A stretch of 64,000 nt of DNA from Clytia hemisphaerica. Its lineage: Eukaryota > Cnidaria > Hydrozoa > Leptothecata > Clytiidae. The DNA lies in the NCBI GenBank assembly GCA_902728285.1, contig CACVBU010000604.1, forward strand, positions 1-64,000. Reading direction: 5' to 3'. Under the pieces are notes generated by a model that had not been told where the DNA came from, did not search any database, and was given only the letters and a program-made list of their open reading frames with translations. Of the stretch, positions 1 to 64,000 are shown piece after piece. The position numbers and the translations under genes were made by a program. Every line of letters begins with the position of its first letter. Position 1 is the stretch's first letter.

Positions 1-1823
1 TTATTCCAAAAATGACGTCATCACTCGCTCAGGACAACTCAGTTTTTTCCTAACTCGGAAAAAAATAAGTCGGGAATTCCGGGTCTCTATAATTTTGAAT
101 GTTTTTGTTCGAAAATCTTGTTAGATTCGAACAAAAAAGTTCGACCAGTTTCTCGCCGAAAATATGCACATCAAAATAAAGAAATTTTTTTTCGATCCAG
201 AAGCTTAAAAATGCAGGAGCTTTTTCAGAGATGTGAAATTATTATGCATTATACACAGAAAAAGAAGATGTGTTGTATTTTTCGATCGAGAAGAAATTCT
301 TCATCGTTGCGTTTCTCTATCAGATTGATAACACACTTTTGTTTCAATGCATGGATGAGAGAAAATGCATACTCGTTTAAATAGCTATAAATTGGTGTCT
401 GGAACAACATTTTTGCAACAAAAACTATGGGGAACTTCTCGACTTTCAACTATCGTCAAGTGTGTCAAATTTTCGAAATATAAGAAGTGAAGTTGATTGC
501 TGAAGAATTAATGCTGAAAAGTCAAAGACACAGTTTTGTGGAGGATTTGGAGAGACACGAGAGACCTTTTACAAAAATCCCTCGTTACCTGGTTTAATCA
601 AAGACATTGAATTTCCCTTGTTTTGTTATGGAAAATATTCTTGACAAGTATTGAAGAATTTCAAGTTTTTATGCATGTATTGATAAAAGAACTGTTGGGT
701 TTTCACGAACGAAAGTGCCAAAAGCTGAATTTATTTGTTTTGGGTGTGTCAAGTAGTTTTGTAATAATTTCTTTATACTTTATCAGATTTAATTTCACTG
801 AATCTTTGGAAAAAATAGAATAAGAGCTCATCAAATTTTTTTTTACGTTTCCCCATTAGTATTTATTCCGAGAGTTCAGTTCTTTTCGGCTGTTTTGTTT
901 TGATTTTCTCACACCACTCTCCCAAATGTTAATTTTTATTTAAAGTCGTCCTAAAGAGCCTAATTAAACCCCTCTCATTGCATTCTCGATAAATCGTCTG
1001 ATCGAAAGAGTGGTTAGCCATTTACAAACTCTTTTCCAATCTCAAGTTATCGCAGTTATGGAATTTTTGCGGTCAACAGGTACCTTATGCCCCAAGGGTC
1101 CCAAAAAACCAAAAAACGTCAATTTTTTCCAAAGGAAAGTGGGTTTTTAAATTTGTGAAAGATTGACACTGCAACGACTTCTTCTTAAAAAAGGCTAATT
1201 TTCACGAAATTTTTAAAGCTGAAACATTCCAGAGGCTAAACACAGCAGAATAGCGGCTAGACAAAAAAATCGTGAAAATAAACTGAATTTCATTTTTTGG
1301 GCCCGCATATCATTGAAATGTTGTAAATTTTGCTTATGCGCATGCGTTTGCCAAAAGAGTTGCACTCCGCTGGCTTACGCTCGCTCTGTGCGTAATTAGT
1401 CAGGAAGAATTGCATAACTACCCAGACAAAAATGGTGTAGAGATGACATTTTGCACAGAGGTCCAAGAACATGTCAGGAATCACAAAAAAAAAGGTTCAC
1501 CCCCAGGAAGATGGGAACACCCTCGAAATACATAATGGCGGGCATGGTACTTTTTTCTACAATTAATCAAGGGGGGGCCTTTAAAACTGATTTTTAATGG
1601 TTTTCAAATGTCAAAAATAACTAGACAGGGAGATTCCTCTTGAAGAGTAGATAAAAAAATGGGGTCACTTTTGAAATTTGGACCACGTGTTCCCAAGATA
1701 TGACCTCTAAAGTCCAGAAAATGACGATTTTGATGACGTCAGCATTTTTATACTAAGAGCGATAAATTGTAGGGAGAACGAACATGTATGTTTTGTTACT
1801 ACTTAAATATATAGATAGATAGA
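1..1823. other. No gene recognised
   Basis: AT-rich sequence. The first 90 bases resemble the end of a CCCGG-terminated MITE. The short reading frames here show no recognisable domain, and I see no gene or RNA. Confidence 0.5.
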
Positions 1824-2402
1824 CTCAATTTGAGGGTGCTGATTCGGAATTTGAATGTTACCAAGCTTGAAAACCCGCAGTTTTTGCGTAATCTACGATT
1901 TTTTGCAATTTTAGGCAAAATTGTAAGCCCTCAAAATTCGTGATTTTTGGGGGGTCTTCAAAATCAATAAGACTTATACCACGTGATAGAGCTCTTCAAA
2001 CTGAGCAAAAAAATGTATTATATCAAAGTCTCAACTTTTCTAGATCAAAAGTTATAGACGATTTTGTGGTCAAAAATTGATTGAAAACAGGGAATTTCCC
2101 CACAATCTGCATAATTTATGCAAAATTATAGCACTTTTTTACCACAAAAACGCCCATAACTTTTGATCTAGGAAAGTTGATACTTTGTTATGATACATTT
2201 TTTTGCTCAGTTTGAAGAGCTCTATTACATGGTATAGGTAGTATGGTATAGGTCTTTTTTTATTTTGAAGACCCCCCAAAAATCACGAATTTTGAGGGCT
2301 TACAATTTTGCCTAAAATCGCAAAAAATTGCAAATTACGCAAAAACTGCAGGTTTTCAAGCTTGGTAACGTTCAAATTCCGCATCAGCACCCTCAAATTG
2401 AG
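1824..2402. repeat. Large inverted repeat (fold-back element)
   Basis: The left arm from CTCAATTTGAGGGTGCTGA (1824) is matched in inverted orientation by a right arm ending TCAGCACCCTCAAATTGAG (2402). The arms are about 260 bp with a few mismatches and surround a spacer near 2090-2120. Near-palindromic structure without coding capacity suggests a fold-back or MITE-type transposon. No clear target duplication. Confidence 0.8.
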
Positions 2403-2473
2403 TAAGAAACATATCAAAAAGTTGGTCCCAGACATTTTGAATTTTTTCTTTATTTTTGAAACATTACCAGACG

Positions 2474-3216
2474 ATGTCAATCAAACGAAATTGAACGCCG
2501 AATCAATTGAACGCAATCGAACGCAATCGAACGCAATTGAATGATTGAAATTCGATTGCCGAACGCATTGCCAATTGAATATGACCGCGATTTTCTCGAT
2601 TGATTCGATTGCGTTCGATTAGTGCCTGGATTCGACTGCGTTCGATTGACTAGTGTATTCGATTGATTCGATTGATTCGACTACGTTCGGTTGGCTTATG
2701 CAATCGACTGGTTCGACTAATTGATTCTGTTGATTAACGTTGATTCTCGTTCAACATTTGAAGAGTTAAACAAGATGATATGAATCATTTTAGCCTGGAT
2801 TCTAGAAAATACAGATCATGCAGCAGGCCCACATGTTTACTGCAGGTCGTGTGTCAAAGCCCGTTCGTTGCGTTGATTTATCTATCGTATCGATACTTAA
2901 CCTCCCTAATAAGAGGCGCTCGAAATTGAATTTAAATCTAATTTAATCGACCACCCGTCGAACGCAGTCGAACGTAATCGAACATCAATCGAACGTAATC
3001 TAACATCAATCGAACGTAATCGAATATCAATCGAACGTAATCGAATATCAATCGAACGTAACCGAATATCAATCGAATCAATCGAATTTTACCCAGAATT
3101 TTACGTTCGATTGATATTCAATTGCGTTCGGCAATCGAATCGCAATCATTCAATTGCGTTCTTTTGCGTTCGATTGATTCGATTGGAATTTTCGTTCGAT
3201 TCCGTTTGATTGACAT
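2474..3216. mobile_element. Inverted-repeat element full of ATCGAACG repeats
   Basis: The ends carry ATGTCAATCAAACG (2474) and its complement (ending 3216). The next 110 or so bases are imperfect inverted copies containing GATTGCCGAACGCA and similar. The interior is dominated by degenerate TCGATTGATTCGATTGCG or ATCGAACGTAATCGAACATC units in both orientations. Probably a non-autonomous element amplified by internal tandem repetition. Confidence 0.65.
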
Positions 3217-3761
3217 TGCTGGACATTATCAATCCACTGGCCATGGCCTATTTGAACAGCCAGTGATATTTCGTAAGTCAGAGGGAATACTGTTGAAGAG
3301 TTTTGGACCCTGTACAGCTAAGCTGTAGATTGTTCGTTTTCGACCATGACGGCTTGTAGGTTTTTTTAGTTTGATCCCTTCACAAGCTTTCTTTACTGCA
3401 GTTGTATACTCTTCCTGTATGAAGTTTGTAATTGTTTTTCAATATCAACAAGTTGGGTTTTGATTTTTTTAATCTGAAAACAGTTTCTTGCTGAGATGAA
3501 TCTTTTTTTAGCTTAGTAGCTTAGAACGCCTCCTCATTAGAATCTTCCATTCTCTCGGAATTCTTTTATTTTTGTCCATTTGTAAGGTTTCCTAATACAC
3601 TTTTCCTGTAATTCAAAGTTCTCAGAAATGGCCCAGGAAAATGTGCTCACCGGTGTGTATAAAATTGTTTGGGAGGAAAAAAACGCGTTTTTGCCTGCGA
3701 GGGGTTAGGGAAAGTGGGATTTGAGCCTCTAACTTTTGACAGCGATCTTCTTCAGGGTGTT

Positions 3762-4236
3762 ATGATATGTGACTTCCCAAGCGATTTAAAGTACCTGAAG
3801 ATCAGACCGGTCTTGGTCCGGTATTACGAGCGGTCTAATAGCGGTCAAATTTTTGTTTTAGATCGGCCTCCAGACTTTCTAGAAATGTGATCTCTAACAG
3901 TCGTGGCCGCTTCTAGACGCTCGTGGCTGATCGTTAGACCGGTCATGGCCGCTCACTAGACCGGTCCAGGCCGTTCGTTAGACCAGTCCAGGCCGCTAGT
4001 TAGACCAGTCCAGGCCGCTAGTTAGACCAGTCCAGGCTGGTAGTTAGTGGTTTTTAGTAACAATCACATCAAAGAAATTTTGTAAAATGATGTCAACCGA
4101 GCGATCAGGGCCGGTCCCCTAAACTCGTAGCCGCCTTTTGGTAAATTTTTACCGGTCATTTACCAACCCTTAAAAGACCGTCTAAAGACCGGTCCCGTTT
4201 TCAGGTACTTTAAATCGCTTGGGGAGTCACATATCA
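3762..4236. mobile_element. 475-bp MITE with internal tandem repeats
   Basis: Terminal inverted repeats of about 35 bp: ATGATATGTGACTTCCCAAG at the left and the complement, CTTGGGGAGTCACATATCAT, at the right. Both arms continue with CGATTTAAAGTACCTGAA. The interior has about six units of GTTAGACCAGTCCAGGCCGC and many ACCGGTC motifs. Confidence 0.8.
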
Positions 4237-4449
4237 TGAATAGATTGAACATACTAAAATTGGAGGGGATTTTGTTCGACAGAACTTAAAAAAAGCTCAA
4301 AAAACCAACTTTCCCTAAGGGAACGCAGACAAAAATGGGTTTGTTTGCCTCCAGAGACCAAACGGTGGAGAGCATCTAAATAATGCGCACACATTAGTTT
4401 TACGAATTACGGGAAAGGTGTATTGGAACAAATTTTTCTACGATTTTTT

Positions 4450-4863
4450 TGCATATTTCAGTTTGTTTCAGTTACTGTTTCTATAGTTTTATGAATGTTA
4501 ATATTTACAGATGAATGGTGCGTTATGTTTCGCTTCGTTGGGATGCATGAGTAGCTATGTACTAATTCACGGTTGTTTGTCCATACTAAGTCAAGTATAT
4601 TACCATCTTTGTGTGTTTCCTTAAGGATACACTGTTGTAACGTAAATTCATTTGCAAGTTCTTAACAGATATAAACATTGCTTCTCATCACTAGAAGCTC
4701 CTTTTGTAGAACTCCCACAAGGCCATGATGTATGTGGAAGGTTGAAATCTCCTAGCAAGAATATGTCTGGTATGATATTTTCCGCAAAAGTATTGAAAGT
4801 AACTCTCATCTTTTTTAATATTTCAGAAAATTCTTTCGAGGTTGATGGATGACCGTGAGTCAT
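4450..4863 (-). pseudogene. Non-LTR retrotransposon (LINE) endonuclease fragment
   Basis: The minus-strand frame 4648-4863 encodes PDIFLLGDFNLPHTSWPCG, typical of the apurinic-like (exonuclease/endonuclease/phosphatase) domain of LINEs, where the GDFN motif contributes to the active site. It stops at 4648. A shifted frame continues over 4490-4645 with DGNILDLVWTN, another family motif. Both ends are truncated, so this is a dead fragment. The clade (CR1, Jockey or RTE-like) is unresolved. Confidence 0.75.
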
Positions 4864-4947
4864 CTGGTTGTCGATAAATAACAGATATCAATATGTTTAA
4901 TTTCTTGGAGTGAATAATTAGCAGTTCATTCACACCCTTCGAATACT

Positions 4948-5370
4948 CATAGTGTGCAGAGGGGTCTGAACCCCCCCCATTAATATTTCATCCCCCCCTA
5001 TAAAGGTATCCCCCCTATTTTTAAAATTTTTTGATCCCACACCATTTACAGGGGTCCGAGCCCCCAACATTTTTATTGGCAATAGTTAAAAAACAAGGAA
5101 AAACAAAATCTGATTCAAAACAGAGTGAAGTGAGAATAAATCAAATAAGTCGAAATTATGTGATATTAAATTTTATTGACTTAAATCAACATATAACATA
5201 AAAAAAAAACTTTTTTAACCAAAAAGTTACTATCCCCCCCATTTTTATTTGATCCCCCCCTATAAACTCAAACCCCCCATTTTAACTGGAAAATTGCCCA
5301 TCCCCCCCTATAAAGCCTTCCTTGAAAACTCGGATCCCCCCCCTTAAAAAAGGGGGGGGTTCATACTATG
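4948..5370. mobile_element. C-homopolymer-rich MITE (CATAGTGTGCA family)
   Basis: Left end CATAGTGTGCAGAGGGG and right end GGGGGGTTCATACTATG are imperfect inverted repeats. The interior alternates AT-rich stretches with repeated CCCCCCCTATAAAG-like blocks. Relatives are at 9625-10678 and 62532-62965. Confidence 0.65.
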
Positions 5371-6050
5371 ATACTGCAACACTGGTTTAAATGTTGAAAC
5401 TCTGGGTAGGGTGCGCACTTGTTGGGATTTTTTGCACGGAACAAGGAAGAATTTACAAAAATGAACTTCAATGCATTAGTACTTACCTTTAAATCATCCA
5501 AATCTGTTCATTCTTTTTTTTAAATCAAAGTTAAAACTGCATCCAGGTATCTATTTTCTTTCCAGAGAAACAGCTGTCAATATTGAGCCGGTTCATCTTT
5601 TCAATCGCGTTTTTTTTAGTAAACCCAGGGTAAGATTAGGCTACAGTACAATCACAATACATACCGTCTGGAATTTCGAAAAATAGAAGAAATTGCGATT
5701 TTTAACAAGATTGCGGATTTTTTCATTTAAGCGCCATACACCATCTGAAAGCTGAGGATTTCAGCTTTCTAGTGGTGAAATTTGTTTTTTGCTATCATTT
5801 CCAGCTCATTAGCGATAAGCTAAAGTCTAACAGTCATCGGGCTGATTTTCAGACCGCACCAGCAAAACTCCCCACACCCCGCCACACGGGAGACTAGATT
5901 TCATCCGCCATTTTTGGCGCGACTTTGGTGCTTCCAAAAATTATTTTTTGCTGGCGTAAGTTTGCGATTCTTTGAAAAGGTGATAACTTTTTATGAATAA
6001 AACCAAACAAAAGATGCAGTATCTAGTTTAATAGTTGTGTTTTGCTCATA

Positions 6051-6552
6051 CATAGTTTCCTCCAGGGTTTGTTCCCCCCACCAAATTCTTGATTTTTTTT
6101 AATCTCCCCCCTCTTTTTTCCCCCCTATGACTTTTTTTAGTTTCCCCCCTCTTTTTTGCTTCCCCCCAGAAAATTCTGAAAATATCAGTTCCCCCCATCA
6201 TATACCCATATAAATTTCTCAAATGTCAACCTGACACAAAAGTAAAATTTTGCTGCAAAAGGAATACTAGACAAAATAGAACAAAAATGAGTTAATGTAA
6301 ACAAACATGCTTAAAAAAGCAGACTTAATAAAACAGCAATGAAATTTAAAATTAAAATCCTAAATGAAATCAAAACAAAGTTGATAAAGTTGAAGTGATT
6401 TCACATTCCCCCAACCAAATTTGCCAACTATTGATGTATTCCCCCCTCTTTTTTTCCCCCCTTTACTATTCAAACCCCCCCCCCTTTTCCATCTAAAATT
6501 GGAAAATTGGTTTCCCCCCTCCCTTTATAAAGGGGGGGAGGACACTTTGTCA
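6051..6552. mobile_element. Diverged C-rich MITE
   Basis: Bounded by CATAGTTTCCTCC and its approximate complement GGAGGACACTTTG. The interior carries many TTCCCCCCTCTTTTT blocks and near the right end CCCCTCCCTTTATAAAGGGG. It is related in style to the element at 4948 but has different termini. Boundaries are approximate. Confidence 0.5.
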
Positions 6553-6649
6553 TATCTTAGGCCTTGTAAATTATCTGTATTATTAGATTTGAACTGGGAA
6601 TGTCATCTGATTGTAGTCTTAGTTTAAGTTACCCTTCAGCAAACAATGG

Positions 6650-7200
6650 TTGGGTGACAAAGAAAAGGAGGATAATAGTTTTTATGGTTTGATTTGGTCT
6701 GCAATATTTATGTTTATGTGAAAAGCATCGGTCGACGTTAGAGAGAAATTTCCTAGCAGGGTTGGTTTTAATGTTCAAGCTGAATGGGGGGGGGGTGATG
6801 ATTATGCGTTTTCTGTTTTTGGGTTTCTTGTTGGTCAGTTTTGAATATCGTATGTTTTCTTTATTTAACCACTTTTTTTAATTAAGGCGTTGTTGTAATT
6901 AAGGTGCTGCTAGGTCGAAGGTTTCTCTGTTCAAAGAGATTCTTGAAATTTGATCTGAAATTATGGTTGGATGTATTTTATCATGTTTGGTGGGTGGTTG
7001 GATATACATGGGATCACTGTTCAGTTTCCCGTAAGGTTTATAAATATTTCTCTCGAGATCAATGGTGAGATCTAGGAAATTAACAACTTTGAGGTTAGCT
7101 TCGATTGTAATTTTCAATTCGAATTCATTTTGAGAAGAAGCTTTTGATTTCTTTTTTTAATAAGTCAAATTTTTTTGTAGAGCATTTCGGAATCGGACAT
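6650..7200 (-). pseudogene. Penelope-like reverse transcriptase fragment
   Basis: On the minus strand, 6899-7117 encodes KVVNFLDLTIDLERN followed by YKPYGKLNSDPMYI, and further downstream (6700-6850, frame disturbed) NRKRIIITPPPFS and KTNPARKFLSNVDR. These resemble the C-terminal part of reverse transcriptases of GIY-YIG-bearing Penelope-like elements common in cnidarian and mollusc genomes (recalled family similarity, not searched). Stops and shifts show it is dead. No GIY-YIG domain is visible. Confidence 0.6.
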
Positions 7201-7239
7201 CATCAACTGAAAGTGGCTAAAAATTCAGCCAAATTTGAA

Positions 7240-7640
7240 AGTTCTACTCAAGCCCTAATGACAATGACCTAACCCTGTCCAACAAAAAACATGGATTCAG
7301 GAAATTTCGCTCATGTGAAACCCATCTTATACAAACAATCAATGCACTCGCCAAAGTTAAATAACTTACACAAAACTGATTCCATCTTATTAGACTTCGG
7401 CAAGGGGTTTGACAAAGTCTGCCACAGGAAACTCTTAATAAAACTGGAACACTATGGCATCCGTGGTGCCTTACTTACATGGATACAGAATTTTCTTTTC
7501 AATTGTTCACAGTGTGTTGCTGTGTTGTGAGAGGTATGTTGTCTTGTCAGATATCAGTCACTTCAGATGTGTCCCAGGGCTCAGTTCTGGGTCTACGCTT
7601 ACTGGGTTGACTTCTCGATTGCTCTCTTTGTGGAGATGAC
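7240..7640 (+). pseudogene. LINE reverse transcriptase fragment
   Basis: Translations in two frames give KKHGFRKFRSCETHLIQTI, then ILLDFGKGFDKVCHRKLL with YGIRGALLTWIQNFL, and, after another shift, SVTSDVSQGSVLGL. These match successive conserved blocks of non-LTR reverse transcriptases (the LDF.KAFDKV and SG..QGSVLGP regions). The catalytic YxDD block is not present. Frameshifts and truncation mark it as a relic. Confidence 0.8.
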
Positions 7641-8029
7641 TTGTATCTTTAAAATATTAAAAGATATCTTTCATCACAAAAATTAAAAGAGTACACTACT
7701 CCAAGTTTTGTGCTACTGCACTTGTCAAATGTACAAAGTAAAAATGAACCTATTTTGAAATTCTCTTCATTTAAAAAGCTGAAAATGTTAAAAATTTGAG
7801 ATAACAGGTGCAATAAAATTTGATGTATATATAAAAGGGTAATGAAAAATAATGTATGAAAAATGCTATAGTTAGTCCGGTGGGACTGCTTTACAGTTTT
7901 TGAGAAGAAATGTATTTATATATGACTGCATTTGGATATTAATTCTGAACGTTTATTAATTAAAAGTTTTGACATCATAATATAATATTTTTCTGTCAGG
8001 CACAAATTATATTGTTTTGAACCATTGAT

Positions 8030-8395
8030 GTAAGTCCGAAAATTTTTCCGGCAAAAAATGCCCGAAATATCCACGAAAAACTGTTTTTTGGCATTTTCTC
8101 AAGATTTCATCATTAGTTTTTTTCTGATTTTTTCACATTAGCAATGCCCAAAACATGGATGAGTCCAGATGAGTCTGATTTTAAATATTTATTCTGGCCA
8201 GAAAAATGCCGGAAATCACCTTTTTTGTAGATTTTCATTGGATTTTTTCCTAATGTTTCTTTGTTTTTTTTTCACACAAAAACATTATTCATAACAATGC
8301 TCACCATCAAGCATGATTCAATTGTCAATAAAACTGATTTTTGCAACCGGAACTTTTTATTTCTTTTTTCCCTACTCCCTCCATCAACAGTCAAT
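8030..8395. repeat. Dispersed CCGGAAAT repeat (copy 1)
   Basis: Contains ATGCCGGAAATC, AACATTATTCATAACAATGC, CACCATCAAGCATGATTCAA and TTTTTGCAACCGGAACTTT. The same order recurs at about 12760-13290 and 13960-14480. A dispersed, non-coding repeat of unknown class. Confidence 0.7.
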
Positions 8396-9013
8396 CAGAG
8401 GAATGTAAAGAGATGGAAAAACAGCTTTTCTGATTACTCAAAGTTCAACGATCACTTCTATTGAAAATTCTGTTGTAAAAACGTTGATTAGGCCATTAAT
8501 TAAATGAAAGTCCAGAAAAGACGGCTCGCCATACAAATCGGACGGTTTCTACATGATTTGACGATAAAAAATGAATTTTTTTTCTTTTTTGCCGATTACT
8601 AGTTCAATTTTTAAGAATAAGGAGAAATATTTTTACCAATGTATAGCAAAATAAATTCTTAACGCAATGATATTAAATTGGTTCTTGTAAAACTGTCAAA
8701 AGTGAAATCAAGATGAAGTTATGATTTTCTCGCGCTCTAGCTTTCCATATAATGATGCGGTCATGATGCGGTTATATCAGTAGAATCGCTAGGAAATTCT
8801 GAGCAAGAAGATATAGATATTTCTCGTATAGGAGAAGTGTACCCAAAATATAAGCCCTAAAAGTTTGCTAATTATGCAGATTTTTTTTAGTGACAACAAA
8901 AGAAACCTATTTACTCGACGTAAACTCCCTTAAGGGCAAGATACCTGGTATATGACGAGCCGTTTTTCCATTATTTTCAAGAAGCTGTTTTTCTATCTCT
9001 TTACATTCCTCTG
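8396..9013. mobile_element. 618-bp hAT-like MITE
   Basis: Terminal inverted repeats CAGAGGAATGTAAAGAGATG and its complement, which continue through GAAAAACAGCTT for about 32 bp. A 7-bp direct repeat AGTCAAT flanks it (8389-8395 and 9014-9020). The CAG start and roughly 8-bp duplication are hAT-like. It is inserted at the end of the CCGGAAAT repeat. Confidence 0.75.
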
Positions 9014-9624
9014 AGTCAATGCATCTTGCATCTTGTCTACCAGCTTACCTTCAGCACATAGACGCTGAGTTACTTTTATATAAATTAATTTTAATTGATA
9101 ATTGTTTTTGAAAGCTAACCTTTCTCTTACATTACCTTTGCTACAAGTATTGGAATATTTTACCGGTAGTCCTGTTTGAGCTTTTTTCACACACTTGTAT
9201 TAGTAAATGTTTAATTGAAACTTGGCGATGGGGTAAAACTGCTACCCCCAAAAGGCCAAAATCAGGTACGTTGTTAATGTAGATCTTTTGCAGAATTACG
9301 TGGTTTAGTGTAAAAATGAGAAGTATATGGGTTTAAACTTTAAAGGATATCTTAACATAAAAGGCCTTGAGATGTGTAACCAAATTAAAATAAAACATAA
9401 CGCATTTTCTTGAAACGATATTTCGACCTCTTACGTGTCTTTCAAGTTTAAAACCTAATAAGATATTTTTAGCTCTCTAAAAAGTTCTCTACTCCCAAGG
9501 AAATTAAAGAAGTTACTCTGAAAAAATCAAAACCATTGCATTGTTCATATATTCATATCAATATATTTTCAATGTTCACTGTTTGGTGAATACAACGGTC
9601 TATTGAATATAAAATTACTACAAC

Positions 9625-10678
9625 CATAGTGTGCAAGGGGGTTCCAGGTCCCACCTGAAAATTCAGGTCCCACCTTATCCTAAAATTCCCACCTTCAGTC
9701 CAGACTCCCAGATCCCGGCTAAAAAGAAAAAAAATATACTAATTCGAGGAACAAAACAAAATTTCTTTACCGTAATATGAAGATGAAATATATTGTTCGT
9801 CAATATACGATTATGATTGTTAAAAATAAGAGCAAAAATATTTCTTGCATATTGTTCACATTATGTAAATCTAGTTTTTATCATTATTTTACTGTGGTAA
9901 TTATTCGTATATGTATAGTTCCATTTCTTACATTTTGGTGCTTCTCAAAATACCTTATTACACTTATATAACTACTCATGTTATTAATGCGAATTGCTTA
10001 CCTCGCGTTAATTACAAATGTTTATTTTCGAAAACCCTGCCTTTCGCGTTAATAAATTCTCGCACTCATTTTAACTCGGGTACCTAATAGCCGGGGGGTT
10101 TGGAATAAGCAGGGGGGTTGGAAAAAATCTCAAAATTTAATAAGCGGGGGGGTTGGAATAAAAATGTCCTGGGTGGAAAATGTTCGAAAAGGAGGCTGAT
10201 ACAGCAGAATTAGGGCAAAAGAGGTAACTTTCAAAAAAAATTTTCCCAAAAATCAATAAGCGTTGGAATAAGAATGTCTTGGGTGGAAAATTTCGAAAAA
10301 TTAATTAGCGCCCCCCCGGCTATTAGGTACCCGAGAGTAGTTATATAAGTGTAATAAGGTAAGCAAAAGTTAAAAAAAATCATTCTTAAAGATATTTATT
10401 CACACATCAAATGACCTGTAATAATAAAAAGAAAAGTTTAGCATGGTAAAAAATTATTTATGAAATATATAAAAAAAATATGTCATAAAATCTGAAAATA
10501 AGAAATTTTACTTTAATTTTTTCCAAAACACCCAAAGTCCCACCTAAAGAAATTAACTCCCACCTTAACTTGTTTCTCCCACCTAAAACCTGGAAAACCC
10601 CAAATCCCACCTGAAAATTTTCGACCCAAATCAACAAACCCCCCCCCCCCCACTATCTGGGGGGGGGTGCACACTATG
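9625..10678. mobile_element. CATAGTGTGCA-family transposon, complete, with nested insertion
   Basis: Termini CATAGTGTGCAAGGGGG and its complement (GGGGGGGTGCACACTATG) flanked by ACAAC (620-624 and 679-683 of the respective kilobases). Many TCCCACCT blocks occur near both ends, as in the copy at 62532. The interior contains the separate element at 10075-10335. No transposase. Confidence 0.75.
10075..10335. mobile_element. CTCGGGTACCTAATAGCC MITE (copy 1)
   Basis: 261 bp with terminal inverted repeats CTCGGGTACCTAATAGCC. The interior has repeated GGGGGTTGGAATAA and GTCCTGGGTGGAAAA units. A second copy lies at 53031-53297. Outside it, a perfect 27-bp inverted pair (about 9953-9979 and 10333-10359) shows it lies in a larger palindrome within the 9625-10678 element. 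Confidence 0.8.
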
Positions 10679-10798
10679 ACAACATGCATTACTTGCCCCC
10701 TTACTGATTTTGTTATTTCAAGATATTTTTTAAAAGTTTTACTCCTAACTTTTTGGACCTACCTCCAGGTACCCAGGTGGAGGTTCTATGAATTAACC

Positions 10799-11047
10799 CA
10801 CGTTCGTTCGTTCGTTCGTTCGTTCGTTCGTTCGTTCGTTCGTTCGTTTTTCGTTCGTTCGTTCGTTCGTTCGTTCGTTCGTTCGTTCGTTCGTTCGTTC
10901 GTTCGTTCGTCGTTCGTCGTTCGTTCGTTCGTTCGTTCGTTCGTTCGTTCGTTCGTTCGTTCGTTCGTTCGTTCGTTCGTTCGTTTCGTTCGTTCGTTCG
11001 TCGTTCGTTCGTTCGTTCGTTCGTTCGTTTCGTCGTTTCGTTCGTTC
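10799..11047. repeat. (TTCG)n microsatellite
   Basis: About 250 bases of CGTT repeats with a few single-base interruptions. Long reading frames on both strands (FVRSFVRS and NERTNERT repeats) are artefacts of the tetranucleotide repeat. Confidence 0.97.
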
Positions 11048-12750
11048 ACAATGATGCAAAATGGCAAGCACAAAATGTGACGGAGCCGATTTTTGAGAAA
11101 AAAATTATTTGGGCAAATTTGGGCCAAAACTACCTAAAAATAGGGTTTTTTAGACTTTGTGCAACATCCTGTTATTATTTTTTCTGATTTTTTTGTACAA
11201 AGATGGAGGGCAAGATTCTCTAAAGAATGACTGAAGTGGTTTTTCCGGAAACTTCTATTCACCTTAACAACGGATTCGTATTTTGGGGAAATTCCCTTTA
11301 ACCAAAATAAGAAAAATAGCTTTTCTCATGTTGACTCATTATTTTTTTCTGATTTTCTGCACAATGATGCAAAATGGCAATGCACAAAATGTGACGGAGC
11401 CCGATTTTTGAGAAAAAAATTATTTGGGCAAATTTGGGCCAAAAACTACCTAAAAATAGGGTTTTTTAGACTTTGTGCAACATCCTGTCATTATTTTTTT
11501 CTGATTTTTTTGTACAAAGATGGAGGGCAAGATTCTCAAAGAATGACTTTAAGTGGTTTTCCCGGAAAATTCTTATTCACCTAAAAAGGATTCTCGTATT
11601 TGGGGAAATTCTTTAACCCTATTAGCCCCAGCTTTTTGACTTTTGTATCCCCAGGGGGGGGGGGGGGGTAAATCTACCACCCTCGTTATTTTCGATCTAG
11701 AAGAGCTATGGCCATGAAATTTTGTACCTGTTCTCCATCATGAGACAATTTTCCAGGAAAAAAAAAATTTGATTACTCATTCAAAATGATTACGTCATCA
11801 CAAAATTTCCACCTGTCGGAAAAAAGCCCCTATATGGTTTACAAAAATGTCATTCAGTCGACCAATAACGATATGTCAATTATGTTTGAAGATTCTGAAA
11901 GATAAAAGACTGTTCTTTACATAATGCCTTTGCAAATTCAAGGAAGTTTTCTTTAAAATCTATGCTGAAGATGAGTAAAATTTTCAAAATTTGATGACGT
12001 CCTAATGAGATGTCATCATTTCAAAAATCTTCTTTGATTTTTAAATTTGTATTATCATGCCTATCCGTGTCAAAATTGAAATGATTGAATAAATAGTTTA
12101 GAAGTTAGCACTTTAAAATTTTGAGTTTTTAGCGATTTAAGCGGGTTTATCCCATGTTTCACTATAAAGTCATAAAACCTGATCTGGACAACCTCTGCCT
12201 AAATTTTGCACAAGTACTCTAATAAGATTTTATTAAAGTCAGAAGTTTCAAGTCGTTTGAAAAATTTTTCTCCGAGATATAAACAAAAGAACTCCAGCGT
12301 GGTAGATTCTACCCCCCCCCCTGGGGCTAATAGGGTTAACCAATAAGCAAATATAGCTTTTCTCAATGTTTGACTCATTATTTTTTTCTGATTTCTGCAC
12401 AATGGTGCAAAATGGCAATGCCTAAAATGTGACGGAGCCCGACTTTCGAAAAAAAATATATTTGGGCAAATTTGGCCGAAAACTACCTAAAAATAGGGTT
12501 TTTTTGGACTTCGCGCAAAATCCTGTCATTACTTTTTTCTGATTTTTTTGTACAAAGATGGAGGGCAAGATTCTCTAAAGAATGGCAGTGGTTTTTCCCG
12601 GAAAATTATTCTTCGCCTTAAAAAACGGATTTTCGTATTTTTGGGGAAATTCCCTTTAACCAAATAAGAAAATATAACTTTTCTCAATGTTGATTCATTA
12701 TTTTTTTCTGATTTTTTGCACAATGATGCATAATGGCAATGCCTAAAATA
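11048..12750. repeat. Tandem array of about 310-bp units, interrupted by a MITE
   Basis: Units repeat ATGATGCAAAATGGCAA, CAAAATGTGACGGAGCC, AAACTACCTAAAAATAGGG, GTACAAAGATGGAGGGCAAG and TTCCCTTTAACC. They start near 11050, 11360, 12395 and 12715. The long gap between the second and third units is accounted for by the insertion at 11617-12335. Confidence 0.8.
11617..12335. mobile_element. 719-bp piggyBac-like MITE (TTAA target)
   Basis: Terminal inverted repeats CCCTATTAGCCCCA / TGGGGCTAATAGGG flanked by TTAA on both sides (11613-11616 and 12336-12339). Sister units of the host tandem array read CTTTAACC without interruption, giving the empty site. TTAA duplication with a CCC start is the piggyBac signature. 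Homopolymer G and C runs lie just inside each end. Confidence 0.85.
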
Positions 12751-12759
12751 TGACCGAGC

Positions 12760-13510
12760 CCGATTTTCGAAAAACATTTTTTTCCGGCCGACAATGCCCA
12801 AAATATGCCGGAAATCGCCGTTTTTCTGAATTTTCATTGGTTGTTTCTTCATTCAAAAACATTATTAATAGCAATGCCCACCATCAAGCATGTTTCAATT
12901 TTCAAAAAAATTGATTTTTGAAGCCGGAACCATTCAAAAACCGCCGGAACAACCTATTTTCGCCGGAAAGACAGTATTTCTTGAATTTCTTGAGCTGTAC
13001 TTTATATTTTTTATAAAATTTTGCGCACTGATGCAAGATGACAAAAATGAGACGGAGCCAGAATTTCGAAAAACACTTTTTTCCGGCTGAAAATGCTGGA
13101 AATATGCCGGTAATCGCGGTTTTTGCAGAAATTTTCAATTGACTTTTTCCTTATTTCTTTGTTTTTTCCTTATTTCTTTGTTTTTTCACACAAAAACATT
13201 ATTGATAACAATGCTCACCATCAAGCATGATTCAATTGTCAATAAAACTGATTTTTGCGACCAGAACTTTCTATTAATTTTTCCCTACAACCCTTCCCTC
13301 TCCCCCCTAGACTTAAACTACGTCGTTGTATTTGCTGTAGATAAACTTGCAATAGGATCTATTTTTCTATCTGTTCACTGATCTTTCCAACCCACTCTCC
13401 TGCGGCAATTTCTATTTTTAAGAACTCTTTATTATAAGCACTATTCCCGCGTTCCTGTGTCCAAGGAAAGACAGACGCGTGCTAGTCTACTCTCCCCCCA
13501 TCAACAATCA
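12760..13510. repeat. CCGGAAAT repeat and unique flank (allele lacking the 2.9-kb element)
   Basis: Nearly identical to 13951-14701. Contains the CCGGAAAT dispersed repeat, then a segment ending CTACTCTCCCCCCATCAAC, followed by the empty insertion site and the ARFGAP exon copy. Confidence 0.7.
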
Positions 13511-13678
13511 ATGATGAATTTATTGCGTTATGCATTTTCGCTAAACGCTATATTTTTCCAACTGATTTTGTTCATTTTTTCCCTCGCATTGCTATCTAAC
13601 TTTCATCATCAGGTAGGTCCATTCAGCTCTAGCTTGTTACTCCAACTTCAAAAATGTTTTCAATGTTCGTATTTTTAG

Positions 13679-13792
13679 TCATGTTTGATTGCCGTGTGCT
13701 ACCCAAACTGGGCTTCAATCACCTATGGTGTTTTCCTTTGTATTGATTGTTCTGCTGTTCATAGAAGTCTGTGTCCACCTAACATTCATCAG
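13679..13792 (+). pseudogene. Second, indel-broken copy of the ARFGAP zinc-finger exon (probable assembly duplicate)
   Basis: This 114-base stretch repeats the 119-base exon at 17776-17894 but is five bases shorter. Several single-base indels, some in short homopolymers, break the frame, while the splice-site context and flanking intron (13511-13949 versus about 17598-18056) are nearly identical. It directly precedes the N at 13950. Scattered indels in otherwise near-identical sequence look like unpolished long-read gap filling or an unmerged second haplotype rather than an evolved pseudogene. Confidence 0.75.
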
Positions 13793-13949
13793 GTGGGTTG
13801 TTTATGATGTTTACAGTTTTAATCATATGCCTTTGGTCATGAAAATAATACATGTCTGGTTTTTTAAATATTTTAATATTTGAAACTAGAGGTTGCTAGA
13901 TAATTATTGTAGCTCATTGGGATCATATACAGTTTCTATTTTGAGGGTC

Positions 13950-13950
13950 N
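13950..13950. other. Assembly gap or contig join (single N)
   Basis: The only ambiguous base in the window. The 750 bases before the exon copy (about 12760-13510) are repeated directly after the N (13951-14701). The 440 bases just before the N (13511-13949) recur at about 17598-18056. The join therefore appears to place two overlapping versions of one locus in series. Confidence 0.85.
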
Positions 13951-15697
13951 AAATATGACGAGCCCGCTTTTCGAAAAACTTTTTTTCCGGCCGACAATGC
14001 CCAAAATTGCCGGAAAATCGCCGTTTTTCTGAATTTTCATTGGTTGTTTTCTTCTTCCTCATGTCAAAACATATTAATAGCAATGCCCACCACAAGCATG
14101 TTTAATTTTCAAAAAAATTGATTTTTGAAGCCGGAACCATTCAAAAACCGCCAGAACAACCTATTTTCGCCGGAAAGACAGTATTTCTTGAATTTCTCGA
14201 GCTGTACTTTATATTTTTTATAAAATTTTGCGCACTGATGCAAGATGACAAAAATGAGACGGAGCCAGATTTTCGAAAAACACTTTTTTCCGGCTGAAAA
14301 TGCTGGAAATATGCCGGTAATCGCGGTTTTTGCAGAAATTTTCAATTGACTTTTTCCTTATTTCTTTGTTTTTTCACACAAAAACATTATTGATAACAAT
14401 GCTCACCATCAAGCATGATTCAATTCTCAATAAAACTGATTTTTGCGACCAGAACTTTCTATTAATTTTTCCCTACAACCCTTCCCTCTCCCCCCTAGAC
14501 TAGTAAACCACGTCGTTGTATTTTGCTGTAGATTAAACTTGCAATAGGATGTATTTTTCTATATGTTCACTGAATCTTTCCAAACCACTCTCCTGCGGCA
14601 ATTTCTATTTTTTATAAGAACTCTTTATTATAAGCACTATTCCCGCGTTCCTGTGTCCAAGGAAAGACAGACGCGTGCTAGTCTACTCTCCCCCCATCAA
14701 CAATCAATGTAGACTATGTTATAGTCTAAGACGAATCACTATCTAAGAAAAAAGCCCAAAGCCGAAGAAAATTCGCAAACGGGTTCTTTTGCCGAAAAGA
14801 GTTAACAGTCGGTAGATTTGCCAGTCTTAGACTATACGATTTTGGTACAAAATACAAAAACAGCCCAAATCGTACGAATTCGAGTTTCCGTATGCAAGGC
14901 CAACTGTGTTCGGTATTCGAAAAAATCAAAACAAAAAAAAAGAGGCGGGAGAGAAACTGAGATAAAAAAAGAGGGATTCCAAGAAATATTATAGTTCTCT
15001 TTGGAGACCCTCTTCCTTTTATTCCCTCTATATTTTCTTGGAACTACACTTTCTTTTCTTAGAAAACAATTTTTATAAACAGTAATTTTTTTAATAAGTT
15101 TGTAATTTCTTTGCAACAAGGATATCTATCTAACTTTCACCTTATAATTTCTTAAAAAACATCAAATCATGTAGTTTGTTTGTATGTTGTTTTTTTTGCC
15201 TGAGATTATATCCTTATATTTACCCCTTTTATATATTAAAGTCCATGTAAATAAAAGCTATAGTATATTCTCCCCACTACCATTTGCCCAAGACAAAGGA
15301 TATGTATCAACATTGACAGTTTTATATAAATACTTGCAATTTCGAATTTGTGACCTTCTGTTTTGTTGATAAAAAATTTTACAGTAGTGGATGAAAAATC
15401 TTATGATAAATTTTCAGGGAAAAAGTAAAAAAGCTCCAGCTTGTAAAGCTTTGCAGTATGTTGATCTTGCTTTGATTTGAGCTTGAATTTCTTCTAACCA
15501 AAAAGAGACGTTAAAAATGAGGATGAAATGGAGAAAAGTTAAGAAATCCCAGAAATTAGCTTAAAATGGAAAAGTACCATTATAAAAACCTTGAGGCAGA
15601 TTTAAATGACATTAAATTTCTTATTTACAAAAACTGATAAATAGGTAATTCAATCATGATAACAAATGATTCTAAACTGTCTTCCGACAATACTGTA

Positions 15698-15988
15698 CAC
15701 GTTTTTTTATTATAAGGAACACATTTATAAGGAACTCGAGGCTGAAAATGGTTCAAAAATAGGAATTGTTAAGGAACTGCTCAGGCTGAGAATAAGTGGA
15801 TTTGAAAATAATGTACCTTATTGGGACTAATTTGACCAAATTTTGATCTTTCAAGGGGCAAAAAGTTCAAAATTTCCTATGTAGTAAGGAACTCGATAAG
15901 GAACTTTGAGACTGAAATTCTCTGTAAAAATAAGGAATAACTCCAGGCTCAGAGCAAAGTTAAGGTTCCTTATAAAAAAAACAACGTG
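15698..15988. mobile_element. TA-flanked MITE nested in the 2.9-kb transposon
   Basis: This 291-bp element has termini CACGTTTTTTTATTATAAGG and, inverted, CCTTATAAAAAAAACAACGTG, flanked by TA on both sides. A second, nearly identical copy lies at 43865-44153. TA target sites suggest Tc1/mariner-type mobilisation. No coding capacity. Confidence 0.75.
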
Positions 15989-16029
15989 TATTACAGTCTC
16001 GACTAATTCCAGAAGGCTGATGTAAATTT

Positions 16030-16760
16030 TTCCAATTCATAATCTCAAATTATATCAGGACGTCAAGTGAAATAAATGTTGGTGAAATATTCCAACTCAT
16101 AATCTCAAATTGTACCAGGACGTCAAGTGAAATAAGTTATAATTTCAATTTATACCAGGGCGTTGGTGAAATATTCCAAGTCATAATCCCAAATTAAACC
16201 GCGACGTGAAGTGAAATATTCCAAGAAATAATCTCAAATTTGTACCAGACACCAGAGCGTCAAGTGAAATATTCCAAGTTATAATCCCAAATTAAACCAG
16301 GACGTGAAGTGAAATATTGCAAGTCATAATCTCAAATTGTACCAGAACGTCAAGTGAAATATTCCAAGTTATAATCCCAAATTAAACCGCGACGTGAAGT
16401 GAAATATTCCAAGAAATAATCTCAAATTTGTACCAGACACCAGAGCGTCAAGTGAAATATTCCAAGTTATAATCCCAAATTAAACCACGACGTGAAGTGA
16501 AATATTCCAAGTTATAATCTCAAATTGTACCAGGACGTCAAGTGAAATATTCCAAGTTATAATCCCAAATTAAACCACGAAATGGAGTACGTGGAGTGAA
16601 ATATTCCAAGTCATAATCTCAAATTGTACCAGAACGTCAAGTGAAATATTCCAAGTTATAATCCCAAATTAAACCAGGACGTGAAGTGAAATATTGCAAT
16701 TTATAATCTCAAATTATACCAGGACGTCGTGAAATATTGCAAGTCTTAATCTCAATAATA
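16030..16760. repeat. Minisatellite of about 46-bp units
   Basis: At least a dozen diverged tandem units built around GAAATATTCCAAG, TAATCTCAAATT or TAATCCCAAATT, and a GACGTCAAGT or GACGTGAAGT block. Some adjacent units alternate between two subtypes, suggesting a higher-order dimer. The array lies wholly inside the 14710-17595 transposon. Confidence 0.85.
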
Positions 16761-17775
16761 AACCAGGATACTGTGCCAAATATTTCATTTCTGTATTGTG
16801 CTCTCTGCAAATTACTGCCATATTTTCCCATGCATCCAATTTCTGAATTTCTGATTCTTACCTAGAAAATTTAGAATAATAATCTGATAATTTTTACAGG
16901 TCAAAATGAGAAAATGTGAAAGTTTTCAAACAAGAAGTATGTTAAAAGCAGTCCATAATTGACAATAAGTACTTTGTTTGACATTTTTCAAAGTTGTCAA
17001 AGAACTGCTAACACAAGATGAAAATAACCTTTTAAGAGTGGAGATATGAGGGTATTCACATATCTAATGAAACACTGCCTGTGATTCATAGGATTCATAA
17101 GAAATATACAAACTGACTTACCTACTTAGTTTCTCTGTGTCTTTTTGCTGTATGTAGACTTGTTGAAAAATCATTTTAAAACAGCTTCTACAGAAGCATA
17201 CTTGAGGAATAAGTACTCCCTTAAACTAAGTTATCTTGTAGTCTCAATAAAACAAATGAACCAAGAAGAAAAAATCAATAATGAGCTGGATTTTCACAGA
17301 AAAACCATAGATCCATCTTGTCCTTGTGTCTCTTCCCAGTGACCAGCGTGTTTTTGATCATTTGAACCTGTTTGAACCAAGCTCGGCCTTTAAACTTAGG
17401 CGGTTTTCACCACGGATCGACTAACCAGTCTCACTGGTTAGTCCAAGCAAAACCGCAAAATCTTTTTTATGCCAAAGAGTTATCGTCCGTTTCTTCGAAA
17501 CCCTCCCGCCGATTTTTTCCCGTATACCGCCATAACGCCATACCGCCATATTTTCCCGCCTTTACTATCACTGTAACGGACGATAACATCGTCTACAATC
17601 AATGATGAATTTATTGCGTTATGCATTTTCGCTAAACGCTATATTTTCCAACTGATTTTGTTCATTTTTCTCCTCGCATTGCTATCTAACTTTCATCATC
17701 AGGTAGGTCCATTCAGCCTCTAGCTTGTTACTCCCTAACTTCAAATGAATGTTTTCATTGTTTCGTATTTTTTAG

Positions 17776-20700
17776 TCATGTTTTGATTGCCGTGCTGCTA
17801 ACCCAACTTGGGCTTCAATCACCTATGGTGTTTTCCTTTGTATTGATTGTTCTGCTGTTCATAGAAGTCTTGGTGTCCACCTAACATTCATCAGGTGGGT
17901 TGTTTATGATGTTTACAGTTTTAATCATATGCCTTTTGGGTCATGAAAATATATACATTGTCTGGTTTTTAAAATATTTTAATATTTGAAACTAGAGGTT
18001 GCTAGATAATTATTGTAGCTCATTGGGATCATATAACAGTTCTATTTTGAGGGTCAAATTAAAGTGTTTGAAAAAAAGAAAATTATTAAAAAGGTCCCTG
18101 TTTATTTCCTTATATACTATAAGCTCGACATTAATTATGTACGTAAGGCGAGACCAATTTAGTTTGTTGTTCTACGGGCCCGACCGACCCTATTTTTGCT
18201 AAAATCAAAAAAATAATAATATTGAATTTCCACTACAATATATTTTACACACTAGTTATTTGTAAGAATCAAATTTGAATAAAGCTGAAAATTAATTTAA
18301 GAAATTGAAAAATTTAGAAAATCAAGCATTCCATACACTAAGATTTTATCATGATCTTCATCGAAGATAAAAAGGTGAATTTTTGAACTAGATATTTTTT
18401 GGAAAATATTTTCGGTACTTTAACAACCCTGATAAATGAAAAATTTATTTTTATTTTTCCGACCGACCGACCCATATTTTGCTAACGATCTCCCCGTAGA
18501 ACAACAAATTAAATTGTCTCGCCTAACTTTATTTCAAGATCGACACAACTTGATGGAAAATGGACGTGGCTTCAATTGAGACACATGCAATGTGGGGGCA
18601 ATGCCAAAGCAGTAAGTCTGACATTTTCATCAATTAAAGTCTTGCCAAAATTCAAATGTAATAACATTATTATTAGTAAAATTTGCTCATGATAATAATC
18701 ATAATCTCTTCCAAATTAGGTATAATTATTTTTCAGGTTATACGCCTTGTGAGCTTTTGCTGTACTTCATGCTTTACTTATCAATTTTAGAATGCATTTT
18801 TTCGACAACACAATCTCACAACAAGTGATGCAGGTGTCAAATATAAAAGGTATGCATTGTAAAGCTTTTGAATTCTCTCTGATTTTCCATGTTCAAGCTG
18901 GTTTCAAAAGTCCTTTGAAAGAATAATTTGCTCAATGAATTTAATTTAAAATCGATGCCATCGCCATGGAAGGAAGAATGGGAAATTTTAAGTAATTTTT
19001 CTTTTTCAACCATTTGGTGGCTTTCAGCTGTACTGGGAGTGAGGGAGTTTATCCCCTTTTCTATTTCCACTATACTTGGGTGATTGAATATGTGTTTGTG
19101 GGTGTATGCTCTACCTACTGAGCTATGCAATCAATTTTATTCCCATTTCAGTCGTGTTGCAAGCATGTATCGAGACAAATTATCACAGTTAGCACAAAAA
19201 GCGATGAAAGAATACGGGACTTCTACAGTGAGTTTTAAAATCTCGTTTTTGTGTAATAAAACTAGATTTTTTAAAGACCAAAAAGTTTACTTATTCCCTT
19301 GGCTTTTGAGTCCATATTAATTCTGATAAATAAATGTAACGTTGACTGTAACATTAAAATTTGTTTATTCAATTCTTCATCTCAAAGCACAAAGTACAAC
19401 GTCCTTACAGTAAATGTGAATTATTATTTTTTTAAGATGAAGCTTGTCGAGATAGGGCTAGGATATTATAACCTCTTGACATCTTTTTAACAACTTCCTC
19501 ATCCAGTTGAACATCGATACACATGCGCATGGACCAACAACTCCTGAACAAAAAGAAATCGACTTCTTCCAAGATATAGAGACAACTTACACTGCTGTTC
19601 CAGCTTCAGATTCACCTTCCATTGCTGCCAAAAATGCGAAAAATAGTGCAGGTAGAAAGTAGAAATGTTAACTATTGGGTTTACAACCAGTTATATTTTA
19701 ATAGAAATAAGACTTTCTTTTTATTATGCCCACTGCACAATAACCATTTTTTACAACTATCCTTAAAGATCTATTGTCAAGACCTTCTTTGTTTTATAGC
19801 GGATCCGAATCTCGATGTTGGTCATATGAGCACTTCACCACCTAAAAAAGGTAAAATCTACGGTTCTATATGGAATAAAATAGTCGCTCTAAAGGCAATG
19901 TAATCGTTGTTCAGCTAAAGAAAGCCTGAAGAAACTAAATGCAGGTATTCTTACTTTAAGCCTTGGTAAGTAATCAGTTTTTATTTTTAGATATGTTTCC
20001 AGTAGATGTTCTATATTAGAGCTAAATTTTGATCAATTTCAGAGGTTCGACAATCGACCATTGGCGGACGAAAACCTGCTCCAAAGAAGAAAGGAGGTGT
20101 AAGTAGTGCCTTAAATTGCTTATTCAGTTGACTTTGATATTCTTAATAATGTTGTTGTCATTATCTGCTGAAGACATGAGGAACATGGAGCTAACCATAC
20201 CTGAAAAACAATCATTAGTCGATACTAAGTTGAACATTTTCATTTCATAATATATTTTACTTTTTCAGCTTGGTGCGAAAAAAGGTGGACTCGGAGCTAC
20301 ACGAGTAAGATATCTTCTGGCTTAGCAATGTGAAGTGAGACAAATAATTTCCTATGATGCCTTTAATGTTCAGAAGATAACGAAAAAGTGAAAAAGTCTT
20401 TACTATCCTTTTTGATTAATACTGAGATTGGATATGTCAGAGTAAAGAGTGGAAATTCTTTTTAATAGACCTTAGTAATCATGTCAGTTTACGTCCATAT
20501 TATTTTATAGAGTTGCAGGTTTCTGCATTGTTTTTTTTTATCTTTGCATGGACTGTTTTTCATGCATACTTGGTTATCTTATTTTTACAGACCAAAGCAA
20601 ATTTTTCAGCTATTGAAACTGAAGCTCAAGAAATGGACAAAATGAAGGAACAGACTTCTATAGCGACTGCAACACCAACTTTTGATGAAATGAGTGACAA

Positions 20701-23700
20701 GAAATCTCCATCTACACCCGAAGATGTCCCACTATCCTCCTCTCTCATGTATAAGTCTTCTTCTATGAAAAGAGAAGAAGAAAAATTGAAAAATTCCGAC
20801 CCGAAGAAAGCAGCACAACTTGAACGGCTCGGGATGGGATTCGGTAACAGAACGTATGTTTTACCGCTTAATTTGTTCTGAAATTTTATTCGTATCTTTG
20901 AACAAGTGAAAATTGTTTTTGGATTTTGAAAAAAAATTCATACATCTCCATACAGCCTTAAAAATTTGAATAACTTTTGTTACCAGCTGCTATTTTCGTC
21001 ATGTTTTTTTATTGCTCTTAAATTATGGGGTGAAAATTAAGTTACCGGTATTTTTTCGAACAAACCTTGCGCTTCTGGCTGAATATTGTGCATGAATGAC
21101 AAAGTAATAATGTTCTAAAGATGTTTATACTTTCTTCAGCAATATTTCACACTCGATGGCAGACAGTATGCAATCCGTGGAGCAAGTCCGACCAGATAAT
21201 GAAACACGCAAGAAAGACTACTATCGATCCAATTCACCGACTGGTGATGGTTTCTTTGACAGGTAATTTAATGCTGCCTTGTTTTAAATATCTCAATTTC
21301 TTTTTGTTTTGAATTAATACTTAGTTCTGGTCCCTTGTTTAACTATATAGTGGTGAAGATTTTGCGAAATATCGTGATTCCCAATTTGCAGGGCTTTATA
21401 AGCTTAAATCTTGAATATGGCTGTTTTGATAGGGTAAAATTAATATGTTATTTAACTGGAAAGTAACCAAACAAATCTCCTGAGTGAATAGAGTTGGAGA
21501 GAAATTCTTTCTTCACATATACAATATCTGTGTCATCAACTCTCCTCTTGATTTTAGTTTCGATCGATATGGAAGCGACAATTCTAGAAGCTTGACTGAA
21601 GAACCACCAAGGTCAGTTTCTAACTAACATACTTTAATGGGATAAACTTTCGCGGGGATTAAATTTCGCGGTTGGGTCTCTCCGCGAAATTCAAAAATTT
21701 CGCGGGGACTTAATTTCGCGGGTGGCACTATTGGGTGTCAATATTTTCACGATTTATGACTTTCACTGTCAAATCATACATGTTGGTTTGTTGAAATACA
21801 CATTATTTGCGCCTCTTTGATGCAAGTAACCATTCAAAAAGTATTTATTTGACATATTTTGAGTTTTGTTTAGGAATATTTCGCGGATCAGGCCCTTCCA
21901 AAATTCCGTTGGGACTTAATTTCGCGGATTTTCGCGGATGACACCCAAATCCGCGAAATCCGCGAAATTCAATCCCCGCGAAATTTAATCCCCGCGAAAG
22001 TTTATCCCATTAAAGTATCTCGTTTCTAACTTTCTGGTGTAACTACCCCTTCTTTGCTACATTTTTACGTGAACATGAACATATAAACGACTGGTCATCA
22101 TCTTTGTTGCCGCCTGTATGTCAAATTCGATATTAAAAATCCAACAAAATTCCGCTGCTTCATTTAATTTTGCATTTATACAGCTTGGAAATTGCTTATT
22201 TTTCGCAAAAATATCTTCTCAACCTTTCTCGTAAGTTTACAAGAAATTTTATGTATACTTTTGAATCGTTTTCATCACTGGAGAAAGCCTGTGTTATGCC
22301 TCTTATCTTTCTCACAACGTTAGCAAAGTATTCCTCCCCGGAGGTATTATCATAAGCCCATTGTTTCATTTTCTGATTTTAACGTGGTGGCAACGAAACT
22401 ATGATAGCTTTCTACAATAATAAAAAGTAAATGGACGTCCAGTCGTTTATTATGTTCATGACGGAGGCCCGGAATCTTTGAGTTAGAAAACTTCGAGTTA
22501 GCTAACTCGAAAACTTGTGAGCGAAAAATAAATTCCGAGTTAGCTAACTCGAAAAAAGGTTTTGTGAAAAAGAAATTCGAGTTAGCTAACTCGAAAAAGT
22601 TTTTTCGAAAAATAAAATTCGAGTTAATTTTAACTCGAAAAATATTTTTTGAAAATAAAAAATCGAGTTAGAGTCGAGTGGCGTCATAATTTGCACTTTT
22701 ATGACGTCATAATTTAGCTAACTCGAAAATTCCCAACTCGAAAATCGCTAACTCGAAGTTTTCTAACTCGAAGATTCCGGGCCTCTTCATGACGTACTCT
22801 AATTCTGGAATAGATAAATAGATATGCCCTCCGATGCATCGGAATGGGTCCTACCCACGGTGGAGTAGGAATCACAGCGCAAGCAGACATTGCAACCCTG
22901 CAGATGCGAGCTGCCGAGCCATGGGACACTCGAACTACACGGAAGAACGGATGTCCTCGCAGGTGTAGAACCTCCTGAGTGTCACGGCACACCACAATGT
23001 CTGAAATATTTACCCATACTCTCGTATCAGAGTTATGGTACCCAATTCCCCTCACATGGCATGGGTTGACCCGGGCGAAGGAGCATTCACTTGCCAAGTG
23101 AATCGTAGTGCCACGGTGGGTATCGAACTCGAGCCTCCTGGACAGAAGTCAAGCACGATAACCACTACACCACTACGCCTGGAATAGTCCCTAAGTAACT
23201 AAGAGATTTTTTCATTACTTTCATATAACAGCTACGACAATCGATTTTCATCAAAAAGTGGTGGTTGGGGCCTTGAAGATATGTCTAACAGGTAAAGTTT
23301 CTTTGACATGGTGTTTTTTTGGAGGGTTGTTTCAATAGTGCTATCATCAGCTCTCTATACCAAGGTTTCCTGGATCAAATTTCTGTTCCGTTCGCCTCGT
23401 CGATTCGACTTTTATAATTTTATGTGGACGTGGAGGATATAACATTTTTTGGAGTTTAGAATTCTGACCCCCAGACAACCAGTTAAACCCCCCGGACAAT
23501 GGAGCTTTTCTTCTCGAATGTTTGTTCACCTGACTATTTCTTTATACACCTGGAGCCGGACACCCCCATGTACAAACATTTTTTGGAAGAACTCGTTCGA
23601 CTTGTGAAATTAGGGTGAATTCAAAACATCTTTTAAGAAAAAATTGCTACTATAATTATCTAAATCAATGCTTTTAAGAAAAAAATTAGGAAATCCATGC

Positions 23701-26700
23701 TTTCTAGAATATTAATTTCTTTCTGGACTTCTACCAATTTTCTCAGCACAATTTTCATTTCACTTGAGATTTTTTGGTTCTAAAACTCCGAAATATACAG
23801 ATATTAGGCAAAAATGATTCCCATGGATTATATTTTAAATCAATTTTTATTTATTTATTACTTACTTACTCTCCACTAGCAATAAAACGTACAAATCGGA
23901 AAGAGAAGACAGTTACAGCAGGTAAGCACTATTCATTATAACCAAGCAGTGTGGATGGAGTTTATTTTTTAAAAGTCAGTCCTCTTACATTTATGTAGTG
24001 ATTTTGTTATAAAACTTTACTGCTTTTTATTCTGTTATACAGTCGGTCACGGTCAAGCAAACCAAGCAGCACTTCAACGTACTCGGAAACACCTTCTGAT
24101 GGTAAGCCAAATTGCCAAGCTACGCCATCTCTTGCACTACAATTTTTGAAAAAGTTCCTTCATAAAAGATTTTTTGTACTTTTTGTACTGTACGATGCTT
24201 TCTGAATTGGTATTTTTACAATATTTGCCAACCCTGATATTCGATTCGCAATGCATGAGTAATTTAGTTCTTCGTAATCTGTATCACGAGCAATGGGTCA
24301 TTCCCGTCTGTTTCGTTTCAAAGCTTTGCGTTTTTCAATCTTTTGAGAAATGTTTCTGTAACGTTCGAGGCTTTGGAGATATGTAATGACTAATGAATCT
24401 TTTTTCAATTTTCCAGCTGACTTTCAGAAGAAATATAGCGGTGCAAAAGGAATCTCATCGGATCAACTGTTTGGTACAGGATCTGTAAGTTGTCACTTGT
24501 TTTTCTTTTACGTCCTCAGAAATCCAATCGAAGTCTCGGATTTTCAATATTTTTGAAAGTAATGTGTGCGTGGGCGTGTGCTTTTTATTTTGGGTATCGT
24601 ATTCCTTAATTGAATCTGCAATCCTTCAAGCCTAAAAACAATATTAAAGGACACAAGCCTGTTCAAATGAATTGAACGCACTTCTTTTCAGAAGGCAGGC
24701 CATCATGAACATTAGCACCCGTTTTTCTCAGCCCCAGACACATCTAAAATAAGAAAACCTTTCTATTGATTGACGTGGTAAAAATGTCAAAATTGTCAAC
24801 ATTCAAAACGATTTTAGTCATAACTATTTTCTTGGAAGAGGAAATTTAATTAAAAGTCGTAGGAAACTACTTTGACAGAGCCACAAGTGCGTCATTTAGT
24901 TACTATGGAATTTTAAATTAAGAGCAAGCTACCTCAATATTGATATCAATGTTTTAGAGGTCTAGAGTAAAATAGTGAAAAGGGGTAAAAATTTAAAAAC
25001 CTCAAAATTGTCTTATATATTTTGGATAATAACAGGATGAGAACAACTTTAGGCTTTAATCGCATAAAATAGTGAGAACAACCGAACCGTCAACAAAAAT
25101 GTACTGGTCCTTGTAACAAAAATAGTTTTATTAATTTCGCTTAGCGAAAGTATTACGATAGCCTTTCTGCGGCGGTGTCCTCGGAAAAAAATTAGAAAAC
25201 GAAAGTGTTGATACGGTGGACGAATTCACTAAATTTAATTTACAAATTACACGCTCGTATAGCCACGGACGATTTTCGCGGATTTTCTTTGGATTACGTC
25301 ATATATCTTTGTGTCTTTAGCTCCACAGTTTTGATTTTTTCTTTATTTTCTTATAAGCATATACTTTATAAGAATCAAATCAATAACTCTTGATAGACGG
25401 TAATATACCTTTCGGTAATTAGTTCTTACAAAGTAAACAAGGGATGGCATACAATATGAGCTTACTTATTTTTCTTATAAGCATATATTTTATAAGAATC
25501 AAATCAATAACTCTTGATAGACGGTGATATACCTTTCGGTAATTAGTTCTTACAAAGTAAACAAAGGATGGCGCACAATATGAGCATATTTATTTTTCTT
25601 ATAAGCATATACTTTATAAGAATCAAATCAATAACTCTTCATAGACGGTGATATATAGCTTTCTGTAATTAGTTGTTCCAAAGTAAAACAAGAGATGGCG
25701 CACAATATGAGCATATTCAATTTTCTTATATAAGCATTTGCTTTATAAGAATCAAATAAATAACTTTTGATAGACGGTGATATTACCTTTGTTTATTAGT
25801 TCTTAAAAATTAAACAACAGTTGTTCTTAAATTGGTCTCTTTTTTAGCGATTTTAAGCCTCGTTGTTCTTGTAAAATTGTTTCATCAAGGCTCGATGTAA
25901 AGTAGATTTCAAATTGGCTTCAATCTCTACTTTTTGTTTTTCCTATGTAGTTTAAATTCTAGGCGAAATTTTCGACTTTAAGTCGTCTTGTTTGTATTCA
26001 TAGTCCTCTTCCTTTTTTGTTACAGAGCGACTCAACGAACGACAGGTTAAATCAATACTCTGGTTCGCAGGCTATTTCAAGTGCTGATCTTTTCGGTGAT
26101 GGGCGAAGTAATGGTATGGACTAGTTAAATTTATTCCTATATTGTCAACAACTACCCACCCACCCTTTTGGGCCTTTACTGAATTGGATGAATTATAAAA
26201 AACTACAGTTGACTGTAATTCTATTCGATACGCTCAATTTTTCGATAATATTGAAAGTCATCGTCAAGAAGAAACTCTCATAAAGGACGCTCTACTATTC
26301 GATGTAGTCCCTTTTTCCATGAAATCATATTCCTCCTGAAAATCGAATTAGAGAGTGTCAACCGTACTAAAAAAATACAGACGAATTATACCGATTAATC
26401 GTCAGAGAGGTGAATCACGCATTAATCTCTATGAATACGGGATTACAAACACTCGCGATAATCTTTTCACTCCTACACGTCATTTCAATTAACAGATTAA
26501 CGATTACTACAAAATTAGAGGCATTTTAAAACATTAAATCCCGTTGTAAAAAGAAACCAATTTTTAAGGATAAATTGAGACTTTTGGGTTGAATTTCACC
26601 ATTTCGCAGACTTATTTTTGCAGATTACAATGTGAAATTCTTTCTCCAATTGGGAAACCTTTTAAGAAGAAAGCATTTTTAATTACTTTTCTACACCCAC

Positions 26701-28238
26701 ACTTATTTTTAAATCATTGTCTTGATGAGCAAAAATAGGTTTTCGTTCTGTTAAGTAAGAAAACAACCGTTATCTTATATCGAAACGCCCCCTTTAGCTT
26801 GTGTGTAACACACATTATCCTTTCAAAAATATTTCAACCATGTTCCTATTACAATTGGGTTTATACAGCTCCCTACCACACCCGACTTCAAATTGTTCTG
26901 CTAGAGGTCTTCGTCTAATTACGCTAATTCCTTTCTCTCTCCTTAGGCGCAAGTGGACGGACGGTAGACTATCAAAACCTGAAAGACAGTGTTTCGAACG
27001 TCACTGGAAAGGTAATTTGTGAGTTTGATTTTGAGACCATTACAGAGAGTGGGTTGGTTTAAAGAATTCTGAAGTGGACTTTAAGAACTAAAAGAAAGTC
27101 ATCCCTACCTACCCGTAACCTGTATTTGGGTTGTGTGCTCTAGATAATCTGCCATTGTTATTTACCAAGAATAATTTCAACGAGGAACTATGCCTCCAAT
27201 ACATCTAGTCTTTCCTGGCCTTAAAGTTTGAAATTAAACTGCTTCTACCTATGAAAACACATTGACTTTCATTCAAACCATAGTTTTTTTTAAGTTTTAA
27301 ACATGTGAAGTGAAGACCTTTAAAGTTTTCCGAAAATCAACAGAATTTGTGTTGAGACGGTTTTAAACGAAGATAATTACGTATGATTATTTTCGGACGT
27401 TCTGAGATTTTTGATGCACACTGATTACAAGGCCACTCTAATTAAAGAAAACTGATTTTGGTCTCTTTTAATTTCTTTAATAGCATCTTTTGCAATACCG
27501 CTAAAAATCCCATTAAAAGGTCAATCGAAATCGTTTATGTCAAATTTTATTTTACTGTCCTTCCAACCGAGATTGGCAGCACTGTTATTGGTTTTTCGGG
27601 GAGGAAACTTGTCTCATATTACTAAAACTGTTGACAGTCTAAAAACAGTTCCATTTTGAAATGAATTATGAATTATGTCATTCCCCCTTTTTTCTTTCCC
27701 TGACTTTTTTGCATTACATGTTGTAACAAATACTTTTTATGATTATAATATAAGTCTCTCTGCTACCTCTTGCAAAAATGTTGTTCTACAAACATCAAGT
27801 ATCATAAGGTCTCAAAATCTAAACACAGCTTGAGAGCTCCTTAAAATAAACACTCACAAGATTTCACATTCAGGTTCTAATCCATAGAGGACATTGAAAA
27901 CGGAGAAATCTCTCTCTAATTTGAAACTCTGAATCGAATCAAATGGAAATGGTGAAAATTAACCCCTTTTTACATAGCGTCAAAGAAATAAACCCCTTTT
28001 TACACAGCGTCAAAGATAAGTGTCATTCCTTAATTGGCTTTCGTTCAGAATCCAACAGGATTTCGTTGCCTTTTTGAGGCGGTTATCATCGGTGATTTAA
28101 TTCGATTACAAAATTTTCTTTTCTCGACCTATTTTTATTTTGATACTCCTGTTTTTTTTCATCTTTCAGCTTTCAAGTATGGCTTCAGGAGTGATTGGTA
28201 GCCTACAAACGCGTTATAGTGGGTCTGGAAATTATTAA
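17776..28238 (+). CDS. ARFGAP2/3: ARFGAP2/3-type Arf GTPase-activating protein (5' exon missing)
   Basis: GTPase-activating protein for Arf1 on COPI-coated Golgi membranes. Exons inferred from GT-AG sites with matching phases: 17776-17894, 18539-18611, 18791-18849, 19152-19227, 19507-19651, 19800-19850, 20043-20098, 20269-20304, 20591-20853, 21140-21262, 21558-21611, 23232-23291, 23880-23921, 24043-24101, 24417-24484, 26026-26113, 26947-27011, 28170-28238. They sum to 1506 nt, 501 codons plus TAA. The first exon encodes the ArfGAP zinc finger C-x2-C-x16-C-x2-C (CFDC...CIDC), followed by [12 protein letters not shown] with the catalytic arginine. Later exons give a Lys/Gly-rich block ([17 protein letters not shown]) matching the coat/cargo-binding region of ARFGAP2/3, an RLGMG motif, and C-terminal repeats GISSDQLFG and [10 protein letters not shown], characteristic of the Glo3/ARFGAP2/3 subfamily. 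About 25 N-terminal residues are absent; their exon was not found in the window. Family assignment is very secure; ARFGAP2 versus ARFGAP3 is not resolved. Confidence 0.94.
18147..18523. mobile_element. MITE with TAA target duplication ending next to an ARFGAP exon
   Basis: Terminal inverted repeats GGCGAGACCAATTT... and ...AATTGTCTCGCC continue for about 33 imperfect bases (both arms contain TTGTTGTTCTACGGG or its complement). TAA flanks each side (18144-18146 and 18524-18526), the 3-bp signature of PIF/Harbinger elements. The right end lies 15 bases upstream of the ARFGAP exon at 18539. No coding capacity. Confidence 0.7.
21632..22015. mobile_element. TA-flanked MITE, CTTTAATGGGATAAACTTTCG family
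   Basis: 384 bp with about 40-bp terminal inverted repeats starting CTTTAATGGGATAAACTTTC and containing CGCGGGGATTAAATTTCGCG. TA flanks both ends. It starts 20 bases after the ARFGAP donor at 21612, inside the intron. The interior repeats TTTCGCGG motifs in both orientations. Confidence 0.8.
22068..22794. mobile_element. TA-flanked MITE interrupted by a second MITE
   Basis: Outer element in the same ARFGAP intron. The left end CGTGAACATGAACATATAAA matches the inverted right end, which is split by the insertion at 22464-22785, and TA flanks both sides. Subterminal arms contain GTTGCCGCC and GGTGGCAACGAA. A related, more decayed copy occupies 38411-39075. Confidence 0.65.
22464..22785. mobile_element. 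322-bp MITE with 9-bp target duplication
   Basis: Terminal inverted repeats begin GAGGCCCGGAATCTT and continue through GAGTTAGAAAACTTCGAGTT. A perfect 9-bp duplication TTCATGACG occurs at 22455-22463 and 22786-22794. The interior is a series of CGAGTTAGCTAACTCG palindromes. The start of the window (about 1-90) looks like the tail of a related element ending GGGAATTCCGGGTCTC. Confidence 0.82.
22814..23178 (-). mobile_element. tRNA-derived SINE (minus strand)
   Basis: Read on the minus strand, it starts with a tRNA-like head (A-box-like TAGTGGTGTAGTGG, B-box-like GAGTTCGATACCC), then a core shared with the SINE at 31637 (GTGAATGCTCCTTCGCCCGG, then GGTCAACCCATGCC and GTGAGGGGAATTGGGTA). It then carries a longer body and a short A/T repeat tail (ATCTATTTATCTATT). 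A 9-bp direct repeat CTGGAATAG flanks it (22805-22813 and 23179-23187). It lies in an ARFGAP intron. Confidence 0.8.
23425..23595. mobile_element. Relic of the GGGCTCTTCCAG C-rich MITE family
   Basis: A worn copy resembling the elements at 52143 and 56488: GTGGAGGATATAACATTTTT, several CCCCCGGACA or CCCCCAGACA blocks, then CACCCCCATGTA and TTTTTTGGAAGA. The terminal repeats are no longer well matched. Confidence 0.5.
25330..25830. repeat. Tandem repeat, four units of about 125 bp
   Basis: Each unit contains TTCTTATAAGCATATACTTT, AATCAAATCAATAACTCTTG, TAGACGGT and ATGGCGCACAATATGAGC. Units begin near 25345, 25470, 25595 and 25720 with increasing divergence. The array sits in the ARFGAP intron before the exon at 26026. 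Just upstream (25140-25200) is a CGAAAGTATTACGATAG segment shared with 49352-49430, so the array may belong to a dispersed element. Confidence 0.75.
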
Positions 28239-28257
28239 CGGTGTTGCTTTTATGTGG

Positions 28258-28263
28258 AATAAA
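28258..28263 (+). promoter_or_regulatory. Polyadenylation signal of the ARFGAP gene
   Basis: AATAAA lies 20 bases after the ARFGAP stop codon (28236-28238). It is the first canonical signal downstream and suggests a very short 3' UTR. Cleavage was not verified. Confidence 0.6.
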
Positions 28264-29370
28264 GAAAATTTGATGTTCATAATTTATTATTTTAGCAAAA
28301 TGTATTAATTCTTAATCAATATACGAACTAAGTACATTTTTGTTTCAGTGAAGAGAGTGGAAGGGAACAGTTTTTTTGCAATGAAAACTACTTTTTGAAA
28401 ACAGAAGCCTTTTTGTGATAATCTTCAATAAGGAAAAGTTGAGGTTTCCTTCATTCTTCATCATTTTCCTTTGTAGTTTAAAGGCTTTCTCTCTTTTTTT
28501 CATTTTCTAATGATTTTTTTGTAGCAAATGAGATTTTTGCTTCTAATGATTTTTTTGGTTTATGAGTCGAAGAATACTCATTACATTAATAGAGATGTTC
28601 AGAAAGTGAGAATGATAGACTTTGAGTGATATATTATTTTAGTAAATTTTTTTTGGATTTGATTATTTTTTTGGACACATAGCCTAACACCTACTTTCAA
28701 CTTTCCATTCATAAATCTTCGCATAACAAAAAATTACTGGTATATTAAAATTATTTGAATGAGTTTTGAATTAAAGCTACATAATGTGCAACTTAATTGT
28801 TTCGTCCTTTGGCTAAAATTTTTATTGTATTTTGAAAATGTAATATTTTGAACGGGCCTGTGGATCTTTTCTATTTTTGCTCCCAACCCTTTATCAGAAT
28901 CTTCAATCTTATTTTAAGTCATTTTATTTTAGATTATTTAGTTACTAATAGGAAATTTTAATTTTTTCCATTTATGTATGACAATATGTAAGACCAATAC
29001 TTCATCGTATTCTAATTTTTTTTTTGTTAATTAAAAGTGAAAACGAAAATGCCCTTTAGGATTAAAAAGCTGTTTTCCTATCAGCTTTGACAGTGAGTGA
29101 AATTTTGGCTCCTTATAAAAGATTCACAAAATAGTTCTAATACTTATTTTGTTTACAATGAAATTATGAAAGGATTTTAAAAGAAACCCAAATCTAATGA
29201 ACTCGATTTTTTAAAGTCACCCCCCTGCTATAGGAATTCTCATATTTTTTCCTCTTTTTGTAATGGAGAAAAAAATAACTTGAATAAATTATTATATTGA
29301 ATAATTTCTTTATTTGTTTGTCCTTCATAATTTTATTTCATCCTTTATTTCGCCCCTCCTGAAGACTTTT
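28264..29370. other. Intergenic, no gene recognised
   Basis: AT-rich sequence between the ARFGAP polyadenylation signal and the 29371 transposon. I see no coding domain, RNA or repeat here. Confidence 0.5.
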
Positions 29371-29853
29371 TAGACTAGTAAACTAGTCGTTGAAAACAGA
29401 CCCATATACAAAAAATCAAGCTCCAAATAAAAAGAATCGAAGGGGTGAAGTTGCGTCTCTTTTCTGAATTTCAACGACTAGAAGCTACTTCCCTCAAAAA
29501 ACGTTGTTTAATTTTGCAACTTTTTTTAGGTTTTTGAGAATCCATCCAACTTTTTTGACTAAATGATATTTCATAGTAACATTGAACATGGGAACATATA
29601 AATAAATGAGCATTTCTAAAAACGCAATAAACAGAAAGAAAAATAAATGAAATCCCGCACGGGTCAGACATACAGAAATCTGTATGTCTCTCCTTACGAT
29701 TTTAGGTGAAGAAAAAAAGGCGTTGGAAGTAGCTTCTAGTCGGTTATTTTCCTTTTCTCTCACGTGCGCTGAATATTTAATTAGTGTTTACATTATTTGA
29801 TTGACAGTTTTATTATAAGGTTATAAGTAATAACCGACTAGTTTACTAGTCTA
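29371..29853. mobile_element. 483-bp TAGAC hairpin-terminus MITE
   Basis: The ends read TAGACTAGTAAACTAGTCG and the complement. A perfect 9-bp duplication AAGACTTTT flanks it (29362-29370 and 29854-29862). Each end is itself a palindrome (GACTAGT-AA-ACTAGTC). A second inverted pair (GACTAGAAGCTACTTCC and complement, near 29475 and 29735) lies further in. The first five bases, hairpin layout and 9-bp duplication match the 14710-17595 element. Confidence 0.82.
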
Positions 29854-30709
29854 AAGACTTTTTTGAATATTCCATTTTATCAAAAGCATTTCCCGAAATA
29901 GATCATCGTCTTTTATTACTTTTGATAATGAACACCATAGCTAAAATGTGTTGTTGTTTTTAGCTGGAGAAGCTAAAGCTTTTTGGAAAAATCTTGAATT
30001 TGCAAACGTCGGCAGAGTCGCATCTTGACGTTTTAATGTTTACTTTGGGCCGGTTTCGACGTTTCAAGGAAGACGTCGTCAGTTTTCTTACGTCACTCAA
30101 TTATGCAACGGAAAGTTGAGTTTCAAGTTTCTAATTCTTAAAACATGCGTCAAAATCAGGTTTGTATTTTCTTCCAATCAGTTTCGCTTATAACCTGTTT
30201 CTGAACCATCCTTAATTTGTCTACAAAATGTCATTTTGTGATTTGTGATCATTTTATCATTCCCAGCGAAAGATCTCGAAAAAGCTCGTGGACTGTTGTT
30301 TGTGTACTGTAAGAATTTATTATGACAACGTAACAGTTTAACTCTCTTAATCCTTATTCAAATCATCTTTAAGTTTGGTTTTATGAATGGAAGTTGAGAT
30401 ATATTAATTTAGATTAGTTTACACCTTTAAATTCAAAAATCTTTACGTGTGAGAGGGTGAGAAAATAGCTTAGATACAGTGCAACTGTCAGTTGCTAGCA
30501 ATCAACACAGCATGAACATTATTCACTCAAAGTCAAATACAAGAAGAATTTACCACATTAAATGTATTTATGAAACCTTTGATCGTATTTTACAATTATT
30601 TTTGGAATGACCTAGGAAATTAGCTATAAAAACAGTCAACTATTAAAAAATTTTCTAGTATTTCTTCTGGTATTATATAATATAGTCTGGTATTGACAAC
30701 ATGTATGTA

Positions 30710-31280
30710 CCGTGAAGGCAGGTAACTTGCATCAGTGGAGGCTAACATGCATAGCCATAGCTGTCAACTTCGCCTCACACAAATACGGGAGAGCTCCAAG
30801 TCGGAAAAATTTTCCCCGATAATCCGATTTTGAAAAATCGGGCAATCGGGGAAATTTTCTCGTAAAATCCAATTTTATTGGAAATTTTTTTCGGGAAATT
30901 GGGGAATTTTTCATTCCGATCTTTCAAAATCCAGAAATTTCGCCGTTTGGTTTTTCCAAAATCAGAAAATTTTTGGAAATGCGGGAGAAAATCCCAAAAA
31001 TGCGGGAGATTTGGCAGAATTTTCTTCACGCGGGAGAAATCGTTGACATGCGGGAGTCTCCCGCTCAATGCGGGAGAGTTGACAGCTATGGCATAGCCCT
31101 CAAATATATGACCTGGCTGGTCCTTAAAATACAAAGTTAAATCAAAACAAAAACGGTAGAGTAGAGCTGCGACCGGAGCCACTTAGTTCAATTGTTTTGA
31201 AATTTTGCTGCTTTGATTGGTCAGTCATTTGAGGGCTATGCATGTTAGCCTCCACTGATGCAAGTTACCCGACTTAACGG
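30710..31280. mobile_element. CCGT-ended MITE with TA flanks, carrying a nested insertion
   Basis: Left end CCGTGAAGGCAGGTAACTTG and inverted right end share about 45 bp through CATCAGTGGAGGCTAACATG. TA flanks both ends (30708-30709 and 31281-31282). A shorter copy without the insert occupies 49889-50131. Confidence 0.8.
30755..31091. mobile_element. 337-bp MITE nested in the CCGT-ended MITE
   Basis: Termini CCATAGCTGTCAACT and AGTTGACAGCTATGG, with CATAG duplicated on either side. The interior repeats ATGCGGGAGA, AAATTTTTC and GGGAAATT motifs. The uninterrupted sequence is present in the copy at 49889-50131. Confidence 0.78.
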
Positions 31281-31395
31281 TATGTGTTTGGTGATGGAAA
31301 AATTGAATTTACATTTTGAAAAACCCTTTTTAACCCCAAAATTCCCCAAAAGAGGTCATTCTCTTGGATGGTTTCTAGCAGCTTGGCAGGGAATA

Positions 31396-31573
31396 GACCT
31401 TTTTTTAAAGAGGCAGTCATATTGAATAATTATGTACTCCAGCATAAAAACAATGATACAGCCATGCATAATTACTGTATCATGCATATTTTAAAAATTA
31501 TGCATGGCTGTATCATTGTTTTTATGCTGGAGTACATAATTATTCAACATGGCTGCCTATTTAAAAAAAGGTC
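31396..31573. repeat. 178-bp near-perfect palindrome
   Basis: Arms of about 78 bp (GACCTTTTTTTAAA ... TAATTATGTACTCCAGCATA and complement) around a loop of about 20 bases. The inner 47-48 bases of each arm match perfectly. Probably a fold-back MITE, with potential to extrude a cruciform. Confidence 0.85.
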
Positions 31574-31636
31574 TTTAAAAATTTGACCTTTCAGCAGTCA
31601 AACAGCGACCCTTCTGACGCACGAACATAAGGAGTG

Positions 31637-31879
31637 GTGCCGTGGTATAGTGGTAGTTGACCTTGGCTTCTGTGCAGGAGGCCAGGGTTCGATTCCCACT
31701 CACGGCAGTTCACGTGGCAAGTGAACGTTCCTTCGCCCGGGTCAACCCATGCCATGTGAGGGGAATTGGGTAGTCAGTTCAAGGTGCTGACGGGACGCTC
31801 ATTAGTAAGCGTCTATAGTTGCGAGAATAGGCCTCTACAGCCTCCTGCAACTCAACCAAATAGAAATAGAAATAGAAGG
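31637..31879 (+). mobile_element. tRNA-derived SINE (plus strand)
   Basis: The head (31639-31706) begins GCCGTGGTATAGTGGTAG, has a B-box GGTTCGATTCC and ends CACGGC, pairing with the first six bases like an acceptor stem. The core AAGTGAACGTTCCTTCGCCC, then GGTCAACCCATGCCATGTG, is shared with the SINE at 22814. The tail is a TAGAAA repeat. The anticodon arm is not convincing, so I call it a SINE rather than a tRNA gene. Confidence 0.8.
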
Positions 31880-32326
31880 AAGCACTGGCTTTACCACCAG
31901 GCTTTTTTATCTGAAAAAAAAATTAGCAAATATATACCTGTCCAGACCTGTCAAATTTTGAGAATTGACAAGATGCTGTCTGTATTTTGAAAAATTCGGA
32001 CAAAATCCTTGAATTTCAAAGATACTCTTGGTTGGAGCTTTAGGAAATTTGGGAAGAAATAGACAGAATGAAGAAATCAGGACCCCTGAATCCTGGGTTT
32101 TCCACTGTCCAACTACAGCTAAGCTCTTTCCTGTTGAAAAAGGAACCTCTGGAAAGTCAGCCACTTCAACTGACACTGATTCTTAGTCAGTTATCCTAAC
32201 ATCCCTGAAAACTCCATGGAATTTTTATCTGGGAGGTGAAATCTTATCTCAAACCAAGATGACAAACTTTAAATATTATTGTAAGATTTACTTGGTTGAT
32301 TTTGATCAATGTTGACTTTTTTATTA

Positions 32327-32335
32327 TTTTTCAGA
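32327..32335 (+). other. Probable 3' splice site in the 5' UTR of the WH1 gene
   Basis: TATTTTTCAG follows a T-rich tract and precedes the WH1 start codons by about 40 bases, with no coding sequence between. It implies at least one upstream non-coding exon, not located. Confidence 0.45.
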
Positions 32336-32374
32336 TAAAATCATTTTAATAAGACAAATAAAAGAATTTTATGA

Positions 32375-33094
32375 ATGATACTAAATAATATGGATGACAG
32401 AAAATCTATCGAAGGGAGTGTCAAACTGAAAGATAAAGAACTATTCAAGATAAAACTAGCATTGTCCTCACTAACAAATAGTGTTATTATTTCACCTGTA
32501 ATCGCAACATTGTATACTCAATCTACTAAAGATGATGAAACATGGAATTGTTGTAAAAGAGGAGCACCTGGATTAATTGTATCTCATAATTCAGATTGTG
32601 AGGTTGTCAATTGTCAGTTATGCATTGCAGATCCCGATTCAGGTTTCGCTATTTGGAGAGAATCTATATTACCTAAATCAGAATATAAAGCATCACAGAA
32701 AAACTTTCACACATTTAACTTGATTTCAGATGGAGTTGATAACAAAATGGCTGGAATAAGATTCCCCTCAGACGAGAGTGCTTGCGGTTTTTTAAAAGAT
32801 GTTTTAGACAATATCCCTAAAGAGGGTGTTCGTGCTGATTCTCCTGTCTCTAATAAATCACGAAAACAATCTAAGAAAATCAAGAAAAGTGAAATATCGC
32901 AACCGTGTATGTTTAAACATGTCACTAGCGTGAACAATATGAAATCAAGAGATAAATCACAAAGCATGAAAGTACAATCTACTAAAAGTAAAACAAGTAA
33001 ATATTCTGGCTCTGGGTCTTCGCTGGATGCCCCAGATGCGGACCCACATCATGGTGTTGGTGTGAGACGCAGTAATAGTCTTTTTAAGCGGTGA
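32375..33094 (+). CDS. WH1 (EVH1) domain protein with CRIB-like motif, WASP N-terminus-like
   Basis: Intronless frame of 239 codons. Residues about 20-148 follow the WH1 pattern of WASP family proteins: TWNCCKRGAPGLIV, then FAIWRESILP, FHTF and GIRFPSDESACGFL (compare WASP's W..K..G, LWEQE, FHTF and LNFANEEEA). A basic stretch (KSRKQSKKIKK, 161-171) precedes ISQPCMFKHVTSV (174-186), which fits the CRIB pattern I-S-x-P-x2-F-x-H except for one usual histidine. No proline-rich region or VCA tail follows; the last 50 residues are Ser/Lys-rich and end SNSLFKR. Met6 has the better start context (A at -3, G at +4), and a five-codon upstream frame overlaps the start. A splice acceptor at 32335 suggests a 5' UTR exon upstream. 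Probably a Cdc42/actin-linked adaptor (inference). Confidence 0.72.
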   Translation: MILNNMDDRKSIEGSVKLKDKELFKIKLALSSLTNSVIISPVIATLYTQSTKDDETWNCCKRGAPGLIVSHNSDCEVVNCQLCIADPDSGFAIWRESILPKSEYKASQKNFHTFNLISDGVDNKMAGIRFPSDESACGFLKDVLDNIPKEGVRADSPVSNKSRKQSKKIKKSEISQPCMFKHVTSVNNMKSRDKSQSMKVQSTKSKTSKYSGSGSSLDAPDADPHHGVGVRRSNSLFKR

Positions 33095-33184
33095 AGTTCT
33101 TATGGGTCTGGTTTTATGTGGGTGGGTTTTTTAAAGTCTTATTTTTAAGGCAAAAAGGGTCTTTGTAAATGTAAGTTTTATGAA

Positions 33185-33190
33185 ATTAAA
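33185..33190 (+). promoter_or_regulatory. Possible polyadenylation signal of the WH1 gene
   Basis: ATTAAA variant about 90 bases after the WH1 stop codon, followed by T-rich sequence. Tentative; another AATAAA occurs far downstream near 35213. Confidence 0.35.
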
Positions 33191-36100
33191 TTTTCTTTTT
33201 CAAACTTTAAAGTTTATAAAGTGATGGTTTTGTTTTGAAATTTTTTAATGAGTTTTTCTCAAATTTCTGTCTAATATTGTGAAAATCAGCACATGCTTTT
33301 TTGTTTGAAATTATTTCCATCTGTCGTTAGCTAATATGAGATGAGTTTTCATGGCATTTCATAAGTCTTGAACATAAAGGAAAGATTTTCAAGTTATAAT
33401 GAAGGCAGGTGAAGTTTTCAAACCAAATTCATCAGATAGGGAAATATAACGTTAGATCTTGTCTCTTTGTTCTAATATTATTTTATCAAGGACCCCTTTT
33501 GAATTCAATATTATGTTTGCATGTTCATTGTATTCTTTTTTCACTCTTTTTATGAAACATTTTTCATCCCAGCAGGAGTTTGGATAAATTTTAGAATTCA
33601 CATGGAATTAATTCCCTCACTTTTGATGAATATCAGTCCAAAATCTCCAGAATCTTCCTCAAAAAGGTTAAAAGGGTTCGTGATAAGATTGGTTCGATTA
33701 TATTTTTAATAGCAATTTACTTTTTTTGTTGATCATTTCAAAACTATTTCCTGTAGATACTGTAAATATTAAGGGCTTTTTAATACTTTTAAAGCTTTTG
33801 GAAATAGTATGATTTTCCCTATGTGTGTTTTTACGTTTTATTTTTTACATTTGTTTTTCTTTCACTGAAATGGGAGATTTATACCCCTGACCTATATTTT
33901 CTAATGCAGATTAGAATGAATTGACAATCAGTATACACAGTAATCTGTGGTAGGAGCTTCCTGATCTTTTATGCATTTTCTAAAAAACTGTTTTCCTGTT
34001 CTAGATTAGCTCACCACGGCCATTTTTGTCAATTTATTGTCAATCTCGCATAATGACAGGCTATTATGTTAAACTAATCACACTAGTTTTTTAAATCAAA
34101 TGAATTACACTAGGCGGTCACAGCAATTCTCTTTGTCCATTCAAAGAATCATCAACAAATTTTCTGAAAATTTTTTTCCCACGGAATTTGTACATTGTTG
34201 TAAAAAGATCGTCTTTTCACTTTGATAGCAAGATTATTATCAATGAAATATCTCTCTAACTAAGGAAAGGTAGCTGTATCGTTTTGGTTTTACTATACAC
34301 AGGAAGATCTACAAATTAGTAGATAAGTATCCTTTTAGACATCTGAGGAAACATTTTAATCACTACTCACTTTCCATCATTAAGGGAATCGACTACTTTG
34401 TTTTTGACGGATGTCTATCAAATTTCATAACGCGGCCAAGGAAGTTCTGTCAACAAAACATTGTATCATACTTTCTAAGAAAACGTCACAAAATCCGCGC
34501 TACGATGTGAATTTTCACATGCCAAAATTGTGACGTGTAGTAGTAGCATTTTCTCAATGTACTATTTATATTATCGTTAGATTGTGATTTTTATTTTATG
34601 GTGACTAGTATTTTTTGTGTGTATTTTTTATGACGGAAAAATCAAATTTTAGGTTTTATTTTTGTTAATTGTATATGAATTATGATGAATCTTAAGATTT
34701 TTATTGACTTCATCAACAACGTGTCTTTAAAGTAAACATTACACTAAACTTTTGTCTCCAAATCTCTATCCCCTCTCGCTCAATGGTACGTCGGATATTT
34801 TAGATGTGAACGGTTTTGAAAGATTAAAACAAAGTTTCTGCTAGTACGTGAATCTTCTTCAAAGCCAATTGAGGTCGTTTCACACCAGACTGCGGACCCT
34901 GTGTTATTTTCTCGTTTGCGAAATATTCATCCTTTGATAGGATTGTTAACCCTTTTTTGGTGCAGAGTGCAACCTTTGACCTCGGCGAATCGCAAAAATA
35001 GTGACTGGAATAATGTTTTTGATGATTGTTTCTTATGTTGAAAGATTACCAGGTTAATTTAAAAGTGTTACAACTCTTTATTTATTCCTATCCATCATTC
35101 GACCTTCATCTTGTTAATCTTTCTTTCCTCTATTTCTTTTCATTGGAATTATGGACTGTAGGAGGTCTGAAAACATTTTAATCTTCTGTCTAGAAGTTAA
35201 ATCATTATCAATAAAGTCTTTCTGTTTTCAAAGCAAATTCGATGAATCGCCAGCGATTTTGCCTTTTGTTGTCTTCTCGTATCAAATACTATTCAAAGGT
35301 ATTTTTTAGGCTTTTTACAGATTGGAAAATCATGCAATTGTTAACGTGATGACGTAAGTTTAAAGAAATTATTCTTCACTGAAACTGAGGCTTTAGCTCT
35401 CTGCTAACACAGTGGTTTTGATAACAATCTATTCAATAAGTTGGCGACGGCGGTAAACAAACTCCCTTCTCAAAGAGAATTTTAAATCAAGAACTTAACC
35501 AAAACTACTTTTTAACTTAGCGAATAAATATTGTTCGATATGTTCAAACATTGTGTTTCTTTTCGAGGTCAAATATTGAACATTGAAACCTTAGTTTAGT
35601 GAACTGTTTCACAAATTATCTAATATTATCTCCTGGATGTTTTAAATATTACTTTCAATCGATAGTTTGTGTGTGGGTTCAAATTTAACATAGCTGAGAT
35701 GTGTTGCAAGGTGCACACCTAACCAACTAAGCTAACCACCGTTAATTCTCTACCCCTGGCGGTCAAAAATTGGAAATTTGTGATCGCATCCCGGTCAATA
35801 ATCATTATTTAGATCAACCGGTCTAAAATTTCCCGATTTTCAGTCTCCCTAAATGAAAGGTTTACTTTAATCACAACATAATTCATTCGAACGTTCTAGA
35901 AAATAGTCTCATAACTAGAACCTTGAAAATAAAACTCAAACTTTGAAAAAATTCCTGTAGATGACATCTGATTAACATAAAAAAGATCGAGTGCGAGCGA
36001 GTGCGTTATCTACACTATCAGCTTTTAGTACTAGAGGAAGGGACCTTTAAGAAACCGAAGTCATACTAAAGACACAGTAATTATTCAATAATTCAATGCA

Positions 36101-37805
36101 TACATTCATACATGTGAGAAGTTTATCCCTCCGGTGATTAAAAATCACATTAGACTTGGCAAAGGAAAAGCCGACAATTTTATGAAGAAAAGTATTGAAA
36201 ACAAAACAAAAATATGTCTAAAGTAAGTGGTTCTTTGACTGTTTCGTTCAAAAAGTTTTGTCCTCCTTTAAATGGAGGTGTGTACAAATTTAGTGAAGGA
36301 TTTGACTAGAAAATGGCCGGAGAAAAACATTTTTGCACGTATTTACAGTGTCCACTAATTGGAGAGGTCTTGTTTAGTATATTTCATTCATAGTTCACTC
36401 CCGGGTCACTGAGACAGGGGATATGTTATCTGATATTCCGATTAGGGATTGGTGACCGCCCACGCTAAAGCTCTAAAGGAGTAGGCTAATTTCCCATCGG
36501 ACAGAAATGATAGTCGGCCTTTGATGTGCCACATCCCCAGTCGGGTTCAACTACCACTGCACTCAAAGGTAAAAAATATTTCGGTTGGACCTGCCAATCC
36601 CCGAAATTTTGCAGGCCTCTATTTAAACCATGCTTAGTAAACATTACGCACCGTTCCAGGGGCACTCAAAGGTAAACAACCTACCGTACTTGCGGCCCTT
36701 AAGGGTCCCTTTTCCAAGCTTCCCAAAGCGCAGGGTGTAAAATTTGGAAAATCTGACCATATTTTTCCTAAAATTGGTCAAACGTTTTCAAGAAAATTCA
36801 AATTTACTCAAGGGTCCGATTTTAAAGGCCGAGTTTTTGGCCGCACGCACGGTCGTTTTTAAATCGAATGCCCCTTCCCCCAAGGGCACCGTTCCAGAAT
36901 TGATAAAATTTGATAACATACTGCCCTTCCTTAATAACCCCCGTTTTCCAAACCTCGTTTCATTTCTGTCACCGAATGTAAGAATGGATCCATCTGATCA
37001 AAATGATATACCATATTTACATTTAGTAAGTTTACATTTAGTTTACATTTACATTTAGTACCATATAAGAATTAGATTCTGACTAACACTAAACTAAAAG
37101 TTAAAGATGTTTCTCACCCCGGTGAAAATCAAGGAAACTTTTACCACCCCACTCAATATTTGAAAGAATATTTTGCCGCCCAGTGAATTTCAGATTTTTA
37201 AATACCACCCTACTGGGTGCTCAACACCAAATGAGGCACAGAGACAGGGTTGTATGAAAAGTGTCCCAAGCGCGGTGAGTATGAAGTTAGAACTTTTCAT
37301 TGAGCATTAAACTTTTTCAAACACTACAAAAGTACAATTCCCAAAGGATTTAACCCTTCTAACCCGAGTAATGTAAATCTAAATCTAAAATTGGTCTCAG
37401 ACTCTAAGGCTATAAGTCTTGGCCATTGGTCAACAGCTCTCAAGGACTCAAGTTACAAGCTTTTATGCCATGTCGGTGCACTTTGATTTAGAAGCTTTTT
37501 GATTTCAAAAAAAGGTTGAAAATTTTCACATGTTTTCAAAAAATGTAAGTTATGAGGGATAATAAGAGTGTAAGAACTAGTTTTTCGGTTAATGATCAAT
37601 TTTGATTAAATAAATGTTACAGATCAGTTAAAAAAATTTCTAAAATCAAAAGTCATGGATAAATGCAAGTAAAGGTCCAATAAAAAGTTATCTTCTGAAT
37701 TCTTTGTTCCTTTTCTTTCGATGTGATGTCGATTCTTTTTGGAGTTAGTCTTTAAAGGTGTGTTTTTATAAAAACTTTATGATAGCCATTCATATGGTTC
37801 CTCGA
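33191..37805. other. Intergenic, no gene recognised
   Basis: About 4.6 kb of AT-rich sequence between the WH1 gene and the peroxidase gene. Short frames show no recognisable domain. A GC-richer patch at about 36390-36560 (CCGGGTCACTGAGACAGGGG, CGGGTTCAACTACC) may be a worn SINE. A short TTTACATTTAG repeat lies near 37020-37060. Confidence 0.5.
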
Positions 37806-40800
37806 TTATGGTGTAGCTGCTGATAATCCAACTTCATTGTTGAAAATCATTTTGAAGTAGGCAGTTTTGAATTCACTTATCCATCTTTGATTATTAGTGG
37901 CATATCTGAAGAAATAATTCGTTTCTTCATCTTCGCCTCCCTCGTTTGTGGTTGATCTTGGACAACATATGTTGGGTGCAACTGCTTCACATGTTTGGTT
38001 TCCAGGTTTTTTGCTCCCAACTTCGTCCTCTTCGACATCGATTACACACGTGTTGACCTGTCCTTGTGGCTCGTTCTGAAATGGATTCTCCGTATTATTA
38101 TTGTGCAAATCGAAAGCAATCGCCATGTCAACATTCAACATTAAACGGATTCCACCACCACTCGTACGTTTCCATTGCATGTTTCCACTTGCACCTGAGG
38201 GTAACGATAATTATGAATACAGTTTTGAGTCTCAGTAACTCCAACACGCACGAGGAGCACAAATTTGTACGAGTTAAGAGTTATTGAATAAGGTTTATAA
38301 GGCATTGTTAACTGAAGGGACGAGAAAAGGAGACATTCGAGTTAAACAGACTCCACTGTTTTAAGTACTTTGTCCTAGGCTAAAGTGTATCTCAAGTTTA
38401 TTCCTCACACCATGAACATATAAACGACTGGACATCCATCTTCTTTGTCTTTTTGAAGATAACAGTGCTAGCTTCGTTGCCGCCTCGTTAAAAGTATAGA
38501 ATAAAATAATAGATTTTGATGATATACCACTTGGGAATACCTTGCTAACAACGTCAAAGCTTCGACAAAAGTCTCTGTTGTTCTACTCTTCTCAAGTCTT
38601 TTATCTATATTATAACAAAAGATAACAGAGGCAAAATCATCGTCAGCTTGTCAAAATTCCGACTAATATTTCTAAATTTTGACTTAAAAGTGTCGAATAA
38701 TTTTAGAGAGTGTCACATTCTAATTTTGATATTCTTATGACATAGGCTCTCAACTTTCGCAAGCTATTTTTTTCAAGTCATAAAAAAAATTATTGGAGTG
38801 ACAAAAGGGATTTAAAAGTATACACGCAGTTAAAACTCTGCATTTCAGAGTTGAAAAATGTTGATAAAATATATTGCAAACTTGTAGAAAAATTCGAAAA
38901 TAATGTTTTTGTGAAATACGAGTAATGTTCAAGCTCTATCAATCCTTTTACCTAAATAATTCAAAGAAATAAAATTATGATGGAATATTGTCGGATTTTT
39001 CATACCAATTTTGAAATACAGGCGGCAACGAAGCTCGCTTCAAAGAGACAATAAAAGATGGACCTTTGGACCAAAATCGGCATCGCAGGGCCTGGACCGG
39101 GGTCCCAAAATAATGTGCATTTTGAAGAACAACCCAAAAGGAAACTTTTCACCCTAGCATTTTAATTTCCTACCTAGCGATTATTCACAATCATTCTTGG
39201 AAGAAATGCTACTTCGTTCAAAAAAGCGCTACTTTGTTCAAGAAAGCAAGTTTTTGCCTGATTTTGCATGCGTTTAGAAGAAAATTGGTAGGCGCTCATA
39301 ATTTTTAAAATCATAATCTTCAATTGGAAGCGTTGCGTAAAATAGCAGCGCAACCCTGGGGAAACACTGCGAAAAACCGCAACGTTGCGAGGTATTGCAA
39401 CGTTGCGGATCTATGCAATTTGCCGAACTGTACTGCAGCAACGGACTTCCGGAAAGAATTGAAGCAGAATTTATATAAAGATCTTCATCATTTATTTCTT
39501 TGAATTTTTAAAGAGATGATTTGATGATTTTACTTAAGGTACAGGGTACAGGATTAATGATTTTACGGACACGCTCAATATGGGACCAAAAAGAAAATAT
39601 TCACGTATTCGCACACAAAATTTAACGCAAACTGCTTTGGACCCCAATAATAGCAAACAGACAGTTTGAAAATATGATATGGAAACAGCTGAGAAACTGA
39701 AAGGCTACAAAAAATACAAAGGTAATAAATAACCAATAAAACTACATTTGATTGGGTCAAGCTGGAGTTTTTACAAGTTCTTTGATGACTCTGTTGGTCG
39801 TTAAATGTTGAGACAAACGATTTTATTACTTTTTCTAAAGAACGCGTCATCCCTATTGTTTAAAAATAACCAATCAGTTAAGCATCTTGTAAAAACTCCA
39901 ACACATCTTATTTGATTGTTTACCTCCTGGACCTTGTGCAGCTACTTGGGTCCAATCACCAGCAATATGTCTGTAATAACGATTGTTGAGAAAATCGGAT
40001 TGTGCTCCATTGTTATTAACAGCTGTGGTCCACATGCCTTCAAATTTTGAATTCTCAAAATGAGCTTTGCCTAACGTATGTGCACCCAAGATAGCGACTG
40101 AATCTTGGAGACTGAATCCAAATCTACGGTCGAAAAATTTCTCAATACCATTATTTCCCTGGAAACGACCGATATGGGGCGATAAGAAGTCGTCTTCGTC
40201 GTCTACTTCTGTTGCGCAATCGTCAGGGTCTTTTCTACCAAATTTCAATATTTCCAATCCGTTAAATTGTTGTGGAATAGTTGCACCTGGTTCAGCCGCC
40301 TCGTCAAGGGCGACAACACCTATTTAAATAAATATACAAATTAAAGATAAAAACAAGATTTTTAAAAATGATTTTATAAGCGTTATCATGGTGATATTTA
40401 TTAAACTCCTGTGCAAGATTATCGTTCAGTGACGGTGTGACGGTATTAGCCCTTTTCCCGTCAGTGGTTCGGTGTTTGAAGGAAAATATGGGTTTTAGCA
40501 ATTTTTGCTGTCAGCATTGACGGTGTATTTCAGTGTTTGCTTGTTTTATATTTCCGTACGTTTCCTTCCCCGCCTAATAGTAGTAAGAGTAGTTGCTTCT
40601 GTAAGAGCTACCGTGATTTTATCCTTGAAGTTGACAATATTTTAAGTTAATTTTTACGAGCACATAAACACACATATAAACCTTCCGTAGAAAATTTCAT
40701 TGAAACGTTAACAAGGTAACAAAGAGTTAACAGTTTGATACGGCTACATAGAACACAGAAAAGTTTTTTAAATTCATTAAATTTATACTCAATGTCTGGA

Positions 40801-41245
40801 ATTTATTGATAAAGTTTTTCATTTTCATTAGATCGTCGACTGAAAAGAAAAAACAGTTACCTGCTAATGTGTAGAAGTCGGCATTAGTCATGCTTGTAGC
40901 TACACCATTACTAACGTCAGCGTATGCTGCATCAAGTTCATCTGTATATCGTTTCAACCCGGCATTTTCTGGGTTAGCATGATTGATACATCCGTCACAT
41001 GCTTTTGTCGTGTATCCTGAGCCGTGAACACAATCGTGAAACGCTAGCCGTACAAATCCAGCCCGAAACGGATGTCTAAACTTCGTCGGTGGATCATCGT
41101 CCCCTATCGGCTCCTTGTGACTATTAATGATATCTTTGATAACCTGAACAGCTGCATTTCGCTCTGCAATTGTTGGTATTGTTTGGCTGTTACAGATCGA
41201 CAAAATACTTATCAATGCTATGGCTTCTAAAGTTCGATACATCAT
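37806..41245 (-). CDS. Secreted ascorbate-peroxidase-like heme peroxidase
   Basis: Complete gene of three exons on the minus strand: 40861-41245, 39924-40319 and 37806-38194, with GT-AG junctions in phase; 389 residues. A signal peptide (MMYRTLEAIALISILSICNS) precedes a plant/fungal/bacterial-superfamily peroxidase domain. Distal site FVRLAFHDC (Arg66, His70), calcium/Cys-rich loop KACDGCINHANPENAG, proximal GAHTLGKAH (His209), then FEGMW (Trp225). His and Trp are 16 residues apart, as in ascorbate peroxidase (His163/Trp179) and cytochrome c peroxidase. LMLNVDMAIAFDL matches the C-terminal LMLPTDxAL block. Such class I-like peroxidases occur in cnidarians and molluscs (known); here the leader implies export. 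It uses H2O2 to oxidise small substrates. Whether ascorbate is the donor is unknown. Confidence 0.94.
38411..39075. mobile_element. Decayed copy of the CATGAACATATAAACGACTGG MITE
   Basis: The left end CATGAACATATAAACGACTG followed by GCTTCGTTGCCGCC is mirrored at the right by GGCGGCAACGAAGC and AAGATGGACCTTTGGACC. Same family as 22068-22794. It lies in the second intron of the peroxidase gene (38195-39923). Confidence 0.55.
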
Positions 41246-41300
41246 TTTGAAGCATCTGCAGTGTCTTTCTGTTTTATGATACCGTTCCAGAAAGCCAAAC

Positions 41301-41308
41301 TATTTATA
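41301..41308 (-). promoter_or_regulatory. TATA box of the peroxidase gene
   Basis: Minus-strand TATAAATA, 56 bases upstream of the peroxidase start codon. The spacing would place transcription start near 41275, giving a 5' UTR of about 30 bases. Not experimentally supported. Confidence 0.55.
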
Positions 41309-41309
41309 C

Positions 41310-43864
41310 TTGTTTTCAAAGTGCAATGGAGATTTTTACAAAATCATTTTTCATTGGAAGAAATTAATCACTTTCATTTGTACATGAAAAACAAAGAGGG
41401 AAAGACAGTGGAATTTCCCAATTAAATTATTGGACATTTGCAATCAATCAAAAGGATAAAATTAGGTTGACGAGGGGTGTGATACTTGATTTTATTTGAT
41501 ATTATTATATCAGAACTGACAGGACTGAACGTTCCATTAATTTTCCTTGAAATGGACAGAAAGTTTTGAAACAGGTGCACAATAAGACACCCAATATTTG
41601 CTTAAGTTTGGCCAATTTTGAATGCAAAAAGCTTTATTCATATTTTCATATTTTTTGGCAATCTCTAATCCAGTATTCCAGTATTTTGTACCCCCTGAAG
41701 CGCCCCCACTATAAATGTGTGTACGCTACGTAATTAATAAATTGAATCATCATATAACTTTTGTAATCTATAATAGATGTTTCCAAATAGCGATGTAACT
41801 AACTGCAGAGCTATGCAATCGAAACCGATCACAACAGGAATTGACTTGTTTTCGGTCTCCCCATGGTTGATAAACTTAATTGGTGTAAGGAGACATTACA
41901 TGTCATTTAACACGTTCCTAAACGTACGATCTAATTGTCTAGTACATCACATTTATGTAGTTCATAGAGGGTTAGGGTTCTGTGAGAACCAGTTTAGTTT
42001 TGTCTAAAATTAAACCTGTGGAGACGGACTGTAAGAATTAATCATGCATGCCTCAATCACATTGCTATGGTTAGATTATCTAAACTAAAAAGCTTTTTGT
42101 TTGGCCTTAAGTCATGGTTGCTTATTATATCAAAAAATGTGTATCCAAAGAATTGAAGATTGAGAGCATTTATCCTCATCTAAGACTTGTAATCTCTGTG
42201 AAATAAGTTTCTTTCAAAAGAAGTTTTTCCCCTTCAAAGGTATGTAAGTCGCTTTCAGTTCGTTTAAAAGAAATTTTTGAAGAAGCTGTCTCGCTGTTGC
42301 TAAGCGAATTGAAACTTTTGGTTGTACAGCACCTTAAAAGAACTAATTTTGGTCAAAATTAAAAAAAAACTCACCAAAACAAGTTCTCGCCAAAATTAAA
42401 TTTGAAAAATAAACCCTAATTTTAGACTAAAATTTTAATTATTTCAAACTCAGAAAGAAAAACAATATTAAGATTTTTATGTACAGTATATAGAATATCT
42501 CCCGCCTTCTTCTTGGAGTGTGTCCATAGATTTATAAAGCCCGAACTTTTATTGCTTGGAAAAACTTAAAGCACGACATCTAGCCCTTCGTGCTCTATAA
42601 AGCTATGAGTGTATCTAGTATTCAAACAGGAATTAATTACGTACTTTCGTTTGTAAATTACAATAATTTCGATTCGATAACAATATATTGCTCCCTAAAT
42701 GTAGCTCAAATTTTAAATTCTTAAAGTGCTCTAAACATCGCAATAAACAAAGGGTTTTGATCAAATTGAAACTGCAGCCCAATTACATTTCAAAGGCTAC
42801 CAATATATTGTTCGTAAGATATTACCTAGCAGTTTTTTTTGACTAAATCTATCATATATGTTCAAAACACCACCTGGTAATTGACCGCAAGTAAAAAGTT
42901 CCTGTTGTGATTAGTTTCGATTGTTTTGCTTGTTATTATCAATTATTTGATTTGCCCAAATTATTGAAAAACTTCTGGGGATATTTATGACAAGGGTCCA
43001 TTGTCAAATAAAAGGTCAGCGTCAGTCTTTAAGGTAAGTGTTTTGCAGTCTCCCAAACCTTTTTCAAATGAATTTCCTCAGTGTCGATACGATGAAACAA
43101 AAAACACGTATAGTTAATTATAACTCTTAAACATATAGATTTCTTTGTCCAAAAGTAAAATGGAAATATTACAATCGGCTCTATGGGCCAATTAAAAAAA
43201 ACACCTAACAATCTAAAATAATATTAAAAATTCTGCGAATAATAATTTTCTAATTATTTACAATTTTCATACATCTACGATATCTTCTTCATTAATAATA
43301 GCTTTGGATAAAAAAAAATGAGCGTATAATGCATAATGAGTAACATAATAAAGTCAACATTTTCTTTCCATTATAGAATAAAAATTTTAAACCAGAACTT
43401 GACCCAGAAAAAATACCTATTTTGGGTCCAGCCAAAATTCTACAAAACTAACCAAATTACACTACATTACATTACCCTTTTGAGAATAGAATGAAATTTT
43501 CCCCAAGGAAATCTTACAAAGTCTAAAAGTGTCGAAATTTGATATATTGATTTAAATCTTACTTAGTCGGAGTTTCAGCCCTCTACAAAGCGTAGAATGA
43601 ATTCGTTAGTGGCCTAAAACATACTTGTATTCAAATTACCTCAAGAATATATTTTCTAAAGTGAAATATTAAAAATTCCTCTAAACACTAACAAACTACA
43701 CACATAAAAATGCAATAAAATTTGAATAGAGTATAAAAACATATAAAAATACAGAACAATACAAACTTCAAAAACAATAATGCAATACTAATTCATAGTA
43801 AAAAAAGTTCTAAAATTCAGTTTAAATTCTATTGATTGGCAGCTCAATTCGATCACTGACAATA
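41310..43864. other. Intergenic, no gene recognised
   Basis: AT-rich sequence between the peroxidase promoter and the 43865 MITE. I see no coding domain, RNA gene or convincing inverted repeat. Confidence 0.5.
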
Positions 43865-44153
43865 CACGTTTTTTTTTTATAAGGAACACGTTTATAAGGA
43901 ACTCGAGGCTGAAAATGGTTCAAAAAATAAGGAATTGTTAAGGAACTGCTCAGGCTGAGAATAAGTGGATTTGAAAATAATGTACCTTATTGGGACTAAT
44001 TTGACCAAATTTTGATCTTTCAAGGGGCAAAAAGTTCAAAATTTCCTATGTAGTAAGGAACTCGATAAGGAACTTTGAGACTGAAATTCTCTGTAAAAAT
44101 AAGGAACTCCAGGCTCAGAGCAAAGTTAAGGTTCCTTATAAAAAAAAAACGTA
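43865..44153. mobile_element. Second copy of the TA-flanked MITE
   Basis: Same element as 15698-15988, 289 bp. The interior, with repeated AAGGAAC and GGCTGAGAA motifs, is nearly collinear, and TA dinucleotides flank both ends. It lies just beyond the 3' end of the phosphatase gene. The high similarity between copies suggests fairly recent movement. Confidence 0.75.
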
Positions 44154-44294
44154 TATATTGCCACCAAAGGGGGGGGGGGGGCATCAAAGGTCAAGGTAAA
44201 ATCACAAGTAATAAAATCTTACAAACTACAAACAGAGGAAAAATAAAAATAATCACATCACAAAAACAATGGTAAGATTCTACGAAACAATTGT

Positions 44295-47200
44295 CTAGTC
44301 TTGGTGTGGCTTATCAGTATCATTTTTACCACCACCATTTCTTATGGGTGCCACTTTGGCTAATTGCGTTCTCAACTTCTTCAGCCGATGCTTAATCTTC
44401 ATGTCAAGATCTTTCAACACGACCATTGAAACCCAACGGAGGATCAGTACTGTGCATCTTTGATTTAAAAAAGGATAAATTAAAGTAACGAGTAATATCA
44501 AAATTACAAGAGAAGTAAGGACATCTAAAACTGCACGGGTGGGGTGAGGAGAATTCCATTGGATTTTACTAAGGTGAGAGGTTCCACGAGAAAAAGAAGA
44601 ACTGAAGTCAAAAACTTTCGCAGTAGACAACATCAAAATTACACAATAGGGAATGTTTAGAGTATTGGCTTTTTTTCACCAGATCTTTTTCAGCGACCAA
44701 TGGAAGGATATCTCAATAGGCAACAGGGATGAGGGTTCAAAAAGTTTGTTTAAGCCTTAGGAGATTTTAAACACGCATGCTTAGCACACAATGTGATTAA
44801 TTCTGTTGATAAACAGAGACGTGAATACCTCAAAGCAATAGCAGCAAGAAGAATAACCAATAAAACAGCGCTACTCCAAAACACTCGTTTCCAGTACCAG
44901 TTTGGTTGCTCTTTTACATCTGGACACGAAGATGGGTTCCTTTTCTGTGGAAGAGAAAATGTAGAGTATTATTCATAGAAATTACCGGACATAAATGCTA
45001 ATGTACGTGCCTTGAGGCACCCCTTTGAAAAAGGGGCGGTGTATCTCTTTGGTTTGTGGAGGGGAGGGTGTCTTCAGCTCATCTATTGTTGTCTCCTTTA
45101 CTCGACCATTGTATCATCTTGTATATTTTAACACTATTTTTATTAAACTTGGGTAGCAAAGCTTTAATTTAAAATCTCTCTTCCAGATCTAAAGATGTTT
45201 TACACATTTTTCATAAATTCAGACTGAGAGAGAGAAGCATACTTACCACTTGCAAATCAGCGAGTTTGATATCAACTTGTGAAAGTTTTCCTTCTACACC
45301 ATAGACTTGGAAGGATACCAACATCTGAAAGGAGATGTAACACGATAAAAAGATTTTCATTACCCGAAATAAATTAAACCCACGCTCTAGAGCATATAAA
45401 ATGAAAATGTTTTATAAAGATAAAAGGTAACCTAACGAATGAAGGAGGGGAAGATATGAAGATTGGGAGGGGTAGATGTCCTTCTTGCAATATCGTAAGC
45501 TAAAGATCTTTGGAGGTGGTGTTCCATTCATATAGAGTGAATTATTTTGGAACAACTTCAAATATTTCATACCTTTTCCCAATCAATTTTAATGGCTCCA
45601 AAATTCAATTCAGTAACAACATTGGAGATGCGATATTTGGACGCTACGACATTCCTGTGTGAGTGAGCGGAGAAAAGAATTTAGATTCTTTCAAAATAAA
45701 AGTTCATTTGGATCACAAGTCAAACACATCAAGATCTTCAATGTCGTCGTCCACATGACTAAAGGTTCAATCTCATAATAAGTGTCTTGGAAAATTGGAA
45801 ATCTTGCAATTCTGTTCTGCCTTTAAAGATTGGCTTTTTTGTCATATGAAAACTATTCCTCTACATGAAAAAGGGCAATCTCAATCTCAAAGATGACCAC
45901 TACAGTAAAACTTTAAATTTTGTAAGGTACTAATTTTGAGATTTAACTTTTAGTCATGTGAACGACGACATATTAGAAATATTTTAGGAGGAAATCTCCG
46001 GTGAAATGGAAAATGGTATGAAACTTACTTAATAGAAAACACACAGAGCCAATGAGGTCGGGGTAAGGAACAGGTATGCGACATTCCACTTGAAGTAAAC
46101 TCATAGATGGGGTAGCCTGTGTGTGTGCAAAGAAATTATCAACTAGCCTGTGTATGTGCAAAGAAATTGTCAACTAACTCCTTTACACTCGATTTGGGAG
46201 AAAACTCTAAGCTTGTGGTCTTTTGTGAAATGTGGATGGAATGTTTTATTAGGCCTGATATGAATACTAATTAACGCTGAAAGATGCAGCATATTGTGAG
46301 AAAATATCATACAGTAGTTTCTAAGACCGGGAAAAGATCATTTTTAACCACCTCTTTTTGATACATTTTCGTTATAGTCTGTACACTTATAACCTGCATC
46401 TTTCTAGGGTTAGTTAGTATTCAGGCGAGAGAGTCGCTAGTAAATAATAATCTCACTTTAACGTCCATTCGCAAACTTCGACGGGTAACAAAGATGCGGA
46501 GCAAGAGTGAGTCAATCCACTGGATGTGAATTCGTACAACGGGTAACCTAGGGGACGAAAAAGAAAATCGTCGTCACTTCGTTACAAAATCGTATCCTCG
46601 GTAGCTGTGTGTGCAAGTCTCATATAAAATACAATGATATGTGTATGTCTGTGTGTATATGCTTCAGTGTGCAATTTGAGAATTATGGAAGATGAAAATT
46701 GTCATTTAGTTGTCGAAGAATAAGAGTCAGAAAAAAATGATTATGAAAATAAGCTGTTAACATCAACCACGTGATGAGAAATCAAAGTCATGTTGTTTGC
46801 CTCCTTTTGTCTTGTTACAAGTGAGTCAACGAGTCCAAGACCACAAGCTTCGAGTGATTACAGAAGAAATAGTTACAAAGTTTAAGTGTTAATAGCATAC
46901 AAAGATTATCATTTTACTTAACAAATCCTTGCAGCATGGAGGTTTAAAGAAACAGGAGATGTTTGCTATTGTAACCAAGCTCGCCCTACGATTATAAAAG
47001 TTACGATGTATGCATGCTCATAATCTCATATATCGTGCATTTTTAATGAGCTCTTTTATAGGTGAAATCTTATTGGCTCATTTAAGCTTTAGAAATTAGA
47101 TGAGACGAGATTTATTGTTTCTGACATCAGTGTAAGGAAATATTTGGACTAAAAAAAGGCCTGTAAACTTGGCAATCCTTCATCAAATGATAAGATTTTT

Positions 47201-50200
47201 CGATCAATGTTTTCTTTAAGGTGAACTCTATTGCTTGATACATTCGTCCAAAATTCTCCTAATTCTAATTTTCTTACGCGCACGGTAAACCTGGGTAAAC
47301 CTCTGAAGGCGCTTGAAAATTATACATCTGAGGAAAATAGTCCTCCCGCGGAAAATTCTACAACAAGAATCTAATTGTGCGCCAGAAAGTCAAAAACTGA
47401 AACGGCGCCCTATTCATAAACACAATCACGCAACTTTGTTGTCATTCCTAGTCCATTTAGACAAACGCAGTCCTTACGATTTTGAGATTGCATATTCGTC
47501 AGATTGTTATGTTTTCACCCATCCCTTTAGAGCTACAGCCTGGTGGGCAGAAAACAACCACAATCTGATCTCAGGTTACTATATGTCTACAAATCGAGTC
47601 TGAAATCGTGTGTGCTTAAAAATAATTTTTCATTTTCTGGCTTGAGAAAATATATTTTCAAACCAAAATTTAACGGATAAAGAAGTTGAACATAAACTTG
47701 TTTCGTGAACGAAGTTTTATTTAATTTTCGTATATTAGAAGGCTAGAAATCTGCAATGAATGTTCAGAGCAATCTTGAGTTTTACTAAAAAGACGTATCT
47801 TGTCGGGCGAGCTTAGTATTTTCTTTTGATATATTTCATAAAAGAAATCAAAAGACTTTAACGATCAATTACCGACAAATTCAACTCCTGTTTTTCTTTA
47901 TACCTCCATGCTTGCAGTAACTAAGGATTCGTTTCCCTTAGTGTATTTTAAATATGTATTTTCAAGAGTAAAAGAAAATAGAATTTCGTGTTAAATTCGA
48001 GGGTATTGAAATACAAATACGGTGAAAATGAATCAAATGTGAACATAGAAACCTACCTGTCGCTACAGGGTTTATACAGTTGATCTCCGCAAAATGCACA
48101 TCTCCACTTAAGAACATCACCTATTTGAATAAAAAAAGTATTTGTTTACCTAAGGGTCTAAAATGGAGCTTGATGCGTATTGAAACTCAACAGACAAAGT
48201 GACTTTTATACAAGATTGGTAATGAATTCGCGTATGAGAGCAATTATGACAATATCGGATTATAATATTTTTCAAAGTCGTCCGACGCTTTCGGGATTGT
48301 TGGATCATTTCTCTGCCTTGTACTTGCAGTGTCAATTTTTCATAATTATTTCTTTTTCATTGCAGTCAGATTAGAATGTAACCTTTGGGTGTTGTTGTGT
48401 GAGCCAGATTAATCGATCCAAACTCTTTTGGCAAGCCATCCATTTCTCACTGAAAGGGATATCACTCAACACCTATAAATGAAAAAATATTGATAGCTTT
48501 TATATATGAAGTAATATCTCTTTATAAAAGCAGCAGCCAGGCAATATTTAGCTTTATCTAATAGACCCCAAACCTGGGGGGAGGGGGGGGTCAGATCAAA
48601 GAGACCAAATCAAATAAGAGCTTGTAAAAACTCTATCTCGTTCCATTTTTTGCCCCGAAAAACATCGAAATTTGGTCAAATTAGTCCCATTTCTAAATTT
48701 TACAACAAGTAGAAGAAAGACATCAAATTTACTTCTGCGTAGGACAAATCTACCCACAGATCAGAACATGTAAAGTTTCACAATTCTCGGGTATTTAGTT
48801 CACCACGTGCATGCGCAAACAAATTTATCAAAGAAACCTCTACAGGAAATTTGGGAAAAATAACATACTTGCAATCCGGTGCCAATGAAAAACATGGAAG
48901 CAGTGGGGTCATCTAATTGTTCTTTAAACCATTGCCACTGTTCTCCACCAAGGATATCACATGAACTACCTCCTTCGTAATGACTTCGTACGTCCAAAAG
49001 AATAATCTGAACAAAAAATTGGTAAGAAAAAGCAAAATGTTACCTTTTGTTTTCAATAATTATATTAAAAATATATTTGGTACGAACTTCATGGGATAAC
49101 TCAAAGATAAACTTTAAGAGTCAAGTTCCATTAATTCTTTTTTTTACAGAACGGACATTATTTTAGAGCACTCTGCTCTAGGAGAAACTGGAATTAAAGC
49201 ATTAATATTGCCAGGGGTAGGCCATTTTCAAAAGCTGAAATTCAAGAAATATAGATACAAATAACTAGGAGTATGAGCAATGTAAGAAAATCAAGTTTAA
49301 AATGACAGCGGTAGGGGATGAGTAACCAAACCAAAATATCGCCTTTTTTAATTTCGCATAGCGAAAGTATTACGATAGGCTTTCGTGGCGGCGGCGGCGC
49401 GGAAGAAAAATTAGAAAACGAGAGTAGTTGAAACTTCTAGAACATTCTCGAAAATTCTGAAATATGGACTCACTCGCTAAGATAAAATTTAATGATTCCG
49501 TTCTGCAAGTGTTTGGTAGGCGTGACCAAGCATTCGTAAACATTGCTCTTTTTTTTAATGGCGGATTTCAGTTTCAGCATGCTGTCAGACTTGCTCTCGT
49601 TTTTTGTATTTTTGTCATGTTTTTAGTGTTTTTAGAGTACTTAAGAGGATTATATTTCTTTTAGCATAGTATTTTATGTTTGTGTAGTTAGTAAATGCAC
49701 CAATAAAGTGATATTAATCTTACAATTAAAGAACTGTCCTTGAAAATCACTACACACAACAACACAGACAACAGACAAGTATGATCTTCATTTTTACAGG
49801 TAGAACTATTTGTTGATATTTGATTAAGTTGTGTTGTAAGACAATTTATCATTTACTAAGTATTTCACAGAAAAATTTATGGCAGGGGATGAGATCGGGT
49901 ATTTACCTTGCATCAGTGGAGGCAAACATGCATAGCCCTATGGCCCTCAAATGAATGACCCGTCTGGTCATTAAAATACAAAGTTAAATCAAAACAATAA
50001 TGATAGAGTGGAGCTGTGTGCGGAGCTGCGTAGTTCATTTGTTTTGAAATTTTGTTGCTTTGATTGGTCAGTCATTTGATTGATGGCTATGCAAGTTTCC
50101 CTCCACTGATGCAAGTTACCCGACTTCACGGTAGGTAGGTGAAATGTGTCAGTTTCCAGACTCTCCCACTCTAGATAACTATTTCCAATCGATGACTACT

Positions 50201-53200
50201 GTTAGTAGTTGGTCTAATAACGACATGCCTCGTCTAAATTCCGACACCCTTCTTTAGAGAAAGGAATAATATGAAAGCTTGAATCACTGATTGAAAAAGG
50301 ATTATTCCTCTCTGACCACTATATAAGCAAAGAAAAACAGTTTCAATCTTTCTATAAATTTCAGCTGATAAAAAGGGAGTCGGAATTAGAGGAGGGGAGT
50401 CGACACATTAGACCAAGTTACGGTAATCGCTAACCAACCGATTGATTGGATATCGATTGATTTCAATAATCATTGAATTGATAGGTAATTGAGACTATTC
50501 TAACTGATAATAGATTGGTTTTTCGTTGATTGGCTGTCGATTGATTGCGAACAATATCGAACAGCTTTAGAGTAAATCGATGAAAAATCCATCAATTGAT
50601 AGCCAACCAAAAGCTTCCCGTAAAATCTTGATTATAATTGCCTATCGATTATCAAAAACAATCGATATCCGATCCATCAATTATTTATCGATTAGTAATC
50701 GATTGGAAAGGGATATCGATTGTATCGAATGGGAGAGTCTGGCATGTTGGATGGGCGCTTCGTGGGATAGTGGTCATTAACCTTGAATACTACACAGGCT
50801 TCAAAGGTTTCGATTCCTACTGGCAACGGTTCACTTGGAAAGTGAATGAGCCTTCACCCGGGTCAACCCATCAAACGGATGTGAGTGAGGGAAACAATGA
50901 CAAGATTGTTATCAAATTTGATCGACCTGTTCGGAATCAATTTTCTACTGTAAAGTCAATCAAAAAATTCTCAAAAAATTTGTAACTTCACGTCTCAATG
51001 ATATGGATGCAATGCAAATAACAGCAGTAACAAAGTTTTAGCTTTTTAAAAAAGGTAAAAAACTTTTGCAGAAAGAAAATTGGTTTAAAAATTTCACTAT
51101 GATTTCCACCAAATTTAGAATATTTCATGTAATTTTCCAAATTAGTGCTTTTTCAAGCTTTCAAACAGTTATTTTTCTTATCTAATAGCAATTTTTTGCC
51201 AAAAATAGCCCTCATGGTCTATAATCAAACTCTTTTTATATATATTTATATTCCAAGGCATCATCCAAATTAAATGCCTGTCACAGTTGATTGTGTTTGA
51301 TTTTGTTTTATTGAGATAGCATTATATTGTATCTGTCATCAAAGTCTGTCGTCCCAAATATGTAGATTCTTTACCTTTCAAACAAATTCTCAGCACAAAG
51401 TTATGCTAAAGTAGAAAGTTATACAGGAAAGATACATTAGAGGTGAACGAGGGTGAACAATTCTAATATGACTAAAAGGTTTTGAAATATTGAGAAACTA
51501 TGAAGAAAAAGGAAAGAAGATGAGTAAAGTGAGGATTGTTACTTTTTGCTTGTGATTGACGTAAAACTATAGTACATTTCAACATTGAAGATTTCAAATC
51601 TCTGCACAAATTTCACGTACCTCTCTAAGATAAAAAGTTACTGTACAGCCTTGTGGGCTAAAATATTGATAATAGCAAACATGACCAAAATAGCAGAATA
51701 TAGAGTTTGAGCTTTTTGATATGTTTTGGTTTAATTTTGTTTAAATTCGATTTATTTACAAGGTGTAAACCTTTTGTATTTTTGTAATTTTTTGTCGATA
51801 ACTTTGTCAGATTGATATTTGTTTATTTGTCAACACAGTCATGTTCTATATACAAAACTATATATACAAACTATATACAATTTCATATATATTGGCAGCA
51901 AAAACTGATGTGGGCTGTAACTTGGCCACACTGGGACAGTTCACATTTAGGTGGCAATAAAGCTCTAGCTCTAGCCTCGTTCTATTTATTGCATTCTTTT
52001 AATGGTAAAGGGGGAGGGAGTACTTAGACATTAATAGGTGCCAGGTATGTGCTGATGCTAAGGTTTGGTTTTTGACCTTCCCAAGTCTCTCTGAATTATT
52101 TAAGGTACGAAACTTGAAAAGTCAAGAAAAGATCTCTAGAAGGGGCTCTTCCAGAAAAAATCCGTTCATGGGGGGTGGAGGATGTATTATTTTTTTCATA
52201 AATTGCCCCTGGACATTTTGATTTTTGACCCCCTGGACACGGGTTATACCCCTGGACAAACATCAAATCAACCCCGTGGACACAAAAAATTACCCCTGGA
52301 CATTGGAGTTTACCCCCTGGACATATTTTTCAATACCCCTGGACAATTCATCCTCCACTCCCCATGAACGGATTTTTTCTGGAAGAGACCAAGGTTAGAA
52401 AATTGTTCTTAGAGTCACTTTTTCGCCTTGTCTCTGTAAGGATAACTTTTATTCTCTGTTGGAGCCAGTTTTTCTCAGGTCTGACCTGACATTCTCTAAC
52501 CCTAGTACTCCCCCAGTCCCGGTCGTTTAAAATGATTATTTCATCTTTGAATAATCAAACACTGTGCGAAATTTTCGACTCTGAGTCGTCTTGTTTCTTC
52601 TTGTGTTTCTCTGCACAATTAAGAGTGCTCTAGAGCTTGTTATATAAAGTTTTTTATTTTCAATATTTTTTTTTTTGGCGTAACGGAAATCTAATACAGA
52701 AATTTAGACACATATGAGAAAAGTCAAGCCTACAAAATGATGAATGAATATACCTTTACAATCTTCCCTGGAGTACCATAGCTGTATGACACATAAACAC
52801 CTTCTCTCTTCCTTCGTATACTATCAGCTGGCTCGTCAAGAAAGTCAAGAAAGATATTCTGCGATTGAAGTCTGTTTCTGTAGCTCTGGAAAAAGAAAAA
52901 CCACGTGAACTTTCAGTTTATTTTTACTTCTAACAAAACCTTCTGTTTTATTTGGGAAATCCAAATTCAAATATTTAAACTTAAAAAAAAGAATGAAGTT
53001 AAAATGGAAGTGTCTAGTATTTTTAACTATCTCGGGTACCTAATAGCTGGGGGAGGGGTTGGAAAAAATCTCAAAACTTAATAAGCGGGGGGGGGGGGGT
53101 GGAATAAAAAAGTCCTGGGTGGAAAATCTTTGAAAAGGAGACTAATACAGCTGAATTAGGACAAAAAATGGAACTTTCAAAAACATTTTCCCAAAAAATT

Positions 53201-56200
53201 AATAAGCGGGGGGGGGGGGGGTTGGAATAAGAATGTCCTGGGTGGAAAATTTTCGAAAAATTAATTAGCGGGGGGGGACGGCTATTAGGTACCCGAGAGT
53301 ACGGAAGTATAAATTATTTAATATATCTTAAAATCGAGAAATATTGGTATTTGATGACGACTTTTGTACTTCGCGCTATTTTTCTCGATTTCATGATTTA
53401 TTTAATTGATTTTCTAAACTGAGAGAGCTAGACTGGAATTTTTCGCATGTAATATTCCATCATCAAACATTGCAATGGCATTGCAAATGTATATTAAAAC
53501 GAGGCTCAAAAACGCCAAAAGACAAAAAAAGATTTGTCGGTAAATTGGTCGTTAAAGTCTTTTGATCTCTTTTATGAAATATATCGAAAGAAAATACTAG
53601 GCTCGCCCGACAAAATACGACTTTTTACTGGAACTCCAGATTGCTCTGAACATTCTTTACTATCGTAATGAAGATTAAATAAAACTTCGTCCACGAAATA
53701 AGTTCATGTTTGATTTCGTTTATCAGTTAAATTTAGTTTGGAAAATATATTTTCTAAAGCCAGAAAATGAAAAGTTCTTTATAACCACACACGATTTCAG
53801 ACTCAATTTGTAGACATAAAGTCGTTGGAGAATTTTGGAGGAAAGTATCAAACGATAGAGATCACCTTAAAGAAAACATCGATCGAAAAATCTTATCATT
53901 AGATGAAGGATTGCCAAGTTTACAGGTCTTTTTTTAGTCCAAATATTTTCTTACAATGAATCTCGTCTCATCTAATTTTAAAGCTTGCCTCATTTAAGAT
54001 TTAATTTAGTTTAATAATTTAATCTCATTTAATAAGATTTCAACTATGGATAAAAGAGCTCATTAAAAATGCACGATATATGAGATAACGAGCATGCATA
54101 CATCGTAACATTTTTAATCGTAGGGCGAGCTTGGTTACAATAGCATACATCTCCTATTTCTGTAAACCTCCATGGTTAAAGCAAAGAAATGTCTCAATTT
54201 TGACTTATAACATAACTTAAAACAGAATGTGTTTGAAAAGCCGAACCTCAACAAAAATTAGCTTTTTATTAAGAATGAGTACTTACAAAGTAATGTCCTC
54301 GAACAAAGAAGAACAACTAAATTTCCTTAGGGGTCTTATCAAATAATTTAATCCACATTTGATCCAACAACACGACACAAGGTAATCAAATATAATTTTA
54401 TTTTCCGATTTACTTAACGTTGATGTAACATAGTTATAATTAAATACTAATTTATACCAACTATTGACAAAAATGATTATATGAAAAGATAATTTCTATA
54501 AAACTAATATATTAAACTGAAACTATAAATTTTTAGGTACATATTTTACAAAGGCAAATATTTGTTAGGTTTACTTTGTTAAGTGAGGATTTAAATGAAT
54601 CGATGGAAGGCTTGAGCTTAGTTTAAGGGCAGAAACTTTCGCGGGCAGAAAGTTTCGCGAGACCGAAAAGTTGCGAAATTTCGCGGATTTAAGTTTCGCG
54701 ATTTTTACTTTTTGAAGAAAGTTTACGGAAGAAACTTTCGCAGTTTTTTGTGAATGTTCAATTTTAGTAGCAATAACTTTCGCGAGTAGCTAGGGAAAGG
54801 GAATAAAAAATTATTTCAAATCTCATTTTTTTCTTCAATTGAAAGAGTGATATGCTAATAAATGAAAAATAAACTATTTTCACTTCTTCCTCCCATTCCG
54901 AATCCTAGTCACTGCGATAATATCGATAATATCGACTCTTCTCGGCTTTTAAAACTTGGAAAAAACTTTCGCAATTTTTAGGAAAATTTCATTTTTCGCA
55001 AAATTAACTTTCGCGAATTTCTTGTTTAATTTCTTACCTGGCAGAAACTTTCGCGAAAAAATGCGAAAAACGCGAAAAACGCGAAATTTCTTCCCGCGAA
55101 AGTTTCTGCCCTTAAAGTAGTATTTTCGGGAATTTGATTGCAAAGTAAACTTCCACGAAATAAAAAGGATTGTGTTCCGAAACGATGGGATGATGCCTAT
55201 TGACATCAAGACTTTGTTTCGCAAATCAAACTTAATTGTTTTTGATTTATAGACCTGCTGCATGAGTTCATGATTTAATTTTTTCTCAGATTTGAAAACC
55301 TCACAAAGTAAAAAGCTAAGATGAATTTCATGGACCGTTTTACCATTTTACATTTGGCGCTCTGTAACAGAGATTCAAAGTTTTCTTATAATCATAATCA
55401 TGCTAATTTCTTCCGAAGGTGAATGTCTCTTCTCCATAAAACGAGGACAGCCATTAATAAGGTAACCATAGCGACAACAGGTGAGTGGTATTGTGGGTAA
55501 TGAGATGAGTAGAAGGCTAGAAGGAAGCTGATTCCTTTGAAAGTGATTCCAGCAACAGTGCGTACACCTGTGATGAAACTAGAATCCTGCGCATTAACTG
55601 TCTGTAAGAGCAAAAAAGTGTTCACTATCTGTCCTTGAAGAAAGATCGGATTCTTCGACAGGTACAAAATGGAGAAGAATATAATCTGCTGCGGTAGAGT
55701 GTTTAGAATACCAATATTGGTCAACATTAAGGCTGTCACCATGACAGCACAAGTTATCAATGAAATGATATAAAGATAAAAATTACGGACCGGATCCTTA
55801 AAGAAAGCGTATTTGACCAAAAGAGTGGACAAAATCAACGTCACACAATTCGTTACAATTACCACTATGAGGAGGGTATTGAGCGACCAGCCATACATTG
55901 AAGGTGGAATAATTGTCATACTGGAGATTAAGGTGGCGATGCCATATCGACCCATTCCATACGCTAAACATAAAGTGATGATATCGAAATTAAAAAGATC
56001 TGAAAACTTCATCAATGTCACCTGCGATGGAGTTGATTCACTATCATTATTTGTACATTTTGTATCAGCTGTTGAAAGATCGGCTCTTTCAAGTTTCGAA
56101 CATCGAATGTGTGAAGTTCTTCTCGATTCGTTCAACGTAGACAAATCGAGAGCGTCTGTATAATTTTTCGATTCGATTCTTTCCAGATTTTTTGACAGAT

Positions 56201-59200
56201 CTGTCACTTTGAAATATGAAACAATGGCAAGAGCAAGTGAACCAACAGTGATTAACAAATTCCCCATATTGAGTTTGTCCAATTTCACGAAACCGATTCG
56301 GATTAGAATACCGGTAAATAAAATCGGTATTCCAGCACCAATATTAATTCCAATTTGATAGGATACTTCATACCAACCAATGACTTGCTTCATTGTATCC
56401 ACTTCTTTTGCATACGTCCGACGAATTTCACCTTAAAAAGAAGAAAGGGCAGACCATGTCAAACGTTTAAAGAAAGATATTTACAATGGGCTCTTCCAGA
56501 AAAAATTTTTACATGGGGGGTGGAGGATATAACAAATTTTAGTGATTTACCCCCCGGACAGGGTGACTTTTGGCCCCCCCCCCGGACAATAGGTTTCACC
56601 CCCCGGACAAGCATCTGCTGACCCCCAGACACACCAAATTACCCCCGGACAGAGCAAATTTACACCCCGGACAAGGCAAATTTTGATGATTTTTTGCTAC
56701 CCCCCGGACAATATATCCTCCATCCCCCATGTAAAAAATTTTTCTGGAAGAGCCCATTGTTGTTAGCAATTCTTCTTCGACAAATATCTCAAGGGAAATA
56801 ATTTTCTCTCTTGGACACTTTTCCTTCGATTTCCTAGAGAGTTTTCAAACTTTTTGATAAAAAAATGGCAAAATTTATCATTGGCAGGTTCTAATTTTTC
56901 GCGCTTTTGGCGAAAAACGACGAATAAAGCGAAAATAAGTTCCCGCAAAAATTAGTTTCTTTAACGCATTATTTTCTATTTCAAAGCGTATGAAATGAGT
57001 GGTCCGTACATGGTTCGAACATTGGAATGATGGCAAATTTAAATACCCAAAATAAGAAAGTGTCAAATGTCACTGGTATCATATGAGATCGCTCAATCTT
57101 TTCAGCCCTTTACCAGTAGGTATGGCCCTAGGAGCACCGTCACCCATCCCGCCCTGTTTTTTTGACTACGCACGGGTTAATCTGTTTTCAGAAAAGGAGA
57201 GACTAATACTCACCAATGACAGCAGTTTGTAAACATTCGGTGAAACCCATCAAGATGCGCCCAATAACCACCAACCATATCTGTCCATGTAAAACATAAA
57301 GAGAATTCCCTGCAAAAGAAGCCAACATCACACCCACCACCACTCTCCTCAGGTTCCTTGTGCGGTCCATATAACGGCCTAAAAAGGCCCCACCAATGAT
57401 TTGTGCAATTGAATATAAAGCCTCCGTTACACTGTAGTAAAATATTGCAATGGATGTTTGGATGTGGAAACGGTCTTTGAGATAATAGAGCAAAAAATAT
57501 TTGGTAGTTTGCATCTCAAATCCATAAAGAAATATCATGACATAGGAAAGCCATTTGAAAGTTTCTCTTTGATGTGTCCACTCTTTGTACTCCATATCTT
57601 CATGAAGGGAAAACGCGATTGATCTTTTTATCTGACTATTTCGTGAATGTCAAAATATGATATTACACGTCTTTTTTATAATGTTGTGCACTAACCGTAC
57701 GAGCTCTATATTAAGACAGCTTAATGCCATGGGGATTTAACACACATTAGAATTTAATTTAAATTTAAAGATTCACATCTGACGATTGCTAGGAGAGCAT
57801 GAAACTCGGAGTTATGTACAATTAACTTGTCAAGGAAATATATTATCTAACATTAGAAATTTAGTGCTTATTTAACCATGGAGAATTAACATACATTGAG
57901 CTCCTCCAAAAACGTCACTACCTTCGAAATGACACGAAAGGACCAACCTTAACAATGGCTTTTGTTTCGACGCAGCGAAGACAGATTTTAGGGCGTTGAA
58001 ATATATTGTTCTACCGTTAAAATTATCTTCGATAACCATATTTGGAATTACGTCTATTATAATGTAAATGAGTAGCATTATTTCTCTCTTATATTGAATC
58101 TTTGATTATAAATACTGTTACTGAATTTTAATTAGCAAGCATCGTATTTGGTATGTAAATTTTGATATTCTAAAGTCGTGAAGATATGAAAAAAAGGAAA
58201 TTAAAACTGTTTTATTTATTGTTTGAACTTTGTTCCGGATCGCATAGGAGGCTTTGAACTTAAGATTTAAGGTTAAGTACATTAAGTTTTCGGTTAAATT
58301 TATCTCAAAATTACATGACTCGCGACATGGAGGTTCAACGCGAGATCTTATTGTAAGATCTTCGGTTCCGAGACTAGCAGTCGATACTTTTGAGATTTTT
58401 TTTCTATCTTCACGACTATTTGCACTTTTATTTCTTTTTTTCGCTCGTAACTTTTGTTACTTTTCTTTGCTATTTGGTCAGCCCCGATGACCCTTCAAAT
58501 ACCTTTTTTCCAGCCGCCGCCGCAACTTAAGAGTTTGGTTTTTTTATTCCGATTTTCCGATATCACTTTGATCTCTAAACTTTCTTCCGATCGGGTTAAC
58601 TTTTTAGGTACTTTTAGCGTGCGTTGTTTTTACAGATCATAATGTGGTGTTTCAAGATGGCGGCTCAAGCGATCTTGCGAAGTGAAGCGAAGTCTTTTTC
58701 GTTCGTTCGGTGTTTATCTCTTGCCAGATTTTATTTATACAATCATTACATCTTGTTGAAGTGGCTTTTAAACTTATAACTAAGGAAGATGCAACACTGG
58801 AGTTAGATTATAAGGATGTTCTTTTCTTTAAAGCATGAAGATTTTAACTTATTTGCTCAAGTTTTTTCCTGAATTGTGAGTTATTTTTTTACCTGCTAGA
58901 CCTCATTTATTTATTTTGTAGCATGAAAACATGATTTTTCATTTTGGACTTGAATATAGAATAACCACAAACAATTACTGGAATTTGATGGAGTGTATAT
59001 ATATTACAGTTCACAGCTTAATTATCTAATTATTCACAAAAATAATGTTTTCTCGAACTTGAGTGTTTTCTATCTTTTGATTTAATAGACATTTTATATG
59101 CTTGTTCTTCTGGACTTGGAGATAATATTGATAAAGCGTAAATGGAAATTGATCAAGTATATTAAAGTACCGCTCCTATGTGAATTTGAGAAAGACCGAA

Positions 59201-62200
59201 GTTCTTCATCAAATTATTGACACAAAAATGATTTTTTTCTAGACTTGCGTTTTTCACTGGCAGTTACGTTTGTTTTTTTGGACCGACTGGGAGATAATTA
59301 TGATAAAGCGTAAATGGAAATTGATCAAGTATATTAAAGTACAGCTCCTATGTAAATTTGAGAAAGAACGAAGTTTTTCATCAAATTATTGACGTAAAAA
59401 TGATTTTTTCTAGACTTTAGTTTTCACTGCGATTTGAAAGCAGACACTTGCATTTGTTCTTTTTGACTTGGAGATAATTATGATGAAGCGTAAATGGAAA
59501 TTAAACAAGTATATATATTTAAAGTGCAGCTCCTATGTAAATTTCAGAAAGGCTGAAGTATTCTTCATCAAATTATTGACAGAAATTATGTTTTTCTAGA
59601 CTTGCATTTTTTTCACTGTGATTTAATGGCGGACACTTTACATTTTGGACTAATAATGATAAATAATAAATGTATATATAAATAAATTAAATATTTTTTA
59701 ATAGATAAATATTGCACTTTTAAGCATATTTAGGCTCAGATTAGGGAAAATACAGTACAATAATTACAGTCTTTCTGGGACGACACCGGGTATGCTAAAC
59801 ATAAAACTTTAAATTTGAATAAATTTTAGATAGTATTTTGGGTGTAGGTGTAAACTTTATTTTGAAATTTTCATTGCCTATTATAAAAAACATGTAGTTT
59901 TAAGCTGAACTATTTCTCTGCAGTTAAGATGAATAAGAATGACACCATTTTAACTTATTTATTACTGATTTACATCTGTTTTTGAAACTTTTTTGATTTT
60001 TTGTCCAGCTTGAGCTTGAATATAATTATAAGTCTAAGCTTACTAAAAAATGAAAAGTGTATAAATTTTTTGTGATTTTTTAAGTACAGTATGCCTTGCT
60101 TTTAACTTCCTTGCAAGGATTTTTATTTTCATGAATCTGTTGATGATGTTATTATCTAAATATCTATCCTAATTAAGAGACGAATAATTATTTTGTCATA
60201 CAGATTGTAACATGGCATATTTTCGTTAATCCATATTGTATACAAACGTAAATTTGATGATTTTTTCACTCTCGCAGGCCATTAACTGCAACGAATCGCA
60301 GGCTATTAGCTGCAAGAGAATCGCTCAAGGGATACGCAGGCCATTAACTGCAACGAAACGCAGGCTATTAACTGAGAAAATTTAGTGAATTAACTGCAAG
60401 GTGCAAGTCTCAATCAATGAGCACCAAGTTATCGACAGAAAAAGATAGACAGAATTTAAACGAATCAGTCAGCAGTCAGACGGAAACAAGCAAGCACTAC
60501 TGCGTCTGACTCGACGCAAGTTGACGAGACTGGTCCGGAAGATCAAGACATTGATTACCGTCCGCTTGAGAGAGCCGACACTCAGAAAACAAACTTGACA
60601 CAAACAAGACCTCTCCAGGAAGAATTTGTTACTCTTCTTAGTGCAAACAGGACAACTCTTGCTGAATTAAGCACTCTTTACGAAGACTTTGTACTGACAC
60701 AACAACAGCTAGTACAGGAAAAACGTGTCGTACAAGAGAACCAGAACACACCTCTAGTTACTCAGATAGACGAGTTAGAAAGACGACTCCAGTACTTCAC
60801 ACGGTTGATAACTCAATCCGAAGGCATCTGACGTTTCGGAACTTCTCGATACCTTAGTGTCAAAATAGCACCATTGATTTTGAGTCCATTCTTTTCTTCA
60901 ATAGAATAGATTTTCTATACGCTTCGAAAGATTGCTGGGAAAATTTTTTGATCGCTCCCTCACTGACGAGACGTTGAAAATCTACCATTATTGTTTGATT
61001 GAGATAAGTTTCTACAGCCTTCAGATTTGAAGAAATTTCATATAGTGGGGATAACACTAACATCAGGATGTGACGGCATGAGTTTTGGAACCCAAAACAG
61101 TATGGTCATCAATGCTTCCTGTGTTGAAGAAATGTTTCATTTTGCGCTAGCGTTCGGCCACTTCAAACATGTCTTGACAAGAATCTGTTCCGTCCATATA
61201 TTTGAATCCATACTCTCCTACTAAATATTCTGTTACTGTCCCAACAGCGCAACCGTAGTATTGATTTCTTTCCATGTCCAAACACGCAAGGACTGCCTTG
61301 GAAATCCCCTTCAGATCTCAACTGGATGTAGGAGTCAACACCCTTTTAGACTGAGTATTCAATAAAAATGATGATGGTAATAATATTGTTTTGAAGAAAG
61401 TTAGACGCAGCAATTTTCGCAAAGAAAAACCTATCACTCCGATATTAATCTTTTCCTTTATAGAATTATTGCAATGGACGACCACAGAAGATTGAGCAAA
61501 AGGATGGTTAAAACTTAGAGTGCAGAGGGCTCCAGCACCCAGCCTTTTTGAGGGGGGGGGGAGCTAAAGAAAATAATCCCGACTAAATTTTAAAAACATT
61601 GCATGTAAATTCTCAATGAATTTATTGCGCCACCGGCAAAAATTTTTTAAAGAGGGGCAAAACCTTCCCCACATAATTGAATATGATATTTGTGATAATG
61701 ATATTTAACATAATTCAAAATATTTATAACCTATCAGCTCTGCCCCCAGTTTTATTACACAACTCTCTGCCCAAAAAAATATAGCCCCCAATCAACAGTC
61801 AAGAGCTATTGTAAATTAGGATAAATGCGAGTATTTATCCTAAATAGGATGAATTATCCAAGCTAGGATAAAATCTATATCCTTATTAGGATAAAAGGAA
61901 TAAAAACTTGATTTATTGAATAAACTTTGAAATGCGAACGTATATATCCGAATAAACGTCGAGATATGCATGGATTTGAGTAATTTATTAGAGCCAGCAA
62001 AGTATGCTTGTGAAGTCTTATCTCCCAGTCAGCGTGCGTTCAGAAGCTATTCAATTTTCAAGAAGTACCTTTATTTAATGATACAAACTCCAACTGTTAG
62101 GCATCGAACTTTCTTAGTGATAACTTTGCTTATGATGGTTGTTTTCCAAAGAAAATTTGCAAATAGAAAAAAAAAATAAACAAAATAAGATAAAATACAG

Positions 62201-63647
62201 CGTTATTTAAATTTGTTTCAAGTAGATAATTTATCCTAATTTGCAATAGTTCCTGACTGCTCAAGTCGGGGGGGGGGGGGGTACTATGTAAAAAAACAAC
62301 AAAATTTTTAAAATGCCTTTATTTAATGATTAAACAAACGGTAATGTTCTAGAACAATAGATTTATGTATAATGTTTTTGTTGTTTCACTCCGAAACATA
62401 AAATATCCCTTAGAGTCAATTTCTGAAATTGATCTGAATTTCTTTTGTCGTTTGGAATTGACGAATTTGGTATTGTGATCAAATATTGGAAAACAAACTA
62501 AACCCGTAAAAACAAGGAATTTGATATAAGGCATAATGTGCAAGGGGGGTCCAGGTCCCACCAAAAAAATAGGGTCCCAGCACACATTAAAACCCCCACC
62601 TAGAATCAATCATGCATGGTCCCACCACTAAATATATCCCCCACCAAGATTTTGAAAAAATTGAATTCCCAGCAGAATTTAGGAAGCAAAACTTAAGTCT
62701 TCTTTCAAGTATAATACAGGTCATATGTACAAGATTATCCACTAGGTTTCAATAGTAAAAGGTAACTACTAAAGTTATATATCATTGATTGATGTTTATG
62801 AGATGTTTCAATTTTACATCCAAACCACCTTAGTCCCACCTTAAAAAATCAGGTCCCACCTAATCCTGTCCCCCCCCCTGAAATCCAAAAAATCGGAAGT
62901 CCCACCTAAAGATTTTGAACCCAAACCAACAAACCCCCCCTTAATTTAGGGGGGTGCACACTATGTATAAGGAAAAATCCTTTGAATGTTATAATTATGA
63001 TCAAAAGTATCAAAACAATGGAATATTGGTGTGTTATTAAGTACCTTTCCACCGTTATTGTTGCCATAGTCATGGTCATCCCACACACCAATGATTGGAG
63101 TCTCATCTTTCAATTTCTAAATCAAAATAAAAGTTTGATTTAAGATTTTGGACAACTTAAAGCTTCAAATTTGTTCGAATCAATGGACAATCTATTTCCC
63201 TTAAATCTTTTAAAGAACCTGCTTTCGAGAGAGTAATCATTCGTGAAAGCGCTTTTAAGCTTTTAAAAGAACAATTTTACTAAATCTATGAAATTTACTG
63301 ATTTCAACTAATTCTAAAAGACCTCCAGGTCTTATGAATTAAAAATATTAAAAAAAAATTAAGGACAAGAGAAGCCGAGTTAGAAAGTGAACAGGTTGTC
63401 TACGAAATTTTTGTCGCCATTTTCAAGGTTTTCAAGGAATTCTTTCCCATTACATTCACTTTCAAGGTTTTCAAGGTTGCTTAGTCCAATTTCAAAGTTT
63501 TCAAGGTTTTCAAGGTCCCGTAGACACCCTGGTAAAGGTCAACCTTGTATCCTTCATTCTCTTTTTGTACATCAAAACGTTCTTTCATTGTTGCAAGAGG
63601 TGATGGCATCCAAATCATTGGAAGAATTCTTGTATCTGCATACACAG
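44295..63647 (-). CDS. PhoD-like metallophosphatase with two C-terminal membrane segments (5' end outside window)
   Basis: Eleven minus-strand exons with matching phases: 63544-63647, 63045-63116, 52754-52885, 48869-49006, 48383-48472, 48057-48120, 46029-46116, 45573-45654, 45247-45324, 44829-44944, 44295-44568; 411 C-terminal residues. Motifs typical of the alkaline phosphatase D (PhoD) family occur in order: VYADTRI, IIGVWDDHDYGNNNGGK (metal ligands), NIFLDFLDEP, IILLDVRSHYEGG, GGEQWQWFKEQL, FLSGDVHFAEI (metal-binding GDxH) and EFTSSGMSHTC. The tail adds two hydrophobic helices (FWSSAVLLVILLAAIAL and VLTSLVILILLVTLIYPFL) and a basic end, so the enzyme should be membrane-anchored. The donor at 63543 is GTTGAC, a weak site, but phase and family alignment support it. 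The MFS gene sits in the intron 52886-63044. Confidence 0.92.
46935..47910. mobile_element. 976-bp non-autonomous DNA transposon with 7-bp duplication
   Basis: Termini CATGGAGGTTTAAAGAAACA and, inverted, CATGGAGGTATAAAGAAAAA. Direct repeat CTTGCAG at 46928-46934 and 47911-47917. No transposase. It sits in a phosphatase intron. A truncated, inverted relative is at 53524-54174. Confidence 0.75.
48530..48610. other. Short intron stretch with a G-homopolymer
   Basis: Intron between exons 48383-48472 and 48869-49006. It contains GGGGGGAGGGGGGGG but nothing else I can identify. Confidence 0.4.
49352..49740. repeat. CGAAAGTATTACGATAG dispersed repeat
   Basis: TTTCGCATAGCGAAAGTATT, then GGCGGCGGCGGCGCGGAA and AATTAGAAAACGAGAG, matching the segment at 25137-25210. 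Copies lie in introns of different genes. Class unknown. Confidence 0.6.
49889..50131. mobile_element. CCGT-ended MITE, uninterrupted copy
   Basis: Same family as 30710-31280 but without the inner 337-bp insertion. It keeps CATCAGTGGAGGCAAACATG on the left and TGATGCAAGTTACCCGACTT on the right. The left boundary is approximate. Lies in a phosphatase intron. Confidence 0.75.
50740..50905 (+). mobile_element. Truncated SINE
   Basis: GATGGGCGCTTCGTGGGATA followed by GTTTCGATTCCTACTGGCAA and the shared core AAGTGAATGAGCC, CACCCGGGTCAACCCATC. Same family as the SINEs at 22814 and 31637 but lacking the 3' body. Just upstream (50440-50730) is a degenerate ATCGATTG-rich stretch. Confidence 0.65.
52143..52390. 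mobile_element. GGGCTCTTCCAG MITE (copy 1)
   Basis: 248 bp with terminal inverted repeats GGGCTCTTCCAGAAAAAATC and its near-complement; both arms continue through CATGGGG and GTGGAGGAT. The interior repeats ACCCCTGGACA blocks. In a phosphatase intron. Confidence 0.8.
53031..53297. mobile_element. CTCGGGTACCTAATAGCC MITE (copy 2)
   Basis: Same termini and interior (GGGGGTTGGAATAA, TCCTGGGTGGAAAA) as 10075-10335, with longer G-homopolymers. Located in the large phosphatase intron. Confidence 0.8.
53524..54174. mobile_element. Truncated relative of the 976-bp transposon, inverted
   Basis: Ends at CCTCCATG (54167-54174) and reads in reverse the same order of motifs as 46935-47910 (GTAACCAAGCTCGCCCTACG, CATATATCGTGCATTTTTAA, AGTCTTTTGATCTC). 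The other terminus is missing. Confidence 0.7.
54621..55117. mobile_element. CTTTAAGGGCAGAAACTTTCG MITE
   Basis: About 497 bp with terminal inverted repeats TTAAGGGCAGAAACTTTCGC, TA-like flanks, and repeated TTTCGCGA motifs inside. The subterminal AAACTTTCGCGGG block is shared with the MITE at 21632-22015, although the outer ends differ. Confidence 0.75.
55398..57595 (-). CDS. Major facilitator superfamily transporter nested in the phosphatase intron
   Basis: Complete two-exon gene on the minus strand: 57214-57595 and 55398-56431, joined in phase (GTGAGT donor; a T-rich tract ending AAG at the acceptor); 471 residues. The N-terminal half has membrane helices starting YVMIFLYGFEMQT and FHIQTSIAIFYYSVTEALYS, then the MFS signature loop GRYMDRTRNLRR between helices 2 and 3. 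A charged central loop of about 70 residues separates it from the C-terminal half, which starts LFNFDIITLCLAYGMG and ends RRDIHLRKKLA. The overall layout is loosely reminiscent of MFSD8/CLN7-type proteins, but I cannot assign a subfamily or substrate. It lies wholly within intron 52886-63044 of the PhoD-like gene, in the same orientation. Confidence 0.88.
56488..56755. mobile_element. GGGCTCTTCCAG MITE (copy 2)
   Basis: 268 bp with inverted termini GGGCTCTTCCAGAAAAAATT and complement; both arms continue through TTACATGGGG. The interior repeats CCCCCGGACA. Located in the MFS intron (56432-57213), so this is a transposon in an intron of a gene that is itself inside an intron. Confidence 0.85.
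57780..58960. other. Intron sequence, no gene recognised
   Basis: Upstream of the MFS gene. It contains a CCGCCGCCGC and GAAGTGAAGCGAAG patch (58510-58700), possibly part of a dispersed element, but no recognisable domain. Confidence 0.4.
59110..59650. repeat. Tandem repeat, three to four units of about 180 bp
   Basis: Units share TTGGAGATAATTATGATAAA, GCGTAAATGGAAATTGATCA, CTCCTATGTAAATTTGAGAA and CATCAAATTATTGAC. They begin near 59115, 59285 and 59465, with partial units on each side (from about 59030). Confidence 0.75.
60419..60831 (+). pseudogene. Broken reading frame with coiled-coil, possibly retroelement gag-like
   Basis: An ATG at 60419 opens about 27 codons (MSTKLSTEKDRQNLNESV), then the frame shifts near 60490. 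The shifted frame runs to 60831 with a Gln/Glu/Leu-rich, probably coiled-coil segment (TLYEDFVLTQQQLVQEKRVV; IDELERRLQYFTRLI). It is preceded by four tandem CGCAGGCCATTAACTGCAAC-like repeats (60278-60380). I do not recognise the protein. A gag or leader remnant of an LTR element is one guess; a sequencing indel in a small host gene is another. Confidence 0.35.
60850..61335 (-). pseudogene. Decayed coding fragment of unknown identity
   Basis: Minus-strand frames carry protein-like sequence without low-complexity bias: KAVLACLDMERNQYYGC and YLVGEYGFKYMDGTDSCQDM (about 61150-61330), then ILFWVPKLMPSHPDVSVIP, then, shifted, YEISSNLKAVETYLNQTIM and DFQRLVSEGAIKKFSQQSF (60860-61050). At least two shifts or stops break it. 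I cannot name the family. A processed pseudogene or transposon gene is possible. Confidence 0.35.
61515..62288. mobile_element. G-rich-ended element containing a nested MITE
   Basis: Left end AGAGTGCAGAGGGCTCCAGC and right end GGGGGGGTACTATG resemble the CATAGTGTGCA family but are worn. The inner element (61796-62259) has clean inverted termini CAGTCAAGAGCTATTGTAAA and TTGCAATAGTTCCTGACTG, plus repeated TTAGGATAAA motifs. Confidence 0.6.
62532..62965. mobile_element. CATAGTGTGCA-family MITE with 7-bp duplication
   Basis: 434 bp, termini CATAATGTGCAAGGGGGG and GGGGGGTGCACACTATG, flanked by TATAAGG (62525-62531 and 62966-62972). The interior has repeated TCCCACCT blocks like the element at 9625-10678. 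It ends 80 bases from phosphatase exon 63045-63116. Confidence 0.82.
63410..63525. repeat. Short minisatellite TTTCAAGGTTTTCAAGG
   Basis: Several copies of an 8- to 9-base TTTTCAAGG unit directly beside the phosphatase exon 63544-63647, within about 20 bases of its donor site. No coding role seen. Confidence 0.7.
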
Positions 63648-64000
63648 CTATAGAGTAGGAAAGAAGCAAAGAATCATTTTCAAGACAAGAGGCGAGATTC
63701 CAAGTCTCAACATTTGAGAATGATAACGTCATGAACACTTAACTACTAATTTGAAGGGAAAATACAGTAGTTTTATTAAGAAATTACAAAATTGAGACAA
63801 CATCAGACAATACAACCTTCAAAAATACTCTGTGACGCTTTCTAGATGTACCTATTGATTTCATGAAATTACGCTTTTCTATTTTCTGGTAGTAGTTTAT
63901 TAAAAATCAAAAAGTATATCCTTCATTTATTGGTCAAACACATGAAATTTTCAAATAACAAAATATGCAGATTGTTATTTTGAATCTAAAACATTAATGA
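63648..64000. other. Intron of the phosphatase gene
   Basis: AT-rich. The preceding exons of the gene, including the signal peptide and first metal-binding motifs, must lie beyond the window. Nothing else recognised. Confidence 0.5.

Follow-up and report, generated by a model that had tools for sequence, protein, structure and literature searches.

The window, the whole 64,000-nucleotide stretch of Clytia hemisphaerica contig CACVBU010000604.1 analysed here, contains two transposons, E1 and E2, whose ends follow the same plan. E1 occupies positions 14710–17595 on the forward strand (2886 bp), has TAGAC ends and is flanked by an exact 9-bp target-site duplication (TSD), CAATCAATG, at 14701–14709 and 17596–17604 on the same strand. 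Its left end reads TAGAC-TAT-GTT-ATA-GTC and its right end TAGAC-GAT-GTT-ATC-GTC. The two arms of the left terminal palindrome, arms 1 and 2 of GACTAT-GTT-ATAGTC, lie at 14712–14726 on the forward strand, and the right palindrome, GACGAT-GTT-ATCGTC, at 17579–17593 on the reverse strand. Further inside we observe a third arm at each end: the left one (14824–14836, forward strand) repeats arm 2 with its extension (14720–14732) exactly over 13 nt in inverted orientation, and the right one (17479–17491, reverse strand) is an exact 13-nt inverted repeat of 17575–17587. The interior holds a minisatellite with a 45-bp unit and a 188-bp higher-order unit (16082–16768), more than 800 bp away from the right end, and an unrelated nested repeat (15696–15991), of which a copy with 97% identity is found at 43863–44156. 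A frame scan finds no stop-to-stop frame of 120 or more residues inside E1, which is taken as a sign that the element is non-autonomous. Four more full-length copies (90–91% identity) and many partial ones are present elsewhere in the genome.

E2 (29371–29853, forward strand) is a MITE-like element of 483 bp with an exact 9-bp TSD, AAGACTTTT, at 29362–29370 and 29854–29862 on the forward strand. Both ends read TAGAC-TAGT-AA-ACTA-GTC, with the palindrome GACTAGT-AA-ACTAGTC at 29373–29388 on the forward strand and its right counterpart at 29836–29851 on the reverse strand. The left third arm, TTTCAACGACTAG (29469–29481, forward strand), is an inverted repeat of 29383–29395, and the right one, AATAACCGACTAG read inwards (29736–29748, reverse strand), of 29829–29841. 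Counting the copy in the window, the genome contains at least 40 copies of E2 with 98–100% identity; a scan of viral contigs for the E2 end gave no matches. The coordinates, palindromic TAGAC ends and 9-bp duplications given for E1 and E2 in the initial annotation are all exact. The third arm was added here, as were the element E3 and the empty E1 site described below.

E3 (14496–14685, forward strand; 190 bp) has TAGAC ends, imperfect hairpins and a 10-bp duplication, CTCTCCCCCC. The segment 12746–13949 duplicates the surroundings of E1, including a second copy of E3 (13308–13489, forward strand), but lacks E1 and carries a single CAATCAATG at 13505–13513 on the forward strand. This empty site, with one copy of the target, shows the insertion of E1 directly. 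E1 is present in one copy of the locus and absent from the other, which, together with the near-identity of the E2 copies, hints at recent activity. When all TAGAC...GTCTA pairs in the window were scanned (55 and 37 motif occurrences, spacing 60–20000), a perfect 9-bp duplication was found for E1 and E2 only, and a perfect 10-bp duplication for three pairings: E3, its copy and a cross-pairing of both. Elsewhere in the genome, several E3 copies are flanked by 9-bp duplications. E3 is an abundant family with degenerate hairpins, in which only three consecutive outer pairs are retained, GAC/GTC, and the centre is poor; in fold prediction its 24-nt ends do not form a hairpin of the E1/E2 type.

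The expectation that E1 and E2 belong to a transposon group with further copies is borne out in the 417-Mb genome, where several families are found. The E1-type end pattern occurs at 732 places and the E2-type pattern at 575, compared with 1 and 0 for the reversed-pattern controls, and a pattern with one stem pair left free occurs at 498 places (4 in its reversed control). The duplication length of 9 bp holds as well. Among 52 E1/E2 copies with both flanks, a tally that omits one-ended loci (for example L006, L008, L066–L070, L081, L083 and L084), the TSD is exactly 9 bp in 43 and 8 bp in six (E1: 11 and 1 of 13; E2: 32 and 5 of 39). For E3 it is 9 bp in 7 of 12 placed loci, from an input of 20 of which the script left eight unplaced. 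TSDs of 9 bp are also found at E4 (L103, L138), E5 (L130, L131) and E8 (L133, L135). No two of 50 nine-bp duplications across E1–E3 are identical. E1 and E2 insert at varied sites with 9-bp, sometimes 8-bp, duplications, and they show what characterizes cut-and-paste transposition: a TSD of fixed length at independent sites and, for E1, an empty site with one target copy. At L130, a 392-bp E5 element (duplication GGTGTTAGA) adjoins a separate E6-type end; its reading as a single element with two end types was rejected.

Stems of the further families E4–E8 are GACTGGC/GCCAGTC, GACTGG/CCAGTC, GACTTGT/ACAAGTC, GACTA/TAGTC and GTCTAGC/GCTAGAC. All end types except E3 start with TA, followed by a palindrome with a loop of 2–4 nt. 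The stem sequence varies between families and often between both ends of one element: in E1, E4, E5 and E8 the left and right palindromes differ, and the two ends have little in common besides TA, GAC/GTC and the fold. The stem centres vary yet are complementary (TAGT/ACTA, TTGT/ACAA, TGGC/GCCA, TAT/ATA, GAT/ATC). Where one stem pair was left free among nine combinations, it is Watson-Crick in all 100 ends listed of the 498 (82 G-C and 18 T-A). For E1-type ends, 88 of the 100 listed of 732 are Watson-Crick at the tested pair, against 50.8 expected from the make-up of the columns. Pairing of each end with itself exceeds all 100,000 shuffles, both for 14 end types, whose representatives were chosen after inspection, and for the 12 unique ones. 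Five of the ends (E5L, E6R, E7R, E8L and the L137 copy of E4R) were fetched by a pattern requiring part of the palindrome. Partner ends in E4–E8 loci, found through the repeated 9-mer by a reader not blind to palindromes, are palindromic with further stems at E4R (L103), E4L (L138), E5R (L131, L130) and E8R (L133, L135); those beside the repeated 9-mer at L110 and L106 are not palindromic.

The initial annotation held that the palindrome is kept while its bases change. This is what we observe between families; within ageing families, however, stem positions do mutate independently: pairing is lost without compensation (L121, L074, L076), and 12 of the 100 E1-type ends listed depart from Watson-Crick pairing at the position tested. 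Because copies share descent, the stem changes represent few independent events. TAGAC itself, present at the ends of E1 and E2, is not universal: one right end starts with TAGTC, with the pair flipped. Since the end palindrome is retained under changing letters, end shape may play a part in movement.

A third arm is found in at least one copy of 9 of the 14 end types, 48–91 nt inside (73–91 nt at the four E1/E2 ends in the window), as an exact inverted repeat of 10–14 nt of arm 2. Since arm 3 is complementary to arm 2, the strand can pair either arm 1 with arm 2 or arm 2 with arm 3. In the nine end types, control matches averaged 6.4 with the arms of other ends and 5.6 with shuffled inner stretches (maximum 11 in 2700). 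Per distinct end, counted for ends with at least 130 nt of sequence, arm 3 is present in 39/81 with the E2 stem, 10/13 E1L, 7/15 E1R, 2/5 GACTTGT, 1/4 E4R, 1/2 E5L, 2/2 E5R and 0/2 E8R; for E4R, E6R and E7R it comes from one locus each. It is missing from derivatives with 9-bp TSDs (L077–L080, L065). Neither a perfect hairpin nor arm 3 is strictly required, as the E3 hairpins are degenerate and many copies have no arm 3. In fold predictions, the outer 24 nt of the four window ends form the small hairpin, and the same ends as single strands of 113–129 nt form the arm 2–arm 3 stem (z of -2.8, -3.0, -3.8 and -1.6); in a 140-nt fold, E2R forms the small hairpin and not the long stem. Among E1 copies, the left arm 3 has 0/195 changes compared with 42/1364 in the spacer, and the right arm 3 has 5/156 compared with 43/968. 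This comparison, limited to arm 3 in loci partly fetched by the exact end pattern, is weak evidence that the arms may be under constraint.

The palindromes could also be two-fold symmetric duplex sites for a dimeric transposase domain, with no hairpins formed and arm 3 serving as a further half-site. The outer half-sites GAC(T)/(A)GTC hardly vary, and GAC/GTC survives in E3 despite its poor centre; arm 3 carries the same motif again, oriented like arm 1, and such subterminal repeats are common in DNA transposons. A fixed protein site, however, does not predict stem centres that differ between families and are still complementary, nor an arm 2–arm 3 match that extends past the shared motif and differs in sequence from one end to almost any other. 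We consider this explanation rather unlikely. The likeness of the arms might instead result from copying during movement or repair, by fold-back priming or off-centre opening of hairpin-closed ends, and not from selection. Each end with arm 3 has a private arm sequence in triplicate, the outcome expected of self-templated copying, and L073 shows an inverted arrangement whose flanks are inverted too. Copying should nevertheless reach into the 48–91-nt spacer, which is not repeated, and the arm borders are sharp; moreover, end types without arm 3 still keep the outer hairpin, except E3. We regard copying as improbable. Selection on structure, as suggested earlier, has arm copying as a rival, and the hairpins of the abundant E3 family are degenerate.

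A full-length copy encoding a transposase, which the initial annotation had advised looking for, was not found among the loci read, which cover a minority of the pattern places (732, 575 and 498). The long E1 relatives L059–L062 have no frame above 138 residues. A 6.5-kb element on C20, with an E4R end, an E4L end and a duplication with one mismatch (CTATTCATT/CTATTCAAT), has none above 113; about 1.5 kb of it (1035 + 508 bp, 94–96%) also flanks locus L015, and this member has apparently captured host DNA and not a gene. Frames of 139–147 residues on C851 and C248 lie outside short elements. A 122-residue frame on C745 that looked integrase-like by eye was rejected: it has no Pfam match at E 0.001 and falls outside the local element, which is 143 bp long.

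The elements could be ordinary MULEs of the Mutator superfamily, their ends palindromic by chance. The TSDs of 9, sometimes 8, bp agree with the 8–11 bp given for MULEs in the section of PMC6446971 drawn on here, MULE domains occur at 91 places in the genome, and the apparent capture of host DNA on C20 recalls Pack-MULEs. On the other hand, the 12 MULE matches on contigs up to C130 are all more than 10 kb away from any listed end (243 ends in the proximity test; E1-, E2-, E4-, E5- and GACTTGT-type, E3 ends excluded), and the MULE loci C662 and C254, two of the 91, have no TAGAC ends with a TSD. The fit to Mutator-like elements pointed out at first holds for the TSD length; we consider membership of the MULEs possible but doubtful. 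Alternatively, the elements could belong to Rehavkus or to AcademH, a lineage within the Academ transposons. AcademH reportedly occurs in animals and fungi. Compared by TSD description only, AcademH (Kojima 2020) resembles the elements here in its 9- or 10-bp duplications (PMC10045372, in part); it is defined by these and by an Academ transposase and helicase, proteins not found among the loci read. Rehavkus, in the part of PMC6446971 concerned, has 9-bp TSDs and a minisatellite, as E1 does, but its minisatellite lies before the 3' TIR whereas that of E1 is internal, it encodes a transposase with a PHD finger, and it is reported from insects and annelids only. Pfam DUF6589, guessed to be a possible marker of such elements, occurs at 105 places. 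Two of these loci were examined and have no matching ends (one look-alike string, at L139:580, lacks palindrome and duplication), and of 17 such loci on contigs up to C130 one has a listed end less than 10 kb away, at 9.1 kb. With no transposase among the loci read for comparison, we think either affiliation fairly improbable.

We propose, with a probability of about 0.5, that these families form a multi-family non-autonomous clan mobilized by one trans-acting DDE-type transposase, whose ends are recognised by a short motif together with folding of the strand. Such a transposase would act on all families and make 9-bp staggered cuts, and end recognition would combine TA and GAC/GTC with the foldability of the strand. 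The arm 1–arm 2 hairpin and the longer arm 2–arm 3 stem would most likely be alternative foldings at different steps, possibly binding or pairing of the ends versus cleavage. The usual view of DDE transposases is that they recognise the sequence of their ends in duplex DNA. Our best reading of the sequences is that they represent a new end design among non-autonomous DDE-type transposons, with structure-assisted recognition that we infer. Recognition mainly by DNA shape, through a hairpin or cruciform switching to a longer stem with the third arm, is a more tentative idea that we are inclined to doubt; if true, end and family sequences could drift freely provided that complementarity among the three arms is preserved. 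The hundreds of natural ends with paired stem differences are ready material with which to ask if structure is read by a eukaryotic transposase, a testable switch model can be built on the three-arm plan, and covarying ends provide an annotation handle for unclassified MITEs with 9-bp duplications.

A literature search of titles and abstracts did not recognise covarying terminal hairpins in transposons with 9-bp TSDs, and absence from print is not claimed (related papers, used in part: PMC6446971, PMC13359780, PMC3169594, PMC10045372, PMC10799480, PMC3627910, PMC8277862, PMC4455052). MULEs and the foldback elements grouped with them, Tm1 of root-knot nematodes and FB4 of Drosophila, share duplications of about 9 bp (8–11) and many non-autonomous members; unlike here, their descriptions in the portions consulted (PMC3169594, PMC8277862, PMC6446971) mention neither a covarying terminal hairpin nor a third arm. 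The TIRs of Tm1 are described there as largely tandem-repeat arrays and those of FB4 as about 700 bp long, in contrast to the little likeness between left and right ends in E1, E4, E5 and E8. Of the published systems that we met, Helitron2 comes closest to this fold, with terminal hairpins that compete with another pairing partner and show compensatory changes (PMC3627910, in part). Helitron2 elements are characterized by a 5' terminal hairpin and asymmetric inverted repeats and have no TSD of fixed length. A Helitron2-like rolling-circle origin is nonetheless disfavoured by the fixed TSD and the symmetric ends, and we consider it most improbable: according to the same excerpt, Helitron2 ends are asymmetric and duplications are absent or variable (about 7–19 bp), whereas here the same plan is inverted at both ends and nearly fixed 8–9-bp duplications lie at varied targets. 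Terminal hairpins also matter for movement of IS200/IS605 elements (PMC3627910, in part), which make no TSD, unlike the elements here. For non-autonomous elements, the Repbase rule as excerpted from PMC4455052 groups by equal TSD length and by positions 1–11 with at most one mismatch. Compared by eye, positions 1–11 of E3L, E3R, E4L, E6R, E7R, E8L and E8R, with E2 itself, differ from the E2 end by at most one mismatch, and those of E1L, E1R, E4R, E5L and E5R by more.

E1 (14710–17595) and E2 (29371–29853), the two transposons that the initial annotation had described as sharing palindromic TAGAC ends and 9-bp target duplications, both match that description. Testing the TAGAC/GTCTA pairs of the window for flanking duplications leaves these two and a third element, E3 (14496–14685), which is flanked by the 10-bp duplication CTCTCCCCCC and occurs again at 13308–13489. 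The region 12746–13949 is a copy of 13951–14709 joined to 17596–18061, and a single N at 13950 divides the tandem copies. Aligned to the E1 flanks joined around one target copy, it is identical in 1161 of 1237 columns, the remainder being 16 mismatches and 60 gap positions. Because this first copy contains E3, lacks E1 and carries CAATCAATG once, it represents an empty site and shows that E1 inserted in one piece, duplicating 9 bp of the target. Small gaps outnumber mismatches, which suggests that 12746–13949 probably comes from an unpolished second haplotype assembled next to the other; E1 may then be heterozygous. Nested in E1 is a repeat of about 296 bp (15696–15991), found again at 43863–44156 with 97% identity; it has TTATAAGGAAC near its termini and belongs to a different, MITE-like family.

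The 417-Mb genome assembly (951 contigs, window included) was searched, and the best 40 candidates were scored for each element. E1 has at least five full-length matches, counting the window's own, the other four at 90–91% identity, and many partial ones. For E2, full copies number at least 40 (98–100% identity), and E3 has at least about 40 matches, several of which share flanking sequence and are not independent. Among loci with both ends in hand, the duplication is exactly 9 bp in 11 of 13 for E1 (8 bp in one, none in one) and 9 bp in 32 of 39 for E2 (8 bp in five, none in two). Of the two E2 exceptions, one is a 9-bp duplication with one mismatch and the other, L073, has inverted flanks. 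For E3, a script placed 12 of 20 loci, with 9 bp in seven, 10 bp in one, 7 bp in one and none in three. All 50 of the nine-bp duplications compared are different, with a mild lean towards G at position 1 (22/50) and C at position 9 (20/50). These elements thus insert with a 9-bp duplication. At L073 itself (C107:20256–21225), E2 lies within E2-like sequence and inverted flanking sequence, forming a large palindrome that is either a fold-back product or an assembly effect.

The palindromic ends are widespread. Pattern TAGACNATGTTATNGTC occurs at 732 genome places versus one for the reversed control; in the 100 listed of these, the free pair is G-C in 58, T-A in 30 and not Watson-Crick in 12, while column make-up predicts 50.8 Watson-Crick pairs. 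Pattern TAGACTAGTAAACTAGTCGNTNA occurs at 575 places versus none in the reversed control. TAGACTBGNNNNCVAGTC, which has one unconstrained stem pair and does not match the E2 stem, gives 498 places versus four. Its free pair is complementary in all 100 listed of the 498 (G-C 82, T-A 18), which represent three stem groups (GGC..GCC, GG-GAAT-CC and TTGT..ACAA) and not 100 independent events. Five further families, E4–E8, were obtained from 38 rarer ends and ten further stretches. Their second ends, found through the repeated 9-mer, are palindromic in four end types (L and R denoting left and right): E4R (GACTGGC-AC-GCCAGTC, L103), E4L (GACTAG-CAAA-CTAGTC, L138), E5R (GTCTAGC-AT-GCTAGAC, L131 and L130) and E8R (GACTA-GTA-TAGTC, L133 and L135). 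At L110 and L106 no palindrome stands beside the repeated 9-mer, and we read these partner ends as lost or degraded. E1, E4, E5 and E8 carry different palindromes at their left and right ends, and in E5R the GAC motif, constant in the other ends, has its A-T pair reversed. When the second halves of the palindrome (arm 2) were shuffled among the 14 end types, or likewise the 12 unique ones, the observed pairing with arm 1 was never reached in 100,000 trials, a test that ignores relatedness and includes some end types retrieved with part of the palindrome already specified in the pattern. The covariation suggests that the fold matters for the element. A serious rival explanation is that a copying process holds the arms alike.

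A third arm lies further inward. In all four ends of E1 and E2, arm 2 plus an extension is repeated, inverted and exact, over 13 nt, 73–91 nt inward. Exact matches of 11 nt in E4R, 12 in E5L, 10 in E5R, 14 in E6R and 13 in E7R lie across spacers of 48–79 nt, so that representatives of nine of the 14 end types, picked after the sequences had been seen, carry arm 3. The types without it are E3L, E3R, E4L, E8L and E8R, from source elements of about 190–235 bp. Arm 3 is often lost, as counts per distinct end read indicate: 39/81 for the E2 stem, 10/13 for E1L, 7/15 for E1R, 2/5 for GACTTGT, 1/4 for E4R, 1/2 for E5L, 2/2 for E5R and 0/2 for E8R. The extension varies from end to end, even between left and right of E2 (GTTGAAA vs GGTTATT), and its partner covaries. 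In the nine end types, arms 2 and 3 of the same end match over 10–14 nt, compared with a mean of 6.4 nt against other ends' arms, a few related or overlapping pairs being longer; with shuffled inner stretches the mean is 5.6 and the longest match 11 in 2700.

In predicted folds of single strands of 113–129 nt, the arm 2–arm 3 stem forms in all four window ends of E1 and E2. It is weak in E2R, where 14 of 200 shuffles fold equally well and 140-nt folds give the small hairpin instead. Taken alone, the outermost 24 nt of these ends are predicted to fold as this small hairpin, unlike the outermost 24 nt of E3. Arm 2 is contested between pairing with arm 1 and with arm 3.

A fixed duplex site poorly explains the variable central stems and private arm extensions, and for this reason we put first structure-assisted recognition of the ends, by a DDE-type transposase that would act in trans, with a probability of about one half. 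Individual copies decay independently, which counts against structure-assisted recognition. A bolder version, in which recognition is mainly by DNA shape and a hairpin or cruciform would switch to the longer stem, is put forward tentatively as the less probable of the two. Both estimates are lowered by two points: for three end types arm 3 is known from a single locus each, and two partner ends are not palindromic. Derivatives lacking arm 3 with good duplications exist; together with E3, they indicate that the complete end plan is not indispensable.

None of the loci read proved to contain a coding member. The genome has MULE domains at 91 places and Pfam DUF6589, chosen on a guess, at 105. 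Among the places on contigs up to C130, none of 12 for MULE and one of 17 for DUF6589 have a listed end within 10 kb, and no such ends are present at the two loci of each kind that were read. Several DUF6589 places have long frames (610–626 aa), with pairs of identical score, and are possibly an uncharacterised mobile gene family. Among published groups, 9-bp duplications are described for MULEs (8–11 bp), Rehavkus (9) and AcademH (9 or 10) (PMC6446971, PMC10045372). Helitron2 elements are described as having a 5' hairpin whose pairing is contested by a second partner sequence, and compensatory changes are reported (PMC3627910). The E-family ends resemble it in having a predicted terminal hairpin with a competing partner; as described there, Helitron2 differs in its asymmetric ends and in a duplication that is not fixed (PMC3627910). 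Given this precedent for the fold, we do not count the E families as a new kind.

On contig C20, three of the stretches read (L129, L123 and L085) form a 6.5-kb element with E4-type ends (C20:136500–143045), which includes a 124-bp tandem array; two parts of it, 1035 bp (96%) and 508 bp (94%), recur in the flanks of the E2 copy at L015, an apparent capture of host DNA. At L130 (C20:122350–123966), a 392-bp E5 element with duplication GGTGTTAGA adjoins a 202-aa frame, followed by an E6-type end; by eye, the frame looks like the terminal part of a LINE reverse transcriptase. Elsewhere in the window, a CGTT tandem array of about 62 copies occupies 10801–11047, and two frames on the minus strand at 39874–41299 match heme peroxidase (Pfam PF00141), one above and one below the curated cut-off; they are probably exons of one gene.
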